Below, one piece after another: positions 1 to 64,000 of a stretch of DNA of 64,000 bases. The translations under genes and the position numbers were made by a program. The number at the start of each line of letters is the position of its first letter. Within the stretch, counting starts at the first letter, position 1. This DNA is from Microbacterium limosum (GTDB lineage Bacteria > Actinomycetota > Actinomycetes > Actinomycetales > Microbacteriaceae): assembly GCF_036324365.1 (NCBI RefSeq), contig NZ_CP137080.1:372001-436000 (forward strand), given 5' to 3'. Below the pieces are notes generated by a model that was not told the DNA's origin, made no database searches, and worked only from the letters and a program-made list of their open reading frames with translations.

Positions 1-45
1 TCCACCAACTGACGACGCGCGGCACGCTTTCCGTCGCGAGCCTCC

Positions 46-1365
46 TCAGAACGGTGGTGGTTCGCCGTGCGCGTTCGAATGATGATCGTCGGGGGTGAAT
101 CGCACGTGTGGTGGTGTGGGTGGTTGGTCGGTGTAGGTGAGTCCGCCGGGTGAGGTCCATTGCAGGACGCCGCCGTCGTGTTGGGTGACTTTCCAGGGCG
201 TTTCGCCTTTGAGGGTGTGGTGTCTTCGGCACAGGTGGGCAAGGTTTCCGGTGTGGGTTTTCCCGCCGTGGGCGTAGTCGATCGAGTGGTCGAGGTCGCA
301 TCGGTGTGCGGGCTGTCGGCAGCCGGGGAATCGGCAGTGTCGGTCGCGGGCGCGGAGGTATCGTTTCATCTCCGCGGAGGGGGTGTATCGGTCGACGGCG
401 AGGACGCTTCCGGTGATCGGGTCGGTGAGGATCCGGTCCCATCCGGGTGCCCGGGCGGCCAGTTCCCGGGCGGTGTCGGCGTCGATGGGTGTCTTCCCGA
501 CCAGGTCGCCTGGTTCGGTGGTGACGCCGGCGAGGGCGAGGGCGGGGACGGTGACGTTGACGATCGCGGTGATCGCCCCGAGCCCGCCGTATCCGTCGGC
601 CAGTCCTTCCCCGGTTTCGATGTTGGGGGTGGAGGTGAGGAGCATGTCGGCGGCGAGGTCCGCCCGGATCTGATCGAGGGTGCGGGTGTCGGTGGGGTCG
701 AGGTTCTTCACCGCTCGGGCTTGTTGGGTGAGCCGGTCGTGGATCCCGTCGATGAGCACCGCCGGGTGCACGATCGTGACGGATCCCATGCCGTCTTCGA
801 GCACGGTCGTCCATACGCCTCGTCGTGCCCGGGCGGCCCGGTGCCGCTCTGTCAGCGACCCCGGTTGCATCTCCTCCGCCACCGGGGCGAGCGCCGCCCG
901 CAGTCGCCGTGGCGTCATACCTTCGGCCTGCCGGACGGCTTCCGCCTCGAACGCCGCCCGCGCCACCGGGTCTGCCACCGGGGTTCCGAGTTCGGTGATC
1001 ACCCTTACGTGCCGGGCCCCGATCCGCCCCTCACCCCACGCGGTCATCGCCGCCGGGAACTCCCGCACCACCACGGCCGCTTCGCCCATCTGGCGTTGCA
1101 CCGCCCCGTCGGGCTCCCGCGCCGCGACGGCCAGCTCCGCCGCCACCGCCCGCACGGGAAGTTCGGCGTCCTTCGCCGACGCCCGGGGCAGCACCGCCAC
1201 CCGCGACGCCGCCAGCTCGGCCGCTTCCGCCAGCACCCGCGCCACCGCGGCCTGCGCGACCGCTTCCGCCCGCCGCGCCGCGACGTAGCGTTCCGCGAGC
1301 TCCCGCGCGGCGAGATCCACGTCGTCTCCCCAGGGGGTGGACGACGACACCGGGTTCGAATGCAT
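46..1365 (-). CDS. DUF222 / HNH endonuclease domain protein (13E12-type), copy 1
   Basis: A long N-terminal DUF222 helical region (about residues 10-300) is followed by a C-terminal HNH nuclease motif: CRFPGC, then a Cys-Asp-Leu-Asp-His block, an Asn, and CRRHH, which fits zinc ligands and a beta-beta-alpha metal active site. The family is the actinobacterial 13E12 repeat group, whose role is unsettled (putative nuclease, often multicopy). The start is uncertain. ATG at 1365 is preferred because a TATAGT -10-like hexamer lies 7 nt upstream of it, which would give a leaderless mRNA. An in-frame ATG at 1395 (MSEAG) is the alternative and extends the protein by 10 residues. A LexA-like box straddles the 1365 start. 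Its paralogue lies at 9309-10622 in the same orientation. The family call is firm; the function is not. Confidence 0.88.
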   Translation of the reverse strand: MHSNPVSSSTPWGDDVDLAARELAERYVAARRAEAVAQAAVARVLAEAAELAASRVAVLPRASAKDAELPVRAVAAELAVAAREPDGAVQRQMGEAAVVVREFPAAMTAWGEGRIGARHVRVITELGTPVADPVARAAFEAEAVRQAEGMTPRRLRAALAPVAEEMQPGSLTERHRAARARRGVWTTVLEDGMGSVTIVHPAVLIDGIHDRLTQQARAVKNLDPTDTRTLDQIRADLAADMLLTSTPNIETGEGLADGYGGLGAITAIVNVTVPALALAGVTTEPGDLVGKTPIDADTARELAARAPGWDRILTDPITGSVLAVDRYTPSAEMKRYLRARDRHCRFPGCRQPAHRCDLDHSIDYAHGGKTHTGNLAHLCRRHHTLKGETPWKVTQHDGGVLQWTSPGGLTYTDQPPTPPHVRFTPDDHHSNAHGEPPPF

Positions 1366-1371
1366 GTTCGA
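1356..1371 (-). promoter_or_regulatory. LexA (SOS) box-like operator over the DUF222-HNH start
   Basis: On the + strand the 16-mer reads TCGAAT-GCAT-GTTCGA. The actinobacterial SOS box is TCGAAC-N4-GTTCGA, so there is one mismatch. It overlaps the ATG at 1365 and sits directly beside a TATAGT hexamer (complement at 1373-1378), so a bound repressor would cover -10 and +1. M. tuberculosis 13E12 genes are known members of the LexA regulon; control here is inferred. Confidence 0.6.
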
Positions 1372-1516
1372 AACTATAGAACCAGCCTCCGACATCGCCA
1401 CCCGGATTCCGTCCCGAAATCGACCTCTCGCAGAGAATTTGCATGAGATCTCTCTCATCTGTCCTCTGCCCTCTCGTCGCCCCTCCCGCCGTCCCCTCCC
1501 GCCGTCTCCTGACGCT

Positions 1517-1540
1517 GCCCCTTTGCCGGTGGCAAGGGGC
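1517..1540. terminator. Hairpin in the 1.4-1.66 kb intergenic stretch
   Basis: GCCCCTTTGCC and GGCAAGGGGC pair around a GGT loop with one bulged T. There is no T-run, so it may be a terminator or simply a structured spacer. The rest of 1396-1659 shows nothing recognisable beyond the promoter of the DUF222 gene. Confidence 0.3.
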
Positions 1541-1659
1541 CGTTCCGGCCCCGCGGCAGCCCCCGATCGCAGCGCCGCGCTCAGCGGTCCTCCTTGCGGC
1601 GCGTCGGGCCCCCGTCAACCCGTTTGCGTCAGCGGCGAGGTTCGCGTGGACTGGGCGGC

Positions 1660-1812
1660 ATGGATAGAGACAACCCGCCCATCGAGCCCGGTCCAGAGCC
1701 CGACACGACGGATGCCGGCGAACCGGACGACACTGACGAGCGCCACGGCACCGCGGGCCAAACGCCCGTCGTCGACTCCGAAGGCAACGTCGGGAGCGCC
1801 CCGACGGCCTGA
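1660..1812 (+). CDS. Small acidic hypothetical protein (50 aa)
   Basis: This short ORF encodes a very acidic, proline-rich peptide (MDRDNPPIEPGPEPDTTDAG...) without hydrophobic segments. Similar small Asp/Glu/Pro-rich proteins are common in Microbacteriaceae, and the gene at 46847 has the same character. The last six codons (GSAPTA) and the stop lie in a 25-bp sequence repeated exactly after the next gene. Only a weak ribosome-binding site is visible, so the gene is plausible but unproven. No function can be assigned. Confidence 0.45.
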   Translation: MDRDNPPIEPGPEPDTTDAGEPDDTDERHGTAGQTPVVDSEGNVGSAPTA

Positions 1813-1815
1813 CGC
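1791..1815. repeat. 25-bp exact direct repeat, left copy
   Basis: This copy is identical to 2299-2323. It begins CGGGAGCGCCCCGACG and ends CCTGACGC. The two copies flank the PH-domain gene; this one contains the stop codon of the small acidic ORF. Confidence 0.85.
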
Positions 1816-1912
1816 GCATTCCGGTAACCACTCGCCCTGGCCTTCCCCTTCCTCGCGATCTGCGGTAGCTGGCTCAAGGGCACGGCGACCAGCACCTCGT
1901 TAGCCTGAGGGG

Positions 1913-2293
1913 ATGCCGATCGAGACATCAGCCATCCTGTCCTGGACCCTCCAACAAGAGATCCCGATCCCCGACGACGTCAGCGCTCTCCTCGTCGAAG
2001 GCGAACAGCCGGTGGCGTCCTTCAAGACGTTCCGAGACTCCGCCACATTCACGACGAAGCGTCTGATCGTTCGTGATGCTCAGGGAATCACGGGCAAGAA
2101 GGTCGAGATCTATTCACTTCCCTACTCGGCGATCAACATGTGGTCGACCGAGAACGCGGGCGGATTCCTCGACCGTGACGCGGAGGTGGAGTTGTGGACG
2201 CGCGCGGGTCACATCAAGGTGAAGATCACGAAGGGTGCCGACATCCGCCGCATCGACAGCCTGATCGCGTGGGCGGTGCTGCAGCCCCATTGA
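1913..2293 (+). CDS. PH-domain protein (bacterial PH family, YvbH-like)
   Basis: The 126-residue soluble protein has the pattern of the bacterial pleckstrin-homology family: an N-terminal helix, then strands around FKTFRDSATFTTKRLIVRD, IYSLPYSAINMWSTE and VELWTRAGHIKVKI, and a C-terminal helix (IRRIDSLIAWAVL). The length suits a single-domain member. Its function is unknown; family members occur as stand-alone cytosolic proteins. It starts at ATG 1913. It is bracketed by a 25-bp direct repeat, so it may have arrived as a small cassette. A hairpin follows the stop. Confidence 0.8.
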   Translation: MPIETSAILSWTLQQEIPIPDDVSALLVEGEQPVASFKTFRDSATFTTKRLIVRDAQGITGKKVEIYSLPYSAINMWSTENAGGFLDRDAEVELWTRAGHIKVKITKGADIRRIDSLIAWAVLQPH

Positions 2294-2298
2294 GAATC

Positions 2299-2323
2299 CG
2301 GGAGCGCCCCGACGGCCTGACGC
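2299..2323. repeat. 25-bp exact direct repeat, right copy
   Basis: This copy is identical to 1791-1815 and starts six bases after the PH-domain gene. Sequences just outside the repeats differ, so the identity is sharply bounded. Confidence 0.85.
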
Positions 2324-2327
2324 TCCC
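2300..2327 (+). terminator. Hairpin after the PH-domain gene
   Basis: GGGAGCG (2300-2306) pairs with CGCTCCC (2321-2327) across a 14-base loop, directly after the stop at 2293. There is no clear T-tract. It overlaps the right copy of the 25-bp repeat; the left copy lacks the second arm. Confidence 0.4.
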
Positions 2328-2459
2328 ACCCTCCCCACGCGCCAACCTCCCCCCACGCCCGCGCCCCGGCGCAGACGACGCGGCGAGTCCACCCGGCAAC
2401 AGTCCGAGGGCCGTGTAGGACAGGATGAGCACATCCTGCTTCCTCAGGGGGTGAGCCAT

Positions 2460-3503
2460 ATGGATGGCCAGATCGAGTTCGATTTCCGGACGCGCGACAC
2501 CGACGCTGCCGTGCAGCACCTCCGTCAGAGCTATGGGCGACTAAGCATCCGCGGCGCTGTGGACTACGGCGTCTCTGTGTCCGGGGACCGATGTTTCTCC
2601 GTCGGCACCGTCCTGCTCGGGGGCGATTTCGCGATCAACGGCATCGTCGACGGCTTCACCGTCGTCGTGGGACCGGATCGTTATCGCTGGCAGGTCGACG
2701 AGGATCGGGGCGACCTGGGGCAGGGCCCGGTCCTCTTCCATCCCCATATCCCGCTGCAGACGTACGTCGACAGGGTGCGGGTCACCGCCGTTCGCTTCGA
2801 CACCCGCGAGCTGGAGCGCCTGGCCAGGCGTGCGTTCGACAATCCCCACCTCCACCTCGGGTTCGATGGTTCTCGTCCGATCTCCCGACGGCATGGCGAG
2901 CGGTGGTCGCCGCTTCTGCGCTCGATCGCGAGCCAGCGGGACGAGATAGTTCACAACGACCTGCTTCGCGCCTCCGCCTATCGACAGCTCGCGGTGGCGA
3001 CGCTGGGAATCTTCCGCTTCGAACGCACGACGCCCCGCCGATCTGTGACCTCGCGCGGGGCGGCGGTCGCATACCGGGCGGCGGTCGCCTTCATCGAGGA
3101 GAACGCCGCGCTTCCCATCACGGTCGAAGACGTCGCCGCCGTCGCCGGAGTGTCGTCCATGAGGCTCGGGCAGATCTTCATGGAACACGCCTCGCCGCCC
3201 GAGAGCCCGCGCGCGTGCATCCGGCGCGTCCGATTGGCGGCGGCGCGACGTGACATCTCCCGGTGGGAGCCCGAGGAGTTCACTCTCGGCGACGTCGCAG
3301 CCCGATGGGGATTCACGCAGCAGGGCCTCGTGCGCCAGTATCGGCGTGCATTCGGCGTCGACCTGCGCGACTGCGAGGGCGAGGCGGCCTCGGGCGGGGC
3401 GAACGGTCAGGCTCCCACGGCGATGGCGCCCGCCGCACGCGCCCTGGCCCCCGCGCCGCGAAACAGCGTGGCCGAGGGAGACTCGCCGAACCGCTCCGCG
3501 TAG
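2460..3503 (+). CDS. AraC-family transcriptional regulator
   Basis: The protein has an N-terminal sensor-like half and a C-terminal AraC/XylS double helix-turn-helix. The first HTH is ITVEDVAAVAGVSSMRLGQIF, the second FTLGDVAARWGFTQQGLVRQYRRAFGV. It would bind DNA and activate or repress a nearby catabolic gene; the effector is unknown. ATG 2460 is chosen because AGGGGG lies 8-9 bases upstream; GTG 2451 is also in frame. After the second HTH the frame continues about 45 residues into low-complexity sequence and overlaps the 3' end of the convergent regulator at 3407 by 97 bases. This tail is probably not conserved. Confidence 0.85.
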   Translation: MDGQIEFDFRTRDTDAAVQHLRQSYGRLSIRGAVDYGVSVSGDRCFSVGTVLLGGDFAINGIVDGFTVVVGPDRYRWQVDEDRGDLGQGPVLFHPHIPLQTYVDRVRVTAVRFDTRELERLARRAFDNPHLHLGFDGSRPISRRHGERWSPLLRSIASQRDEIVHNDLLRASAYRQLAVATLGIFRFERTTPRRSVTSRGAAVAYRAAVAFIEENAALPITVEDVAAVAGVSSMRLGQIFMEHASPPESPRACIRRVRLAAARRDISRWEPEEFTLGDVAARWGFTQQGLVRQYRRAFGVDLRDCEGEAASGGANGQAPTAMAPAARALAPAPRNSVAEGDSPNRSA

Positions 3504-4417
3504 CGGGCGGCGAAGCGCCCGGGGTGGGGGAGTCCCCACCGGGCGGCGACGTCTGACACGAGCAGTTCGGCAGACTCCGGATGCCGCAGGTTCCGCCGCG
3601 CGTACGCCAGACGGATGTCGCGGAGCATGCCCGACGGCGTGTGCGCCCAGCGGCTCTGAAAGCGCTTCTCGAGCGTTCGCAGGCCCACCCCCGCCTCGTC
3701 GGCGATGTCGCCGATGGACGCGCCGGATGCGGCGCGCCTGTGCATCAGCGAGAGCACTCGGTGCACGGAGGCGTCGGGGTCGGACGCGAGCGCGTCATCC
3801 AGCTCGCTCGTGTACTCGTGCCGCCCCGCGCGGAGTAGGCCCCTCACCACCGCGTCGGTCAGGGTCGGACCGACGAGCGGATCGTCCTCCTCGCGAAGTC
3901 GTGCCCACCAGTCGAGCCGCCGCGCGAGAGCCGCCCATTCCCTGCCCGCCGCGCTCGTGACGTCCACGGCGCCGTGGAAACCGATCGGCCGCTGGATGCT
4001 GTGACCGAGGATCGAGGCGAGCGCGTTCTCCAGATGCGCGCTCTGCACCTTCACCGCGAGAAGCCTCGCCGGCGTCCTCCAGCCGTCCACGCGAGACGGG
4101 GCCGCCGGCCCGTGCACGACGGCCTGACGTGTCGTGGCCCGGTGCTCGCGGCCCGCGTAGCTCATCAGCACGTCCCCATAGAGGGGGAGGTTCACCTGGT
4201 ACGAGTCGAGGAACTCGGCGGCGCGGATGCTCACGGGCGTGCGGTACTCGAGCGCGCCGATGACGATCGGTCCGATCGTCGAGGCGCGCAGATGCATCCC
4301 GAATCCCTCGCCGCGGTCACGCAGGCGGAGGACGTGCGGATGGTAGACGCCGGCGCCGATCGCGATGGCGTCATCGATCGACCGGGTGTTCACATTGACC
4401 GCGGCGAACTCATTCAC
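3407..4417 (-). CDS. AraC-family transcriptional regulator
   Basis: An N-terminal AraC-binding-type domain (about residues 1-200, PSRVDGW, QVNLPLYGDVLMSY) precedes a C-terminal AraC HTH (SIGDIADEAGVGLRTLEKRF and LVSDVAARWGLPHPGRFAARY). It is divergent from the aldehyde dehydrogenase at 4582, which is the likely target. GTG 4417 is preferred because GGAG lies 7 bases upstream; TTG 4423 is the longer in-frame choice. Its 3' end overlaps the other AraC gene tail to tail. The family is certain; the ligand is unknown, possibly the substrate or product of the dehydrogenase. Confidence 0.88.
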   Translation of the reverse strand: MNEFAAVNVNTRSIDDAIAIGAGVYHPHVLRLRDRGEGFGMHLRASTIGPIVIGALEYRTPVSIRAAEFLDSYQVNLPLYGDVLMSYAGREHRATTRQAVVHGPAAPSRVDGWRTPARLLAVKVQSAHLENALASILGHSIQRPIGFHGAVDVTSAAGREWAALARRLDWWARLREEDDPLVGPTLTDAVVRGLLRAGRHEYTSELDDALASDPDASVHRVLSLMHRRAASGASIGDIADEAGVGLRTLEKRFQSRWAHTPSGMLRDIRLAYARRNLRHPESAELLVSDVAARWGLPHPGRFAARYAERFGESPSATLFRGAGARARAAGAIAVGA

Positions 4418-4581
4418 AGACAAACTCCATTGTTGACGTCTTCAAGTATCTCCGGATGCGGCGACCCCCACAAGCAGGCCGGAGCGGGTGTTGTCCGAAA
4501 TGCGAATCGACGCTTGCTCCCCGCGTCGCGGGGCCGCACCATCAGTCCCACACCCGACCGGACTCTCGAAGAGGAGACGAC

Positions 4582-6069
4582 ATGACAGAGACGTCGACAG
4601 CGCCTGAAACCACCGCGATCCGCACCGACCTGCTGATCGGCGGCGAATGGCAGCAGCCCGCGGCGGGCGAGCGGATGGACGTCACCGATCCGGCCACGGG
4701 TGAGGTCATCGGCGAGGTGGCCGGGGCGACGGTCGCCGACGTCGACGCGGCGGTCGCGGCGGCCCGGAAGGCGTTCGACGACGGCGGCTGGTCGAGGATC
4801 TCGGGCCGTGAGCGCTCTCGCGTGCTCCTGCGGGTCGCGGCGCTCATCCGCGAGCGGTCCGAGGAGCTCGCGCAGGCGGAGAGCCCGGACGTCGGCAAGC
4901 CGATCATGTTCACGCGGATGATCGACGTGCCGACCGCGGCGGATCAGTTCGAGTACTTCGCCAGCCTCGCGCAGCATCTCGACGGGGCCGTACGCGAGAC
5001 CCCGCTGCCCGCGTTCGCGTTCACGCGCCGTGAGCCCCGGGGGGTGGTCGCGGCGATCAGCCCCTTCAACTTCCCCCTCATCCTCTCGAGCTCGAAGCTG
5101 GCTCCCGCGCTCGCCGCGGGCAACACGGTGGTGCACAAGCCGGCACCGCAGACGCCCCTCAGCGCCCTGCTGATGGCCGACATCCTTCGCGAGGCCGGCG
5201 TGCCCGCGGGCGTCTACAACCTCGTGATCGGCCCGGGGCCCGAACTCGGCGACGCCCTCGTGCGCCACCCCGACGTCGACATGGTCGCGTTCACCGGCTC
5301 GACGGCGGTCGGTCGCATCGTCGCGCGCACCGCCGGCGAGCACCTCAAGCCGGTCGCGGCCGAGCTCGGGGGCAATGCGGCGAACATCGTCTTCGCCGAC
5401 GCCGACCTCGACAAGGCGATCGGCGCGGTGATCAACGCCTTCGTGTTCAACACGGGGCAGTTCTGCATGGCGGGGCCGCGGCTCCTCGTGGATCGGTCGC
5501 TGTACGAGACGGTGGTCGGCATCCTGGGCAACGCGGTGGGCGGGGTGCCGCTCGGGCGCCCCAGCGACCCCGGCACCGTGATCGGTCCGGTGGCGAGCCG
5601 TGCGCAGCTCGAGCGTATCGAGCAGATGGTGCAGGATGCCGTGGCCGCCGGCGGCACCGTCGTCACCGGCGGTCACAGGGTCGAGCTCGACGGCGGCTTC
5701 TACTACGCGCCGACCGTCATCGCGGGGCTCGACAACGATGCCGTCGCCGTGAAGGAGGAGGTCTTCGGCCCCGTGCTGACGGTTCAGCCGTTCGACACCG
5801 AGGAGGAGGCGATCCGCCTCGCGAACAGTACCCCCTACGGCCTGGCGGCGGGCGTGCAGACCGGCAGCATCAGCCGGGCCCACCGCGTGGCCAACAGGCT
5901 CGAGGCCGGAATCATCTGGGTCAACGGGTGGGCGATGCTCGATCCGGCCGTCCCCTTCGGGGGCGTGAAGGCGTCGGGCTGGGGTCGCGAGAGCGGACCC
6001 GAGGCGCTGGAATCCTTCACCCGATCGAAGTCGGTGATCGTCACGATCGACCCGGAGGACGCAGCCTAA
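4582..6069 (+). CDS. NAD(P)-dependent aldehyde dehydrogenase
   Basis: The 495-residue protein is a full-length aldehyde dehydrogenase that oxidises an aldehyde to its carboxylate. Visible features are the ISPFNFP cofactor-fold segment, FTGSTAVGR, the general-base Glu in AAELGGNAANIV and the catalytic Cys in FNTGQFCMAG (about residue 294), then the EEVFGPVL and PFGGVKASGWGRE ends. It resembles benzaldehyde/vanillin-type or betaine-type members; the substrate cannot be read. ATG 4582 follows GAGGAG at good spacing, and earlier in-frame codons lack a ribosome site. The divergent AraC gene across a 164-bp gap suggests substrate-induced expression. Confidence 0.93.
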   Translation: MTETSTAPETTAIRTDLLIGGEWQQPAAGERMDVTDPATGEVIGEVAGATVADVDAAVAAARKAFDDGGWSRISGRERSRVLLRVAALIRERSEELAQAESPDVGKPIMFTRMIDVPTAADQFEYFASLAQHLDGAVRETPLPAFAFTRREPRGVVAAISPFNFPLILSSSKLAPALAAGNTVVHKPAPQTPLSALLMADILREAGVPAGVYNLVIGPGPELGDALVRHPDVDMVAFTGSTAVGRIVARTAGEHLKPVAAELGGNAANIVFADADLDKAIGAVINAFVFNTGQFCMAGPRLLVDRSLYETVVGILGNAVGGVPLGRPSDPGTVIGPVASRAQLERIEQMVQDAVAAGGTVVTGGHRVELDGGFYYAPTVIAGLDNDAVAVKEEVFGPVLTVQPFDTEEEAIRLANSTPYGLAAGVQTGSISRAHRVANRLEAGIIWVNGWAMLDPAVPFGGVKASGWGRESGPEALESFTRSKSVIVTIDPEDAA

Positions 6070-6132
6070 GCCGCGCAGCGCGGGCCGCCGTTCTTCGCGA
6101 GCGGAGGCGACCGCGAGCGTGAACGAGGCGGC

Positions 6133-6165
6133 GGGGCGCCGAGCTATATTCTGGCTCGGCGCCCC
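6133..6165 (+). terminator. Strong 12-bp hairpin after the aldehyde dehydrogenase
   Basis: GGGGCGCCGAGC (6133-6144) pairs perfectly with GCTCGGCGCCCC (6154-6165) around the loop TATATTCTG. The loop contains a TATATT that could also serve as a -10 for the next gene. There is no T-run. Confidence 0.5.
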
Positions 6166-6201
6166 GAGTGCGTGCGCAGAGAATGACCCCCAGGAGCGTC
6201 C

Positions 6202-6936
6202 GTGACCGAACTGACCCGTCCCGCAATCTCACCCGAATCGGCGCCGGCGACGCAGCCCGCAGCGGAGGAGGCGCAGCCGCGCCGGCTGTCGTCGTTCTTC
6301 GGCGATCTCGAGCTGCTCGTCGTCGTGCTCCTGGGCATCGTGTCGGTCGCGACGGCGTACACGTCGTTCCAGGCGGCGCTGTATGACGGATTGTCGGCCT
6401 CGGCGTACTCGCAGGCGCAGAACTCGCAGACCGAGGCGGAGTCGCTCTACCTCGAAGCGAACCAGACCTACATCCGCGACACCGAGACGTGGTCGCGGCT
6501 GACAGAGCTGAGCATCGACATGGACAGCGCCGACCCTGTTCTGGCGGCCTCGGCCGAGGCGAAGTTCGACACGCTGCACTTCGTCGCCGTCGACGAGGCT
6601 CTCGATGCCGCGATCATCTGGTCGGACGAGCAGAACGCCGAGGGCGGCGACTACGTGAGCCCGTTCGACTCCGAGGAGTACCTCGGTGCCCGCTTCTCGA
6701 TGTGGTCGGTCGAGGACGAGCGCAGCGACGCCTTCTTCGCCGACGCCGAGCGCTACAACACGTACGGCGACCGCCTGCAGTTGAGTACCGTGCTCATGGC
6801 TGTCAGCCTCTTCCTCCTCGGTGTCGCGGCCGTGGTGAGGGGCCGGCGCACGCAGTGGATGCTCATCGGCTTCGGGGTGACGATCGCCCTGACGGCGACG
6901 GTGCTGAACAGCTTCGTCCCCTTCGTCTGGTTCTGA
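6202..6936 (+). CDS. Membrane protein of unknown function (DUF4337-like)
   Basis: The 244-residue protein has a short Pro/Ala-rich cytoplasmic N-terminus, a first membrane segment (LLVVVLLGIVSVATAYTSF, about 36-56), a long hydrophilic acidic region (about 60-190) rich in Glu/Asp/Ser, and two C-terminal membrane segments (LSTVLMAVSLFLLGVAAVV and MLIGFGVTIALTATVL). This topology resembles the DUF4337 group, which has no known function. GTG 6202 follows AGGAG by six bases. It is probably monocistronic, with a hairpin upstream and a convergent DUF4012 gene downstream. Confidence 0.7.
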   Translation: MTELTRPAISPESAPATQPAAEEAQPRRLSSFFGDLELLVVVLLGIVSVATAYTSFQAALYDGLSASAYSQAQNSQTEAESLYLEANQTYIRDTETWSRLTELSIDMDSADPVLAASAEAKFDTLHFVAVDEALDAAIIWSDEQNAEGGDYVSPFDSEEYLGARFSMWSVEDERSDAFFADAERYNTYGDRLQLSTVLMAVSLFLLGVAAVVRGRRTQWMLIGFGVTIALTATVLNSFVPFVWF

Positions 6937-6970
6937 GCCGACGCACGCCCCGCTTCCGGCCTGTTCGGCT

Positions 6971-8746
6971 CTACGGCGCCACTCCACAGGCCGCGGCCAC
7001 GTCGGCGTCTTCCGTGCCGAACAGCGTCGGCGTGCGCACCAGCTCGAGCAGCTCGGTGTAGGGCGTCTGCACCACGACCTCGTAGGTGGCCGACTCGCCC
7101 GGCCACAGGTCGCTGGTCCACGACACCACCTGGCGCCCGTCGTGCGTGCCCGGTCCGAGCGTGCCGGCGGTGGCGGCATCCCCCAGTACCGTCGAGCCCT
7201 GCGGCATGTAGATGTACGTCACCGTGCGGATCAAACCCTCCGGCACGAAGGTGCCGAACCCGGTGATATACCCGGGCAAGGATGTCGCGGCATCCGCCGG
7301 CGCCTCGCTGCGCACCGTCACCGACAGCCCTGCGCGCGTCGTGCCGTCGGTCGCCGACTCGCACCAGCCGAGCGAGGTCTCCAGGCGCGCGTAGTAGTCC
7401 ATCTTCGATCCGGTGCCGTCGTTGACGAACACTCCGAATCGCGTCGCTTCGAGGTCGGTGACGGGCAGCGCGCCCACCAGGGTCGTCCCCTCGAGCACCG
7501 TCTGCTCCTCGTCGCGCTCGTTCCAGATGAGCAGCCGGTCTTCCGAGCCCGCCTGCACGAGGGCCTCGACCAGCGCGGTCGGCGACGCCTCGCCCGACGT
7601 GAGGGCGCCGAACACCGCCGCCGCCGCGGAGGCGAAGAACGCGTCCTGCTCGGCCGGTTCGGAGTAGCGGAAGTACACGTCGTTCAGCAGAAGCGGGACG
7701 GCGTTCTCGCTCGTGAGCACGTCTCCCGACGGCAGCGTCACCGGCCCCGTGGCGCGAAGGAGGTAGGACAGCGCCACGGGGTCGATCGAGATCACTCCGT
7801 CGACCGCGGTGCCCGTCGCGCGCTCCCAGAAGGCGCGTGAGAGCTCGCCCGTCAGCGCGAAGTCGGGCACGAGCGTCGTGTTGTGCATGAAGCGCACGGG
7901 GTCGAGCCCGTATATGCCCTGCACCTCGCTCGAGAGGGCGGCGATGGGCTCCCCTCCTTGCGTGAGCTCGTTCGCATCCGATTCGCCCGCCAAGCTTATG
8001 CGGCCGCCGTCCGTGTTCACGAGAATCACCGCACCTGGGATGCCGCCCAGCGAACGCCATTCAGCGTTGTTCTGGAAGAGCACGAGGTAGTTGCGGGGAC
8101 CGTCGGCCCCGAGCATCGGGGGGACCAGCTGCGTCGCACGGGCGAGGGCTTCCGTCGCCGTCGCGACCGTGCCCATGAGCTCCGATGCCTCGGCGAGCGG
8201 CTGCCGCACGGCGCCCACGAGCCCCGCGGTGTCGAGATCGTCGAGCGAGGCCGCTGACTGTGCGGCGGCCGACGCGGCGGTCGCCGCCGGCTGCTGCATC
8301 GCGATCAGCGGCGCGAGGTCGATGGCGCCGTCGCGCGGCGCGAAGGCGCTCACGTCCAGTCCCGCGGCGACGTCGAGCAGCGGGGCCAGGCCGCTCCGCA
8401 CGAGGGTGTCGATGGATGCCGCGACCGTCGATACGGCGCTCAACTGCGGGCCGATCCAGGGCACGCCCTCGACGAGCTTCCACACGGGGTCGGAGGTGAG
8501 GTCACGAGCGGCGGCCGTTTCATCGGCGAGGGCTGCCGCCGCCGTCGCCATCGCCGCCGGCTCGGTGCTGAGCGTCGACTGCACCTCGCCCGCGACCGCC
8601 TGCGCCGACGAGAGGTGTTGCTGAGCGAGGAGGGCGCGTACGCCCACCCAGGCGAGCACGGCGATCGCTGCGATCAGGACAACCCCGGTGACGATCGCGA
8701 AGACCCGGCCCGCGGAACGTCGGCGGGCGAGGGAGGCAGAGGTCAC
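6971..8746 (-). CDS. DUF4012 domain membrane-anchored protein
   Basis: The 591-residue protein has one N-terminal membrane anchor (VFAIVTGVVLIAAIAVLAWV) followed by a large extracytoplasmic part. The block NYLVLFQNNAEWRSLGGIPGA is the hallmark of DUF4012, found in actinobacterial proteins often encoded near exopolysaccharide genes; biochemical function is not established. GTG 8746 is the only sensible start ahead of the anchor. It lies a few kb from the fucose/nonulosonic-acid locus, which fits a role in surface polymers, but this is only inference from neighbourhood. Confidence 0.85.
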   Translation of the reverse strand: MTSASLARRRSAGRVFAIVTGVVLIAAIAVLAWVGVRALLAQQHLSSAQAVAGEVQSTLSTEPAAMATAAAALADETAAARDLTSDPVWKLVEGVPWIGPQLSAVSTVAASIDTLVRSGLAPLLDVAAGLDVSAFAPRDGAIDLAPLIAMQQPAATAASAAAQSAASLDDLDTAGLVGAVRQPLAEASELMGTVATATEALARATQLVPPMLGADGPRNYLVLFQNNAEWRSLGGIPGAVILVNTDGGRISLAGESDANELTQGGEPIAALSSEVQGIYGLDPVRFMHNTTLVPDFALTGELSRAFWERATGTAVDGVISIDPVALSYLLRATGPVTLPSGDVLTSENAVPLLLNDVYFRYSEPAEQDAFFASAAAAVFGALTSGEASPTALVEALVQAGSEDRLLIWNERDEEQTVLEGTTLVGALPVTDLEATRFGVFVNDGTGSKMDYYARLETSLGWCESATDGTTRAGLSVTVRSEAPADAATSLPGYITGFGTFVPEGLIRTVTYIYMPQGSTVLGDAATAGTLGPGTHDGRQVVSWTSDLWPGESATYEVVVQTPYTELLELVRTPTLFGTEDADVAAACGVAP

Positions 8747-8795
8747 CGTTTCACCCTAGGCGACCCCGCGATCACCGACCGGGCAGAATCGACCC

Positions 8796-9287
8796 GTGAC
8801 GTTCCTCCCCGACGATCTCTACGCCCAGATCGAACGATCGATCCCGCTCGCGTGCGTCGACTTCGTCCCCGTGCGCACCGCGCCGGACGGTGCGCAGCAG
8901 GTAGGCCTCATCCTCCGCGACTCGCCCTACGGCCGCGTGTGGTGCCACCTGGGAGGGCGGGTGCTCTACGGTGAGACGCTCGCGGCGGCACTCCGCCGCC
9001 ACTGCCTCGACACCCTCGGCGTCGAACCAGTGATCGACGACGACCCGCAACCCGCCTACGTGTACCAGTGGTTCCCCGAGGCGGCGCGCCCGGAGTCGCC
9101 CGCGACCGGTATCGATGCCCGGAAGCATTCCATCGGCCTCTCCTTCACGATCGAACTGCCGGATGCCGCAGCCATCGTCCCGCAGAACGAGGCGCTCGAC
9201 TTCGCCTGGTTCACCCCGCCTGCGTGGCCCGAGCCGCTCTGGCCGGGCGGCCGGACGCTGCTCGAGCGCCTGACGAAACGCTCGTAG
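8796..9287 (+). CDS. Nudix-like hydrolase (DUF4916)
   Basis: The 163-residue protein has a Nudix fold pattern: PLACVDFVPVRT, LILRDSPYGRVWCHLGGRVLYGE, then AALRRHCLDTLGV in place of the canonical Nudix box GX5EX7REUXEEXGU. The box is degenerate, with the REXXEE glutamates missing (RRHCLDTL), so classical pyrophosphatase activity is doubtful. Such DUF4916 proteins occur beside DUF4012 genes in Microbacteriaceae; here they are divergent with 49 bp between starts. GTG 8796 is the start. Confidence 0.7.
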   Translation: MTFLPDDLYAQIERSIPLACVDFVPVRTAPDGAQQVGLILRDSPYGRVWCHLGGRVLYGETLAAALRRHCLDTLGVEPVIDDDPQPAYVYQWFPEAARPESPATGIDARKHSIGLSFTIELPDAAAIVPQNEALDFAWFTPPAWPEPLWPGGRTLLERLTKRS

Positions 9288-9308
9288 TCGTTACCCGCGT
9301 GAGATCCG

Positions 9309-10622
9309 TCAGAAGGGGACGTCGTCGAGGTCGGGAACGAAGCCGACGGTGACCGGTGGCGGGGTGTCGGTGTAGCTGACTCCGCCGGGTGAGGTCCATT
9401 CGATGACGCCGCCGGGATGGTGTCTCACCCGCCAGGGTGTTTCCCCCTTCACCGTGTGATGTCGTCGGCAGAGCGCAGCGAGATTTCGATGGTGGGTCTG
9501 CCCGCCGAGGGCGTAGTCGTGGCCGTGGTCGATGTCGCACCGGTGGGTGGGCATGCGACATCCGGGGAATCTGCAGTGCGGATCTCGGACCCGAAGATGT
9601 CGGGTCAGATCTGCGGTTCTGGTGTATCGGTCGACGGCGAGGACGCCTCCGGTGATGGGGTCGGCGAGCACCCGCTCCCATCCCGGCGCGGTCACGGCGA
9701 GTAGTCGGGCCGTGTCGAGGTCGATGGGTGTGCGTCCGACGAGTTCGGCGGGGTCGTCGGTGACTCCGGCCAGTGCGAGGGCGGGGACGGTGACGTTGAC
9801 GGTCGCGCGGATGGATGCGAGCCCGCCGTGGCCGTCGCCGAGTCCCTCACCCGACTCCACGTCGATGCGGTGGGTGAGGGCGATCTCGGTGAGCACGTCG
9901 GCACGCACCTGATCCATCGTTCGGGAGTCGGCGGCATCCATCGCACCGGTGTTCGTGTGGCCGTCGTTGAGGACCTCGCGGGCGATCTGGCTGATCAGGG
10001 CGTGGATGCCGTGCACCGGCACGGCCGGGCCGCGCAGCAAGAGTTCGGTCATCCCGTCGGCGACATCCCGCACCCACACGCCCCGACCCTCCCGTGCGGC
10101 TTGGTGCCGTTGCGCGAAGGTGGTGGGTTGCACCTGCTCGACCAGCCGCGCGAGCTGCGGGCCGAGTCGTCCGGGCGTCGTCGAGGCCGCCCGCTCGAGC
10201 GCTTCGCCCTCGAACGCGGCCCGGATGTCGGGGTCGGTGAGCTTCACCCCGTGCTCCACGATCGCCCGCACATGGCCGACCGATACCCGCCCTGCGGCCA
10301 ATGCCTCCCATGTGGCCGCGAACCGGGTGACAACCGTATGGGCATCATCCATCCGGCGCTGCACCGAGCGGTCGGGCTGTCGGGCATGCGCCCCGAGCTC
10401 GGCAGCGAGCGCGCGCAGCGGCAGGTCAGCCTCGCGGCTGGCCGTGCGGGGGATCGCCTCGATGCGTTCCACACCCACGGCCTGCGCCCGCGCAAGCACC
10501 GCCATCGCTCGAGCCTCGGCCGCGGCGACATCCGCCACCGCCGCTGCGTACTCCGCCGCGAGCGCCGCGGCAACGGCGTCGACCTCGGGGTCGTTGCCAC
10601 CGCAGCCGAGTGTCGTATTCAT
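9309..10622 (-). CDS. DUF222 / HNH endonuclease domain protein (13E12-type), copy 2
   Basis: This 437-residue paralogue of the gene at 46-1365 has the same architecture: DUF222 then an HNH motif (CRFPGC, CDIDHGHDYALGG, NLAALCRRHH). The central and C-terminal blocks are close to copy 1 (for example VNVTVPALALAGVT and PITG-VLAVDRYT). The start at ATG 10622 parallels copy 1: a TAGAGT hexamer sits 7 nt upstream and a LexA-like box overlaps the start. The in-frame ATG 10652 is the alternative. Function is unknown. Confidence 0.87.
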   Translation of the reverse strand: MNTTLGCGGNDPEVDAVAAALAAEYAAAVADVAAAEARAMAVLARAQAVGVERIEAIPRTASREADLPLRALAAELGAHARQPDRSVQRRMDDAHTVVTRFAATWEALAAGRVSVGHVRAIVEHGVKLTDPDIRAAFEGEALERAASTTPGRLGPQLARLVEQVQPTTFAQRHQAAREGRGVWVRDVADGMTELLLRGPAVPVHGIHALISQIAREVLNDGHTNTGAMDAADSRTMDQVRADVLTEIALTHRIDVESGEGLGDGHGGLASIRATVNVTVPALALAGVTDDPAELVGRTPIDLDTARLLAVTAPGWERVLADPITGGVLAVDRYTRTADLTRHLRVRDPHCRFPGCRMPTHRCDIDHGHDYALGGQTHHRNLAALCRRHHTVKGETPWRVRHHPGGVIEWTSPGGVSYTDTPPPVTVGFVPDLDDVPF

Positions 10623-10628
10623 GTTCGA
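10613..10628 (-). promoter_or_regulatory. LexA box-like operator over the second DUF222-HNH start
   Basis: The + strand reads TCGTAT-TCAT-GTTCGA, two mismatches from TCGAAC-N4-GTTCGA. Its placement relative to the ATG (10622) and the TAGAGT hexamer (complement at 10630-10635) is identical to copy 1, which strengthens both calls. Confidence 0.5.
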
Positions 10629-10806
10629 AACTCTACGCGGGGCCTCCGACATCGGCCGGTGATATCAGGACATCGCCGACAAAGTGCGTCGTGTGACGCC
10701 CCCGTCAGATCGGCAGGCGGTTCGATCGCTACGCGTTCAGGTTCTCGCGAAGAGTCGTTCCGGCCCGCAGATGCCGCTGTGGCGCTCCCCGCCCATAGTC
10801 GGCCGT

Positions 10807-10822
10807 CACGCAATGTTGCGTG
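10807..10822. promoter_or_regulatory. Palindrome upstream of a small membrane protein gene
   Basis: CACGCAA-TG-TTGCGTG is a perfect 7+7 palindrome 33 bases before the ATG at 10855. It could be an operator or a leader hairpin. The remainder of 10636-10854 shows no other feature. Confidence 0.35.
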
Positions 10823-10854
10823 GAGAGGGCATGATGATGCGCGAGAGGACTGAC

Positions 10855-11304
10855 ATGACAGACGCCGACGAGAAGAAGTCCCGACTAGCCGAGCTTCGCG
10901 AGAAGTTCAACGTTCCCGAGCCGATTCCGACACCGGCTCGCACGACGAAACAAGCGAGCCCGCGCGCGGAGTTCGACGCGTTCCAATCTGTCCAATTCGA
11001 GTGGAAGACCACGCTGTTTGCGATGAAGCGTCTGCGCAGTGGAACGATGCTTTGGCGCCTCCGCACGTGGCCCGCAACCGCGATCGGCGTCTTCTTGCTC
11101 GTAGCCTCGGTCGTCGGGCTGATCGTGGGCGGCCCCGCAGCGGCCCTTCCTCTCATCGCTGTATGGATGATCTACACCGTCTCATGGACGATGTGGACCA
11201 TCGTGTTCGAATCGGCGACTCCCCTGAGATGGGAGGAAGTCGTGCACAAGGCCAGCGACTACGCGCACTGGAAGCACAACCCGCGGAACAAACCTGGGTT
11301 CTGA
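10855..11304 (+). CDS. Hypothetical membrane protein, two membrane segments
   Basis: The 149-residue protein has a charged N-terminal half that may form a helix (DEKKSRLAELREKF), a Pro/Thr-rich linker, and two adjacent hydrophobic helices (ATAIGVFLLVASVVGLIVGG and ALPLIAVWMIYTVSWTMWTI), then a hydrophilic tail. ATG 10855 is chosen from several in-frame starts because GAGAGGA precedes it at 6-7 bases. I do not recognise the family. It sits between the DUF222 gene and the polysaccharide locus, convergent with fcl. Confidence 0.65.
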   Translation: MTDADEKKSRLAELREKFNVPEPIPTPARTTKQASPRAEFDAFQSVQFEWKTTLFAMKRLRSGTMLWRLRTWPATAIGVFLLVASVVGLIVGGPAAALPLIAVWMIYTVSWTMWTIVFESATPLRWEEVVHKASDYAHWKHNPRNKPGF

Positions 11305-11331
11305 TCCCAAATACGGCCGTGTCGGTGGGCC

Positions 11332-12312
11332 CTAACCCCGCAGTTTCCCCACGTGCTCGCGGTACCACTCCACCGTCCGCCGCAGCCCCTCCTCGAGGGA
11401 GATCGAGGATCGCCACCCGGCCTCGGCCAGCTTCGACACGTCGAGCAGCTTCTGCGGGGTGCCGTCGGGCTTCGAGGTGTCCCACTCCGTCGCACCCGTG
11501 AAGCCGACCACCGAAGCGACAACAGAGGCGATCCCGGCGATCGTCACGTCCGATCCGGTGCCCACGTTCACCTGCTCCGGCCCGTCGTAGTGCTCCAGCA
11601 GGTGCAGGCAGGCGTCGGCCATGTCGTCGGCGTGCAAGAACTCGCGTCGCGGCGTGCCGGTGCCCCAGTTCGTGACGACCGGAGCCCCGGAACGAGCCGC
11701 CTCGTCGTACCGGCGGATCAGCGCCGGCAGCACGTGGGAACCCTGCGGGGAGAAGTTGTCGTTCGGTCCGTAGAGGTTGGTCGGCATCGCCGAGATCCAC
11801 GGCAGCCCGTACTGGCGGCGCACCGCCTGCACGTGCAGGATGCCGGCGATCTTCGCGATCGCATACGCGTCGTTCGTCGGCTCCAGGTGCCCGGTCAGCA
11901 GCGAGTCCTCGCGGATGGGCTGCTCGGCGAACTTGGGGTAGATGCACGACGAGCCGAGGAAGAGCACTCGCTCGACGTCGACGGAGCGTGCGGCATCCAG
12001 CACGTTGACCTGGATGCGCATGTTGTCGCTGAGGAAGTCGACGGGGTAGGTGGAGTTGGCCATGATGCCGCCCACCTTCGCCGCCGCCAGCACGACATAC
12101 CGGGGGCGTTCGGCCGCGAAGAACTCGAACACGGCGTCGCGGTCTTTCAGGTCGAGCTCCGACGAGGTGCGCCCGATGAGGCGCGAGAAGCCCGCGGCCT
12201 CGAGGCGGCGCCAGATCGCCGAGCCGACCAGCCCGCGGTGCCCCGCGACGTAGAAGACGGCGTCGCGGTCGAGCTCGCCCGGCGTGAATTGCAGGCCGTC
12301 CGAGGCGACCAT
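11332..12312 (-). CDS. fcl: GDP-L-fucose synthase
   Basis: The 326-residue SDR-family epimerase/reductase converts GDP-4-keto-6-deoxy-D-mannose to GDP-L-fucose with NADPH. The nucleotide motif is VAGHRGLVGSAIWR. FLGSSCIYPKFA carries the catalytic Ser; the YxxxK motif is YAIAK; the GDP-fucose synthase landmark NLYGPNDNF follows. Its ATG (12312) overlaps the gmd stop in TGATG, so the two are translationally coupled and work in sequence. The same frame remains open well into gmd, but the coupled ATG gives the canonical length. Confidence 0.94.
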   Translation of the reverse strand: MVASDGLQFTPGELDRDAVFYVAGHRGLVGSAIWRRLEAAGFSRLIGRTSSELDLKDRDAVFEFFAAERPRYVVLAAAKVGGIMANSTYPVDFLSDNMRIQVNVLDAARSVDVERVLFLGSSCIYPKFAEQPIREDSLLTGHLEPTNDAYAIAKIAGILHVQAVRRQYGLPWISAMPTNLYGPNDNFSPQGSHVLPALIRRYDEAARSGAPVVTNWGTGTPRREFLHADDMADACLHLLEHYDGPEQVNVGTGSDVTIAGIASVVASVVGFTGATEWDTSKPDGTPQKLLDVSKLAEAGWRSSISLEEGLRRTVEWYREHVGKLRG

Positions 12313-13343
12313 CAGAGCGTTCCCCACGACGCGAGCTTCACCTTGTCGTACCAGGGCTTGCCCTCGTGCTCCAGCGCCTCCACGTCGGCGTCGACCATGA
12401 GTCGGGCCAGCTGCGCGCCGTCGATCGTCGGCGTCCAGCCGAGCTTCTCCTGCGCGCGAGTGGAGTCGCCGATCAGCGCGTCGACCTCGGTGGGCCGCAG
12501 GTAGCGCTCGTCGAACTTCACGAACTCCTGCCAGTCGAGCCCCACATGACCGAAGGATGCCTCGAGGAAGTCCTTGATCGTGTAGCCGACGCCCGTGGCC
12601 AGCACGTAGTCGTCGGGGGTGTCGACCTGCAGCATGCGCCACATGCCCTCGACGTACTCGGCGGCGTAGCCCCAGTCGCGGATCGACTCGAGGTTGCCGA
12701 GGTAGATGTCCTTCTGCACGCCGGCCTTGATGCGCGCGACGGCGCGGGTGATCTTGCGGGTCACGAACGTCTCGCCGCGGCGGGGCGACTCGTGATTGAA
12801 GAGGATGCCGTTGACCGCGAACATGTCGTACGCCTCGCGGTAGTTCTTGGTGATCCAGTAGCTGTAGAGCTTTGCGGCCGCGTAGGGCGAGCGCGGGTAG
12901 AACGGGGTGTCCTCGTTCTGGGGCGGGGGAGTGGCCCCGTACAGCTCCGACGACGACGCCTGGTAGAACTTCGTCTTGATGCCCGACAGACGCACCGCCT
13001 CGAGCAGACGGATCGTGCCGGTGCCGGTCGTGTCGGCGGTGTGCTCGGGCTCGTCGAACGAGACCCGCACGTGCGACTGCGCGGCCAGGTTGTAGACCTC
13101 GTCGGGGTTGATCTCGGCCATCAGCGTGACCAGGCGGGCCCCGTCGGAGAGGTCGCCGTAGTGCAGGAAGAGCTTTGCCGCGGGGTCGTGGGGGTCGACG
13201 TAGAGGTGGTCGATGCGGGAGGTGTTGAAGGTGGAGGCGCGGCGGATCATGCCGTGCACCTCGTAGCCCTTGGCGAGCAGCAGCTCGGTGAGGTACGAAC
13301 CGTCCTGGCCTGTGATTCCGGTGATGAGGGCGCGCTTGGTCAA
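12312..13343 (-). CDS. gmd: GDP-mannose 4,6-dehydratase
   Basis: The 343-residue extended SDR makes GDP-4-keto-6-deoxy-D-mannose, the precursor of GDP-L-fucose. It shows [16 protein letters not shown] (NADP site), [15 protein letters not shown], the catalytic [10 protein letters not shown] and [17 protein letters not shown], all classical for Gmd. The start is TTG at 13343, overlapping the glycosyltransferase stop (TTGA), with GGAG about seven bases ahead. It forms an operon with the upstream glycosyltransferase and downstream fcl. No GDP-mannose synthesis genes are in the window, so they must be elsewhere. Confidence 0.95.
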
Positions 13344-14641
13344 ACGGTGCTCCGTGCTTCGTGCGAGGTGGGGACTTCGGTGGGTTCGTGCGGCGACTCG
13401 TCAACGCTCCCATGCCCGCACAGGCGCATGATCATGGCGCTGAACTGGTCGATCGCGGCCTCTTCGTCGAGCACCGTCTCCCGGTAGCGGCGACCGTTGG
13501 CGCCGAGCCGGGCGCATCGGTCGGGGTCGGCGCCCAGCGCGAGCGCGGCGTCGAGCAGGTTCGCGGGGTGGCCGGCCGCGACGACGACCCCGGCATCCGC
13601 GGCCCGCACCTCGTCGGCCGTGATGCCGGTGGGGTCGGTCGCGGCGAGCACGGGGCGTCCGGTCGAGAAGTACGACGTGAGCTTGCTGGGTACGGCCATC
13701 TCCGACACCCCGGCCTTCTCATTGACGAGCAGCACATCGGCCGAGCCGAGAGCGGCGGCGAAGCCGGCGTCGTCGAGGGCGTCGAGAAACTGCAGCGTGG
13801 GGATGCCGCGGCCCAGCCGCTCGAGGCGCGCGCGATCCGAGCCGCCGCCGAGCAGCACGAACCGGACCTTGTCCCCTCGGGACGCGGCGAGTTCGGCCGC
13901 CGACACGACGTTGTCGAGCCCCTGCTTCACGCCCATGTTGCCGGCGTGGAGGATGACGGTCTCGTCGCCCCAGCCGAGCTCTCGGCGGGCTGCAGCCACG
14001 TCGATGACGGGCGAGGGGGGTAGGTGCGTCCAGTTGCGCACGACCTCGATGCGCTCGCGGGGCACGCCGAAGTCTTCGTGCACGCGCGTGGCGAAGCGGT
14101 CGTGGATGACGACGACGCGGTCGGCGTTGCGCAACAGCCAGCCCTCGAGCGTGCGCATGATGCGCAGCACGGTACCGCCACCCTGGCCGGTCTCGGTGAG
14201 GCCAAGACTGTAGAGGTCTTGCACCCACACCACGAGAGGTGTGCTGCGGTTCAGCGTCTTGGCGCGCAAGGTGGCAAGGGTCGACGAGATGAGGGCGGGA
14301 GAGACCGCGACGATGGCGTCGGGAGAGTGCCAGCGCGTCGTCTGCAGGCGTGCGCCGTACGAGACTTCAGACAGCAGGCGCCGCATGCCCACGGGGCGCG
14401 CGGGCACGTAGTGCTTCACGCGGTGCACGTGCACTCCGTCGAGATGCTCCCTGCGTGACCACTGCCCGTAACCTGGCGTGACCCGCCAGTTCGGATAATG
14501 GGGATGCGTCGTGACGACGCGCGTAGGGTGGCCACGACGAACCAGCCCGCGAGCCATAGCACCGGTGTAAGGGGAAATCCCGGTGTGCTCAGGAGGGTAG
14601 TTGAGTCCGAGGACCGTGACGCGTGGGGAAGGTCGCGGCAT
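13340..14641 (-). CDS. Glycosyltransferase, GT4 family, WcaI-like
   Basis: The 433-residue protein has a GT-B fold. The N-terminus [20 protein letters not shown] and the HPHYPNW segment are typical of WcaI-type (colanic-acid) fucosyl/glycosyltransferases. The C-terminal nucleotide half has [17 protein letters not shown] and a [19 protein letters not shown] region in place of the usual EX7E. It probably transfers a sugar from a GDP- or UDP-donor to the lipid-linked repeat unit at the cytoplasmic face. ATG 14641 is preferred over the longer frame because the domain begins immediately. It is first in an operon with gmd and fcl, suggesting fucose as donor sugar. Confidence 0.88.
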
Positions 14642-14697
14642 ATCAGTGACACTATCGTGGTAGTGGTTCCGGGCGCGTGAAACGGGGGAGGCAGCGT

Positions 14698-15264
14698 GTG
14701 GCAGACGTCCCAGTGATCGATCTATCAAAGGCGCCTGGGGAGCGCGCAGCGTGGGACAGGCCAGCGTGGGTCGTTTATCTGTGGGGCATCTGCGAGCTGC
14801 TGTTCGTCACGAATCCGTGGCAGATCAGTTCGGGCATTCGCGTGCGCGTGCTGCGGGCGTTCGGTGCCGAGATCGGCAACGGCGTTGTCTTCCGACCGCG
14901 CACCCGAGTCAAGTTTCCGTGGAAGCTGCACATCGGCGACCGCTCGTGGATCGGCGAGGGTGTGTGGTTTCACAACCAGGACCACATCTACGTGGGCCAT
15001 GATGTCGTGATCTCGCAGGAGACGTTTCTCACGACCGGAAGTCACGCACATAGGCGTGACATGGCCCTCATCACGCGTCCGATTCGCATCGAGGACGGCG
15101 CGTGGCTCACATCTCGGTGCACCGTACTCGGTGGGGCCCACGTTGGTCGTTCTTCCCTTGCGACGCCGATGTGCCTTGTGGCCGGCTTAGTGCCCGCTAA
15201 CGTGATTATCAGCGGGCCGACCGCCCAGGTGATCGGGCACCGTTTCCCGTCTACGACCGCATGA
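14698..15264 (+). CDS. WcaF-type acyltransferase (left-handed beta-helix)
   Basis: The 188-residue protein matches WcaF/LacA-family O-acetyltransferases: an N-terminal helical part (WVVYLWGICELLFVTNPWQ), then hexapeptide turns (IGNGVVFRPRTRVKFPWKLHIGDRSWIGEGVW, ISQETFLTTGSHAHRRDMALITRPIRIEDGAWLTSRC cut here only for description). The HN-QDH and SHAHRRD histidines fit the active site. It probably acetylates a sugar of the repeat unit. GTG 14698 is chosen because GGGGGAGG stands seven bases upstream. The next gene overlaps in ATGA. It is divergent from the GT4 gene across about 56 bp, so both share one promoter region. Confidence 0.85.
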   Translation: MADVPVIDLSKAPGERAAWDRPAWVVYLWGICELLFVTNPWQISSGIRVRVLRAFGAEIGNGVVFRPRTRVKFPWKLHIGDRSWIGEGVWFHNQDHIYVGHDVVISQETFLTTGSHAHRRDMALITRPIRIEDGAWLTSRCTVLGGAHVGRSSLATPMCLVAGLVPANVIISGPTAQVIGHRFPSTTA

Positions 15265-16382
15265 AGATAATCCACGTTGTCACGTATGTGTCGCCTGATG
15301 GAGCGTTTGGTGGTCCTACGCGCGTAGCCTTAGCTCAAGCGGAGGAACTGGCTGCGCGAGGGCACGAAGTCTCGGTGTTTGCGGCGGCACCGGCGGCGCG
15401 AGCTGCAAGCACGGAGCAAGACGGCTACGTCCTGCGGACTTTCCCTGCGCAGCGGCCACCCATTGTTCGAGGATTCGCGTTCTTGCGGGCTCGAGGTATG
15501 CTGCGAGCCCTAAAGCGGACGCTCCAGTCCGTGGATGTCGCGCACGTTCACCTTGCTCGAGATCTCGTCACTCTGCCCGCTGCGTCACTGTTCCGTAGGC
15601 AGGGCACTCCCTACGTGGTTCAGCCGCACGGCATGATCGACGCGTCTGATCGGCTGCTTGCCGTACCTTTGGACAAGTTTGCAACTCGGCCCGCGCTCCG
15701 AGGCGCAGCGGAAGTTCTCGCGCTAACTGCTCGCGAAACCTCTGACCTTGTCGGAGTCGCCCCGGGGATCGTTCCTCGGCGGATCGGAAATGGGCTCAAG
15801 CTCGGGAACATCCCGCCGTACGAAGGACGCGGTGACGTAGTGATGTTCCTGGCTCGGTTGCATCCTCGCAAGCGTCCGCTAGCATTCGTGCGGATGGCTG
15901 CGCTTCTCGCCGAAAGGTTCTCGAGCGCGCGATTTGTGCTTATCGGCCCGGACGAAGGCGAGGGGGCAGCTGTACGCGATGCCATCGCCGGCTCGGGGCA
16001 CTCGGAGCAGATCACGTGGATGGGAGCAGCGTCGCCGGAGCGAACTGACGAGCTTCTTGCGACGGCGAAGGTGTATGTGCTTCCGGCCTTCGACGAGGTC
16101 TTTCCTATGTCAGTACTGGAAGCGATGCGGGCGGGTACTCCAGTGGTCACAACTGACTCGCTTGGAATCGCCGCCGACTGCCGTGCTCACGGAGCCGCGC
16201 TTGTGACGGATGGATCCGCCCACCAGCTTGCCGCGGCAGTAGCCTCTCTACTCGATGACGCCACCCTTGCTGAAGAGATTCGAATAGGGGCGGGCAGATA
16301 CCTGGAAGAGCAGCTGAACATCGCGCGTGTCGCAGAGCAATTGGAATCAGCATACGCCGCCGCGGCGGGCAATCGTCGGTGA
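15261..16382 (+). CDS. Glycosyltransferase, GT4 family
   Basis: The 373-residue GT-B protein has the N-terminal acceptor half (IIHVVTYVSPDGAFGGPTRVAL) and the C-terminal donor half with FLARLHPRKRPLAFVRM, the VLIGPDEGEG loop and the EX7E-type DEVFPMSVLEAMRAGTPVV. It should add one sugar to the lipid-linked unit. The donor is unknown. It overlaps the acyltransferase by four bases (ATGA), so it is coupled to it. From here rightwards the codon third positions become visibly less GC-rich than those of the flanking chromosome. Confidence 0.88.
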   Translation: MKIIHVVTYVSPDGAFGGPTRVALAQAEELAARGHEVSVFAAAPAARAASTEQDGYVLRTFPAQRPPIVRGFAFLRARGMLRALKRTLQSVDVAHVHLARDLVTLPAASLFRRQGTPYVVQPHGMIDASDRLLAVPLDKFATRPALRGAAEVLALTARETSDLVGVAPGIVPRRIGNGLKLGNIPPYEGRGDVVMFLARLHPRKRPLAFVRMAALLAERFSSARFVLIGPDEGEGAAVRDAIAGSGHSEQITWMGAASPERTDELLATAKVYVLPAFDEVFPMSVLEAMRAGTPVVTTDSLGIAADCRAHGAALVTDGSAHQLAAAVASLLDDATLAEEIRIGAGRYLEEQLNIARVAEQLESAYAAAAGNRR

Positions 16383-16455
16383 AAGCCTTTACGCGCCCGA
16401 TAGCCGAAAAGTTGATGGATGAACGTGCCCTCGTGATTAGTGGAGCTATGACAGG

Positions 16456-17922
16456 ATGATGCGCAGCAGTGACGGCGTCACAGACACTTCATCTTCCATA
16501 GGAGTGTCCGGATGGGGTAAAGCTGCTCCAGTCCTTGCGGTATACGTCGCGATTTCTCTGTGTGGGTTCGTGCCGATATGGATCATCGCGGCAACCAGCG
16601 CCCCTCCAACATCCGCATGGGTGGGCGTGGCTGTTGCGACGGTGGTAGCGGGCGCCCGATTTGCGTGGGTTATCGGTTCGGGTCGCAGGCGAATCTTCGA
16701 GATGTGCGTATGGCTCTTCTTCTACGTATTCCTTGGCGTCGCCCCCTTGGTTCAGCTGCGGGACCAGGTAGATCCATCGACCACGCCCGACTTGCCTCAC
16801 GACCACGACTGGACTGCGGTCGTAATTGTCCTCACGGCACAAGTTTCCTATATCGCGGGCAATTGGTGGGCGGCACGATCGCGGCACCGCGGAAACATCT
16901 TGCCACGCGGACGCATCGTCGATGGCCACCGCACGAACGTCTTCCTCCTCGCGCTGAGCGCATTAGCGGTTGCGTATGTAGGCCTTGTGGGCCCTGCGAC
17001 ACTCTTTCTGAATCGGACGGAAAGAGGCCAAGTAACTGCGAACGTTTTCGGTAACGACGTCCTTGTCACAGTCCTCAATGCCTTCGTTTCAGTCGGGCTG
17101 CTGGTTGCGATTGTTGCTAGGCTGGAGGTCGAGCGTCGACGTAGGGTGCGCTCGGGCCAGAGTCGATACCTGCCAGTCGTTCTTGCGTGTATTCCGTTGG
17201 CTCTGATCGTGAACCCCATCGGATCGCCACGTTTTACTGTCTTGACTGTGGCGTTGGGGTTGTTTGCGGCGATGGGCGCATACAAGTCTCTGGCGAGGTA
17301 CCGTCTCACGGCGCTCGTGGCTCTAGGTTCAATGTTCTTGCTCTTTCCGGTGCTGGATACGTTCCGACGGACGCTTGAAAACACGATCGAAATCACTGAC
17401 CCATTGGTTTCCCTTAAGAGTGGTGACTTTGATGGCTTCTCGCAGATAATCAATACCGCTGCTTTCGTGGAGGTCAACGGCATTTCCTGGGGGAACCAGA
17501 TTCTTGGTGTCCTGCTATTTTTCGTGCCACGAAGCATGTGGGCAGAAAAGCCCACAGACACCGGCATATTGCTCGCGGATTTCAGGGGCTACGCGTTCAC
17601 CAACTTGTCCGCACCCCTGCCTGCCGAGCTCTACATCAATGGCGGATGGTTTGCTCTAGTTTTGGGCTCGTTGGTCTTCGGGTATGTTGTTTACAGGTTA
17701 GACGCGCGGGCCGAACTGCAGTTGATGCGAATCGGAATTCCAACCGTACTTGGCTGCGTGCTCCCCTTCTACTTGATCTTCGCTATGCGTGGTTCGCTTC
17801 TTCAGGCCACCGCAAACCTTGCGGTAATGCTCCTCACATGGTTTCTCGTTTCCAGGTCAGCAGATGTCTCGAGTCAATCGAGAACGGGAGCATCTGGATC
17901 GGCTTCAAGGAAATCTAAGTAG
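16456..17922 (+). CDS. wzy: O-antigen polymerase-like membrane protein (Wzy)
   Basis: The 488-residue protein has about 10-12 membrane helices and a large loop, with no recognisable soluble domain. The segments RFTVLTVALGLFAAMG and VNGISWGNQILGVLLFFVPRSMWAEKPTDTG resemble the oligosaccharide repeat-unit polymerase (O-antigen polysaccharide polymerase) family, which joins repeat units on the outer side of the membrane. ATG 16456 (or 16459) starts after TATGACAGG. It shares its last 49 bases with the convergent gene at 17874. Its role as the Wzy of this locus follows from topology and the nearby flippase. Confidence 0.8.
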   Translation: MMRSSDGVTDTSSSIGVSGWGKAAPVLAVYVAISLCGFVPIWIIAATSAPPTSAWVGVAVATVVAGARFAWVIGSGRRRIFEMCVWLFFYVFLGVAPLVQLRDQVDPSTTPDLPHDHDWTAVVIVLTAQVSYIAGNWWAARSRHRGNILPRGRIVDGHRTNVFLLALSALAVAYVGLVGPATLFLNRTERGQVTANVFGNDVLVTVLNAFVSVGLLVAIVARLEVERRRRVRSGQSRYLPVVLACIPLALIVNPIGSPRFTVLTVALGLFAAMGAYKSLARYRLTALVALGSMFLLFPVLDTFRRTLENTIEITDPLVSLKSGDFDGFSQIINTAAFVEVNGISWGNQILGVLLFFVPRSMWAEKPTDTGILLADFRGYAFTNLSAPLPAELYINGGWFALVLGSLVFGYVVYRLDARAELQLMRIGIPTVLGCVLPFYLIFAMRGSLLQATANLAVMLLTWFLVSRSADVSSQSRTGASGSASRKSK

Positions 17923-18770
17923 TCGTCAGCAATCGGGAAGGCGTCGACCAGAGTTTCCGGATCGAGGTTTTCGATTGGCAGATCCGCGAACAGCCACAGG
18001 TCTCCGAACAGTCGCGCGACGTCTTCAAAGAATGCAGGAACGCCCCCGACGAGCCAATCGAGGCGCTGCACGCTCGCGGGACCATTGGTGAAGAAGTGAT
18101 GAGGCAGGATGCCCGCCGCGCGATCCTCTGTCAAGGCGAGAGCGCGGAAGCGATCATTGTCTATGCCGACAATGAGGATCCTCGAGAAGCCCAGAAACCC
18201 AGCGACACTCAGTGCATGGTAGGCGGTCATGCTCAGGAATCCGCGAGGGCGCAGCGGGCTGATGTTCCGTGAGAAGCCGTCAAGGCCCAGATTGTTGAAG
18301 CGGATGATCCGCGAAAGCGGAAAGCTCGGTGGCACCTCGTAGCCGTTCGGAACAAAGACCGTTATCCGTGTGTGGGAACCCAGGTACTCCCACACAGCTG
18401 CTTCCCGTGGACCGATTTCTCCGAAGAATTGAGGGTCAGCTAGAACGTAATAGTCGGGTACTAACGCCGCAAGGTCTGAAAGCGCGTAATGGTTGAGAGA
18501 GATCACGCGGGACCCTGACCGCTGTCGCTCGAGGACCCGGTCTTTGTCGATTCTTCGTGCGGATGGGCCAAGAGAGATGAGGATCGCCTCGCGATCGCCC
18601 TCGCGGCCCTTCAAGTTTGCCAGGCGTCTGAGTGAATGCCACCGCTGCACGGGTCTGTCGCACACCTGCACCGCAAACTTTGCGGCGACGCGAGCGCGCA
18701 TACGCAATAGACGCGTAACGCTGAGGCCTCGATAGTCGTGTTGCGATAAGAAAAGCCGCTGCATGTCCAT
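17874..18770 (-). CDS. MptE/Maf- or GT42-like protein, candidate nonulosonic-acid transferase
   Basis: The 298-residue soluble protein carries AILISLGPSARRIDKDRV followed by ISLNHYALSDL and PDYYVLADPQFF. This recalls the N-terminal G-P-S loop and PDYY-x-DP block shared by DUF115/MptE-like proteins (including the Maf proteins that handle pseudaminic or legionaminic acid on flagellins) and GT42 sialyltransferases (GNGPSL). A second block, VAGFLGFSRILIVGIDNDRF, fits a Rossmann strand with an acidic turn, as in DUF115. The first Gly of the GNGPS signature is replaced by Ser-Leu. In this context it may transfer the CMP-activated sugar acid to the repeat unit. Family placement is by eye only. Confidence 0.5.
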   Translation of the reverse strand: MDMQRLFLSQHDYRGLSVTRLLRMRARVAAKFAVQVCDRPVQRWHSLRRLANLKGREGDREAILISLGPSARRIDKDRVLERQRSGSRVISLNHYALSDLAALVPDYYVLADPQFFGEIGPREAAVWEYLGSHTRITVFVPNGYEVPPSFPLSRIIRFNNLGLDGFSRNISPLRPRGFLSMTAYHALSVAGFLGFSRILIVGIDNDRFRALALTEDRAAGILPHHFFTNGPASVQRLDWLVGGVPAFFEDVARLFGDLWLFADLPIENLDPETLVDAFPIADDYLDFLEADPDAPVLD

Positions 18771-18874
18771 TCAGATTCTCCTGGTGCCTCAAATGCTTAT
18801 TGTTGAGGGATGTACTGGCCATAGTAGGCGCGCCCGCTGGCTGCTGAGGGGCGTCGAAGGTTCCCGCGCAGCGC

Positions 18875-20278
18875 TCATGCACGCGGGCGTCGGTACCAAC
18901 AGTGCGTGGCGGAAACGAGCAGTGCTGCTGAGGCTGTGGCGATGGTTATCCCGAACGAGGGTGCGAACACGGCGCACCCGAGGCAAACGAACCCCGCAGA
19001 CGCGAGCGGCACGAAAGAGCTCGATGTTCGGGCTGTCGCAAAAGGTGTCCGACGTGCGAGTATCGCGCTCGACACGGCTTGTAGCGCGAAGAACAAGGGC
19101 CATGCGGTGGCGAATAGTATGAGGGAGGGCGGTTCAAGCGATATCTGAGTCATGACCTGGAGCGCAGCAAGCGCGGCTACTGCTGCCAGCGGTGTAGTGA
19201 GGGCCAATGGTCCGGTCCGGCCGGTGATGAAGGTCAGGTGGATGTTCGCCAGGTAGAGCACTTGGAAGATGCCGGATAGTGCCACTACGAGGGAGGCCCT
19301 CGCCGGGGCATCGGACTGAACTACCGGCCCTCCTATGAATTGGACCATAAAAGGCGCGAGGACAACGTAGACGCAGATGATGACCAGGGTTACGAGCGAA
19401 ATAACGTAAGTCGAGTGCTCGAGCACCTGAGGCCGCGTTTCGGTGCCTGTTTTCATGATCATTGGCGCCCATGCATTGTTTAGAGCATTCAGCATCGTGA
19501 GGACGCTTGCGCCCACGAGCGCTGCGATCTGCAACTCGGCCGCCGTCGTCGTGTTGGTTGATGCCGAGACGATTGCGAGAGCGCCAGATATAAGGAGCGG
19601 CAATGAAACTAGGTGCGGAAGGGTCGGTAGACCAATTCGATAGGCTCCAAGGGTTTCGGTAAGAGAAAAGCGCGGTCTCCGGAAGCGCATCGCGGTGACG
19701 AGCGCCACTAGCCCCGCAGCAACGTATCCGACGGCCAGGCCAAGCGTGTAAGTTTCGGCAGTACGCGACTGGCCTGCTGTGATCAGGGCTAGGCCCAACG
19801 TAGGCGGTAACACCGACGCGGTAATCGCGAGCGCCACGAAGACCTTCACTTTCTCGGCCGCGCGAAAGAGCGATTGAGCGAGTGTCGTGATTGATAGGCC
19901 TACGCCGGCGATCACCCCCCATGCCAGGGTTTGTGGTAGAACTGCGGGGAAAGTTACGCCGCCCCATAACGGAGCTGCTAGAGCGAGAGACGTGCCGCAT
20001 GCCGCGGCTCCGATGGAGCCAACGAGGATGATCCCGTTCGCAATGCCGAACCCCCCTCGACCAAGCAATGCATGACGCGTGACCGCGAGCGGGAGGCCGA
20101 ACGTGACGAGCATCGCGCCGAGTTGATAGATCGTTATAACTATGGCGACTTCGCCGTACTCGGCAGCGCCCAATGTTCGGGTCACAAGCGGTGTGAGTGC
20201 CAGCAAAGTCAGCGTCGGCGCGAGAGTCGCGACGAGATAAAGTGATCCCGCCCCCAGTAGTTTCCGAATGAATTCCAC
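18875..20278 (-). CDS. wzx: Polysaccharide flippase (Wzx, MOP superfamily)
   Basis: The 467-residue protein has about 12-14 membrane helices. The N-terminus IRKLLGAGSLYLVATLAPTL and LTPLVTRTLGAAEYGEVA is typical of oligosaccharide flippases of the MATE/MOP group, and LPLLISGALAIVS and MLNALNNAWAPMIM follow the usual pattern. It should move the undecaprenyl-linked repeat unit across the membrane for polymerisation by the Wzy protein. GTG 20278 is the start, with the hydrophobic part beginning within ten residues. It is separated from the next upstream gene by a 333-bp gap that probably holds its promoter. Confidence 0.88.
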   Translation of the reverse strand: MEFIRKLLGAGSLYLVATLAPTLTLLALTPLVTRTLGAAEYGEVAIVITIYQLGAMLVTFGLPLAVTRHALLGRGGFGIANGIILVGSIGAAACGTSLALAAPLWGGVTFPAVLPQTLAWGVIAGVGLSITTLAQSLFRAAEKVKVFVALAITASVLPPTLGLALITAGQSRTAETYTLGLAVGYVAAGLVALVTAMRFRRPRFSLTETLGAYRIGLPTLPHLVSLPLLISGALAIVSASTNTTTAAELQIAALVGASVLTMLNALNNAWAPMIMKTGTETRPQVLEHSTYVISLVTLVIICVYVVLAPFMVQFIGGPVVQSDAPARASLVVALSGIFQVLYLANIHLTFITGRTGPLALTTPLAAVAALAALQVMTQISLEPPSLILFATAWPLFFALQAVSSAILARRTPFATARTSSSFVPLASAGFVCLGCAVFAPSFGITIATASAALLVSATHCWYRRPRA

Positions 20279-20611
20279 TTCGCCTACCCTCCGCCGATCT
20301 TTGCTACGCCCGCAGGTGTCCCGCGGAGATCCAGATGGCCCCCCGGTGGCGGGGCGGAACGCCGACCGTCGAGCCGGGGTGAGCGCCTATCCCTCGCTAG
20401 GTGCAAAAGAGACGTCTCGCGGCTGAGGCGACCCGGAGGTCCGGGGGATCGCTGCCGCCGGGGCGCGATGCGCGACGTCGACCAACGCGCAGGGGATACT
20501 CTCGACCGCCGCCTGGCGCGGCACCACCTGGAGGTCACTTCGCCATTGTCGACTTTGTAGCGAACGCGCTGCGCCCGGCCATGATTTGCCGGTGCTTGCG
20601 TGAGCTGTAGA
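20279..20611. other. Gene-free, GC-rich 333-bp gap within the lower-GC cluster
   Basis: I see no convincing gene in either orientation: possible frames are short, arginine/proline-rich and lack ribosome sites. Base composition is more GC-rich than the genes on both sides, as if it were a scar from another source. It must contain the promoter for wzx. Confidence 0.4.
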
Positions 20612-21406
20612 TCACCACGCGGTCCAACCACCGTCTACCGAGAGCACTGTCCCGGTGGTGAAGGACGAGGCCGGCGATGCGAGGTAGAGGAGCGCCGACT
20701 GTATCTCTCGTGGCTCACCGATGCGTCCCAGCATTGTCTGCTCACTTAGGCGTTGTATGAATGCGCCATCGGCCTGAGCCGCGGCAGCAGGGAATGGCCC
20801 GGGCGCAAGGGCGTTCACACGGATGCCGAGGGGGCCGAGTTCGGCGGCTGCGTAGCGCGTCAGCTGAATCATCGCCGCCTTGGCCGCGCCATAGAACGGA
20901 GGGTTTGTGGCACCCTCCGCGCCGTACAGCTGCGGGCGGGGGGCGACTAGCCCATACATCGATGCCACGTTGATGATGCTCGGAGATCCGCCCGCTGCCA
21001 GCGCTTGCTTGAGGCCGACGCGCGAAGCTTCGATACTGCGCGCGACTGCACCTACCCCTAAATCGAATGCTTCGGTCAGGTCTTCGGAGGTAGCTGACTG
21101 CAGCGTACCTCCGCGTCCCACATGTGCGTTGTTGACCAGAACGTCTATGCGGCCATGTGCGTCCGCAGCTTCAGCGATAAGCGCGGGCCATGAGGTGTCG
21201 CGAACATCCGCTTGGGCGACTGTCCAGTCGCCTTCAATGTCTGCAAGCTTCTCGCGCGCACCTTGAGGACTGCGGGCGGCGACGATGACTCTGGCGCCGG
21301 CGGCGCAAAGCGCTTCCACCATCGGCCGGCCGAGCCATCCACCGCCGCCTGAGACGACGGCTACGCAGCCGTGAAGCGAAAAGAGCTGTTCCACTACAGC
21401 TCCCAC
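20612..21406 (-). CDS. SDR-family oxidoreductase of the nonulosonic-acid cluster
   Basis: The 264-residue classical SDR has a cofactor motif SGGGGWLGRP, NNAHVG, the catalytic Ser in NVASMYG and a YGAAK catalytic pair (YxxxK), then LAPGPFP and a SVDGGW ending. It reduces or oxidises a hydroxyl/keto group with NAD(P). SDRs of this kind (PtmA/LegX-like) recur in pseudaminic- and legionaminic-acid clusters, where their exact substrate is often unclear. It starts at GTG 21406 and overlaps the preceding gene by 13 bases, so it belongs to the pseB-pseC operon. It is not one of the five core Pse enzymes and may tailor the sugar. Confidence 0.82.
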   Translation of the reverse strand: MGAVVEQLFSLHGCVAVVSGGGGWLGRPMVEALCAAGARVIVAARSPQGAREKLADIEGDWTVAQADVRDTSWPALIAEAADAHGRIDVLVNNAHVGRGGTLQSATSEDLTEAFDLGVGAVARSIEASRVGLKQALAAGGSPSIINVASMYGLVAPRPQLYGAEGATNPPFYGAAKAAMIQLTRYAAAELGPLGIRVNALAPGPFPAAAAQADGAFIQRLSEQTMLGRIGEPREIQSALLYLASPASSFTTGTVLSVDGGWTAW

Positions 21407-23046
21407 TGGCTTGGGTCTGTCGCCGGGGGAGGCAGGAGCGGTAGCGCGCGTCGCACGGCGGCGCGCGCATCGCTCGAGAAGCTTCGCGGGTTTGCTGCGA
21501 TGCTGGCCAGCTCGTAGATGTGAGAGGGGTCGTCCGCTCCCACGACGATCGTCGACACCCAGCGGTGCGCAAGCACGTACGACAACGCTAGTTCAGTGCG
21601 ATTTGCGAATCCCAGGTCTACCACAGCTTGGTCGATACGAGACAAGAGCGCGTCGCGTGAAATGCCAATGTTTCGCGGCCAGCGAGTCTGGCTGCCTCCG
21701 ATGAGCAGTCCTTGAAGAAACGTGCTCCGCGTCGCGATAACAACATCGGGGCGTAGCGATAGCGCGGCCTGAACCGGCGAGGTGTTCCACCGATCATCGA
21801 GCAGGTTGAATGGCAACTGCACGTAACCGATCGTCTTGTCCTCGAGCGCCCGGAACAACTCGACCGGAGTGGAAAGGGACACGCCGATTCGTTGGACGAT
21901 GCCCTCCTGCTGCAGCGAGACGAGCGCCTCTTTGAACCCTGGGCGCGCCCAGTCGTCCCATCGATGCGCCAGTACGGTCTCGACCGATGGCGCCTGCAGG
22001 CGGACCAGCGACGACATGACGGAGTCATGCACGGCGGCGCCGACGTGAGAAACCGATGCCGTCACTGGTAGGTCCGAGAGCGGGCGAACCTTCGTGATCG
22101 CGACCATCGGACGAGGAAGGCCACGTCGGAAGGCCGCGCCGATGTTCTGCTCGCTTTTCCCATAGGCTGCGGCAGTGTCGATGTGGGTGATTCCGACCTC
22201 GGCGCCGGCCTCGATAATCCCCAGGGCGGACCGTTGTGTCGGTGTGCCTGTCGTGTTCGCGATGCCGTACTGCATGCCGACCTGAGCGCCGCCCAAAGTG
22301 AGTGCACTCTGACCGCCTTTCGCCTCCAGGTGCGGCGTGGCGAGTCCCTGGGTTATATCCGACCGGCGGTCAGCGAGTAGATCCGCCAGCCGCTCCCAGG
22401 GGATCTGAACTGGGTGCTGAATCTGCTCGAAAAGGTCTGCGATGACGGTGTAGTCAAACAGCGTGTCCACCGTCGCGCGCGTGTGCGCCCACTGCGGCGC
22501 GGCATGAGCGACGTCGAGCGGCCGGCCGCGGAATCTTTCGCGGATCCAAGGAGTAACGTGCTCTCGCTCATATTGATGGTCTGCGGACGCCGCGGCTTGA
22601 CGCAGCACAGCTACGGTGAAGGCTTCGCCTGAGACCCCGTAAGGAACTGGACTGGCGTCACCACCGACGTAGGTGTACGGCGTTCTATCGTCTACCTGTG
22701 CGGCTAATGCCTGCGCCAATTTTCCGTCGGGCAGGCAGTTGTCGGCGGTGAGTCGTACCACCACGTCGTCTGGTCGCAGGTCGCGTGTTGCGCGATCAAA
22801 CCGATCCAGGGTGTCACTCAGTGATCCTCGAAACACGCCGATCCCGGCTCGTGTCACTGCTGAGACAATGGGGTCGTCATCAGATTCTGTGCTGGTCGCA
22901 ACGACGACGTCCAAGCCGGTGTTCGCTGCTCGGCGAGCGGCGAGCGTCACAAGTGGCATCCCTGCGACCGACAGCATCGCTTTCGCGGGAAGGCGAGCCG
23001 AATTGAGCCTCGACTGAATCACTACACGCGTGGCCACAATACTCAC
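21394..23046 (-). CDS. Fusion: SpsF-type cytidylyltransferase + aldo/keto reductase
   Basis: Residues 1-235 form an SpsF/PseF/NeuA-like nucleotidyltransferase: VVIQSRLNSARLPAKAML (CTP loop), LVTLAARRAANTGLDVVVATS, RLTADNCLPDG. This half is the best candidate in the window for activating the sugar acid to the CMP-form. Residues about 250-545 form an aldo/keto reductase (TLGGAQVGMQYGIANTTGTP) with the full tetrad: Asp and Tyr in HIDTAAAYGKSE, Lys in VAITKVRP, His in VLAHRWDDW. The GTG start overlaps the pseC stop (GTGA). The reductase partner suggests an extra reduction step before or during activation. Domain calls are firm; the combined reaction is unknown. Confidence 0.85.
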   Translation of the reverse strand: MSIVATRVVIQSRLNSARLPAKAMLSVAGMPLVTLAARRAANTGLDVVVATSTESDDDPIVSAVTRAGIGVFRGSLSDTLDRFDRATRDLRPDDVVVRLTADNCLPDGKLAQALAAQVDDRTPYTYVGGDASPVPYGVSGEAFTVAVLRQAAASADHQYEREHVTPWIRERFRGRPLDVAHAAPQWAHTRATVDTLFDYTVIADLFEQIQHPVQIPWERLADLLADRRSDITQGLATPHLEAKGGQSALTLGGAQVGMQYGIANTTGTPTQRSALGIIEAGAEVGITHIDTAAAYGKSEQNIGAAFRRGLPRPMVAITKVRPLSDLPVTASVSHVGAAVHDSVMSSLVRLQAPSVETVLAHRWDDWARPGFKEALVSLQQEGIVQRIGVSLSTPVELFRALEDKTIGYVQLPFNLLDDRWNTSPVQAALSLRPDVVIATRSTFLQGLLIGGSQTRWPRNIGISRDALLSRIDQAVVDLGFANRTELALSYVLAHRWVSTIVVGADDPSHIYELASIAANPRSFSSDARAAVRRALPLLPPPATDPSQWEL

Positions 23047-24167
23047 CGCAATGCGCGCGTGAGAGACTCCACGACGCGCTCAACCTGTGCATCGCTGAGG
23101 TCCGGAAAGATTGGAAGCGACAGTTCCTGCTTGTAGAACGCTTCTGCATTGGGGCACATACCACGCCGGTATCCCGCGTTGGCGTAAACAGGATGCCAAT
23201 ACACAGGCATGTAGTTCACCTGCACGCCAATACCGTCGGCCCGCATCCGCTCGAAGACTTCGCGTCGGCGGTCGTCGAGTACACGGAGCGGATATAGATG
23301 CCAGACGGGGTCTGCTCCCTCGCGTTGCGCCGGGGTGATAACCCCTTCGACACTTGAGAGAAGATCGTTGTACATACTCGTGATCTCAGCGCGGCGTCGC
23401 TTGAAATCCGACAGCCGCGTTAGCTGAGCCAACCCGAGCGCGCTCGCGATGTCAGTCAGTCTGTAGTTGAGCCCGAACTCTTGCACTTCTTGATGCCAGG
23501 GACCCTCGTCGCGGATCTGGAAACGCGTGGGGTCACGAACTAGTCCAATGAAGTGGAACTCATGTGCTCGCTGCGCCAGAAGTGCATCCTTCGCAACGAG
23601 AGCGCCGCCCTCACCTGTCGTGAGGTTCTTGGTTGGGAAGAACGAGAAGGTTGTCAGATCGGCGAGGCTGCCGACGGGCCGACCCTGGAACGATCCGCCG
23701 ATTGAATGCGCTGCGTCGGCAAGCGTAAGCGCTCCTACCGCTGCGGCGATCTCGTTTAGGGTGTCGTAGTCTGCTGGTTGCCCCGCATAGTCTACGGCGG
23801 CGATTACTCTTGTCCGTTCCGTAGCCAGGGCGCTGACGGCAGCAGGATTGATTAGAGCAGTATCTTCGTCAACGTCGGCGAACCGGACCTTCGCTCCCAA
23901 CATTGACGCTCCCGACGCGGTCGCGATGAACGTCATCGGCGTGGTGATTACCTCATCACCGTGTCCGATTCCTGCCGCGGCATAGGCCATGTGAAGAGCA
24001 GCCGTGCCAGAGGTGGCAGAAACCGCATGGTGGCCGCCCGAGAGCCTCCCGATCGCGTCTTCGAAGGCTGCAACGAATGGCCCCGTCGTCAGCCAGTCAC
24101 CGCGCATCACATCAGCGACAGCCTCGATGTCCTGAGCAGAGATGGACTGGCGTCCATACGGGAGCAT
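23043..24167 (-). CDS. pseC: PseC-type UDP-4-keto-sugar aminotransferase
   Basis: The 374-residue protein is a DegT/DnrJ/EryC1-family PLP aminotransferase. It has the PseC-like N-terminus LPYGRQSISAQDIEAVADVM and GDWLTTGPFV, VSATSGTAALHMAY, the PLP-phosphate and Asp region LADAAHSIGGSFQG, and the internal-aldimine Lys in FSFFPTKNLTTGEGG. It should convert the PseB product to UDP-4-amino-4,6-dideoxy-N-acetyl-altrosamine using glutamate. It starts at ATG 24167, three bases after the pseB stop. The specificity is inferred from the neighbouring pse genes. Confidence 0.88.
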   Translation of the reverse strand: MLPYGRQSISAQDIEAVADVMRGDWLTTGPFVAAFEDAIGRLSGGHHAVSATSGTAALHMAYAAAGIGHGDEVITTPMTFIATASGASMLGAKVRFADVDEDTALINPAAVSALATERTRVIAAVDYAGQPADYDTLNEIAAAVGALTLADAAHSIGGSFQGRPVGSLADLTTFSFFPTKNLTTGEGGALVAKDALLAQRAHEFHFIGLVRDPTRFQIRDEGPWHQEVQEFGLNYRLTDIASALGLAQLTRLSDFKRRRAEITSMYNDLLSSVEGVITPAQREGADPVWHLYPLRVLDDRRREVFERMRADGIGVQVNYMPVYWHPVYANAGYRRGMCPNAEAFYKQELSLPIFPDLSDAQVERVVESLTRALR

Positions 24168-24170
24168 GGG

Positions 24171-25160
24171 TCAGACTCCGGTCTCGATGATTTGGGCGAT
24201 CTCCTCTTGCGTATACCAGGCGTCGTTGAGATCCGACCGATAGGCGAACCCGCGCTCGACCGGCGTCGAACCCTCGGGTGCCTGATATCCCCACGTGGCG
24301 AGGTCGGGCTGAATGATGAAGTACGCACCGTCCTGCACCATCACAGCACGGCGCCCCTCTTCAGGGCTGATCATCTCTTCGTGCAGCTTCTCGCCGGGGC
24401 GCAAGCCGACATCCACCAGGTCGGCCCCGGGGACGATGGCGTGCGCAAGGTCGGTAACCTTCATCGAAGGTATCCGTGGAACCAGCAGCTCACCACCCTG
24501 CATAAGACCAAATGCATCGACTACCATCCGAACGGCCTGTGGCAGCGTGATGAAGAATCGGGTGCAGCGCAGATCCGTAACAGGGAGGGGCTTTCCCTCC
24601 GCGCCGAGCCTCTTAAAGAACGGAATTACAGAGCCGCGGGACCCCATGACGTTGCCATAGCGCACCACTGCAAACCGAGTATCGTACGCCGCTGCGTAGT
24701 GGTTACCGGTGATGAACAGCTTGTCGGCGGTCAGTTTTGTAGCGCCATACAAGTTGATGGGGCTCGATGCCTTGTCGGTCGACAAGGCCACGACCTTCTT
24801 TACTCCGGCATCAATTGAGGCTTCGATGACGTTCTGGCTGCCCAGTACGTTCGTCTTGACAAACTCGAAGGGGTTGTATTCGGCGGTATCGACCTGCTTC
24901 AGGGCCGCAGCATGCACTACGTAGTCGACACCGTGCAGGGCTCGCGCCAGCCTTCGCTCGTCGCGGATGTCGCCAATAAACCAACGAAGGCGGGAATCGT
25001 CCCCGAACTGATGGCGAACCTCATACTGTTTGAGTTCATCCCTAGAGAAGACCACGAGCCTGCGCGGGTTCAGGTTGTCGAGCGCGTATCGGATGAAAGC
25101 CTTCCCAAAGGACCCCGTTCCGCCGGTGATGAGAATGTTAGATCCCGTCAGGATGGTCAC
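24171..25160 (-). CDS. pseB: PseB-type UDP-N-acetylglucosamine 4,6-dehydratase (5-inverting)
   Basis: This 329-residue SDR is very close to PseB/FlaA1 in pattern: ILITGGTGSFGKAFIRYAL, VFSRDELKQYEVRHQF, FIGDIRDERRL, AAALKQVDTAEYNPFEFVKTN, the TDKASSPINLYGATKL region containing YxxxK, and PVTDLRCTRFFITLPQAV. It starts the pathway by turning UDP-GlcNAc into UDP-2-acetamido-2,6-dideoxy-L-arabino-hexos-4-ulose. GTG 25160 gives the normal family length; upstream in-frame codons belong to the divergent gene. It heads a minus-strand operon with pseC, the SpsF-AKR fusion and the SDR. Confidence 0.92.
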   Translation of the reverse strand: MTILTGSNILITGGTGSFGKAFIRYALDNLNPRRLVVFSRDELKQYEVRHQFGDDSRLRWFIGDIRDERRLARALHGVDYVVHAAALKQVDTAEYNPFEFVKTNVLGSQNVIEASIDAGVKKVVALSTDKASSPINLYGATKLTADKLFITGNHYAAAYDTRFAVVRYGNVMGSRGSVIPFFKRLGAEGKPLPVTDLRCTRFFITLPQAVRMVVDAFGLMQGGELLVPRIPSMKVTDLAHAIVPGADLVDVGLRPGEKLHEEMISPEEGRRAVMVQDGAYFIIQPDLATWGYQAPEGSTPVERGFAYRSDLNDAWYTQEEIAQIIETGV

Positions 25161-25254
25161 GTTGAGGGGCCCCCGATGCCGTCGTGGATTGTTGTTGCCG
25201 CGATCTGGTCGCCGTCCTCGCGGATGTGGCAACTCTCCGAAGTATCTTACTGAA

Positions 25255-26805
25255 GTGCCTCCCATTCCTGGATCTGCCTCCGACCGAGCAGAGAAGACCC
25301 TTCCTCGCTCTGTCTTGATCCATCTCAACGCTGGTGAACGGTTCGGCATGGGGCACTGCATGCGTGGCGTCGCCCTTGCTGAGGAGGCAGCGCGCCGCGG
25401 GTGGACCGTTGCGGTGGCGGGCGACATGAGCCCCGGGGCCGTGGCGATGCTTCGCGCGGTACCGGGAGACGTGCGCGTGGAGGCGGGGCCATTAGCTCAG
25501 GGTTCGGATCGGGTCCTGAGGCTGGCCAATTTGATGCGTCCTGATGTCGTGCATCTCGATACGTATTGGGGTGAGTTCGAAGCCCTAACGGGAGCCTCGT
25601 GGCTGCTCAGCAACATGCAGGATGGCCGTTACGGGGCTCGACACGCTGACCTCGCGATCGACGCGAACATCGGCGGTGAGGCGGCGTTTGCATCTCCGCA
25701 CTTGAGCCGATTTCAAGCTGCCGGTGGACGAGTTGCACTTACTAGGGCCGCAGTCCGGCGTCACCGCCGTGTCTGGGAGCCTCGCCAGGCTCGGCGTGTC
25801 CTTGTTGTGATCGGGGGGACGGATCCGTTTAACGTCACACCTCGGGTCATTGATGCGCTTGAAGTGACGTCGGGGCGACTTGAGGTGACTGTGGTCAGCC
25901 CCGCCGGCAACCCAAATGTGGCTCAGGCAGCGGCAAGAAGTAGGCATGACGTGACCGTGAAGCCGTTCGTTGATGACTTGCCCGACTTGGCCGCGAAACA
26001 CGACCTCGTCATCAGTGCGGCCGGCACCTCCATCCTGGACTTTGCGTGCATGGGGCTGCCGATGGCGCTCGTCAGCGTCACGGACAACCAAGCGGCCGGC
26101 TATCGCCAGGCGACCGCGTCGGGCCTCGGCGTGCCGCTCGGCGAGCCACCGCACGCAGACCTTGAGAACCGCATGCAATTCCTAGATGGGATTCTGGCCG
26201 ACGCCGAACGGCTACGAAGGATGTCGGAAGCCGGCCGACAGTCTGTCGATGGACTTGGTGCGTGGCGAATCGTTTCCGCCTGGGAATGCCAAACCCCTGC
26301 GGCCCGCCCCATCCAGCGGGACGTGAGGCCGATTGGGGTGCGCCCGGCGCGCATGTCGGACGCCGAGCAGTTGTTGAGTTGGCGGAATGACCCGCAGACG
26401 CGCCTGCGGTCGCGACAAACCGACGAAATCACGATGGGCTCCCACCGCAGCTGGCTGCAAGCCACGCTCGAATCCCGTGCGCAACTCCTGCTCGTCGCAG
26501 AGGATGGCCAAAACCCGGTAGGGACGGTGCGCTGGGACGCCGTCGGCCGATCTCGGTGGGAAGTTTCGATCAATGTTGCCCCGACTGCGAGAGGCCGCGG
26601 TATCGCGGCTAGTGCGCTGCGTGCAGCCGAACGGGCTTTGCTCGACGAGTATCCGGAAGCTCCCCTTGCCATGGTCGCTTGGGTCCATCCGGACAACGAG
26701 CCCTCGCTGCGGCTGTTTAGCGCTGCGGGCTACCTGCCGGACAAGCCAGCGGAATCGGGCTTCCTCTCCTTCGTCAAGCAAAGGATCAAATCAGATCCCA
26801 TGTGA
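25255..26805 (+). CDS. pseG-pseH: Fusion PseG-PseH: UDP-sugar hydrolase + N-acetyltransferase
   Basis: Residues about 15-345 form a GT-B-like PseG UDP-sugar hydrolase with the signature GERFGMGHCMRGVALAEE, the VVIGGTDPFN nucleotide strand and LVISAAGTSILDFACMGLP. Residues about 350-516 form a GNAT acetyltransferase like PseH: IGVRPARMSDAEQLLSWRND, INVAPTARGRGIAASAL (acetyl-CoA loop) and the NEPSLRLFSAAGY motif. Together they would acetylate the 4-amino group and remove UDP, giving 2,4-diacetamido-2,4,6-trideoxy-L-altrose. Start at GTG 25255 is tentative. It is the only + strand gene among the minus-strand pse genes, divergent from pseB (94 bp) and overlapping the pseI 3' end by 20 bp. Confidence 0.87.
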   Translation: MPPIPGSASDRAEKTLPRSVLIHLNAGERFGMGHCMRGVALAEEAARRGWTVAVAGDMSPGAVAMLRAVPGDVRVEAGPLAQGSDRVLRLANLMRPDVVHLDTYWGEFEALTGASWLLSNMQDGRYGARHADLAIDANIGGEAAFASPHLSRFQAAGGRVALTRAAVRRHRRVWEPRQARRVLVVIGGTDPFNVTPRVIDALEVTSGRLEVTVVSPAGNPNVAQAAARSRHDVTVKPFVDDLPDLAAKHDLVISAAGTSILDFACMGLPMALVSVTDNQAAGYRQATASGLGVPLGEPPHADLENRMQFLDGILADAERLRRMSEAGRQSVDGLGAWRIVSAWECQTPAARPIQRDVRPIGVRPARMSDAEQLLSWRNDPQTRLRSRQTDEITMGSHRSWLQATLESRAQLLLVAEDGQNPVGTVRWDAVGRSRWEVSINVAPTARGRGIAASALRAAERALLDEYPEAPLAMVAWVHPDNEPSLRLFSAAGYLPDKPAESGFLSFVKQRIKSDPM

Positions 26806-27847
26806 GTGGCGTACCGCGCTCTACGTCGGTAACGAATGGTCTTCCAAGCACAACATCAATTGCGTCGGCAGGCAGCCCGCCCGCTGGTCGGATTGACCGC
26901 ACGTTGGACGGAGTAACAAGGTCGCCCTTCTTCACGTCGGAAACCACAAACAGCGATCGGCGCAGTGCGAGAACCGCGCGCTCCTCCGGCGTCGGCCCGA
27001 ATCCGGTACCCGACTGCGTCGCTATCCTTGCTTGCTCCGCCGACACGACGAGGGACGTGAGCTCGGCAGGCGACAGCGAGAAGTCCGAGTCGACGCCGCC
27101 GTCCGAACGGTCCAAAGTCACATGCTTCTCGATGACCACAGCGCCCAGAGCGACCGCGGCAACAGACACACCAATCCCGAGTGTGTGGTCCGATAGACCA
27201 ACAGGAACGCCGAAAGCGCGCCGGAGTGCGTCGATGTTTCCGAGCCGTGCTTCTTGTGGCGTTGCTGGGTATGCCGCGGTGCATGCCAGAAGAACTAGTT
27301 GGCGGCAACCAGCGTCGTGAGCGGCAGAAACCGCGGCGTCGATCTCGGCGAGGGTCGCCATTCCTGTCGACATGATGATGGGCTTTCCCGTCCGCGCGAT
27401 CTCGCGAATCAACGGGAGGTCAACGATTTCAGCTGACGCAGTCTTGTAGAGCTCGACACCGAGGCCCTCAAGCAACTCGACGGAGGAGGGATCAAATGGG
27501 GTCGAAAACGGGATGAGTCCGCGGGATCGAGCGCGTTCGAAAATGGGAGCATGCCAGTCCCACGGGGTGTGCGCCTCCTCATACAGTTCGTATAGCGTGC
27601 GTCCACCCCACAAACCATGGCTGTCCGCGATTCGAAACCCGGGCTTGTCCGATCGGATCGTCAGAGTGTCCGCGGTATACGTTTGGATCTTTAGCGCCTG
27701 CGCACCGCTCTCTGCCACGGCGTCCACGATCGCGAACGCTCGATCGAGGTCGCCGTTGTGGTTGCCCGACATTTCCGCGATGACAAAGGGCGGTGCTTGC
27801 GTAGCGATTGTCGCCTTGCCAACTGGGATCACCTGGGATGAGGTCAC
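26786..27847 (-). CDS. pseI: Pseudaminic acid synthase (NeuB/PseI family)
   Basis: The 353-residue protein has an N-terminal NeuB TIM barrel and a C-terminal SAF (antifreeze-like) domain (SLFVVSDVKKGDLVTPSNVR). It condenses the trideoxy hexose with phosphoenolpyruvate to the nine-carbon acid. PseI-type landmarks are FVIAEMSGNHNGDLDRA, ALKIQTYTADTLTIRSD, a HGLWGGRTLYELYEEA segment, AHTPWDWHAPIF, PFSTPFDPSSVELLE and IMSTGMATLAEID. The TYTADT, LW-G and TPW-WH blocks favour PseI over sialic- or legionaminic-acid synthases. GTG 27847 is the start. It is convergent with the PseG-PseH gene. Confidence 0.92.
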   Translation of the reverse strand: MTSSQVIPVGKATIATQAPPFVIAEMSGNHNGDLDRAFAIVDAVAESGAQALKIQTYTADTLTIRSDKPGFRIADSHGLWGGRTLYELYEEAHTPWDWHAPIFERARSRGLIPFSTPFDPSSVELLEGLGVELYKTASAEIVDLPLIREIARTGKPIIMSTGMATLAEIDAAVSAAHDAGCRQLVLLACTAAYPATPQEARLGNIDALRRAFGVPVGLSDHTLGIGVSVAAVALGAVVIEKHVTLDRSDGGVDSDFSLSPAELTSLVVSAEQARIATQSGTGFGPTPEERAVLALRRSLFVVSDVKKGDLVTPSNVRSIRPAGGLPADAIDVVLGRPFVTDVERGTPLTWDLI

Positions 27848-28070
27848 TCACTGAGCTTAGGGTCGAGACTCAGTCGAAGCACATCGACGGGTGGTTGAGG
27901 GCCTTCGCGCTTCGGACGCTCCAGCGAACGGTAATCGGCGGTCGATTAGGGCGCGGATGGGGCCTCTGCGCAAATGCCGAGGCGCCATGTCCCGCTCCCT
28001 GGGATAGCCAAGGGCAGCAGGCCTGAACGGCACGGCTGCGCCCTGAGCTCGCCGGGCGGAGCGAATACGT

Positions 28071-29741
28071 TCAATAAGCCGACGGGCCGGGGGCGAGTGC
28101 GGCACGCAGAGTCTTGACCAAGATCAGCAGGTCACCGAGCATGGTCCAATTCTCGACGTAGGAGAGGTCTAGCCTGACGGACTCTTCCCACGACAGAGTC
28201 GACCGCCCACTCACCTGCCAGAGCCCCGTCACGCCAGGCTTCACGAGGAACCGCCGATGCACGTGGTCCGCATACCGCTCAACCTCCGAAGGCAGGGGCG
28301 GCCGCGGCCCGACGAGAGACATCGAGCCCGCGAAGACGTTGAACAGCTGGGGCAGCTCGTCGAGGCTGTACTTGCGCATGAACCGACCCACGCGGGTAGC
28401 CCGCGGATCGTTGGTCATCTTGAAGAGGATCTCGTTGCCGGCATCCCGCTTCGCCTGAAGCGCCGGTAGCAGCGCCTCGGCGTTTTGCACCATGGAGCGG
28501 AACTTGAGCATGCGGAAGGTCTTGCCCGCGTAGCCGACGCGCGTCTGCATGAAGAGCACGGGGCCGGGGCTCGAGAACTTCACGATCATCGCCAACACGA
28601 GCAGCAATGGGCTCAGCACGATGATGCCGATGGTGCTGAGCGCGAGGTCGGTCGCACGCTTCGCGACGCGCTGCCCGCGGCTGAAACGCGGGGTCTCCAC
28701 GTGGATGAGCGGCAGCCCCGCGACCGGCCTGGTATGGATGCGGGGGCCGGCGACGTCGGCGATGCTGGGCGCCAGCACGAGGTGCTGCTGGCCCTGCTCG
28801 AGGCTCCACGAGATGTGCTTCACCTTGTCGGGCGGCAGGTCGTCGGTGCTCGTCACGACGACCGTGTCGGCCTGCGTGGCCTGCAGGGCGCGGTCGATCG
28901 AATTGACGTTGCCCATGATCGGGATGTCGGTGCCCTCGATCGTGTCGGCGACGCGGCCGGTGGGCACGCAGCATCCCACCACTCGGTAACCGGCGCTCCG
29001 CGCGCGGGAGAGCTCGCGGGCTACCTGGGCCACCGAAGCCTCGGAGCCGACGAGCAGCACCTTTGCGGAGTACTCGCCCTGGGCGCGCTTTACCACGAGC
29101 CACTGGCGCCACATCCAGCGCGAGAGGAGGAGGAAGAGCACGCCCATGGGCAGTGAGACGAGCAGGAACCCTCGGGCCACATCAATCTGCGCGAGGAACG
29201 CGATGATGGCGATGCAGCCGAACAGCACGAAACTGGCGTCGAAGATGCGCTTGTACTCCTGCGAGCCGCTGCCGATGACGCGGTAGTTGCGGGTGTCGTT
29301 GAGCATCAGAGCGCCCATCCAGAGCACGACGAGCAGGGTGGAGAAGATCCAGTAGTCGACCGCCGGGATGGGCGATCCCTCGCGGACGACCACGTTGGCT
29401 TCGAGACCGAGCCACGCGATCTGCGTGCCGAAGACGACCCACACGATGACGATGAAGTCGGTGACGGCGACGCGGCGGGCGTAGCGGCTACGCCAGTCGC
29501 CGCGGGCTGGACGCGTGGAGGGGGCGCCGGCGGTGAAGGCGGGGGAGAGGGAGCGCTGGTACTGCGCGCCGGTGGGCGCAGCGCCGGCGCGCGGTGTCGC
29601 ATCGGGCGGCAGGGCCACGGCAGGTACGTCGGTTCGCGGTGCCGCGATGGGCTCCGGTGTCGTTCCGATGTTCTGCGAATTCACGTGGCTGGGGACTTCC
29701 GCGCGAGGGTGAAGCCTCTCCTGGGGAGGAGAGGATTTCAT
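28071..29741 (-). CDS. Polyprenyl glycosylphosphotransferase (initiating sugar transferase)
   Basis: The 556-residue protein resembles WbaP/CpsE-type enzymes that attach the first sugar phosphate to undecaprenyl phosphate. After a Pro/Ala-rich cytoplasmic N-terminus there are four or five membrane helices, a CoA-binding-like Rossmann segment ([17 protein letters not shown]), then a further helix and the catalytic bacterial sugar transferase domain: [42 protein letters not shown] and [17 protein letters not shown] 29741 is taken as start. It is divergent from the ABM gene and closes the polysaccharide locus. The 223 bp downstream to pseI contain nothing recognised. Confidence 0.92.
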
Positions 29742-29851
29742 CACGGTATCAGCGGTATATGACGCCTCGGTAAACCCAGGGGTGTTTTGGGGGCGTGGGG
29801 GGTGATGTTGGCGGAGGCGATGGGCAAACCGCACACGCTACGGTCGTGGTC

Positions 29852-30175
29852 ATGGACAAGAACGAACCCGTCGTCGTGACCGCCGCCTTCCGTCCGCTCC
29901 CCGGGCACCGCGAGCAGGTGATGGATGCTCTGCGGACCGCGATCCCGCGGGTGCACGAGGAGCCGGGCTGCGAGCTCTATGCGATCGTCGCGGCATCCGA
30001 CGACGACATCCTCATGCTCGAGAAGTGGACGCGCGTCGCCGACCTCGACATCCACAGCGAGGGCGAGGCGGTCGCCGACCTGAAGCAGGCCATCGAGGGG
30101 CACCTGCGCGAGCCCATCGACGTCGCGTGGTACTCGCCCATCCCTCTCGGCCAGGCCGCCAAGGGTCAGCTGTAG
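29852..30175 (+). CDS. Antibiotic biosynthesis monooxygenase (ABM) domain protein
   Basis: The 107-residue protein has the ferredoxin-like ABM pattern: VVVTAAFRPLPGHREQVMDAL, IPRVHEEPGCELYAIVAAS, ILMLEKWTRVADLDIHSEGEAV. Such small dimeric proteins oxidise quinols or act as stress-related oxygenases; the substrate is unknown. ATG 29852 places the first strand immediately, so the longer frame is rejected. It stands alone between the sugar transferase and VapBC. Confidence 0.85.
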   Translation: MDKNEPVVVTAAFRPLPGHREQVMDALRTAIPRVHEEPGCELYAIVAASDDDILMLEKWTRVADLDIHSEGEAVADLKQAIEGHLREPIDVAWYSPIPLGQAAKGQL

Positions 30176-30240
30176 GCCTGTCCGGCCGGAACGGCCGTGA
30201 CTAGCCGCGGGTTTCGCGCGAGATGAGCAGCCCGGGGCCC

Positions 30241-30675
30241 TCAGATACCCCGAGCGGCCATTGCCTCCGGGGAGCCGGGATCGAGGTGGTCGAGGCCCTC
30301 GACGCCGGCGAACGCGCGGTCAGCCGATGCGAGGGCCGTCACGTGTTCGCGTCGCATCGCCGCGGCGGCCAGCACCGCATCGAAGGCGCCCAGACGCTCG
30401 TGCGTGCGGAAGAGTCGCAGGCCGTCGGCGAGGTCTGCTGCGTCGATCGAGACAAGCGGCGCCAGGAGTGTGGCGTAGTGGGCGGTGAGCTCTGCGGCAT
30501 CCTGTCGCCCCCGGCGACGCGCGCGGACGTGGGCGAACTCTTGCAGCACCTCGACCGTGCTGGTGGCGGCCAGGCGCCCGTCGCCCACCGCCGCGATGAT
30601 CGAGCGGCACGGATCGCGGAGGGGATGATCGGTGCCGACGGCGTAGAGCAGCACCGTCGTGTCGAGCAGGATCAC
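30241..30675 (-). CDS. vapC: PIN-domain ribonuclease toxin (VapC-like)
   Basis: The 144-residue PIN protein starts MILLDTTVLLYAVG, with the first acidic residue (Asp) in LLDTTV, a Glu in VEVLQEFAHV, and later acidic residues in GAFDAVLAAAAM and LASADRAFAGVEGL. These make the Mg-dependent RNase site that typically cleaves tRNA or rRNA. Its GTG start overlaps the antitoxin stop by four bases (GTGA), which is the normal order for vapBC: antitoxin first, toxin second. Confidence 0.85.
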   Translation of the reverse strand: MILLDTTVLLYAVGTDHPLRDPCRSIIAAVGDGRLAATSTVEVLQEFAHVRARRRGRQDAAELTAHYATLLAPLVSIDAADLADGLRLFRTHERLGAFDAVLAAAAMRREHVTALASADRAFAGVEGLDHLDPGSPEAMAARGI

Positions 30676-30923
30676 GCGCGACGCCCGCGCACATCGTCGA
30701 GTTCGGAGAGAAGATCGGCGACGCTCGGGGCCGGAGCCGGATCCGCCCCGAGCACGGCCTCGGCGGCCGCGGCGCGGGAGGTTGCGCGCGGCGGGTAGAC
30801 GACGTCGATCGCTGTGCGCACGAGAGACGCCACAGACACGCCCCGTTCCGCCGCCGCCCGCTCGAGCCTCTCGCGCTGGGCCTTATCGACGAGCACCTGC
30901 AGTCGCTCCGTCTTCATGTGCAT
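30672..30923 (-). CDS. vapB: Ribbon-helix-helix antitoxin (VapB-like)
   Basis: The 83-residue protein has an N-terminal ribbon-helix-helix motif (TERLQVLVDKAQRERLERAA, ERGVSVASLVRTAIDVVY) and a disordered Pro/Ala-rich tail ending in SVADLLSELDDVRGRR, which would wrap the toxin. ATG 30923 or 30917 starts it. It is coupled to the PIN toxin. Direct repeats CATGTGCAT overlap and precede its start and may be the autoregulatory operator. Confidence 0.83.
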   Translation of the reverse strand: MHMKTERLQVLVDKAQRERLERAAAERGVSVASLVRTAIDVVYPPRATSRAAAAEAVLGADPAPAPSVADLLSELDDVRGRRA

Positions 30924-30940
30924 ACATTAGCATGTGCATG
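30915..30940 (-). promoter_or_regulatory. Tandem CATGTGCAT repeats, candidate antitoxin operator
   Basis: CATGTGCAT occurs at 30915-30923 and again at 30931-30939, 16 bp apart. The first overlaps the antitoxin start codon. RHH antitoxins usually bind such repeated sites in their own promoter; binding here is inferred. Confidence 0.4.
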
Positions 30941-30958
30941 TTTGCGGGCGTGCCTGCG

Positions 30959-31140
30959 TCAAGCCGTCTCCAAGGGGGCGATGCCGCCGTCGCGAAACGC
31001 GCCCCTGACCGCGCGGGCGAGCGCCGGGGCATCCGCGGTGTCGTTGTGCACGCACACCGTCTCGACCGCGTCGAACGCGGGGTCGGTCAGCATTCGGGAC
31101 ACGCGCGCCGCCGCCCCCTGCACGTGCGGGAGGCCTGGAG
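30959..31140 (-). pseudogene. C-terminal remnant of a LamB/YcsF family (5-oxoprolinase subunit A) gene
   Basis: About 60 codons encode AARVSRMLTDPAFDAVETV followed by CVHNDTADAPALARAVRGAF, which matches the C-terminal end of PxpA/LamB-YcsF proteins (ICVHGDTPGAV-LARAVR in the family). Everything upstream of this is missing: the frame runs into unrelated sequence. It is a truncated relic, 20-odd bases downstream from the VapB promoter region. Confidence 0.6.
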
Positions 31141-31390
31141 CGAGAAGTTGAAGCCGGTCTTGGCGCCGAGGCCCGAGAGCAGCCCGACGTAGACGAACAG
31201 CAGCGCGTGGAGGGTCGTGCAGCCAATACGTCAGCGAGCGCGCCCAGCCGGCGCCGACGGGACCCGTGGGCATGCGGCCGAACCAGCCGAGCCTGCCCGC
31301 GGCGACGGTGCGTGCGGCGCGGGCCGGCGGGGCGACGAGGGATGCCGCGAGGCTGCGCCGCCACAGCAGCCAGAGCACGGCGAGGGTCGC
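31140..31390 (-). pseudogene. Decayed fragment resembling an ABC-type membrane transporter protein
   Basis: One frame gives LGWFGRMPTGPVGAGWARSL followed by TYWLHDP, like the RxLTYWxRDPRY block of actinobacterial ABC-2-type transporter proteins. After about 31210 the similarity stops, and a neighbouring frame shows a hydrophobic stretch (LHALLFVYVGLLSGLGAKTG) that I cannot assign. No intact reading frame spans both, so this is debris. The assignment is weak. Confidence 0.35.
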
Positions 31391-31416
31391 CCCCTCAGGG
31401 CCTCCTTCGGGAGATT

Positions 31417-31433
31417 CCTCTGCCGAGCAGAGG
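31417..31433. repeat. Hairpin repeat CCTCTGC-CGA-GCAGAGG, copy 1
   Basis: A perfect 7-bp stem with a 3-base loop, repeated exactly at 31490-31506. A third, degenerate half-copy (CCTCTGCCGGGCA) begins at 31472. Confidence 0.7.
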
Positions 31434-31489
31434 GTGGATGCCGGGGAGAGGGCGCATTCGGCGGATTCGCTCCTCTGCCGGGCAATAAA

Positions 31490-31506
31490 CCTCTGCCGAG
31501 CAGAGG
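31490..31506. repeat. Hairpin repeat CCTCTGC-CGA-GCAGAGG, copy 2
   Basis: This 17-bp hairpin is identical to that at 31417-31433, 73 bp apart. The pair sits between the decayed fragments and the aldo/keto reductase, possibly as a small mobile repeat. Confidence 0.7.
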
Positions 31507-31629
31507 AACGGCGACGGGGACCAGCGCATGCCAACCGTCGCACGCGCGCGGGGGCGGGCGGCCGAACCGCGGCGTGCGGAAGTGTCAAGGGCGTTCGCCG
31601 CGGGGGGCGTTCGGGGGGAGGATGGAGGC

Positions 31630-32463
31630 ATGGTCAGCATCCCTCAGGTCACGCTCAACGACGGCACGTGGTTTCCCCAGCTCGGGCTCGGCACGTACAA
31701 TCTGCGCGGAGAGGAGGGGATCGAGGCGATGGTCGCCGCGATCGAGGGCGGGTACCGCCTGCTCGACTCCGCCGTCAACTACGAGAACGAGGTCGAGGTC
31801 GGCGAGGCCGTGCGCCGGTCGGGACTCGACCGCGACGAGCTGCTCGTGACGACGAAGGTGCCGGGCCGCCACCACGGCCGCGACGAGGTCGCCGCGAGCG
31901 CCGCGGAATCGCTCGAGCGCCTGGGGCTGGATCGCATCGACCTCTACCTCATCCACTGGCCGAACCCGCGGGTGGACCGCTACGTCGAGACGTTCCGCGG
32001 GATGCTCGACCTGCAGGAGCGAGGCCTCGTGCGGTCGGTGGGCGTCTCCAACTTCACGATCCCGATGCTCGAGCGGGTCGCCGCCGAGACGGGCGTCACG
32101 CCCGCCGTCAACCAGGTGGAGCTGCACCCGTACTTCCCGCAGACGCAGCTGCGCGAGTTCCACGAGGCCCACGGCATCCGCACGGAGAGCTGGAGCCCGC
32201 TCGCCCGGCGCAGCGAGCTGCTCTCGGAGCCCCTCGTGCAGGACCTCGCAGAGGCCTACCGCGTCACCCCCACGCAGGTCGTGCTGCGCTGGCACGTGCA
32301 GGGCGGGAGCACGCCGATCCCGAAGTCGGCCGACCCGGACCGGCAGCGCGAGAACGCCGACGTGTTCGGGTTCGAGCTCGACGCAGACGCCGTCTCGGCG
32401 CTGACGGGGCTGGAGCGCGGCCGGCTGTGGGACGGCGACCCCGACACGCACGAGGAGTTCTGA
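31630..32463 (+). CDS. Aldo/keto reductase
   Basis: The 277-residue protein is a normal-length AKR (AKR5-like 2,5-diketo-D-gluconate reductase type). It shows PQLGLGTYNLRGEEG, the catalytic Asp and Tyr in YRLLDSAVNYENE, the Lys in LLVTTKVPGRHH, the His in DLYLIHWPNP, the GVSNFTIPMLE segment and STPIPKSADPDRQRENADVF for NADPH. It reduces aldehydes or ketones, substrate unknown. ATG 31630 follows GGAGGATGGAGG. It is intact although debris lies on both sides. Confidence 0.92.
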   Translation: MVSIPQVTLNDGTWFPQLGLGTYNLRGEEGIEAMVAAIEGGYRLLDSAVNYENEVEVGEAVRRSGLDRDELLVTTKVPGRHHGRDEVAASAAESLERLGLDRIDLYLIHWPNPRVDRYVETFRGMLDLQERGLVRSVGVSNFTIPMLERVAAETGVTPAVNQVELHPYFPQTQLREFHEAHGIRTESWSPLARRSELLSEPLVQDLAEAYRVTPTQVVLRWHVQGGSTPIPKSADPDRQRENADVFGFELDADAVSALTGLERGRLWDGDPDTHEEF

Positions 32464-32519
32464 GCGAGACCATCACGCGGATGCCGGGGGCCCGCGGCTG
32501 CTCGCGGCCACGCTCGGCG

Positions 32520-32775
32520 TGGCGAGGGCGGCCTGCTGGGCCTCGCGGTCTCCGCCGACGAGAGCGCGCTCTTGCTCTACGTCACGACGGGAGACGCAGG
32601 CCAACCCGGCGCGGCGCAGCACCGCGACACGCTCGCGGGGAAGATACTCCGGCTCACGTCGGAGGGGGACATCCCCTCCGACAACCCCTTCCCCGGCTCG
32701 GCGGTCTACAGCCTGGGGCACCGCAACGTGCAGGGGATCGCGTGGTCGGCGGACGGGCGGTGTCGCGGAAGCTGA
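32520..32775 (+). pseudogene. Internal fragment of a PQQ-type sugar dehydrogenase (GSDH family)
   Basis: The frame reads GEGGLLGLAVSADESALLLY, then VTTGDAGQPGAAQHRDTLAG, KILRLTSEGDIP, DNPFPG and SAVYSLGHRNVQGIAWSADG. This is an unmistakable internal part of soluble glucose/sorbosone dehydrogenase-like beta-propellers, which are normally over 330 residues. Both ends are missing: no start upstream, and the frame leaves the family after DGR. It is a relic. Confidence 0.75.
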
Positions 32776-32833
32776 GGTAGGGGTTCATGCGGCTCAGTGT
32801 CCTCGCGGCCCCCGGCGTCCGCAAGGGGGCCGG

Positions 32834-33619
32834 TCAGTGCGGCGCGTGGTACTCCGCGGTGTCGCGCTTCCAGTACCCCTTCACGACGATCTGCTCGGCG
32901 TCGAGACCCCAGCGATCGAGGAGCAGCGCGCGGCCGGAGCGCACGACGGACTGCTCGGCCGCGACGAACCCGAACACGTCGCCGGCGGGGCGCTCCGCGG
33001 CGCCGACGGCCTCGAGCCGCTCGATGAGGGCCGACCCCGGCAGCTCCGCACCGCGGTGCACGTACTCGACGGCGACGCCCGCGGGGGCCTCGATCGACAC
33101 CTCGTGGGCGGCGTCGGGCACCTCGAGGACGACGCGGCCCGCGGCATCCTCGTCCATCTGCGCGCAGAAGCGGCGGATCGCGGGGATCGCGGTCTCGTCG
33201 CCGGCGAGAAACCACGCGTCGGGCCGCCCCTCGATCACCATCGAGCCGCGGGGTCCGCCGATCCCGGCCTCCGACCCGAGGGGCGCCGTGTCGGCCCACA
33301 CCCCCGCGACGCCGTGGGGGCCGTGCACGACGAACTCAAGGTCGAGCCAGTCGTCGCCCCATGCGAGGGGCGTGTACTCGCGGCTCGGAGAGGCGCGCAT
33401 CTCCTCGACCGTCTCGACCGGCGCGGCGGGGAAGAACACCCGGATGTGGTCGTCGGCGCCGAGCGAGACGAAGTCGCGCAGCTGCTCGCCCTGCAGGCGC
33501 ACCCGCACGTAGTGGGGGGCGAGGCGCTCGCGCGACACGAGCGCCGCGCGCCGGAAGCGCAGGTCGAGCGGGAGGCGGGCCAGCGAGAAGGCGGCGGTCG
33601 CGGGGTTGGACGTGCTCAT
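32834..33619 (-). CDS. Siderophore-interacting protein (FAD/NAD(P)H ferric-siderophore reductase)
   Basis: The 261-residue protein belongs to the ViuB/YqjH family, which reduces ferric siderophores in the cytoplasm to release iron. It has the FAD-binding domain (RRAALVSRERLAPHYVRVRL, SREYTPLAW, HGPHGVAGVWADTAPLG) and the NAD(P)-binding SIP domain (WFLAGDETAIPAIRRF, then VFGFVAAEQSVV). It starts at ATG 33619, directly beside a DtxR-type box, and is divergent from the siderophore uptake operon, so it should be iron-repressed with it. Confidence 0.93.
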   Translation of the reverse strand: MSTSNPATAAFSLARLPLDLRFRRAALVSRERLAPHYVRVRLQGEQLRDFVSLGADDHIRVFFPAAPVETVEEMRASPSREYTPLAWGDDWLDLEFVVHGPHGVAGVWADTAPLGSEAGIGGPRGSMVIEGRPDAWFLAGDETAIPAIRRFCAQMDEDAAGRVVLEVPDAAHEVSIEAPAGVAVEYVHRGAELPGSALIERLEAVGAAERPAGDVFGFVAAEQSVVRSGRALLLDRWGLDAEQIVVKGYWKRDTAEYHAPH

Positions 33620-33620
33620 G

Positions 33621-33639
33621 GAAGTTAGGCTAACCTACC
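33621..33639. promoter_or_regulatory. DtxR/IdeR-type iron box 1
   Basis: The core GTTAGGCTAACCTA matches the central 14 bases of the DtxR/IdeR consensus (TTAGGTTAGGCTAACCTAA). It is 2 bp upstream of the siderophore-interacting protein start and also upstream of the divergent uptake operon. Confidence 0.8.
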
Positions 33640-33649
33640 CACGGCTTCA

Positions 33650-33668
33650 TTAGGTAAGCCTTACCTGC
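33650..33668. promoter_or_regulatory. DtxR/IdeR-type iron box 2
   Basis: TTAGGTAAGCCTTACCTGC contains a perfect inverted repeat AGGTAAG-C-CTTACCT and about 14 of 19 consensus positions. It lies 27 bases before the lipoprotein start at 33695. Confidence 0.75.
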
Positions 33669-33694
33669 ATCCGAGAGAACCCTGGAGACAATCG

Positions 33695-34645
33695 ATGAGA
33701 ACCTCGCGCGCCCTGATCGCGACCTCGTTCACCCTCGCCGCCGGCGTCGCGCTGGCCGGCTGCGCAAGCGGCACCCCCGGTGCATCCGAGAGCCCCGCCG
33801 CGGAGGACGAGATCCTCACGATCGAGCACGCGCAGGGCGAGACCGAGGTCGCCGCCGACCCCGAGACCGTCATCGTGCTCGACCTGGCGAGCCTCGACAC
33901 GCTCGACGCCCTCGGGGTCGACGTCGCGGGTGTCGCCAAGGGCAACCTGCCGAGCTACCTCGACGACTACGAGGGGGACGAGTACCTCAACGCGGGCACC
34001 CTCTTCGAGCCCGACTTCGCCGAGATCGAGGCGGCATCGCCCGACCTGATCATCGTCGCCAACCGCTCGAGCGAGGCGTACCCCGAGCTGGCCGAGATCG
34101 CCCCGACGATCGACCTCACGCTCGACTGGACCGACTACCTCGGCAGCTTCGAGGCGAACACGCGCGCGCTCGGCGAGATCTTCGGCAAGCAGGACGAGGT
34201 CGACGCCGCGCTCGCCGAGATCGAGGACAAGATCGCCCAGACGCAGGATGCCGCGGCCGACGCCGGCACGGGCCTCATCGTGCTCACGAGCGGCGGCGAG
34301 GTCACCGCGTTCGGCCCCGGGTCGCGCTTCGGCTGGCTTCACGACGAGCTGGGCGTCACCCCCGCCATCGAGGACGTGGAGGCGGCCACGCACGGCGACC
34401 CCGTCTCGTTCGAGTTCCTGCTCGAGACCGACCCCGACTGGCTCTTCGTCATCGACCGCGACGCCGCCACCGGCGAGGGCACGCAGAGCGCCGAGCAGAT
34501 CCTCGACAACGAGATCGTCGCGCAGACCACCGCATGGTTGGCGGGCCAGGTCGTCTACCTCGACCCCGCCCCCTGGTACATCGTGATGAGCGGCCTGACC
34601 TCGGTCAACACGATGATCGACCAGATCCAGGGCGGCCTGTCCTGA
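33695..34645 (+). CDS. Siderophore ABC transporter substrate-binding lipoprotein
   Basis: The 316-residue protein has a lipoprotein signal (RTSRALIATSFTLAAGVALAGC, cleavage before Cys) and the FecB/FepB periplasmic-binding fold: VIVLDLASLDTLDALGVDV, then EIEAASPDLIIVANRSSEAY, and VTPAIEDVEAATHGDPVSFE. It captures a ferric siderophore outside the membrane for the permeases that follow. It starts at ATG 33695 and is the first gene of a four-gene operon under the iron boxes. Confidence 0.94.
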   Translation: MRTSRALIATSFTLAAGVALAGCASGTPGASESPAAEDEILTIEHAQGETEVAADPETVIVLDLASLDTLDALGVDVAGVAKGNLPSYLDDYEGDEYLNAGTLFEPDFAEIEAASPDLIIVANRSSEAYPELAEIAPTIDLTLDWTDYLGSFEANTRALGEIFGKQDEVDAALAEIEDKIAQTQDAAADAGTGLIVLTSGGEVTAFGPGSRFGWLHDELGVTPAIEDVEAATHGDPVSFEFLLETDPDWLFVIDRDAATGEGTQSAEQILDNEIVAQTTAWLAGQVVYLDPAPWYIVMSGLTSVNTMIDQIQGGLS

Positions 34646-34650
34646 CGCAG

Positions 34651-35655
34651 GTGCTCGACCCCGTCACCCCCGCCCCGGCGCGTGCCCGTCGCCGCGGGGC
34701 GGGGGTGGCGGCCGTGCTGGTCGTCGCAGCCCTCGCCGCCCTGAGCGTGTTCGTCGGGGTCGCCGACGTCTCGCCCGCGGCGCTGTTCGCCGGCGGGCCC
34801 GACTCGGATGCCGCGCTGCTGCTGTTCGCCAGCCGCATCCCGCGCACCCTGGCGGTGCTGCTCGCGGGGGCGGCGATGGCGATCGCGGGGCTCATCATGC
34901 AGATGATCGTGCGCAACAGGTTCGTCGAGCCGGGAACGGCCGGCACGGGGGAGTCGGCGGCCCTCGGCATCCTGGCCGTCACGCTCCTCGCCCCCGGGAT
35001 GCCGCTCGTCGGCAAGATGGCCGTCGCCGCCGTCTTCGCCCTCGCGGGCACCGCGCTGTTCCTCGCGATCCTGCGCCGCGTGCCGAGCCGCCAGATCATG
35101 CTCGTGCCGCTCGTGGGCATCATGCTCGGCGGGATCATCGGCGCGGTCACGACCTTCCTCGCCTACCGCTTCGACCTGCTGCAGACGCTCGGCACGTGGA
35201 TGACGGGCGACTTCTCCGGCGTCATGCGCGGCCGCTACGAGTTTCTCTGGATCGCCGCCGCCATGGTGGTCGTCGCGTGGATCGCCGCCGACCGCTTCAG
35301 CGTCGCGGGGCTCGGGGAGGAGTTCACCACCAACCTCGGCCTGAACTACGGCAGGGTCGTCGCGACCGGACTCGTCATCATCGCGGTGATCACCTCGGCC
35401 GTCATCGTCACGGCCGGCATGATCCCGTTCCTGGGGCTCGTCGTGCCCAACATCGTCAGCCTCGTGCGGGGCGACAACGTGCGCCGGTCGCTGCCGTGGG
35501 TCGCCCTGCTGGGCGCCGGCTTCATCCTGGTGTGCGACCTCATCGGCCGGCTCGTGCGCTTCCCCTACGAGATCCCGCTCGGCGTCGTCGTCCGAACGGT
35601 GGGTGCCGCGCTCTTCCTGTGGCTGCTGCTTCGGAGGGGATCCCGTGCGCACTGA
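34651..35655 (+). CDS. Siderophore ABC transporter permease (FecCD family), subunit 1
   Basis: The 334-residue membrane protein is a FecCD/BtuC-type permease with about 9-10 helices. It has the family blocks ASRIPRTLAVLLAGAAMAIAG, MQMIVRNRFVEPGTAGTGE, GMIPFLGLVVPNIVSLVRGD and FPYEIPLGVVVRTVGAALFL. It forms a heterodimeric channel with the next gene product. GTG 34651 begins five bases after the lipoprotein stop; the earlier frame lies inside that gene and is rejected. Confidence 0.92.
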   Translation: MLDPVTPAPARARRRGAGVAAVLVVAALAALSVFVGVADVSPAALFAGGPDSDAALLLFASRIPRTLAVLLAGAAMAIAGLIMQMIVRNRFVEPGTAGTGESAALGILAVTLLAPGMPLVGKMAVAAVFALAGTALFLAILRRVPSRQIMLVPLVGIMLGGIIGAVTTFLAYRFDLLQTLGTWMTGDFSGVMRGRYEFLWIAAAMVVVAWIAADRFSVAGLGEEFTTNLGLNYGRVVATGLVIIAVITSAVIVTAGMIPFLGLVVPNIVSLVRGDNVRRSLPWVALLGAGFILVCDLIGRLVRFPYEIPLGVVVRTVGAALFLWLLLRRGSRAH

Positions 35656-36700
35656 CCTCGCCCCCGCCCGCGCCGGCGCGCTCGCCGGCGAGCGGATGCC
35701 GCGGCGCCTGGCCGCCCGCGCCGGCGCGCTCTGGCGGCATCCGTGGGCACGCATCGCGCTCGCCGGGGCGATCGTCGTCGTGCTCGTCGGGCTGTACCTG
35801 TTCACCGACGTCCCCGGATCGCTCGACTACGCGCTGAAGATCCGCGGGCGCACGGTGCTCGCGATGCTCGTCGTCGCGGCCGCGATCGGCGCCTCGACCG
35901 TCGTGTTCCAGACGATCACCGACAACCGCATCCTCACGCCCGGGATCATGGGCTTCGACGCGCTCTACATCCTCATCCAGACGGTCGTCGTGTTCGTCTT
36001 CGGGTCGATGGCGCTCGCGACCGCAGACCCCGCGACGATGTGGATCGTCGAGATGGCCGTCATGACGGGCTTCGCGATGCTGCTGTTCCGATGGCTGTTC
36101 GGGGGGCGCCGGCGCGCGGGCGGCGCGGTGCGCAGCATCCACCTCATGCTGCTGGTGGGGATCGTGTTCGGGGTGTTCTTCCGCAGCCTCTCGCAATGGC
36201 TGCAGCGCATGATCGACCCCGCCGAGTTCGCCGTGCTGCAGGATGCGTTCTTCGCGAGCTTCTCCCGCCCCGACCCGCAGCTGCTGGTGTTCACCCTCGT
36301 GATCGTCGCGCTCGCGCTCGCCGCCCTCGTGCCGCTGCTGCACGTCCTCGACGTGCTCGCCCTGGGCGAGGCGACGGCGATCGGGCTCGGCGTGCGGCAC
36401 CGGGCCGTGGTCACCGCGCTGTTCGGGCTCGTCGCGGTCATGGTCGCGGCATCCACCGCGCTCGTCGGCCCGATCATGTTCTTCGGCCTGATCGTCGCGA
36501 ACCTCGCCTACGGTCTCGCCGGGTCGTTCCGGCACCGGCACGTGCTGCCCCTCGCGATCCTGCTCGGGCTCGTGTGCCTCGTCGGCGGGCAGCTCGTGCT
36601 CGAGCACCTCTTCGCGCTGCAGACCACGCTGAGCGTCATCATCGAGTTCGCCGGCGGCATCCTCTTCCTCTTCCTCGTCCTCCGAAAGGGAGCCCGATGA
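35645..36700 (+). CDS. Siderophore ABC transporter permease (FecCD family), subunit 2
   Basis: The 351-residue membrane protein is the second FecCD permease: IRGRTVLAMLVVAAAIGAST, FQTITDNRILTPGIMGFDALY, then LLHVLDVLALGEATAIGLGV, VGPIMFFGLIVANLAYGLAG and IIEFAGGILFLFLVLRKGAR. GTG 35645 overlaps the previous gene by 11 bases and follows GGAGGGG closely. It pairs with subunit 1 and the ATPase at 36697. Confidence 0.92.
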   Translation: MRTDLAPARAGALAGERMPRRLAARAGALWRHPWARIALAGAIVVVLVGLYLFTDVPGSLDYALKIRGRTVLAMLVVAAAIGASTVVFQTITDNRILTPGIMGFDALYILIQTVVVFVFGSMALATADPATMWIVEMAVMTGFAMLLFRWLFGGRRRAGGAVRSIHLMLLVGIVFGVFFRSLSQWLQRMIDPAEFAVLQDAFFASFSRPDPQLLVFTLVIVALALAALVPLLHVLDVLALGEATAIGLGVRHRAVVTALFGLVAVMVAASTALVGPIMFFGLIVANLAYGLAGSFRHRHVLPLAILLGLVCLVGGQLVLEHLFALQTTLSVIIEFAGGILFLFLVLRKGAR

Positions 36701-37455
36701 TCGAGCTGACCTCCGTGACCAAGCGCTACGGCGCCACCGCCGTCGTCGACGAGGTGACGCTCGCACTCGGCGACGTCGGCGTCACGTCGATCATCGGGCC
36801 CAACGGCGCGGGCAAATCGACGCTCTTCGGGATCGTCGGGCGGCTGCTCGCCCCGGATGCCGGGCACGTCACGATCGACGGCCTGCCCGCGGCATCCGCC
36901 CCGCCCGGCGAGCTCGCCCGCCGGATCGCCCTGCTGCGGCAGGACAACCACCTGACCGCGCGGCTGAGCGTCGCCGACCTCGTGGAGTTCGGCCGCTACC
37001 CGCACTCGCGGGGGCGGCTCGGGCCCGCCGACCGCGACGCCGTGGAGCGCGCGATCGCGTACCTCGACCTCGATGCGCTGCGCGGCCGGTTCCTCGACGA
37101 GCTCTCGGGCGGCCAGCGCCAGCGGGCGTTCATCGCCATGGTGCTCGCGCAGGACACCCGCTACGTGCTGCTCGACGAGCCGCTCAACAACCTCGACCTC
37201 AAGCACGCCGTCGAGATCATGCGGCTGCTGCGGCGCATGGCCGACGACCTCGACAAGCGCGTCATCGTCGTGCTGCACGACATCAACTTCGCCGCGACGC
37301 ACTCCGACCGCATCGTCGCGATGCGAAACGGGCGCGTCGTGGCGGATGCCGCGGCATCCGCCGTCATGACGCCCGAGCTGCTCTCGGACATCTACGACCT
37401 GCCGGTGGACGTGCGCGAGATCGACGGCCGTCCCGTCGCGCTGTACTACGCCTGA
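36697..37455 (+). CDS. Siderophore ABC transporter ATP-binding protein
   Basis: The 252-residue ATPase has Walker A IIGPNGAGKSTLF, the Q-loop LLRQDNHL, the signature LSGGQRQRAFIAMVLAQ, Walker B YVLLDEPLNNLD and the H-loop VLHDINFAATHSD. It powers iron-siderophore import with the two permeases. Its ATG overlaps the permease stop (ATGA). It is last in the operon. Confidence 0.95.
   Translation: MIELTSVTKRYGATAVVDEVTLALGDVGVTSIIGPNGAGKSTLFGIVGRLLAPDAGHVTIDGLPAASAPPGELARRIALLRQDNHLTARLSVADLVEFGRYPHSRGRLGPADRDAVERAIAYLDLDALRGRFLDELSGGQRQRAFIAMVLAQDTRYVLLDEPLNNLDLKHAVEIMRLLRRMADDLDKRVIVVLHDINFAATHSDRIVAMRNGRVVADAAASAVMTPELLSDIYDLPVDVREIDGRPVALYYA
37344..37359. repeat. Perfect palindrome GGATGCCGCGGCATCC, copy 1
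   Basis: This copy lies inside the siderophore ATPase gene, coding for ADAAASA. The same 16-mer occurs at 40354, 50272 and 53670. Confidence 0.75.
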
Positions 37456-37477
37456 GCGCGGGGATCGTGCGACCCGG

Positions 37478-37696
37478 CTAGAGCTGGATGCCCTTGTCGT
37501 CGTCGTTGACGCCGACGTTGCGCCCGCGCCACGACTCGTAGGCGATCAGCCAGCCGAGTGAGACGACCACTCCGAGCGCGAGCCCGAGCACCCAGTTCTG
37601 CAGCAGCACCCCGACGACGAGGCCGGCGACGAGGAGGCCGGCCGTGCCCAGGAGCCAGGTGCGGCGGCCGCGGGGCCAGGGGGAGCGCTGCGTCAT
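37478..37696 (-). CDS. Small membrane protein, unknown
   Basis: The 72-residue protein has a basic N-terminus (TQRSPWPRGRR), two closely spaced hydrophobic helices (WLLGTAGLLVAGLVVGVLL and WVLGLALGVVVSLGWLIAY), and an acidic tail (GVNDDDKGIQL). It is convergent with the ATPase gene. No family assignment is possible, but composition and frame bias support a real gene. Confidence 0.65.
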   Translation of the reverse strand: MTQRSPWPRGRRTWLLGTAGLLVAGLVVGVLLQNWVLGLALGVVVSLGWLIAYESWRGRNVGVNDDDKGIQL

Positions 37697-37752
37697 CCCG
37701 CCAGCCTACGTCCCCCCGCCCACCCCGCCCACGCCGCCCCCGCCCCCCGCCC

Positions 37753-37825
37753 CGCCGAAACACCACGTCTGCGCCGACGCGCCGTCCGACGGATGGGGTT
37801 TCGCCGCAGACGTGGTGTCTCGGCG
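37753..37825. repeat. Imperfect inverted repeat, 24-bp arms (REP-like)
   Basis: Arms 37753-37776 and 37802-37825 are complementary at 22 of 24 positions, with a 13-bp perfect core (CACCACGTCTGCG / CGCAGACGTGGTG), around a 25-base loop. It lies in the gap between a small membrane protein gene and a broken peptidase gene. It may be a repetitive extragenic palindrome or a bidirectional terminator. Confidence 0.65.
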
Positions 37826-37886
37826 TGGGACGAGGGCTTGTCCGCCGGCGTGCGGAGGGGTTGAGTGGGATGCGGAGAGTGATGCC

Positions 37887-38155
37887 ATGACACGCCACCT
37901 TCTGCTGCTCTCGTGCGGACTCGGCGCTCTGCCCGACTTCGTGCACTCGCGCGTGCGCAAGCATCCCGGCGCCGTGCGCGTCGCCTACGTGCCGACGGCG
38001 GCGCGGGCGCTCGCCGATCCGAGCGCATCCGGGCACGGTACCGCCGTGACTTCCACCTCGAGATGCTCGCCGACGACCAGGCGATCATCGTCGAGGACGA
38101 CGCCGCGGCCGTCGTGGAATCGGCCCTCGTGGACCTCGAATCGGTGAACGGGTGA
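37887..38155 (+). pseudogene. Peptidase E (S51) relic with an internal deletion
   Basis: The frame starts MTRHLLLLSCGLGALPDFVH and continues VRVAYVPTAARALADPS, as in peptidase E/alpha-aspartyl dipeptidases. It then loses frame, and a neighbouring frame supplies a tail resembling the family C-terminus (MLADDQAIIVEDDAAAVV). The middle, with the catalytic Ser, is gone: about 90 codons remain of over 200. It is clearly broken. Confidence 0.6.
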
Positions 38156-38200
38156 CGCCGGGTCCCCCACGACGGGCCGAGCCGGAGCTCCGCCTCCGGG

Positions 38201-39157
38201 TCAGCGCGAGCGGTGATCCTCCGGGTGCAGGCGGGGCCCCCGCCGCGGCTCGCGCACGCCCGAGGCGCCGATGAGGCGGATGACGCGCTGACGCTGCCCG
38301 GCCCACGGCGAGAGCAGCTCGAGCATCCCGGCGTCGTCCGTGCGGCGACCCGCCAGGGCGTATCCGACCTCGTGCGCGAGGTGGTAGTCGCCGACGCTCA
38401 CGGCATCCGGGTCGCCCAGGGCCCGGATGCGCGTTTCGGCGGCCGTCCAGACGCCCACCCCGCGGACGCTCGTGAGCACCCGCTCCACCGCCTCCCCGTC
38501 GGAGCCCTCGCCCACCGCCCGCACGAGGGAGCGGCCCACGCGGGCCGCCTCGACGATCGTGCGCGCCTGCGGAGGCTCGAGCCCGGCGCGGTGGAACCCC
38601 CACGAGGGGATGCCGCGCCAGCCCTCGATCGGAGGCGGGGCGAACATCGGGATGGGCGTCGGCCCGGGGGCACGCTCTCCGAACCACGTGACGAGCCGGC
38701 GCCAGGCCGCGAACGCCTGCATGCCCGTGACCTTCTGCTCGATGATCGCGCACACGAGCGAGTCGAACAGGATGCCGGTGCGACCGAGCCGGAGTGCGGG
38801 GTTGCGCCGATGGGCCTCCGCGACGAGCGGGTGCGCGCCCGGGTCGAAGCGCTCGGGGCGGTCGTCGGCGCCGCACAGGGCGGGGAGCTGGCCGAGCGCC
38901 CACTCGGCGCCCGGCCCCCACGCCGCCGCACGCACGGCGCCGCCGCCCACCGGCCGCATCGCGAGGGTCGCGATCCCCTCGGGGGTGCGGCTGGCCCGCC
39001 AGATGACCGGACCGTCGGCGACCATCGTGGGGTCGTTGCGCCCCCGGCGCTGGAACAGCACCGCGCGGGCGATGTCGACCGGATGCCGCGGGCGGTACTC
39101 GCTCTCGCGCGCCGGCATGCGCGCGGACGCGGGAGCGGCATCCGCGGTCATCGTCAT
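38201..39157 (-). CDS. DNA-3-methyladenine glycosylase II-like protein (AlkA/HhH-GPD)
   Basis: The 318-residue protein has the AlkA-type N-terminal fold followed by a HhH-GPD domain: ILFDSLVCAIIEQKVTGMQA, the helix-hairpin-helix VLTSVRGVGVWTAAETRI and the catalytic Asp in VSVGDYHLAHEVG (about residue 255). It would excise alkylated bases as the first step of base excision repair. It starts at ATG 39157. It is downstream of the winged-helix regulator on the same strand with a 107-bp gap, so independent. Confidence 0.88.
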   Translation of the reverse strand: MTMTADAAPASARMPARESEYRPRHPVDIARAVLFQRRGRNDPTMVADGPVIWRASRTPEGIATLAMRPVGGGAVRAAAWGPGAEWALGQLPALCGADDRPERFDPGAHPLVAEAHRRNPALRLGRTGILFDSLVCAIIEQKVTGMQAFAAWRRLVTWFGERAPGPTPIPMFAPPPIEGWRGIPSWGFHRAGLEPPQARTIVEAARVGRSLVRAVGEGSDGEAVERVLTSVRGVGVWTAAETRIRALGDPDAVSVGDYHLAHEVGYALAGRRTDDAGMLELLSPWAGQRQRVIRLIGASGVREPRRGPRLHPEDHRSR

Positions 39158-39264
39158 GCCGACACCCTACGTGGGGCCGGCGACAGGCGAGTCGGCCCGC
39201 GCGCGGACCGCCTCCGGGCCGGGCGCTCCGCGCGGGTGCGATGCCCGGCCGTCCGGCTTCGGGA

Positions 39265-40029
39265 TCAGAAGCGGTCGGGCGAGGGCGTGCCGTGGCCGTA
39301 GCGGATGGAGACGTCGGCGTGACGATCGAAGCGGTAGCCGACGCCGCGCACCGTGCGCACGATGTCCTCGTAGCGGCCGAGCTTGGCGCGCAGGCGCCGC
39401 ACGTGCACGTCGATCGTGCGCTCGCCGGGAGCCTCCTCGTCGGCGCCCGCCGCCCACAGCGACGACACCAGCTCGGTGCGCTCGATCGTGCGACCCTCGC
39501 GCAGCACCAGGTACTGCAGCAGCTCGAACTCCTTGTAGGTGAACGCGGCGGACTCGCCGTCGAGGAGGACCTTCTTGCGCGAGATGTCGACGACCACGCC
39601 CACGGGGGCGCGGCTGGCGTCGTCGGCGTCGGACTTGTGGCGGGCGACGGCGCTCGGCTCGTGCAGGGCGAGACGCACGACATCCACGTCGCGACCGCCG
39701 GCGCCGATCGGGGCGAGGGCGACCGTCGCGTAGGTCTCGGCGCCGGGAGCGAGGTCGGCGAGGGTGCGGCGCAGCGCGTCGACGAGGGCGCCGAGGCTGA
39801 CGCCGGCCGCCTGGGCCTTCGCCTCGTCGAGGCCGACGTAGAGCGCGAAGCCGCGCGGCGAGGTGCCGGCGGGGACGGCACGCGCGGGGGCGGCGTCCGC
39901 CGCCGCTGCTGCGGGCGGATCGGGGATCGCGGCGCCGGCGGCGGCGGGCGAGGCGGGTCCGGCGACCGGGGGGACGGCGCGGAGGGCGGGGCGGGAGACG
40001 GGGCGCTCGAGAAGGGCGGAGTTCGACAT
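39265..40029 (-). CDS. Winged-helix (OmpR/PhoB-type) transcriptional regulator without receiver domain
   Basis: The C-terminal 100 residues form an OmpR/PhoB winged helix: VDISRKKVLLDGESAAFTYK, EFELLQYLVLREGRTIERTE, TIDVHVRRLRAKLGRYEDIV, RTVRGVGYRF. The N-terminal part (about 155 residues) is Ala/Pro-rich and then a small alpha/beta segment (GFALYVGLDEAKAQAAGVSL), with no phospho-acceptor receiver. Such proteins are common actinobacterial regulators with unknown inputs. ATG 40029 (MSNSALL) is preferred to the far upstream ATG 40158. Tandem CCGAATG repeats 300 bp upstream could be its site. Confidence 0.85.
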   Translation of the reverse strand: MSNSALLERPVSRPALRAVPPVAGPASPAAAGAAIPDPPAAAAADAAPARAVPAGTSPRGFALYVGLDEAKAQAAGVSLGALVDALRRTLADLAPGAETYATVALAPIGAGGRDVDVVRLALHEPSAVARHKSDADDASRAPVGVVVDISRKKVLLDGESAAFTYKEFELLQYLVLREGRTIERTELVSSLWAAGADEEAPGERTIDVHVRRLRAKLGRYEDIVRTVRGVGYRFDRHADVSIRYGHGTPSPDRF

Positions 40030-40393
40030 GATGGCGGTGTCCTCGGAAGGAAGGGAACCCATGGGGTTCGGGGGTGCTGCGATGTGCCGGTGTGCGGCCG
40101 GGGACGAGGCATCGTGCTCTGCGCCGTGCGGCGACGGGAGCGATGCTCGGGGGCTCATGCGGGCTCGCTCAGATGCGGGCGGTGAGCCGGACGGGGGTCA
40201 CGTAGCGTCAGCGACACATTCGACAACACAGGACAACACGGCCGGCCATCATGGAGCCGGCACTCCCGTTCGCCTCCCAGGCGGACAGAGGGCGTGCGTT
40301 GTCGGTCATGGGGCCGATTATGACCGAATGCGTCCGAATGTGTCAAACCGCACGGATGCCGCGGCATCCGTGGGCGGTGAACGAACAGATTGC
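40030..40393. other. 364-bp gene-free stretch upstream of the winged-helix regulator
   Basis: It contains the 10-bp inverted pair GACACATTCG (40213-40222) and CGAATGTGTC (40335-40344), the tandem CCGAATG at 40324-40340 with a 10-bp period, and one GGATGCCGCGGCATCC palindrome (40354-40369). No gene is seen. It is likely the promoter region of the regulator gene. Confidence 0.4.
40354..40369. repeat. Perfect palindrome GGATGCCGCGGCATCC, copy 2
   Basis: The palindrome extends to CACGGATGCC/GGCATCCGTG and lies between the acetylxylan-esterase stop and the regulator promoter region. Confidence 0.75.
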
Positions 40394-41374
40394 TCAGGCG
40401 GCGCCGAATCGCTCCGCCAGCCACGCGACCTGCCGCAGCCACTGGTGATGCCCGCCGCCCTCGTGGCCGTTGTACTGGTAGACCTCGATGCTCTTGTCGG
40501 CGGAGCGCAGCGCGTTGTACGCCGCGAAGACGCTGCCGGGCAGCACGATCTCGTCCATCAGCGCCACGGAGAACAGGGCGGGGGCGGTGACGCGCCGCGC
40601 GAGGATCGCGCCGTCGAAGTGCGACAGCGTGCGCAGCACCTGGTCGGAGGCGTCGCGATGGATCGACAGGTACCGCGTGATCTCGGTGAACGGCGCCCCG
40701 GGTGTCTTGACGATGGAGCGGGGGAAGTCGCAGAGGAACGGCACATCGGGCATGACGGCGGAGACGAGGGGCGACAGCGCGGCCGCGGCGATCGCGGTGC
40801 CGCCGCCCTGGCTGCCGCCGGTGACGGCGATGCGCTCGCGGTCGACGCCCTCCAGCCCCGCGGCGGTCTCGACGAGCCGCACCGCGTCGGTGAACATGCG
40901 CCGGTAGTAGTACTGCGCCGGATCGAGGATGCCGCGCGTCATCACGCCGGGCACGGCGCCGTCGCTGCCGTGCGGATCCGGGGTGTGGCCGCCCGAGCCC
41001 CACGTACTGCCCTGGCCGCGGGTGTCCATCAGGATGTGGACGTAGCCGGAGGCCGCCCACTTCAGGTGCTCGCCGGGGAGCCCCCGCCCGCCCCCGTAGC
41101 CGACGTACTCGATCACGGCGGGGCGCGGCTCGCCCGTGCGAGGGCGGGAGATCCACGCGCGGATCGGATCGCCCGCGAACCCCGAGAACTCCAGGTCCTC
41201 GATGACGATCTCGAAGATCGGGCTCGAGGCCGGCGCGATGACGGGTGCGAATGCCGCGGCGCGCGCCTGCTCGAGCGTCTCGCTCCAGAAGGCATCCAGG
41301 CCCTCGGGCTCGACGAGCGCGGGGGAGTACGCCCGCAGCTCCTCCAGGGGCAGGTCGGTGAACATGAGCGCCAT
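40394..41374 (-). CDS. Acetylxylan esterase / cephalosporin-C deacetylase (AXE1, CE7 family)
   Basis: The 326-residue alpha/beta-hydrolase has the CE7 blocks VIEYVGYGGGRGLP, ILMDTRGQGSTWGSGG, the nucleophile Ser in VTGGSQGGGTAIAA (about 187), MPDVPFLCDFPRSI, Asp in LMDEIVLPGS (about 272) and His in NGHEGGG (about 304). It removes acetyl groups from xylo-oligosaccharides or similar small esters. ATG 41374 follows AGAGGA. It is divergent from the beta-glucosidase at 41560, so both may serve plant-polysaccharide use. Confidence 0.92.
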   Translation of the reverse strand: MALMFTDLPLEELRAYSPALVEPEGLDAFWSETLEQARAAAFAPVIAPASSPIFEIVIEDLEFSGFAGDPIRAWISRPRTGEPRPAVIEYVGYGGGRGLPGEHLKWAASGYVHILMDTRGQGSTWGSGGHTPDPHGSDGAVPGVMTRGILDPAQYYYRRMFTDAVRLVETAAGLEGVDRERIAVTGGSQGGGTAIAAAALSPLVSAVMPDVPFLCDFPRSIVKTPGAPFTEITRYLSIHRDASDQVLRTLSHFDGAILARRVTAPALFSVALMDEIVLPGSVFAAYNALRSADKSIEVYQYNGHEGGGHHQWLRQVAWLAERFGAA

Positions 41375-41559
41375 CGGGTCCTCTGTCCGTTCAGGGTGTG
41401 CCCCCACCCTAGGGGAGCCCGGCGAGCCCCCGCCTGATAAGTTGTGTTCGTATGCAAATTCGGGCGGTGGGCGCGAGCGGGCAGACTGGGGTGACCGCGA
41501 CGACGCCCGGCGGGCGCGCCCAGGCTCGCGGCCGACCGGACGAGGGTGACGGAGAGAGC

Positions 41560-42993
41560 ATGGCGAACCAGGGCAACGGCGACTACCGCGACGCGGGTCT
41601 CGTCTTCCCCGACGCGTTCACGTTCGGGTCGGCGACGGCGTCGTACCAGGTGGAGGGCGCGTTCGACGAGGACGGCCGCGGGCCCTCGATCTGGGACACC
41701 TTCAGCAAGACCCCGGGTAAGGTGTGGAACGGCGACACCGGGGACGTCGCCTGCGATCACTACCACCGCACGGGCGAAGACCTCGACCTCATGAGGGACC
41801 TGGGCCTCGGCGCTTACCGGTTCTCGATCGCCTGGCCGCGCATCCAGCCCACCGGCACGGGCGAGGTCAACCGGGCGGGCGTCGACTTCTACTCGCGCCT
41901 CGTCGACGGGCTGCTGGAGCGCGGCATCCGCCCCGTCGCGACGCTCTACCACTGGGACCTGCCGCAGCCGCTCGAGGATGCCGGGGGCTGGGCCGCGCGC
42001 GCGACCACCGACGCGTTCGAGCGCTACGCCGAGATCATGGGGGCTGCGCTCGGCGACCGCGTGCACACCTGGACGACGCTCAACGAGCCGTGGTGCTCCG
42101 CCTACCTCGGCTACAGCCAGGGCGGCCACGCGCCGGGCCGTCACGAGCCGGCCGCGGCGCTCGCGGCGGTGCACCACCTCAACCTCGGCCACGGCCGCGC
42201 CGTGCAGGCGCTGCGGGCCACGTCGACGGGCGACCCCGACTACTCCGTGACCCTCAACTTCCACGTGCTCCGCGGGCAGGGCGACGGGGCCGCCGAGGCG
42301 ATGCGCCGCGTCGACGCGCTCGCGAACCGCGCCTTCACGGGACCCATGCTGCGCGGGGAATACCCCGCCGACCTGCTCGAGGACACGGCATCCGTCACCG
42401 ACTGGTCGTTCGTGCGGGAGGGCGACCTGCAGACGATCCACCAGCCGATCGACGTGCTGGGCGTCAACTACTACTCCACGGCGACCGTGCGCCTGTGGGA
42501 CGGCGTCTCGCCCAAGCAGACCCACGACGGCCACAAGGGAGCGGAGGGCGGCACCGCGTGGCCCGGCAGCAGCGAGATCGTCGAGTTCGTCGAGCAGCCC
42601 GGCCCGTACACGGCGATGGGCTGGAACATCGCTCCGGAGGCGCTCGAGGAGCTGCTGCTGTCGCTGCGCGACCAGTTCCCCGACCAGCCGCTCATGGTGA
42701 CCGAGAACGGGGCCGCCTTCGACGACGTCGTCGCCGAGGACGGGTCGGTGCCCGACACCGAGCGCCTCGACTACCTGCGCCGGCATCTCACCGCCGCGCA
42801 CCGGGCGATGCAGGCCGGGGTCGACTTGCGCGGATACTTCGTGTGGTCGCTGCTGGACAACTTCGAGTGGGGATACGGCTACGCCAAGCGGTTCGGCATC
42901 GTGCGGGTCGACTTCGACTCGCTCGAGCGCACCGTCAAGGACTCCGGCCTCTGGTACCGCGACCTCGCGACAACCCGGGTGCTGCCGGAGTGA
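41560..42993 (+). CDS. Beta-glucosidase, glycoside hydrolase family 1
   Basis: The 477-residue GH1 enzyme has the N-terminal signature [20 protein letters not shown], the acid/base Glu in TLNEPW (about 175), [13 protein letters not shown], the nucleophile Glu in [11 protein letters not shown] (about 383) and the C-terminal [22 protein letters not shown]. It hydrolyses beta-glucosides from oligosaccharides or plant glycosides in the cytoplasm. ATG 41560 follows GGAGAG; the longer frame from 41452 is rejected. It is divergent from AXE1. Confidence 0.94.
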
Positions 42994-43049
42994 CGCGCTC
43001 ACAGCGCGCTCGCAGGCCCGATCCGCCGGCGGGGGCTTAGTCTTCCGGG

Positions 43050-43349
43050 GTGACAACCCTGACCTTCGAGAAGGAGCCCGACGCCTCGCGCTGGACGCTG
43101 CGCCGCGGCGACGACCTCGTCAGCGTGCTCGACTACCGCGACGACGGCCGCACGGTCGCGATGACCCGGGCCTACACCGTCCCCACGTTCCGCGGCCACG
43201 GCTACGCCGGCGAGGTCGTCGAGAGAGCCGTCGCCGAACTGGAGGCGGCGGGCGACCGCAGCGTCAGCCCCGTGTGCTGGTACGTCGCGGAGTGGTTCGA
43301 CGCGCACCCGGAGCGCCGCGGCATCCTCGCGCGGCGGCGCTCGGCCTGA
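43050..43349 (+). CDS. Small GNAT-like N-acetyltransferase (YjdJ type)
   Basis: The 99-residue protein has the short acetyl-CoA-binding fold of Gcn5-like YjdJ proteins: LVSVLDYRDDGRTVAMTRAY, the loop TVPTFRGHGYAGEVVERAV and PVCWYVAEWF. The acyl acceptor is unknown. GTG 43050 is the start. It is 56 bp downstream of the beta-glucosidase and may be its last partner, or independent. Confidence 0.85.
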   Translation: MTTLTFEKEPDASRWTLRRGDDLVSVLDYRDDGRTVAMTRAYTVPTFRGHGYAGEVVERAVAELEAAGDRSVSPVCWYVAEWFDAHPERRGILARRRSA

Positions 43350-43362
43350 CGCCCGCACGGCC

Positions 43363-43496
43363 CTGATATGGGGGTGGGGTTTGTCAAGGGGCAGGGGTGA
43401 GCGGACGCCGTGCCCGTCGGCTTCGGCGTCCGCTCGTTCCGGTCGTGTCGGGTGGTGACGCGCGGGTCGTGTTCGACGCGTTGTCACTCTGATATG
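43363..43496. mobile_element. Small hairpin element between CTGATATG direct repeats
   Basis: CTGATATG occurs at 43363-43370 and 43489-43496. Between them GAGCGGACGCCG (43399-43410) pairs perfectly with CGGCGTCCGCTC (43424-43435) over a 13-base loop. The 8-bp repeats could be target-site duplications of a MITE-like element or remains of another insertion sequence. The remaining 43497-43654 shows no gene. Confidence 0.35.
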
Positions 43497-43654
43497 CGCG
43501 GGTTGGTTACCGCATGACGGCTTGTTCGGCGGGGCGTTCACGCGAGTCTAGAGATCGAGCGTGGCCAGCCTGGGCGGGTTGCTCATAGGGCGTGTCGCGA
43601 GTCGCCCGGACGCTGCCGTCACCACCGTCGAGGACCGGAAGCAGGGGGGGCGGG

Positions 43655-44737
43655 TCAGGTCATGACGGCCAGGGACCAGCACCAGCCGGCGAGCTCGCGA
43701 GCGATCGCGGCGTTGGCGACGACGCTGCGCTTCCGGCGCGCCTGGAACCCGGCCCAGCGCTCGTGGAGACGCTGGTTGCCGGCGTGGCCTCGCGCCCGGG
43801 CTGCGGCGCTGGCGCGGTCCCATCGGGCGCGCATGATCGGCGAGGTGGGCCGGTAGATCGGCCGGTGGTGCCAAGCCGCTTCGATCAGTAGCCGTCGGGC
43901 GTGGCCGTTGCCGGTCTTGGTGATCCCGCCCAGTGCGCGTGACGCCCCGGATGAGGACTCCGACGGGGTCAGGCCGACATAGGCGCCGATGCGGTGCCCG
44001 TCCAGCCGGGTCCAGTCGCCGATCTCGACCGCGAGCCCGAACCCGGTCAGCGTCGAGACTCCTCGCAGGCAGCAGAGCCGGTTCACGACGTCGGTGAACT
44101 CGCTGTCCGCGGCCATGCGGATGATCGCCGCGTCAAGACGGTCCCGCCGGTCGACGGCCTGGATCATCGCCTCGTAGGCGGCATCGAACGCGGCCTGCAG
44201 CCCGACCAGCTCGAACCGCTGCGATCGCAGCCAGGTGTCGTGCGCGACCGTCCATGCCTTCCCGCCCGCGTACTGGATGCCCTGCCGCAGCAACAGCTTG
44301 CTGACCCGGTGACGGGCGGACATCAGATCGCCGCGCGCATCCTCGCGGGCGCGCACCAGATCCCTGGCGGCCTCAGACTCGACGCTCGGGACGACCACCT
44401 CGACGATCTCCCCGAGCCGCAGCAGCCGGGCCAGATGCACCGCGTCACGCGCGTCCGTCTTCACCCTGTCACCAACCGGGCGCTGCAGCTTCGATGGCGC
44501 CGCGACCACGCATCGCACTCCGGAGGCCGTCAACGCGCGCGCCAGCCCGAATCCCGTCGGACCGGCCTCATACGTCGCTGCGACCGGGCCCGGCAGGCCC
44601 GTCACCCAGGCGACGATCTCCTCGGTGCTGGAGCCCATGCGCCGCTGCACGAGCTCCCCGGTTTGTTCGTCGATCGCGGCCGCGACCACGCTCCGCGCGT
44701 GCACATCCAGCCCGACACTCGTACGCTCAGATATCAC
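43655..44737 (-). CDS. IS110-family transposase A
   Basis: The 360-residue protein has the DEDD RuvC-like N-terminal domain (VGLDVHARSVVAAAI, ATYEAGPTGFGLARAL, KTDARDAVHLARLLRLG) and the C-terminal Tnp_20 domain (CLRGVSTLTGFGLAVEIGDW, YVGLTPSESSSGASRALGGI, TKTGNGHARRLLIEAAW). Members recombine their element using a bridge RNA. GTG 44737 follows GGGAGG. It looks intact. Confidence 0.92.
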   Translation of the reverse strand: MISERTSVGLDVHARSVVAAAIDEQTGELVQRRMGSSTEEIVAWVTGLPGPVAATYEAGPTGFGLARALTASGVRCVVAAPSKLQRPVGDRVKTDARDAVHLARLLRLGEIVEVVVPSVESEAARDLVRAREDARGDLMSARHRVSKLLLRQGIQYAGGKAWTVAHDTWLRSQRFELVGLQAAFDAAYEAMIQAVDRRDRLDAAIIRMAADSEFTDVVNRLCCLRGVSTLTGFGLAVEIGDWTRLDGHRIGAYVGLTPSESSSGASRALGGITKTGNGHARRLLIEAAWHHRPIYRPTSPIMRARWDRASAAARARGHAGNQRLHERWAGFQARRKRSVVANAAIARELAGWCWSLAVMT

Positions 44738-44862
44738 TGGGGCCTCCCTCACGTATGTGGATAGGCGAAGCCGGGATACCGGCCCGCAACCCACGGTCTA
44801 CGCGAGCGGAGGCCTCAGGCTCAACCACTCATAGCGTCTAGATATCCCAGGGTCGTAGGTTG
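43655..44862 (-). mobile_element. IS110-family element A (transposase plus upstream leader)
   Basis: The span covers a transposase gene and its 5' non-coding leader; exact ends are not determined. The leader (44738-44862) contains GCCGG-GATA-CCGGC hairpins, a possible bridge-RNA region. It abuts element B head to tail. Confidence 0.55.
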
Positions 44863-46086
44863 TCAAGCGGCGAGGGTGTGGCGGTGTGCCCAGGCGATGG
44901 TTTCGTCGTAGCGGGTGTGGTGGCGGAGGCAGCCGTCGAGGATCCCGACGAGCCGGTTCGAGAGGGCTCGTAGCGCAGCGTGGTGGGTGTTTCCCGCGGC
45001 GCGGTGGGCGTCGTAGAACGCTCGAGCGCCGGGTGACGTGCTGAGTGCGCAGAACGCCTGTTGGTGCATGGTGTCTGCGAGGCGTCTGTTGCGGGCGTAG
45101 CGGGCGAGCACGACCCGTCGGGTGCCGGACGCGCGGGTGATGGGGCTGGTGCCGGCGTAGTTCCGGCGTGCTTTCGCGTCGGCGAAGCGGTCGGGGTCGT
45201 CTCCGAACTCGGCGAGCACCCTCGCGCCGAGGACCTTCCCCAGGCCGGGTTGGCTGGTGATGATCTCAGCGTCCGGGTGCCGGCCAAAACACGACTCGAC
45301 CTCGGCTTCCAGCGCAGCGACCTGACCGGTCATCGCGGTCAGCACTGTCGCGATCGCGGTGACCCCGGCGCCGTAGGCGGCCGCGACTGGTCCGGACAGT
45401 TCGAGCTGCTCGGACCGGAGAGCGGTGAGGATCTCGATCGCGCGGTGTTCGAGGTTGCGTCGCCGTCCCGCCCGGCGCAGCACTGAGACCAGCCGGGTCC
45501 GGGTCAGTGCCCGTCCGGCGGCCGGGGTCGGCGCGGCGGCGAGGACGGCGAGGGCGTCTCGTCCGGCGAGGTCGTCGCTGAACGCGGTCAACGCGGCAGG
45601 GTAGAACTCTCGCAGCATCGACCGCAGCTGATTGGCCTGCCGCTGCTTCGACCAGATCATCGTCTGATGGGTCCGCGCCAGCACCTTCACGGCCTCGGCG
45701 AGGTCGCTGTCGCCGGTCGCGGGCCGGTGATGATCACGGTCGGTGCGGACGATCTCCGCGAGCACGTGCGCATCCCCGGGGTCGCTCTTCGCGCCCGACG
45801 TCGAGTGCCGCTGACGGTACCGGGCCGACTGCTGCGGGTTGATCGGATACACCGAGTACCCGGCCGCGATCAGAGCCTGCACCCACCCGCCCCGATCCGT
45901 CTCGATCCCCACGAACACCACGCTCGGATCGTCGGCGTCGTCGAGATGATCCGCGATCAGCGCGTGCAACCGCGCCAACCCCGTCACCCCCTCCGGCAGT
46001 CGACGCCGAACCAGCACTGCGCCCTGCTCGTCCTGCAGTTCGATGTCGTGGTGGGCTTCCGCCCAGTCATCACCGAGGAACAACAT
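44863..46086 (-). CDS. IS110-family transposase B
   Basis: The 407-residue protein is a second, distinct IS110-type transposase. It has FLGDDWAEAHHDIELQDEQG, VGIETDRGGWVQALIAAGY, KSDPGDAHVLAEIVRTD and a C-terminal Tnp_20 part with SQPGLGKVLGARVLAEFGDD, RNYAGTSPITRASGTRRVVL, and RLADTMHQQAFCA. It shares little direct identity with transposase A. ATG 46086 is chosen because GGGAGCGGGG precedes it; ATG 46116 is in frame too. It looks intact. Confidence 0.9.
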   Translation of the reverse strand: MLFLGDDWAEAHHDIELQDEQGAVLVRRRLPEGVTGLARLHALIADHLDDADDPSVVFVGIETDRGGWVQALIAAGYSVYPINPQQSARYRQRHSTSGAKSDPGDAHVLAEIVRTDRDHHRPATGDSDLAEAVKVLARTHQTMIWSKQRQANQLRSMLREFYPAALTAFSDDLAGRDALAVLAAAPTPAAGRALTRTRLVSVLRRAGRRRNLEHRAIEILTALRSEQLELSGPVAAAYGAGVTAIATVLTAMTGQVAALEAEVESCFGRHPDAEIITSQPGLGKVLGARVLAEFGDDPDRFADAKARRNYAGTSPITRASGTRRVVLARYARNRRLADTMHQQAFCALSTSPGARAFYDAHRAAGNTHHAALRALSNRLVGILDGCLRHHTRYDETIAWAHRHTLAA

Positions 46087-46202
46087 CGTCCCCGCTCCCT
46101 TCGCGAACCTGATCATTGCTCGTCCCGGAGAAAGCTCGCAGCGTCCTAATGGTTCAGTGCTCGAAGCACGTCATCCCAGCAGCCATCACGGCCTCCTCAC
46201 CA

Positions 46203-46272
46203 ACCAGCGAGGGCACGATCTAGGCCTAGACCTCATGACGGCGTCAGGCTGGAGGAGTGCTCACTCGCTGGT
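46203..46272 (-). ncRNA. Candidate bridge RNA region of IS110 element B
   Basis: Upstream of the transposase, a 9-bp stem (ACCAGCGAG / CTCGCTGGT, loosely extended by GGGCAC / GTGCTC) encloses internal palindromes including CTAGGCCTAG. Position and structure fit the bridge RNA known for IS110-group elements. No expression or target-loop evidence is available. Confidence 0.3.
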
Positions 46273-46332
46273 GGACTCGGACACCACACTGGCCCCCCGG
46301 GCCACGCGATGCACCCCCATTAGGCTGGCCGG

Positions 46333-46767
46333 GTGGACATGGAGCACGTCTTCACGGCGATCGCGGTCGGCTTCGAGGCGGCGGGGGCCGCCGCGATGAT
46401 CATCGGGGCGATCATCGCCCTCGTGCTCGGCGCCCGTTCGCTCTCCCGCCGGGACGGCGGGCGCGCGGCGTTCCAGACGCTGCGCAACACGCTCGGCTCG
46501 GCGATCCTGCTGGGCCTGGAGATCCTCGTCGCCGCCGACCTGATCCGCACGATCACCTCCAAGCCCTCGATCGAGGACGCCGTCATCCTGGGGCTCATCG
46601 TCCTTATCCGGACGGTGCTGTCGATGTCGATCCAGATCGAGATCGAGGGCGTCGTCCCCTGGCGCCGCGCGCTGCTGACCAGCGGCGGCCAGCTCCTCGC
46701 GCAGAATATCCGCGACGACGCCCGCGCGGCGCGCGCCGCCGACGCCGGCGCCGCCGACGCGCGATAG
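46333..46767 (+). CDS. DUF1622 family membrane protein
   Basis: The 144-residue protein has three hydrophobic helices (VGFEAAGAAAMIIGAIIALV, LGSAILLGLEILVAADLI, AVILGLIVLIRTVLSMSI) and a basic/Ala-rich tail. The block SAILLGLEILVAADLIRTIT and IRTVLSMSIQIEIEG are typical of DUF1622, whose function is unknown. GTG 46333 or ATG 46339 starts it. It lies just downstream of the IS110 B leader, so its promoter may have been displaced by the insertion. Confidence 0.85.
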   Translation: MDMEHVFTAIAVGFEAAGAAAMIIGAIIALVLGARSLSRRDGGRAAFQTLRNTLGSAILLGLEILVAADLIRTITSKPSIEDAVILGLIVLIRTVLSMSIQIEIEGVVPWRRALLTSGGQLLAQNIRDDARAARAADAGAADAR

Positions 46768-46846
46768 TCCGCGGCATCCGCCCCGTCAACCCCCTGCGGA
46801 GTGCGCCCGGGGCGCGAGATGCTGGGGCCGACGAAAGGGGTGCGCC

Positions 46847-47077
46847 ATGACCGCGGACCACGACCGAGACCTTCCCGAGGGCGTCATCGACGCCGACCCG
46901 CCCGGCGGCTGGGAGAGCGGCGAGACCGCCGACCAGGAGAGCGCGGAGCAGAACGCCGGCGCCATCGGCTCGCCGCGCCTGACCGAGGCGGGGGTGCCCG
47001 TCGAGGGCCCCGAGGCGACGCAGAACAGCGATCCCGACCTCATCCGGGACGACGACCTCTCCGAAGACGAGTCATGA
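46847..47077 (+). CDS. Small acidic hypothetical protein (76 aa)
   Basis: This Asp/Glu-rich, Gly/Pro-containing protein (TADHDRDLPEGVIDADPPGG...) has no hydrophobic segment and probably is intrinsically disordered. ATG 46847 follows GAAAGGGG. Its stop overlaps the next start (ATGA), so the two small proteins are co-translated. Function is unknown. Confidence 0.65.
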   Translation: MTADHDRDLPEGVIDADPPGGWESGETADQESAEQNAGAIGSPRLTEAGVPVEGPEATQNSDPDLIRDDDLSEDES

Positions 47078-47319
47078 GCGAGAACACGCAGGACGAGCCC
47101 TCGATGGCCCAGCACGACACGACGGATGCCGCGCGCCTGGCCGGCGTCGTCGATCAGACCCGTGCCGACGTCGGCGGCAAGGACGCGGATGCCGTCGAGC
47201 ACGTGCTGCGCGAGCGCCTCGCGCAGACCGGGATCGAGCTCCCCGACGCCGACGTGCACGACATCGCCGGGCGCCTCTCGCGAGGCGAGCGGTGGACGCC
47301 CGCTCAGACCAGCTCCTGA
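47074..47319 (+). CDS. Small hypothetical protein (81 aa), coupled to the preceding gene
   Basis: The 81-residue protein has a helical middle and C-terminus (DAARLAGVVDQTRADVGG, AVEHVLRERLAQTGIELPDA, VHDIAGRLSRGERWTP). It resembles no family I can name. Its ATG overlaps the previous stop. Together the pair form a small operon, convergent with the hydrolase gene at 47344. Confidence 0.7.
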   Translation: MSENTQDEPSMAQHDTTDAARLAGVVDQTRADVGGKDADAVEHVLRERLAQTGIELPDADVHDIAGRLSRGERWTPAQTSS

Positions 47320-47343
47320 CCCCTCACGCCGGAGTCGGTCGGT

Positions 47344-48156
47344 TCACCGCCCCAGCCACTCCCGGATGAGGCGGTGGGCGGGTGCCGCGTCCTTGATCAT
47401 CGTCTCGTGACCGTGACCGGGCACCTCCGCGTAGCTGCCCTGCGGCAGGGCCGCCACGACGCGGCGGCACCACGGCTCCGGCGAGACGGGGTCCTCCGCC
47501 CCACGGACGACGAGGGCGGGCACCGCCACGCGCGGGTAGGCGTCCTCGGGCCGGTGGACGATCATCGCGCGCGTCTTCCGGATCAGGTGCGGCCTCGCGC
47601 GCAGATACTCGCGAGCCCCGAGCAGGAGGACCTTCGGGCTCTCGTCGAGCAGATCCGCCGCGAGGCGGCGCAGCTGGGTCCGCGCCCTGCGCGCGGAGTC
47701 GTCGATCGTGGGTCCGACGAGGACGACGCGTGATCCGAGCCCGTGGCGGGCGGCGACCTCGACCACGACCTGCGTTCCCATCGAGTGGCCGATGAGCACG
47801 GCATCCGTCGCTCCCTCGGCGCGCAGCAGGGCCGCGACGGCGTCGGCCATGCGCTCGATCGTCGGCGTGCGAGGCGGCTCCGGGGCCTCGCCGTACCCCG
47901 GCAGATCCACCGCCAGCACACGGGCGTCGCGGGAGAGGCGCACCGCGAGATCGCCGAAGACCTTGCGCCCCATGCCGATGCCGTGGACGAGGACGAACGT
48001 GAGCTCCCCCTGGCCGCGCTCACCGATGACGAGCGTCGACCCGTCGTGATCGAAGCGGCGCGGGGGGCGCTCCGGTGCGGGCACGCCCGTCGCATCGTCG
48101 ATGGCCCGGTCGATCTCCTCGACCATCCGCTCGAGGGGTTCGATGTCGCTCGCCAC
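47344..48156 (-). CDS. Alpha/beta-fold hydrolase
   Basis: The 270-residue protein has an N-terminal helix and then the hydrolase fold: LTFVLVHGIGMGRKVFGDLA (oxyanion HG), the nucleophile Ser in VLIGHSMGTQVVVEVA, Asp in VRGAEDPVSPEPW and His in EVPGHGHETMIKDA. It is an esterase, lipase or similar; the substrate is unknown. GTG 48156 is the start. It is divergent from the MFS gene, 68 bp apart. Confidence 0.87.
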   Translation of the reverse strand: MASDIEPLERMVEEIDRAIDDATGVPAPERPPRRFDHDGSTLVIGERGQGELTFVLVHGIGMGRKVFGDLAVRLSRDARVLAVDLPGYGEAPEPPRTPTIERMADAVAALLRAEGATDAVLIGHSMGTQVVVEVAARHGLGSRVVLVGPTIDDSARRARTQLRRLAADLLDESPKVLLLGAREYLRARPHLIRKTRAMIVHRPEDAYPRVAVPALVVRGAEDPVSPEPWCRRVVAALPQGSYAEVPGHGHETMIKDAAPAHRLIREWLGR

Positions 48157-48224
48157 CCGACGAGATTACCGACAGGTGGGACATCCCCGCCCCGGTGCGG
48201 GCGGGGGGCGATATCGTTGGCGGA

Positions 48225-49742
48225 ATGCCGTCATCGACCCCGCGACCGCCCGACGAGCCGGGGGAGCCGACGAGCACCCGCAGCATCCCGCTCGACCCGA
48301 GCCAGCGGTGGCGCGCGTTCTGGGTCTGCGTCGCCGTCGCGGCCATCACGATCCTCGACCTGTCGAAGGTCAACGTCGCCCTGCCCTCCATCGAGACGGC
48401 GCTCGGATCGGGGCCGACCGAGCTCCAGCTCATCGTCTCCGGCTTCGTCCTGACCTTCGGCCTCGTGCTCGTGCCGATGGGGCGCCTGGGCGACCAGCGC
48501 TCGCGCCGGGCGCTGTTCATCGTCGGCCTGACGCTGTTCACGCTCACGAGCCTCGTCTGCGCGCTCGCCCCGAACTCCGAGGTGCTGCTCGCCGGGCGAC
48601 TCCTGCAGGGCGTCGCGGCGGGAACGCAGATGCCGCAGGTGCTGGGCATGATCCAGCAGCTCTTCCAGGGCAGGGAGCGGGGCCGCGCGTTCGGTCTCTT
48701 CGGCGCCACGATCGGCGTCGCGACGGCTTTCGGGCCGACCCTCGGCGGGCTCCTGATCGCGATCGGCGGCCCCACCGACGGCTGGCGCCTGATCTTCTGG
48801 ATGAACGTCCCCCTCGGGGTCGTCGCGATCGCGCTCGCGGCCTGGGTGCTGCCCAGCACGCGTCTCTCCGCCCCCGGGCGGCTCCAGCTCGATCCCGTGG
48901 GCGTCGTGCTGTTCGGGCTCACGGTGCTCGCGCTCATGTGGCCGTTCCTCTTCACGACGGGCTCGCCGGAGGACGACCCGGCCCGCTGGTGGCTGCTCGT
49001 GGTCTTCGCCGTCTTCGGTCTCGCGTTCGTGCTGTGGGAGCGGCGGTACGCCTCGCTCGGGCGGGCGCCCCTCATCCCGTTCTCGCTCTTCGCCATCACG
49101 TCGTTCCGAAACGGCACCCTCATCTCCACCGCGTACTTCGCGGCCCTTCCGGCGCTCTTCCTGCTCACGACGCTCTTCCTGCAGAGCGGGGTGGGGCTCG
49201 AGCCGGTCTTCGCCGGGATGGTCTCGATCGGATTCGCGCTGGCCAGCGCCGCGGCATCCTGGGCCGGCGGGCTCCTCGTCGCGCGTTTCGGGCGGCGCCT
49301 CGTCGTGATCGGCCTGGCGGTGATGCTCGCGGGGGTCATCGGGCTCGTGCTCGCGGCTGTCTTCGTGCCGCCGGGCGTCGTCGTCTACGTCATGGCGGCG
49401 ATCATGGCCGTCGCGGGGGTGGGCGGCGGCCTCGTGGTCTCGCCCAACCAGACCCTCGCGCTGGCGGATGTCCCCGTGCGCGGGGGCGGACTCGCCGGCT
49501 CGGTCGGCCAGCTCGGGCAGCGGATCGGCACCGCCGTGGGCACCGCGGTGGGGCTGTCGCTGTTCTACGCCGCCGTGTACCGGGAGGACGGCTCTGGGCC
49601 GACCGACGTGATCTACCACGACGCCTACATGTACGGGATGGCCGCTGTCGGCCTCTTCCTCGCGGGGGCGTTCCTCGTGTCGGTCATCGACCTCTTCGGC
49701 CGCCGCCGCGGCGAGATCCCCGCGTTCGACCCCGTGGACTGA
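48225..49742 (+). CDS. MFS transporter, DHA2 (drug:H+ antiporter-2, 14 TM) family
   Basis: The 505-residue protein has about 14 membrane helices. It shows LDLSKVNVALPSIETALG (antiporter motif region), PMGRLGDQRSRRALFIVGL (motif A), LAGRLLQGVAAGTQMPQVLG (motif B-like) and GRAFGLFGATIGVATAFGPTLGG (motif C). Such proteins export drugs, dyes or metabolites with protons. ATG 48225 gives the correct N-terminus. The stop at 49742 abuts that of the Nudix gene at 49743. The neighbouring hydrolase might be functionally linked, but nothing in sequence shows it. Confidence 0.9.
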   Translation: MPSSTPRPPDEPGEPTSTRSIPLDPSQRWRAFWVCVAVAAITILDLSKVNVALPSIETALGSGPTELQLIVSGFVLTFGLVLVPMGRLGDQRSRRALFIVGLTLFTLTSLVCALAPNSEVLLAGRLLQGVAAGTQMPQVLGMIQQLFQGRERGRAFGLFGATIGVATAFGPTLGGLLIAIGGPTDGWRLIFWMNVPLGVVAIALAAWVLPSTRLSAPGRLQLDPVGVVLFGLTVLALMWPFLFTTGSPEDDPARWWLLVVFAVFGLAFVLWERRYASLGRAPLIPFSLFAITSFRNGTLISTAYFAALPALFLLTTLFLQSGVGLEPVFAGMVSIGFALASAAASWAGGLLVARFGRRLVVIGLAVMLAGVIGLVLAAVFVPPGVVVYVMAAIMAVAGVGGGLVVSPNQTLALADVPVRGGGLAGSVGQLGQRIGTAVGTAVGLSLFYAAVYREDGSGPTDVIYHDAYMYGMAAVGLFLAGAFLVSVIDLFGRRRGEIPAFDPVD

Positions 49743-50231
49743 TCAGGCGAGCGCGCAGCGCTCCTCCTCGACCACGGTCGCAAGGTCGGCGCCGAACGTG
49801 TATCGGGCCGCGACCGTGCCGCCGCGCAGGACGTCGGGGAGCCACCGGGCCGCGTCATCCCACATCCGGCCGTACGGCACGTCGTCGAGGGAGAACCACC
49901 GCGGCACGATCTCGTCGGTCTCGACAGGCTCCCCGTGCCACCGGGTGCAGGTGAAGACGTGCGAGCGCTGCGAGAGGGCGGGCTGCGCGGGGAAGAGGTA
50001 GTCCAGCACGCCCGCGGGAACGAGGTCGCCGGGAGCGAGGTGCAGACCGGTCTCCTCGTGCACCTCCCGCACGGCCCCGTCGCGGACGCTCTCGCCCGGC
50101 TCGATCTTGCCGCCGATCCCCACGACGCGACCCAGGCGGGGGCCCTGGCGCTTGTAGCCGAGCAGGACGTCGGTGCCGCCGGCGGCGCCGGGCCGGAGCA
50201 GGTAGACGGCGCTGACATCGGGCAGGGACAT
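49743..50231 (-). CDS. Nudix (MutT-type) hydrolase
   Basis: The 162-residue protein has a complete Nudix box, GIGGKIEPGESVRDGAVREV followed by HEETGL, matching GX5EX7REUXEEXGU. The N-terminal SAVYLLRPGAAGGTDVLLGY is like MutT/MTH1-type 8-oxo-dGTPases. It probably sanitises oxidised nucleotides or hydrolyses related diphosphates. ATG 50231 is the start. It is divergent from sbcD with a GGATGCCGCGGCATCC palindrome in the gap. Confidence 0.9.
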   Translation of the reverse strand: MSLPDVSAVYLLRPGAAGGTDVLLGYKRQGPRLGRVVGIGGKIEPGESVRDGAVREVHEETGLHLAPGDLVPAGVLDYLFPAQPALSQRSHVFTCTRWHGEPVETDEIVPRWFSLDDVPYGRMWDDAARWLPDVLRGGTVAARYTFGADLATVVEEERCALA

Positions 50232-50271
50232 GCCCGCAGGCTACCCGGGCCGTGTTTCGCGGGCGTGTCGC

Positions 50272-50287
50272 GGATGCCGCGGCATCC
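50272..50287. repeat. Perfect palindrome GGATGCCGCGGCATCC, copy 3
   Basis: It lies in the divergent gap between the Nudix gene and sbcD, close to where both promoters should be. Confidence 0.75.
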
Positions 50288-50350
50288 GCTCTCGGCGAAC
50301 CGCCCGTCCGCCTCACGGGCGATGTCCGGGGCCCGATCTACCGTGTGAGC

Positions 50351-51508
50351 ATGCGCATCCTGCACACCTCGGACTGGCACATCGGACGCACCTTCCACGG
50401 GCATTCGACGCTGCCGGCGCTGCGCACCGTGCTGGGCGCGCTGGCCGAGCAGGTGCGCAGCCACCACGTCGACGTCGTGATCGTCGCGGGCGACGTGTTC
50501 GACTCCGCCGCGCCCGCCGCCAACTGCTATACGCTCCTCGCCGACACGCTCGCCGAGCTGCGCGACGCCGGCGCCCAGGTGGTGCTCACGAGCGGCAACC
50601 ACGACTCCGCCGCACGGCTGGGCTTCCTGTCCCGGTTCGTCGCGCTCGCCGGCATCCACGTGCGCACCCAGCCGCTCGAGGCCGCCGACCCCGTCACGAT
50701 CCACGACGAGCACGGACCCGTGCATCTATACGGCATCCCCTTCCTCGAGCCCGCGCTCGTGCGGCACCTGTGGCCCGACACGACCCTGCGCACGCAGGCG
50801 CAGACGCTCGCGCACGTCATGGACCTGGTCGCCGCCGACCGTGCCCTGCGGGGTGGCCGCTCCGTCGCGATCGCCCACTGCTTCGCCGCCGACGTCGAGC
50901 CCACGCCCGGCGTCGAGCGCGAGATCCGGCAGGGCACGCTCGACGTCGTGCCGCTGTCGGTCTTCGGCGGCCACGACTACGTCGCGCTCGGCCACATCCA
51001 CGGCCGCAACACCCTCGCCGAGGGCGTCCGCTACGCCGGGGCGCCCCTGCACTACTCGTTCGGCGAGCAGCACAAACCGCGCGGCTCGTGGCTGGTCGAC
51101 CTCGACGAGTCGGGGCTCGCGGGCACCCGGTGGCTCCCCCTCCCCGTGCCGCGCCGGCTCGTCACCCTCACCGGCACGCTCGACGACCTGCTCTCCGACG
51201 CCCGCTTCGACGCCGAGACGGATGCCTGGGTCTGCGCCCAGTACACCGACACCACACCCCAGCCCGACCCCATGCGCCGGCTGCTCGCGCGCTTTCCGCA
51301 CTGCGCGGCCGTCGTGCATCAGCCCGCCGAGCGCCGCGAGCGCGACGGGGTCAGCTACGCCGCGCGCGTGGGGGCGACCCGCACCGACGAGGAGCTCGTG
51401 GACGCCTTCCTCGCCCACGTGCGCGAGGGCGAGGGCGCGAGCGCCGCCGAGGCCGAGATCATCGCCGAGACCGTCCGCGGCCGCGTCGCCGCCGAGGTGC
51501 GGGTGTGA
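50351..51508 (+). CDS. sbcD: Exonuclease SbcCD subunit D
   Basis: The 385-residue protein is the Mre11-like metallophosphoesterase nuclease of the SbcCD complex. The motifs are HTSDWHIGRTFHG, VIVAGDVFDSAAP, LTSGNHDSAAR, AHCFAADV and FGGHDYVALGHIHGRN, all with the expected metal ligands. With SbcC it opens hairpins and trims double-strand breaks. ATG 50351 (GTG 50345 is possible) starts the canonical MRILHTSDWH. Confidence 0.94.
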   Translation: MRILHTSDWHIGRTFHGHSTLPALRTVLGALAEQVRSHHVDVVIVAGDVFDSAAPAANCYTLLADTLAELRDAGAQVVLTSGNHDSAARLGFLSRFVALAGIHVRTQPLEAADPVTIHDEHGPVHLYGIPFLEPALVRHLWPDTTLRTQAQTLAHVMDLVAADRALRGGRSVAIAHCFAADVEPTPGVEREIRQGTLDVVPLSVFGGHDYVALGHIHGRNTLAEGVRYAGAPLHYSFGEQHKPRGSWLVDLDESGLAGTRWLPLPVPRRLVTLTGTLDDLLSDARFDAETDAWVCAQYTDTTPQPDPMRRLLARFPHCAAVVHQPAERRERDGVSYAARVGATRTDEELVDAFLAHVREGEGASAAEAEIIAETVRGRVAAEVRV

Positions 51509-54500
51509 GAATCCACCGCATCGAGGTCGAGGGCTTCGGTCCGTTCCGGCAGCGACAGATCGTCGACATCGACGAGTACGCCGACGACGGCATCTTCCTC
51601 ATCTCGGGGCGCACGGGCGCGGGCAAGTCGAGCCTTCTGGATGCGATCTGCTTCGCGCTGTACGGGGGCGTGCCGCGCTACGACGGAGGCGAGAAGCGCC
51701 TGCGCAGCGACCACTGCGCGCCCGCCGACGCGACGGAGGTCGCCCTCGAGTTCACGGCCGGCGACGCGCGCTGGCGCGTCGAGCGCTCGCCGGAGTACCA
51801 GAGGGCGAAGAAGAACGGCACGGGGATGACCACGGCGGCGCCCCAGGCGCGCTTGTTCCGGTGGGAGGACGGCGGCTGGCAGGGGGTCGCCGCGCGTCCG
51901 CGCGACGTCGGCGAGGCGCTGCACGAGATCCTGCCGCTCACGCAGGGGCAGTTCCTCCAGGTGATCCTGCTCGCGCAGAACCGCTTCGCCCGCTTCCTCC
52001 TCGCCGGCGGCGGCGAGCGCCAGGCCCTGCTGCGCTCGCTCTTCGACAGCGAGCGCTTCGAGCAGTACGAGGCCGACCTCGACGAGCGGCGCAGGCGTTC
52101 CGAGGCCCGCTCGAGCGAGAGCGTCGCCCTCCTCGATCGCGTGCTCGCCGAGGCCGAGCGGGTGTCCGCCGACCTCGCCGACGATGCCGAGGTCGATCCC
52201 GAGGGCGGCGCCGTCGCGGGTGCGGCCGGTGTCGCCACCGATCCGGCGTCGCGCATCGCGGCGCTCGAGCGGGCGGTGGACCGCGCGCGGTACCGCGCCG
52301 AGACCACCGACAACGCCGTGGATGCCGCGGCCGCCGCCCGCGAGGCCGCCGAGACCGTCCACACCCGCGCCGAGCGGGCGCGCGAGAAGCAGGAGCGACG
52401 CGGCGCCGCCCGCGCGCGGCTGCGCGGGCTCGAGGAGCGGGACGGCAGCATCGACGAGGCCCGGGCGGAGCTCGCGGCCGCCCTCCGCGCCGAACCCGTC
52501 CGCACGGCGGCGACGGCGGCAGACCAGGCGCGCGACGCGGCGATCCGCGCCGACGCGGCGGCGGAGGCGGCACTCCGCGAGGCCTCGGGGGCCGCGATCG
52601 GCATCGACCTCGACGCCGATCCCGTGGCGCTTCGAGCGGCCGCCGACGAGCGTGCCGGTGCGCTGCCCGCCCTGCGCGAGGCGGCCGAGGCCGAGCAGGC
52701 GCTCCCACGTCGCCGCGACGAGCGCGACCGCCTGCGCGCCGAGGACGCCGACCGCGCGCGGGACGAGGCCGCCGCGGTGCGGCGCGCCGCGGAGCTCGAC
52801 GCGCGCATCGCCGAGATCGACGCCCTGCTGCCCGCTCTGGGCGAGGCGGCGGCGCTGGCCGCCGCGGCGCGAGCAGACCTCGTCGATGCCGGCGAACGCC
52901 TCGCCGCGTGCGCCGAAGCGGAGGAGTGCGAGGCCCTCCGGGCGCAGGCCGACGCCCGGGCGCTGGCGCGTTCCGCCGAGCTCGACGCCGCCAACCGGGA
53001 GCTGCGCACCCTGCGCGAGCACCGGCTGCGCGGCAACGCGGCCGACCTCGCCGCGCAGCTGGTGCCGGGGGAGCCCTGCGCGGTCTGCGGGGCGACCGAG
53101 CACCCGCAACCGGCCGCGGCGGCAGACGATGCCGTGTCCGACGAGCAGATCGATGGCGCCGAGCAGCGCCTGGATGCCGCGATGGCGGCCCTGCGCGAGG
53201 CGAACCAGGCCGCCGCGGCGCTGGCGGAGAACGCCGCTCGCGCGCGCGGGCGCGCCGGCGGCGAGACGGCAGATGCGATCCGCGCCCGCCGGGCGGAGGC
53301 CCTGACGCGCGTCGAGGCCGCCGAGGACGCCGCGCGCCGGCGGGACGCGCTGACGGCGGAGAAGGCGAGTGCGCTCGACGAGCGGCGGCGACTGCGCGAG
53401 CTGACGGACGCCTTCTCGGCCGAGCGCGCCGACCGCGCGAGCCGCATCGCGGTGCTCGACGCGTCGATCCGCGAGCAGGAACGCGCGGTCGAGGCCGCGC
53501 GGGGCTCCGCCGCCTCCGCCGCCCTGCGGATGGCCGAGAGCGAATCCGCCGTGCGGCACCTGCGTGTTCTCGCCGACGCGCGCGCCGAGCGGGAGGCGCG
53601 CGCCGCCCTGCACGGGGAGGCGCTCGCGCGGCTCGCCGACGCGCTGGAGACGGCGGGGTTCGAGAGCGCGGATGCCGCGGCATCCGCGCTGCGGAGCGAG
53701 CAGGAGCGGGAGGCGCTGGCCGCTCGCGTGCGCGGCCACGAGGCGGCCCTCGCGGCGGAGAAGGCGACGCTGCTGGAGCTGGAGCTGGAGGCGCTGCCGG
53801 AGGAGCCGGTCGACACGTCCGAGACGGAGCGGGCCCGGGACGACGCGAGGGCGGCGTGGGCCGCGGCGGTGCAGGCCGCCCTCGCGGCAGAGCAGCTGGT
53901 GACGCGTCTGTCGCAGCTGCTGACCGACGCGCGCGCCGCGCACGCGACGCTCGGGGCGCTCGCGGAGGAGCACGCCGTCATCGTGCGGCTCGCCGACACC
54001 ATCGCCGGGCGCGCCCCCAACACGCACCGCATGAAGCTCGAGACCTTCGTGCTCGCGGCCGAGCTCGAGCAGATCATCGCGGCCGCGAACCTGCGGCTGG
54101 CCGACATGTCCGACGGGCGCTACCGCCTGCGGCACAGCGACGCGCTGGCCGCGCGCGGCGCCGCCTCGGGGCTGTCGATCGAGGTGTTCGACGCCTATAC
54201 GGGGCTCTCGCGACCCGCGCAGTCGCTCTCCGGGGGCGAGACGTTCCTCGCCTCCCTCGCCCTCGCCCTCGGTCTTGCCGAAGTGGTCACCGCGCGGGCG
54301 GGCGGCGTGCGGCTGGACACCCTCTTCATCGACGAGGGCTTCGGCTCGCTCGACGCGGAGACCCTCGAGACGGCGATGCGCACGCTCGACGAGCTGCGCC
54401 AGGGGGGCCGCACCGTGGGCCTCATCAGCCACGTCGAGGCGATGCGCGAGCAGATCCCCGCGCAGCTGAGGGTCGAGGCGCTCCCCGGCGGCCCGAGTCT

Positions 54501-54531
54501 CGTGCACCAGACGGTTAGGCTTGAGGCATGA
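51505..54531 (+). CDS. sbcC: Exonuclease SbcCD subunit C
   Basis: The 1008-residue SMC-like ATPase has the N-terminal Walker A (SGRTGAGKSSLLDAICFALYG, about 32-52), long Ala/Arg/Glu coiled coils, a zinc-hook CAVCG near residue 525, the signature SLSGGETFLASLAL (about 905) and Walker B TLFIDEGFGSLD (about 941). It clamps DNA for SbcD. GTG 51505 overlaps the sbcD stop (GTGA). Its own stop overlaps the next gene start (ATGA). Confidence 0.94.
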   Translation: MRIHRIEVEGFGPFRQRQIVDIDEYADDGIFLISGRTGAGKSSLLDAICFALYGGVPRYDGGEKRLRSDHCAPADATEVALEFTAGDARWRVERSPEYQRAKKNGTGMTTAAPQARLFRWEDGGWQGVAARPRDVGEALHEILPLTQGQFLQVILLAQNRFARFLLAGGGERQALLRSLFDSERFEQYEADLDERRRRSEARSSESVALLDRVLAEAERVSADLADDAEVDPEGGAVAGAAGVATDPASRIAALERAVDRARYRAETTDNAVDAAAAAREAAETVHTRAERAREKQERRGAARARLRGLEERDGSIDEARAELAAALRAEPVRTAATAADQARDAAIRADAAAEAALREASGAAIGIDLDADPVALRAAADERAGALPALREAAEAEQALPRRRDERDRLRAEDADRARDEAAAVRRAAELDARIAEIDALLPALGEAAALAAAARADLVDAGERLAACAEAEECEALRAQADARALARSAELDAANRELRTLREHRLRGNAADLAAQLVPGEPCAVCGATEHPQPAAAADDAVSDEQIDGAEQRLDAAMAALREANQAAAALAENAARARGRAGGETADAIRARRAEALTRVEAAEDAARRRDALTAEKASALDERRRLRELTDAFSAERADRASRIAVLDASIREQERAVEAARGSAASAALRMAESESAVRHLRVLADARAEREARAALHGEALARLADALETAGFESADAAASALRSEQEREALAARVRGHEAALAAEKATLLELELEALPEEPVDTSETERARDDARAAWAAAVQAALAAEQLVTRLSQLLTDARAAHATLGALAEEHAVIVRLADTIAGRAPNTHRMKLETFVLAAELEQIIAAANLRLADMSDGRYRLRHSDALAARGAASGLSIEVFDAYTGLSRPAQSLSGGETFLASLALALGLAEVVTARAGGVRLDTLFIDEGFGSLDAETLETAMRTLDELRQGGRTVGLISHVEAMREQIPAQLRVEALPGGPSLVHQTVRLEA
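53670..53685. repeat. Perfect palindrome GGATGCCGCGGCATCC, copy 4
   Basis: Located within sbcC, coding for ADAAASA in the second coiled-coil arm, as copy 1 does in the ATPase gene. Confidence 0.75.
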
Positions 54532-54707
54532 AAAGCGGCACGATCTGGACCGTCCTCGGCGTCATCGTCGCCATCGTCATCGCCTGGTGGCTCGTGAACA
54601 TCCTGTTCTCGGTGCTGGCGTTCATCGTCAAGCTCATCGTCGTCGCGGTGGTCGCGGTGATCGTGTTCTTCGTCCTGCGCGCCGTCTTCTCGCGCTCGCG
54701 CGACTGA
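54528..54707 (+). CDS. Small membrane protein coupled to sbcC (59 aa)
   Basis: The 59-residue ORF starts at ATG 54528, overlapping the sbcC stop in ATGA. It encodes two hydrophobic stretches (TVLGVIVAIVIAWWLVNILF and FIVKLIVVAVVAVIVFFVLR) and a basic tail ending RAVFSRSRD. Its coupling to sbcC and codon style suggest a real gene; the function is unknown. Confidence 0.65.
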   Translation: MKSGTIWTVLGVIVAIVIAWWLVNILFSVLAFIVKLIVVAVVAVIVFFVLRAVFSRSRD

Positions 54708-54737
54708 GCCGGCCCCGCAGAAGGGAGGCCCCGATCC

Positions 54738-55295
54738 TCAGGCGGCGAACTCCCGGGCGAAGCGGTCCCACAGCTGCGCGCTGCACGCCGCGACCGTGGT
54801 GCGCCAGTCGGTGATCGCGTCGCCCTGCGCCCGATCGGAGACGGACTTCAGGATGCGGATGGGCACGCCGTACTCCTGGGCCACCCAGATGTAGGCGTAG
54901 GTCTCCATGTCGACCATGCCCGCCCCGAGCGAGCGGATGCCGGCGACGGCGAGGGCGTCGTCGACGAAGTGGTCGCCCGTCGCGATCACGATGCCCTCGC
55001 CGGGAACGTCGACGCGCGCCGGCAGGGAGACGTGCTGCCCGACGATCCCATCGATGTCGGTGACGTCGTGCTGGATCGCGCCGGTCACCTCGTACACCTC
55101 GGCCTCGAGCACGGGGTCGATGCCACCGCCCGTTCCCACCACGACGATCTCCTCGTACGTCCCGCGCTCGAGCGCGCGGGTGAGGGCGACGGCCGCCTGG
55201 AGCTTGCCGGGGCCGGTGACGAGGCGGTCGAAGCCGTCGAGTTCGGCGGGGAAGGCGACGAGTTCGGCGTCCAGCGCCGCCACGAGGAGTCTCAC
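54738..55295 (-). CDS. Nucleoside phosphorylase / MTA-SAH nucleosidase-like protein
   Basis: The 185-residue protein has the purine-nucleoside phosphorylase fold in a compact form: RLLVAALDAELVAFPAELDG, VTGPGKLQAAVALTRALE, VVGTGGGIDPVLEAEVYEV, a MVDMETYAYIWVAQEYGVPI block (Met-Glu in the ribose site) and ILKSVSDRAQGDAITDW with the conserved SD. It would cleave 5'-methylthioadenosine, S-adenosylhomocysteine or a related nucleoside. GTG 55295 is the start; upstream in-frame sequence belongs to the opposite strand gene. Confidence 0.85.
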   Translation of the reverse strand: MRLLVAALDAELVAFPAELDGFDRLVTGPGKLQAAVALTRALERGTYEEIVVVGTGGGIDPVLEAEVYEVTGAIQHDVTDIDGIVGQHVSLPARVDVPGEGIVIATGDHFVDDALAVAGIRSLGAGMVDMETYAYIWVAQEYGVPIRILKSVSDRAQGDAITDWRTTVAACSAQLWDRFAREFAA

Positions 55296-55358
55296 GAGGG
55301 ACCATTCTCCCCCACCCGCCGTTACGGGCGGGAAACATGGGTGCGCCAGGGTGGAGGG

Positions 55359-55970
55359 ATGGACCTGGCCTACTTCGCCACCGGGTACGACGTGCAGCTT
55401 CCCGAGTGGATCTCCGACGAGCTCGCCGGCGTGCCCGACATCATCCCCGACGTCGCCGAGCGCATGGCGCTCGTGCACCGCCTCGCCGATCGCAACTGGC
55501 GCGAGGGCAACGGAGGCCCGTTCGCGGCGCTCGTGGCCGAGACGGAGACCGGTCGGATCGTCTCCGTCGGCGTCAACGTCGTGCTCGGCAGCGGGGTCTC
55601 CTCGGCCCACGCCGAGGTCACCGCCCTCGGCACGGCGCAGCGCCGTGCCGGCTCGTGGGACCTGGGCGGCGACGACCAGCCCGAGCACGAGCTCGTGGTC
55701 AACTGGCGCCCCTGCGTGCAGTGCTACGGCGCGACGATGTGGTCCGGCGTCCGCTCGCTCGTCGTGGCGGGCTCGGGACCGGAGCTCGAGGAGATCACGA
55801 CGTTCGACGAGGGCCCCATGGTGACCGACTGGGCCGAGCAGTTCGAGGCCCGCGGCATCCGCGTCACGCAGGACGTGCTGCGAGACGAGGCCCTGGCCGT
55901 CTTCCGCGCCTACCGCGCGGCGGTGGATGCCGCCGAGGTGACCGTCTACAACGCCCGGGCCGGCGACTGA
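55359..55970 (+). CDS. Cytidine/deoxycytidylate deaminase-family protein
   Basis: The 203-residue protein has the zinc-dependent deaminase motifs: the His and Glu of SSAHAEVTALG and the two Cys of WRPCVQCYGATMW. ADRNWREGNGGPFAALVAE is typical of the guanine/cytosine deaminase branch. The substrate is unknown. ATG 55359 follows GGAGGG. It is divergent from the nucleosidase at 54738, and both act on nucleosides or bases, so salvage is a plausible theme. Confidence 0.88.
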   Translation: MDLAYFATGYDVQLPEWISDELAGVPDIIPDVAERMALVHRLADRNWREGNGGPFAALVAETETGRIVSVGVNVVLGSGVSSAHAEVTALGTAQRRAGSWDLGGDDQPEHELVVNWRPCVQCYGATMWSGVRSLVVAGSGPELEEITTFDEGPMVTDWAEQFEARGIRVTQDVLRDEALAVFRAYRAAVDAAEVTVYNARAGD

Positions 55971-56056
55971 CCCGGGAGCCGGCATCCGCGTGTCACGACA
56001 CGGGAACGATCGACCGCGGTCACCCGCCGGCAACACGCCCCGACGTACGCTGGATC

Positions 56057-56635
56057 ATGGCGCACAGCATCGACACCGACCCCTCGGGAACGGTCCTCGC
56101 GATCGTCGGAGCGGCCGCGGAGGAGGCGATCGCCTCCCTGGAAGGGCTCGACGGCGTCGAGTCGCTCTCGTTGCGGGACACCGATCCGCAGCTGGCCTCC
56201 CGCCGCATCGCGGCCTGCCGCACACCCTGGATCGTGCACGACGCCGATCCGCTCGAGCACGTCGCCGCAGCGTGGGTGGAGCTGTTCGAGGAACGCGCGA
56301 CGCTCGGCACCCTCGAGATCGAGGTGGACGTCGCCCTCGCGCACTTCCGCGACGACGGGGCGCTGATGCCGGACTACTACGTCGTGCTCGACCCGGACGG
56401 CGCGGAGGGCACCTGGCGGCACTGGTGGTGCGGGGCGCTCGGCCATCGCGCGCCCCGGCGGGTGCTGCCGGCGGCCCTGCCCGCGGGCGGCTCCGGCGAG
56501 GCGATGGGCGCCGCCCTGCGCCGGCTCCTCACGGCGCTGCCGACGTCGCGGCCATGGCCCGACCCGGGCACGTGGCTTCCGGGTCTCGCCTTCGAGATCC
56601 CCGACCGGGTGGGTCTGCGCGACCGGCCCGCGTAG
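56057..56635 (+). CDS. Hypothetical protein (192 aa)
   Basis: The soluble protein has an alternating hydrophobic pattern (TVLAIVGAAAEEAIASLEGL, AACRTPWIVHDADPLEHVAA), a Trp-rich block (GTWRHWWCGALGHRAPRRVL) and a Pro-rich end (ALPTSRPWPDPGTWLPG). I do not recognise the family. ATG 56057 is the only close start. It precedes the flavoprotein reductase by 25 bp on the same strand and may be cotranscribed. Confidence 0.7.
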   Translation: MAHSIDTDPSGTVLAIVGAAAEEAIASLEGLDGVESLSLRDTDPQLASRRIAACRTPWIVHDADPLEHVAAAWVELFEERATLGTLEIEVDVALAHFRDDGALMPDYYVVLDPDGAEGTWRHWWCGALGHRAPRRVLPAALPAGGSGEAMGAALRRLLTALPTSRPWPDPGTWLPGLAFEIPDRVGLRDRPA

Positions 56636-56660
56636 GCGGAACCCGCACTAGCGTGGGTGG

Positions 56661-58082
56661 ATGAGCGCACGCGAATACGACGTCATCGTGATCGGTGCCG
56701 GCGCCGTCGGCGAGAACGTCGCCGACAGCGCCGTGCAGGGCGGCCTGTCGACGGTCATCGTCGAGGCGGAGCTGGTCGGCGGCGAGTGCTCCTACTGGGC
56801 CTGCATGCCCTCGAAGGTGCTCCTGCGCAGCGCCGCCGCCCTCCGAGCCGCACGCGCGGTGGACGGTGCCGCTCAGGCCGTGACGGGAGACGTCGACGTC
56901 GCCGCCGTGCTGCGGCGCCGCGACAGCTTCACCCACGACTGGAACGACTCCTCGCAGGTCGAATGGCTGAACGGCGCGGGCATCGATCTCGTCCGCGGTC
57001 ACGGGCGCCTGACGGGCGAGCGAACGGTGCGGGTCGAGCAGGAGGACGGCTCGGTCGATCTCTCCGCCCGGCACGCCGTCGTCGTCGCGACGGGGTCCGC
57101 CGCGCTGCTCCCCTCGATCCCGGGCCTCATCGACGTCGCCCCCTGGACCAGCCGCGACGCGACGAGCGTGAGCGCGCCCCCGGCATCCCTCGCGATCCTG
57201 GGGGCCGGCGTCGTGGGCGTCGAGATGGCCACGGCGTTCGCCGGATTCGGCACGCGCGTGACCCTGATCGCGCGGTCGGGGCTGCTCGGCGCCGTGGAGC
57301 CGTTCGCGGGGGAGCTCGTGGCGGAGGCGCTCCGCGAGCAGGGCGTCGAGATCCGCACCGGCGCCGGGGTGGACGCGGCGCGCCGCGACGAGGCGGGCGT
57401 CGTGCTCTCCCTCTCGGACGGCGGCGAGGTGCGCGCGGACGAGGTGCTCGTCGCGACCGGTCGCGTTCCGCACACGGGCGACCTGGGCCTGGAGAGCGTC
57501 GGCCTCGAGGCCGGCGACTGGCTCACGACCGACGACACCCTGCGCGTCGGGGGATTCGAATGGCTCTACGCGGTGGGGGATGTCACCCACCGCGCGCTCC
57601 TGACCCACCAGGGCAAGTACCAGGCTCGCGCCGCGGGCGATGTCATCGCGGCGCGGGCACGCGGGGGAGCCGTCGACGACGCGCCCTGGGGGGCGCACGT
57701 CGCGACGGCGGACCACGCGGCCGTGCCGCAGGTGGTCTTCAGCGATCCCGAGGTCGCCTCGGTCGGGATGACGCTGGCCCAGGCCGAGGAGGCCGGCATC
57801 CGGGTGCGCGCGCTCGACTACGATCTCTCCGCGGTCGCCGGCGCCTCGACGCGCAGCGACGACTACCGGGGCCGCGCGCTCGCGGTCGTCGACGACGACC
57901 GCGGGGTGCTCGTGGGCGCCACATTCGTCGGCCCGGACGTCGCCGAACTGCTGCACGCCGCCACGATCGCGATCGTCGGGGAGGTGCCGATCGACCGGCT
58001 GTGGCACGCCGTCCCCGCCTACCCCACCGTCAGCGAGGTGTGGCTGCGGTGGCTCGAGGCCTACGGGCGGCCCACCCGCTGA
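56661..58082 (+). CDS. FAD-dependent pyridine nucleotide-disulfide oxidoreductase
   Basis: The 473-residue protein has the FAD motif VIVIGAGAVGENVADSA, the redox-active pair in GGECSYWACMPSKVLL, a second NAD(P) motif LAILGAGVVGVEMATAFAGF, LYAVGDVTHRALLTHQGKYQ (FAD-binding GD) and the dimerisation domain with FSDPEVASVGMTLAQAEEAG. This resembles mercuric reductase/lipoamide dehydrogenase-like proteins, whose substrate here is unknown. The usual C-terminal HPT-type His-Glu pair reads as VPAYPTVSEVW, missing the His, so classical disulfide reduction may be altered. ATG 56661 is the start. Confidence 0.88.
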   Translation: MSAREYDVIVIGAGAVGENVADSAVQGGLSTVIVEAELVGGECSYWACMPSKVLLRSAAALRAARAVDGAAQAVTGDVDVAAVLRRRDSFTHDWNDSSQVEWLNGAGIDLVRGHGRLTGERTVRVEQEDGSVDLSARHAVVVATGSAALLPSIPGLIDVAPWTSRDATSVSAPPASLAILGAGVVGVEMATAFAGFGTRVTLIARSGLLGAVEPFAGELVAEALREQGVEIRTGAGVDAARRDEAGVVLSLSDGGEVRADEVLVATGRVPHTGDLGLESVGLEAGDWLTTDDTLRVGGFEWLYAVGDVTHRALLTHQGKYQARAAGDVIAARARGGAVDDAPWGAHVATADHAAVPQVVFSDPEVASVGMTLAQAEEAGIRVRALDYDLSAVAGASTRSDDYRGRALAVVDDDRGVLVGATFVGPDVAELLHAATIAIVGEVPIDRLWHAVPAYPTVSEVWLRWLEAYGRPTR

Positions 58083-58101
58083 CCCGGGGCAACGGGCCGG
58101 G

Positions 58102-60180
58102 TCATTCCGACACGAGGTCGGGCAGCGCGCTGCGCAGCTCGTCGAGCCATGCCCGCGCGTTGCCGTCCGAGGGCGCGCGCCAGTCGCCGCGCGGCGAGAG
58201 GGAGCCCGCGGGCGACACCTTGGGGCCGTTGGGGATCGCGGAGCGCTTGAACTGCGCGAACGCGAAGTATCGGCGCAGGAACACCTCGAGCCACCGCACG
58301 ATCGTCGGCAGGTCGTAGCTGTAGCGCTCGTCGTCCGGGAAGCCGGGCGGCCATGCCCCGGCATCCGCGTCGCGCCACGCCTCGTGCGCGATGAACGCGA
58401 TCTTCGAGGGCCGCATCCCGTAGCGCAGGATGTGGAAGAGGGTGACGTCGTGCAGCGCGTACGGGCCGATCTTGTCCTGGGTCGACTGCACCTTGCCGTC
58501 CTCGCCGGCCGGGACCAGCTCGGGCGAGATCTCGGTGTCGAGGACCGACTGCAGCACGGCCGCCTCCGCGGCATCCACGCCCTCACCCGCCGAGATCACC
58601 CAGCGGATGAGGTGCTGCACGAGCGTCTTGGGCACGCCGGTGTTGACGGCGTAGTGGCTCATCTGGTCGCCGACGCCGTAGGTGGCCCAGCCGAGGGCGA
58701 GCTCCGACAGGTCGGACGTGCCGATGACCATGCCGCCATTCTGGTTGGCCAGACGGAAGAGGAAGTCGGTGCGCAGCCCGGCCTGCACGTTCTCGAAGGT
58801 CACGTCGTACACGGGCTCGCCGCCCGAGAACGGGTGGCCGATCTCCGCGAGCATGAGGGCGGCGCTCTCGCGGATGTCGATCGTCTCGATGCTCGCGCCC
58901 ACCGACTCCGCCAGCGCGATCGCGTTCGACTTCGTGTGGTCGCTCGTGGCGAACCCCGGCATCGTGTAGGCCAGGATGTCGGAGCGCGGGCGCCCCATCC
59001 GGTCCATCGCCCGCGCGACGACGAGCAGGGCGTGGGTGGAGTCGAGCCCGCCGCTCACGCCGATGACCGGCTTGGGATCGCCGATGGAGCGCATGCGCTG
59101 CACGAGGCCCGAGACCTGGATGTTGAACGCCTCGTAGCAGTCCTGGGCGAGGCGCGCGGGGTCGTCGGGCACGAACGGGAAGCGGTCGATCGGCCGCCGC
59201 AGGCCGGTCGCGGAGCGGGGCACCCCCAGCGTGAACGGCACCGTGAAGAACTCGTCGGTGCGCGCGGCGTGCGTGCGCCGGTTGTCGTCGAAGGTGCCCT
59301 GCCGGGCGCGGTCCTGCCGCAGCCGGTCGAGGTCGACGTCGGCGATCGAGTGGCGCGGCCCGTCGGGGAAGCGCTCGGTCTCGGCCAGCAGGTTGCCCGC
59401 CTCGTAGATCATCGTCTGCCCGTCCCACGAGACGTCGTTCGTCGATTCGCCCGCGCCGGCCGCGGCGTACGCATAGGCGGCGAGGCAGCGCAGCGACTGC
59501 GACTGGCAGAGGTCGGCGCGGTCCTCGGCCCGCGCGATCGTGATGGGGCTTCCCGAGAGGTTCAGCAGCACGGTCGCGCCCGCGAGCGCCGCCTCCGCGG
59601 AGGGCGGGATGGGAACCCACACGTCCTCGCAGACCTCGGCGTGCACGACGAGGCCCGGCACATCCGTGGCGGAGAACAGCAGCTTGGGCCCGAACGGCGC
59701 CTCGAGCCCCGCGACGCGGATCCACCGGGCATGCGGCCCGTCGAGGTCGTCGCCGGGGGCGAACCAGCGGCGCTCGTAGAACTCCCGGTAGGTGGGCAGG
59801 TACGACTTGGGGGCGACCCCGAGCAGCTGACCGCCCTGGATCGCGACGGCGCAGTTGTACACGCGGTTGCGGTGCCGCAGCGGCGCGCCGACGACGAAGA
59901 GCGGCGCGAGGTCGGCGGATGCCTCGACGAGCGTCTGGACGGCGGCCTCCACGGCATCCAGCACGGCGTCCTGCAGCACGAGGTCCTCGATGCTGTAGCC
60001 GCTGAGGCACAGCTCGGGGAACACCGCGACGGCGACGCCCTCGGCGGCGCACTCGCGCACGGACGCGAGCACCGTCTGCGCGTTCGTGCGCGGGTCGGCC
60101 AGGGCGAGCGGGATCGTGCAGGCGGCGACGCGGGCAAACCCGTGCCGATACGGGTTGTCGAACGGCAGGCTCTCGGTCAC
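58102..60180 (-). CDS. nadE: Glutamine-dependent NAD+ synthetase
   Basis: The 692-residue protein has an N-terminal glutaminase of the nitrilase type with the Glu of VFPELCLSGYSIEDLVLQ, the Lys of VAPKSYLPTYREFYERRWF and the Cys of VHAEVCEDVWVPIPPSA, and a C-terminal NAD synthase domain with the PP-loop VIGVSGGLDSTHALLVVARA. It makes NAD from nicotinic acid adenine dinucleotide. The start at 60180 gives the family length for actinobacteria. Confidence 0.95.
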   Translation of the reverse strand: MTESLPFDNPYRHGFARVAACTIPLALADPRTNAQTVLASVRECAAEGVAVAVFPELCLSGYSIEDLVLQDAVLDAVEAAVQTLVEASADLAPLFVVGAPLRHRNRVYNCAVAIQGGQLLGVAPKSYLPTYREFYERRWFAPGDDLDGPHARWIRVAGLEAPFGPKLLFSATDVPGLVVHAEVCEDVWVPIPPSAEAALAGATVLLNLSGSPITIARAEDRADLCQSQSLRCLAAYAYAAAGAGESTNDVSWDGQTMIYEAGNLLAETERFPDGPRHSIADVDLDRLRQDRARQGTFDDNRRTHAARTDEFFTVPFTLGVPRSATGLRRPIDRFPFVPDDPARLAQDCYEAFNIQVSGLVQRMRSIGDPKPVIGVSGGLDSTHALLVVARAMDRMGRPRSDILAYTMPGFATSDHTKSNAIALAESVGASIETIDIRESAALMLAEIGHPFSGGEPVYDVTFENVQAGLRTDFLFRLANQNGGMVIGTSDLSELALGWATYGVGDQMSHYAVNTGVPKTLVQHLIRWVISAGEGVDAAEAAVLQSVLDTEISPELVPAGEDGKVQSTQDKIGPYALHDVTLFHILRYGMRPSKIAFIAHEAWRDADAGAWPPGFPDDERYSYDLPTIVRWLEVFLRRYFAFAQFKRSAIPNGPKVSPAGSLSPRGDWRAPSDGNARAWLDELRSALPDLVSE

Positions 60181-60242
60181 CCGCCCAGTCTTGCATCGAT
60201 GCCCCGCCGGAGATGTCGGATGCCGCGGCTAGCCTCGAAGCG

Positions 60243-63200
60243 ATGCGATACACACCTCCCACCGCCACGTCGCCCGCCCGCCTGGTCACGAGCGCGAGCG
60301 ATCTCAAGGCGGCGTCGGAGTGCGAGTTCGCGTGGCTGCGGGCGATCGACGCGAAGCTCGGGCGCACCGCCGCCGTCGAGGACCCCGACGACCCCACGCT
60401 CGAGCGCGCCGCGCGCCTCGGAGACCGGCACGAGGAGCGGATGCTCGAGGCCTACCGCGAGCGCTTCGGTGCGTCGGGCGTCGCCGAGATCGAGCGCGCC
60501 TCCTCGGCCGACGCGGCGGCGCTCGCCGAGGCCGTCGCCGCCACGGGGCGGGCCCTGCGCTCCGACGCCCGCGTGGTGTTCCAGGCGGCCTTCGCCACCG
60601 ACGACTTCGTGGGCTTCGCCGACTTCCTCCTCCGCGACCCCGACGGCCGGTGGGTCGTGCAGGACACCAAGCTCGCCCGCCGTGCACGGGTGACCGCGCT
60701 CATGCAGCTCGCGGCATACGTCGATCAGCTCGATCGACTCGGGGCGCCGCGCGCCGACCGCGTCGAGCTGCTCCTCGGCGACGGCACCACGAGCATCCAC
60801 GCCGTCGACGACGTGCTTCCCGTCTACCGGCTCCGCCGCGCGCGGCTGGGCGAGCTCATCGCCGACCGCCGCATCGATCTCGGCGCCGGCGCGGCGGCCG
60901 TCGCGTGGGGCGATGACCGCTTCAGCGCGTGCGGGCGCTGCGCGACGTGTCAGATCGAGGTGGAGGCATCCCACGATCTGCTGCTCGTCGCGGGAATGCG
61001 GCCGCTGCAGCGGCGGCGCCTGCGCGCGGCGGGGATCGAGACGATCGATCGGCTCGCCGCGGCGGAGGCCGCGCCGGCCGGGATGAACCCCGAGGTCTTC
61101 GCCCTGCTGGCGACGCAGGCGCGGCTGCAGCTCGAGGCCGATCCCGAGGCCGCGCCGCCGTATCGCGTCGTCGAGCCGCGCGCCCTCGCGGCGCTGCCGC
61201 CCGCCGACCCCGGCGACCTCTTCTTCGACTTCGAGGGCGACCCGCTCTACACCGAGGGAGCGGGCTCGCAGTGGGGCCTCGACTACCTCTTCGGCTGGGT
61301 CGACGACCGCGAGGTGTTCTCCTCGCTGTGGGCGCACTCCTTCGAGGCCGAGAAGGCCGCGCTCGTGCGGTTCCTCGAGATCGTCGCCGCGCAGCGCGCC
61401 GCCCACCCCGGCATGCACATCTACCACTACGCCCCGTACGAGACGAGCCACCTGCTCGCGATGGCCGCGCGCTACGGCGTGGGCGAGGCCGAGGTCGACA
61501 CCCTCCTGCGCGACGGGGTCTTCGTCGACCTCTACCCCATCGTGCGGCGCGCGCTCCGGGTCGGGTCGCGTTCGTACTCGATCAAGAAGCTCGAGCCGCT
61601 CTACATGGGCGACGAGCACCGCTCGAGCGATGTGCAGCGCGGCGACGAGTCGATCGTGCGGTACGTCGAGGCGCGGGCGCTCGACGATGGGGGGGACGAC
61701 GCGGGCGCCGCGCGCATCCTCGACGACATCGCCGACTACAACCGCTACGACTGCGTCTCCACGAGACGCCTGCGCGACTGGCTGCGCGAGCGAGCGGCCG
61801 AGAACGGCATCGTCGCCGCCGCCGACCCCGAGGTCGAGGGGGCGGGTTACGCGCCGTCGGTACGGGCGGAGGCGCTGCTGCGTCGCGCCGAGGCGATCGC
61901 GGCGGGGCCGGTGCCGTCGGCGGATGCCGCCGCCGACGAGCGCGCGCTGCGCCTGGCCGCAGCGGCGATCGACTACTACCCGCGCGAGGCGAAGTCGTTC
62001 TGGGCGGCCCACTTCCTCCGGCTGCGGGAGCCGGTGACGGTGTGGGAGCACACGCGCGACGTCGTCGCCCTCGACCGGGCGCGCAGCGAGGTCGTCGAGG
62101 ACTGGCACCGCCCCGAGCGGGCGCGCGTGGATCGCCGCGTGCTGCGACTGCGCGGCGAGCCCGCCCCGGGCACGCGGCTCAAGGCCGGCACCGACCCGTT
62201 CGCGGTCTACGAGCTCCCCGCCCCCTTCCCGTTCGAGGCGTCACCGCGGTGGATCCACGCCGACCACCGCGTTCGGGTGATCGAGGAGACCGACGACGGG
62301 GCGATCGTGGAGGAGAGCGCGGTCGACGGGATGACGTGGGCCGAGCTCCCCGTCGCCCTCACCCCCGCAGCCCCTCCGCGCGCCGGCAACCAGCAGGCTG
62401 CGATCGACGCCTGGGCCGATCGGGTGCTCGAGGAGGGCGACGGCCTGCCGCCGGGGCCAGCCGCCGACATCCTGTGCCGCCGCGCGCCTCGCGGCGTCGG
62501 GGGCCTCCCCGAGCCGGGCGCACCGGTGGATGCGGCCGAGATCGCGCGGGCTCTGCGCGCGCTCGATCGCAGCTACCTGGCCGTGCAGGGCCCGCCGGGC
62601 ACCGGCAAGACCTACATCGGCTCGCACGTCGTCGAGGCCCTCGTGCGCGAGCACGGGTGGCGCGTGGGCGTCGTGGCCCAGTCGCACGCGGTCGTCGAGC
62701 ACATGCTCGATCGCATCGTGGATGCCGGGGTCCCCGCCCGGCTCGTCGGCAAGGCCCCCAAAGACGACGCGTCCGAGGTGGCGTTCACGGCGCTGCCGAA
62801 GAACGGCGTCGCGGCGTTCGCCGCCGAGAACGCCGCGACCGGCTACGTCCTCGGCGGCACCGCGTGGGACTTCAGCCACGAGGGGCGCGTGCCGCGGGGA
62901 TCGCTCGATCTCCTCGTCATCGACGAGGCCGGTCAGTTCTCGCTCGCCTCGACGATCGCGGTCTCGCTCGCGGCATCCCGGCTGCTCCTCCTCGGCGACC
63001 CGCAGCAGCTGCCGCAGGTGAGCCAGGGCACGCATCCCGAGCCCGTGGACACGTCGGCGCTCGGGTGGCTCATGGACGGCGAGGCGGTGCTGCCGGCCGG
63101 GCGCGGCTTCTTCCTGCCCGAGAGCAGGCGGATGCATCCCGCCGTCGCGGAACCCGTGTCGCACCTCGCCTACGCGGGGCGCCTGGCCTCGCATCCCTCG

Positions 63201-63740
63201 GCCGCCCGCCGCCGCATCGACGGGGTCGAGCCGGGCCTGCACGTCGTCCCGGTCGTGCACCACGAGAACACGACGGCGTCGATCGAGGAGGCCGCCGAGG
63301 TCGTGCGCCTCGCGAGGTCGGTGATTGGTCGCCCCTACGACGACGGCGCGGGGGAGCGTCCGCTCGCGCCGGAGGACGTCATCGTCGTGGCGCCGTACAA
63401 CGCCCAGGTCGCGGAGATCCGCCGCGCGCTCGACGCGGCCGGGCTCCGCGGCATCCCCGTCGGCACGGTCGATCTCTTCCAGGGGCAGGAGGCGGCCGTG
63501 TCGATCCTCAGCCTCGCGGCCTCGAGCGCGCGCGACGCCCCTCGCGGTATCGACTTCCTCCTGCTGGCCAATCGCCTCAACGTGGCGATCTCCCGCGCGA
63601 AGGTCGCGGCGTACCTCGTGCACTCCCCTGGTCTGCTCGACGACCTGCCGCATACGCCCGAGGGGGTGGCGCGCCTCAGCGCGTTCAGCCGGCTGGTCGG
63701 CGGCGGGCGTGGGCCCGCGGCCCGTCAGACCGTGCCGTAG
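60243..63740 (+). CDS. TM0106-like RecB nuclease + AAA (DNA2/NAM7-type) helicase fusion
   Basis: The 1165-residue protein has a RecB-like nuclease part ([20 protein letters not shown] then QDTKLARRA), a four-Cys-like cluster ([11 protein letters not shown]), a RNase H-like block ([14 protein letters not shown], about 328) and an SF1 helicase: Walker [16 protein letters not shown] (about 781), DEAG in [15 protein letters not shown] (about 894), [14 protein letters not shown], and [14 protein letters not shown]. It likely processes nucleic acid; the role is unknown. ATG 60243 is the start. Confidence 0.88.
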
Positions 63741-64000
63741 AGGCGGTCGCCGGCGTCGCCGAGGCCCGGGACGATGTAGCCCCTCTCGTTCAGGCGCTCG
63801 TCGATCGCGCCGAGCACGAGGGTCACGTCGCGGCCGTCCACCTGCCTCTCGATCGCGGCGACCCCCTCGGGTGCGCCGAGCAGGCAGATGGCGGTCACGT
63901 CCTGCGCACCGCGGCGGAAGAGGAACTCGATCGCGGCACCGAGCGAGCCGCCCGTGGCGAGCATCGGGTCGAGCACGAAGCACTGGCGGTCGCTGAGGTC
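63725..64000 (-). CDS. upp: Uracil phosphoribosyltransferase, 3' part
   Basis: The frame continues past the right edge. It encodes the C-terminal 90 residues of Upp: [20 protein letters not shown] (PRPP-binding DPMLATGGS) and the ending [20 protein letters not shown]. Upp salvages uracil to UMP with PRPP. Its stop overlaps the end of the nuclease-helicase gene by 16 bases on the opposite strand. Confidence 0.93.

What the first reader, a model, noticed from the sequence alone, without database searches (positions are those of the whole stretch)
20612..27847. Complete pseudaminic-acid-type pathway in an actinobacterial polysaccharide locus
PseB-, PseC-, PseG-, PseH- and PseI-type enzymes and a CMP-transferase-like domain are all present. 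The PseI landmarks (TYTADT, LW-G, AHTPWDWH) and the dehydratase and aminotransferase motifs support this route over sialic or legionaminic acid. Pse is best known from flagellins and Gram-negative capsules; here it would decorate a Wzx/Wzy polymer also carrying fucose genes.
Basis: partly seen in the sequence, partly recalled or inferred. Interest (0 to 1): 0.8.

Follow-up and report, generated by a model that had tools for sequence, protein, structure and literature searches.

The report
Pseudaminic-acid-type cassette with extra tailoring enzymes
An actinobacterium carries an apparently complete gene set for a bacterial sialic-acid-like sugar of the pseudaminic kind, with two extra redox enzymes that probably alter the sugar and an unannotated, sialyltransferase-shaped protein that may attach it to a surface polysaccharide.

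Summary
20612-27847 encodes PseB- and PseI-type enzymes above curated cut-offs, PseC just below its cut-off, a weaker PseG-PseH fusion, and an SpsF-like cytidylyltransferase: a Pse-type route, not Neu or Leg. It is not exotic: PseB exceeds its cut-off in 22 of 325 genomes of the genus, own included, and 22 of 24 further PseB loci carry the whole cassette.

Two things are less ordinary. (1) The cytidylyltransferase is fused to an aldo-keto reductase (AKR) and followed by a short-chain dehydrogenase (SDR). The 22 other cassettes have neither, and a cytidylyltransferase only 31-40% identical. Of 80 loci found with the fusion, 72 of 75 with AKR also have SDR: apparently one tailoring unit, so the product may be a modified Pse. 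A Vibrio cluster with the same trio is in print, function unknown (PMC7371886). (2) 17874-18770, matched by no family model, is predicted to have a Maf/GT42-like fold; its family (six of nine matches weak) lies on one contig with a cytidylyltransferase in 9 of 9 genomes. It may be the transferase.

No flagellin was found, so the acceptor is probably a wall or capsule polymer. All functions are inferred.

The parts
26786..27847 (-). PseI-type nonulosonic acid synthase, 353 aa, NeuB + SAF domains
   Evidence: TIGR03586 431.7 bits over cut-off 340.25; NeuB_NnaB 276.4 under 399.65; best solved relative is pseudaminic acid synthase 8h2c, 6e-71; only PF03102 match in the genome
25255..26805 (+). PseG-PseH fusion: UDP-sugar hydrolase + GNAT N-acetyltransferase (start codon GTG 25255 is inferred; open frame reaches 25030)
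   Evidence: TIGR03590 95.7 bits (below 153.55), TIGR03585 22.1 bits (below 93.1), Pfam Acetyltransf_3 44.3 bits; GMGHCMR motif; one open frame spans both in 17 of 22 other cassettes
24171..25160 (-). PseB-type inverting UDP-GlcNAc 4,6-dehydratase (start GTG 25160 inferred; longer open frame to 25427)
   Evidence: TIGR03589 455.7 bits over 407.75; YGATK (YxxxK) present; 64-90% identical to the 22 other cassettes
23043..24167 (-). PseC-type aminotransferase, 374 aa
   Evidence: TIGR03588 413.3 bits, cut-off 423.5; LegC family 194.9
21394..23046 (-). SpsF-like cytidylyltransferase (residues about 1-232) fused to an aldo-keto reductase (about 245-545)
   Evidence: Pfam CTP_transf_3 73 bits and Aldo_ket_red 83.7 bits; AKR tetrad D290 Y295 K319 H361, identical in 76 of 76 AKRs aligned, window included
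20612..21406 (-). short-chain dehydrogenase (SDR) that travels with the AKR
   Evidence: adh_short_C2 144.4 bits; YGAAK and an upstream Ser; best NCBIfam match gluconate 5-dehydrogenase 156.5 of 279 bits; nearest solved: galactitol dehydrogenase 2wdz, 105.3 bits
18875..20278 (-). Wzx-like flippase
   Evidence: Pfam Polysacc_synt 23.8 bits, below cut-off 28.2
17874..18770 (-). P0002: unannotated 298 aa protein, candidate CMP-nonulosonic acid glycosyltransferase with a predicted Maf/GT42-like fold
16456..17922 (+). Wzy-like polymerase
   Evidence: PF14296 20.8 bits (cut-off 26.6), TIGR04370 20.4 (cut-off 40): weak
15261..16382 (+). GT4-type glycosyltransferase
   Evidence: Pfam Glycos_transf_1 91.9 bits
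14677..15264 (+). WcaF-like acetyltransferase
   Evidence: PRK10502 164.7 of 192 bits
13340..14728 (-). WcaI-like glycosyltransferase
   Evidence: PRK10307 259.7 of 276 bits
12312..13343 (-). GDP-mannose 4,6-dehydratase (Gmd)
   Evidence: TIGR01472 513.7 bits over 415
11332..12315 (-). GDP-L-fucose synthase (Fcl)
   Evidence: NF047922 446.9 of 500 bits
28071..29834 (-). polyprenyl glycosylphosphotransferase that would initiate the repeat unit
   Evidence: TIGR03025 425.9 bits over 295.55

Best explanation
The locus makes a pseudaminic-acid-type sugar and adds it to a polyprenyl-linked surface polysaccharide. Shown by sequence: the enzyme families and their order. Inferred: PseB and PseC turn UDP-GlcNAc into UDP-4-amino-4,6-dideoxy-AltNAc; the PseH domain N-acylates it; the PseG domain removes UDP; PseI condenses the product with PEP to Pse; the SpsF-like domain activates it with CMP. 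The fused AKR and the adjacent SDR act as one oxidation/reduction unit on the nonulosonic acid (a C-8 or C-4 epimerisation through a keto intermediate is my preferred chemistry), so the activated sugar is a modified Pse. P0002, a protein with a predicted Maf/GT42-like fold, transfers it into the fucose-containing repeat unit, which the 28071-29834 enzyme starts, Wzx flips and Wzy polymerises. Step confidences: Pse-type synthesis 0.85; AKR and SDR acting together on this sugar or its activated form 0.6; epimerisation specifically 0.3; P0002 as the transferase 0.6; wall or capsule polymer as acceptor 0.8.
For: PseI and PseB pass curated cut-offs; PseI's best solved match is a pseudaminic acid synthase (242.6 bits), ahead of SpsE (162.1) and SiaC (137.3). 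Cassette conserved in 22 of 24 further PseB loci, PseB 64-90%, PseC 55-78%, PseI 55-82% identical. AKR-SDR coupling: of 80 loci, 72 have both, 3 AKR only, 5 neither; 0 of 22 AKR-less cassettes has an SDR match. AKR tetrad intact in 76 of 76. P0002: fold, profile comparisons, and a cytidylyltransferase on the same contig in 9 of 9 genomes with a match, within 10 kb in 8. No flagellin match in the genome. Gmd, Fcl, initiating transferase, Wzx- and Wzy-like genes alongside.
Against: PseG and PseH are below their curated cut-offs and no model named PseF matched. 27 of 80 loci (23 of them Proteobacteria, 4 Actinomycetota) have the AKR-SDR pair with no nonulosonate or cytidylyltransferase match in the DNA fetched, in the two scanned cases beside a patatin-type lipase gene, so the pair is not nonulosonate-specific. 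The P0002 homologue in G445 lies in a genome with no NeuB match, so the family is not strictly nonulosonate-specific; six of its nine genome matches are weak (20-26 bits). Foldseek ranked a methanogen HPPK (MptE type) first and did not list Maf or Cst in its top 50. Wzx and Wzy matches are below cut-off.
Confidence: 0.6

Rival explanations
1. Ordinary Pse5Ac7Ac pathway: the AKR is an inert fusion partner or acts elsewhere, the SDR is unrelated, and the product is plain Pse.
For: All core steps are present; 22 other cassettes have no AKR or SDR match; SDR and AKR are large families.
Against: AKR tetrad invariant in 76 of 76; SDR present in 72 of 75 loci with AKR and absent from all 22 AKR-less cassettes.
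Confidence: 0.25
2. The AKR and SDR make an N-acyl group (for example a hydroxyacyl donor for the PseH domain), not a change on the carbon skeleton.
For: Hydroxybutanoyl-Pse is listed for Acinetobacter (table in passages of PMC9676051); the SDR resembles FabG-type reductases among others; a 3-oxoacyl-ACP reductase gene occurs in a group of Aeromonas flagellin glycosylation islands (passages of PMC7874193).
Against: The AKR is fused to the cytidylyltransferase, not to the acyltransferase; the SDR's best NCBIfam match is a sugar-acid dehydrogenase; no acyl carrier or acyl-CoA ligase among the genes scanned in 11332-29834.
Confidence: 0.15
3. The product is legionaminic acid, as shown for the Bacillus subtilis sps pathway with UDP-linked precursors.
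For: SpsF-like activation domain; B. subtilis sps genes with UDP-linked precursors give Leg (PMC7439481, abstract and passages); SpsE is the second-best solved relative of PseI.
Against: PseB (inverting) equivalog over cut-off, with YxxxK; LegB model only 59.9 bits; PseI over cut-off; solved pseudaminic acid synthase 242.6 bits versus SpsE 162.1.
Confidence: 0.08
4. P0002 is not the nonulosonate transferase but another enzyme of the MptE-like fold; another glycosyltransferase (15261-16382 or 13340-14728) transfers the sugar.
For: Foldseek's top hits are MptE-type HPPK; a homologue occurs where no NeuB match exists.
Against: Maf ranks first and GT42 chains fourth to eighth by VIA-align; all nine genomes with a family match have a cytidylyltransferase on the same contig; GT4 enzymes normally use UDP- or GDP-sugars (general knowledge, not tested).
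Confidence: 0.3

Closest known systems
CMP-Pse pathway of Campylobacter/Helicobacter (PseB-C-H-G-I-F)
   Same: Same synthetic steps by family; PseB and PseI within curated equivalogs.
   Different: PseG and PseH fused and diverged; PseF-type enzyme replaced by an SpsF-like domain fused to AKR; extra SDR; polysaccharide rather than flagellar setting.
Vibrio B9-25K2 nonulosonate cluster (PMC7371886, section 8 read)
   Same: PseB, PseC, PseG and PseH-type genes, a bifunctional SpsF-type cytidylyltransferase/AKR encoded after PseC, then a dehydrogenase; function of the extras unknown there too.
   Different: There PseH is fused to another domain and a gene with a methylmalonyl-CoA-epimerase-like domain follows; here PseG and PseH are fused and a P0002-type gene is present.
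Other Pse cassettes of the genus (L092-L096, L137-L150, L152, L153) and L097 from the same order
   Same: PseI, PseG, PseH, PseB, PseC in 22 of 24 loci examined.
   Different: Cytidylyltransferase 31-40% identical to the window's domain; no AKR, SDR or P0002 match; a GT29-like gene in 15 of 22.
Maf flagellin transferase and GT42 sialyltransferases (5mu5, Cst-I, Cst-II)
   Different: No significant sequence match to any solved chain; 298 aa, in a Wzx/Wzy-like locus of a genome without a flagellin match.
8-epilegionaminic acid module elaABC of Acinetobacter (PMC9676051, passages)
   Same: A putative oxidoreductase (ElaA) added to a nonulosonate module whose product differs in stereochemistry at C-8.
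   Different: Leg, not Pse; the enzymes were not compared here.

Membership tests
CMP-pseudaminic acid pathway | PseB: inverting UDP-GlcNAc 4,6-dehydratase | tested here: met
   TIGR03589 455.7 bits, cut-off 407.75
CMP-pseudaminic acid pathway | PseC: transaminase equivalog | tested here: inconclusive
   TIGR03588 413.3 bits, 10 bits under cut-off 423.5, far above LegC-type 194.9
CMP-pseudaminic acid pathway | PseG: UDP-sugar hydrolase equivalog | tested here: inconclusive
   95.7 bits, cut-off 153.55; GMGHCMR motif kept
CMP-pseudaminic acid pathway | PseH: N-acetyltransferase equivalog | tested here: inconclusive
   22.1 bits, cut-off 93.1; GNAT domain by Pfam
CMP-pseudaminic acid pathway | PseI: pseudaminic acid synthase equivalog | tested here: met
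   TIGR03586 431.7 bits, cut-off 340.25
CMP-pseudaminic acid pathway | PseF: CMP-Pse synthetase equivalog | tested here: inconclusive
   No model named PseF among the 8 NCBIfam matches of 21394-23046; a PseF model (TIGR03584) is recalled, I did not verify that this library holds it; Pfam CTP_transf_3 73 bits
CMP-pseudaminic acid pathway | product is Pse by chemistry | not testable with these tools
   needs DMB-HPLC, MS, NMR
Sialic acid (NeuB) pathway | NeuB_NnaB equivalog cut-off | tested here: not met
   276.4 bits, cut-off 399.65
Legionaminic pathway | LegB-type dehydratase | tested here: not met
   TIGR04180 59.9 bits of 475 for the PseB-type protein
Aldo-keto reductase superfamily | catalytic Asp-Tyr-Lys-His (the tetrad is recalled knowledge) | tested here: met
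   D290 Y295 K319 H361; 76 of 76
Maf/GT42-like transferases (P0002) | shared fold | tested here: met
Maf/GT42-like transferases (P0002) | PF01973 sequence family | tested here: not met
   no hit for P0002 at E 0.5; 8 of 8 homologues scanned match it, E 1.6e-7 to 0.26, all below the cut-off
Maf/GT42-like transferases (P0002) | CMP-sugar donor use | not testable with these tools
   only genomic association

The most novel reading that the evidence does not exclude
The AKR-SDR pair is a two-enzyme epimerase working on Pse or CMP-Pse, so this cassette and its counterparts in Nocardioides, Knoellia, Raineyella, Legionella, Marinobacter and others make an undescribed or rare Pse epimer (8-epi or 4-epi); and P0002 belongs to a new family of CMP-ulosonate transferases of the Maf/GT42 fold that build wall or capsule polymers in actinobacteria.
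Probability: 0.25. Interest if true: 0.75.

Novelty: new variant of a known kind. Interest (0 to 1): 0.5.

Why it matters
The genus supplies a natural comparison: one cassette with the redox pair and 21 same-genus cassettes without it (plus one from the same order), so the chemistry of the pair can be read by comparing sugars. The pair sits in Pse-type clusters of several phyla and the papers seen here assign it no function, so solving it once would bear on all of them. An unannotated transferase family of the sialyltransferase fold could explain how some Gram-positive bacteria place nonulosonic acids into polysaccharides.

Tried and rejected
Neu and Leg readings were tested by profile and set aside. 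Flagellin decoration: set aside because no PF00669 match exists in the genome. A minus-strand gene between PseB and PseI: no family match; the gene there is on the plus strand. AKR-SDR as strictly nonulosonate-specific: rejected, 27 of 80 loci show no such gene in the DNA fetched. P0002 as strictly NeuB-dependent: rejected by G445. P0002 against solved structures by sequence: nothing or chance matches only. Foldseek's printed top 50 did not hold Maf or Cst; they came from the VIA-align second look at Foldseek's own top 1000 chains. Searches of genomes for P0002 relatives: 6 of 396 in the order, 2 of 394 in the class, 3 of 378 in the family, own genome included each time. Of the nine distinct genomes with a match, three have strong matches (G000, G445, G1084) and six weak ones of 20-26 bits: five partial, inside proteins of 640-740 aa, and G1232, a 267 aa protein. 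One search's chance estimates assume one PF02348 gene in the window's own genome, which I did not search for; for G1084 the estimate is 0.09, not small.

Papers: listings only were seen for the searches of pseudaminic with actinobacteria and cell wall, aldo-keto or keto reductase, Kribbella, Gram-positive gene clusters, Microbacterium, 8-epi, teichulosonic, GT29, and Maf/GT42; no title or abstract start there describes this cassette in an actinobacterium. Passages or one section were read of PMC7371886, PMC9912281, PMC13317340, PMC3765264, PMC7831098, PMC6801904, PMC7439481, PMC5811610, PMC3628348, PMC9676051, PMC7874193 and PMC3694923; none was read whole. The library misses most subscription journals; Pse in actinomycete cell walls is known to me only by recall. 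I did not compare the AKR or SDR with ElaA.
Full report
What is there. The window lies in a 2.79 Mb single-contig genome (completeness 99.91) at 372001-436000. The segment 16456-27847 is 61% GC against 69% for 1-12000 and 73% for 30000-64000, as one expects of an exchangeable polysaccharide island. In order: Fcl and Gmd, a WcaI-like transferase, a WcaF-like acetyltransferase, a GT4-type transferase, a Wzy-like protein, an unannotated 298 aa protein (P0002), a Wzx-like protein, an SDR, an SpsF-like cytidylyltransferase/AKR fusion, PseC, PseB, a PseG-PseH fusion on the opposite strand, PseI, and an initiating glycosylphosphotransferase.

Pse, not Neu or Leg. PseI scores 431.7 bits on the PseI equivalog (cut-off 340.25) and 276.4 on NeuB_NnaB (cut-off 399.65); PseB 455.7 on the inverting dehydratase equivalog (cut-off 407.75) and 59.9 on LegB; PseC 413.3 (cut-off 423.5) and 194.9 on the LegC family. 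The nearest solved relative of PseI is a pseudaminic acid synthase (242.6 bits), then SpsE (162.1). Weak points: PseG 95.7 of 153.55, PseH 22.1 of 93.1, and no match to a model named PseF. The assignment therefore rests on PseB and PseI and on the conserved neighbourhood.

The cassette recurs. PseI exceeds its cut-off in 7 of 98 relatives searched, own included; PseB in 22 of 325 genomes of the genus, own included. I fetched the 23 other over-cut-off PseB places plus one locus of a genome of the same order found by PseI (24 loci, 22 genomes). 22 of 24 hold PseI, PseG, PseH, PseB, PseC and a cytidylyltransferase match; the other two (L151, L154) have PseB with a distant NeuB-like gene and no PseC, PseG or PseH match. 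PseG and PseH form one open frame in 17 of the 22.

The window's cassette differs in one module. Against the 22, PseB is 64-90% identical, PseI 55-82%, PseC 55-78%, but the cytidylyltransferase domain only 31-40%; none of the 24 shows an AKR, SDR or P0002 match within the roughly 20 kb fetched. The cytidylyltransferase is a gene of 236-281 codons in the four of these loci whose frame I could read plainly (L092-L095). The window's activation module has thus probably been swapped for an SpsF-AKR fusion plus SDR. In a tree of 76 AKRs the window's falls with five AKRs, fused or split, of Actinomycetota loci that also carry PseB (Nocardioides, another Nocardioidaceae, Raineyella, Knoellia, a Propionibacteriaceae; support 100/94), so the variant recurs in other actinobacterial families.

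AKR and SDR act as a unit. Of 80 loci fetched with the fusion alignment (357 confirmed, best 80 kept), 72 have AKR and SDR, 3 AKR only, 5 neither (cut-off 100 bits). In 65 of the 72 the SDR match is within 300 bases of the AKR; in L025, L026, L027 and L031 it lies on the other side of the fusion; in L049, L053 and L077 it is 1.2-2.2 kb off. Of the 3 AKR-only loci, L043 ends inside an SDR match, L057 has an SDR match of 89 bits 2.4 kb off, and L067 has none. Of the 5, L048 reaches a contig end, L054 and L078 have weak AKR traces, and L058 and L060 have none. The AKR tetrad is invariant in 76 of 76. Against a nonulosonate-only role: 27 of the 80 have the pair but no match to the cytidylyltransferase, PseB, PseC or PseI in the DNA held (23 Proteobacteria, 4 Actinomycetota); the two whose next gene I scanned have a patatin/cNMP-binding protein. 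The tree needs five changes between the two settings against 22.5 for shuffled labels, so the settings are largely, not wholly, separate lineages. The trio cytidylyltransferase/AKR/dehydrogenase was described in a Vibrio cluster with no function assigned (PMC7371886, section 8); an alpha/keto reductase gene between pseC and pseF is reported in Aeromonas (PMC7874193, passages). My chemistry, oxidation by the SDR and reduction by the AKR on the other face, is inference; the precedent is that 8-epilegionaminic modules carry an added putative oxidoreductase, ElaA (PMC9676051, passages).

Acceptor. No flagellin match in the genome, with the control ringing in 4 of 14 known genomes. With an initiating transferase, Wzx- and Wzy-like proteins (both below cut-off) and GDP-fucose genes alongside, a wall or capsule polysaccharide is the natural acceptor. 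Kdn-bearing teichulosonic acids in actinobacterial walls are in print (passages of PMC7831098 and PMC6801904).

Verdict.

Noticed in passing
L092:8574-9272 and similar genes beside the Pse cassette in 15 of 22 loci: A bacterial GT29-like (sialyltransferase) protein, PF00777 33.3 bits in L092 and 32.5 in L093, over cut-off 23 (only these two scanned), lies beside the Pse cassette. It does not co-occur with a Wzx match (3 of the 22 have one). Bacterial GT29 sequences are in print (PMC5811610, abstract and passages). It may be the Pse transferase of those strains.
   Followed up: partly
L104:15400-18576 (G445): Cytidylyltransferase, HAD-type hydrolase and HMGL-like genes beside a P0002 homologue in a genome without a NeuB match: possibly a route to a CMP-activated ulosonic acid that does not use NeuB.
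   Followed up: partly
L070:9980-13538 and L090:9965-13532: AKR-SDR pair followed by a patatin-type lipase with a cyclic-nucleotide-binding domain, no nonulosonate gene found; other Alphaproteobacteria AKR-SDR loci were not scanned for the lipase. Function unknown.
   Followed up: no
L100-L103 (G319, G409, G200, G228) and L106 (G467): 640-740 aa proteins with an MptE-like (PF01973) part, each on one contig with a cytidylyltransferase gene; of the two scanned, L100 also has a weak GT8-like match and L106 a GT2-like domain.
   Followed up: no
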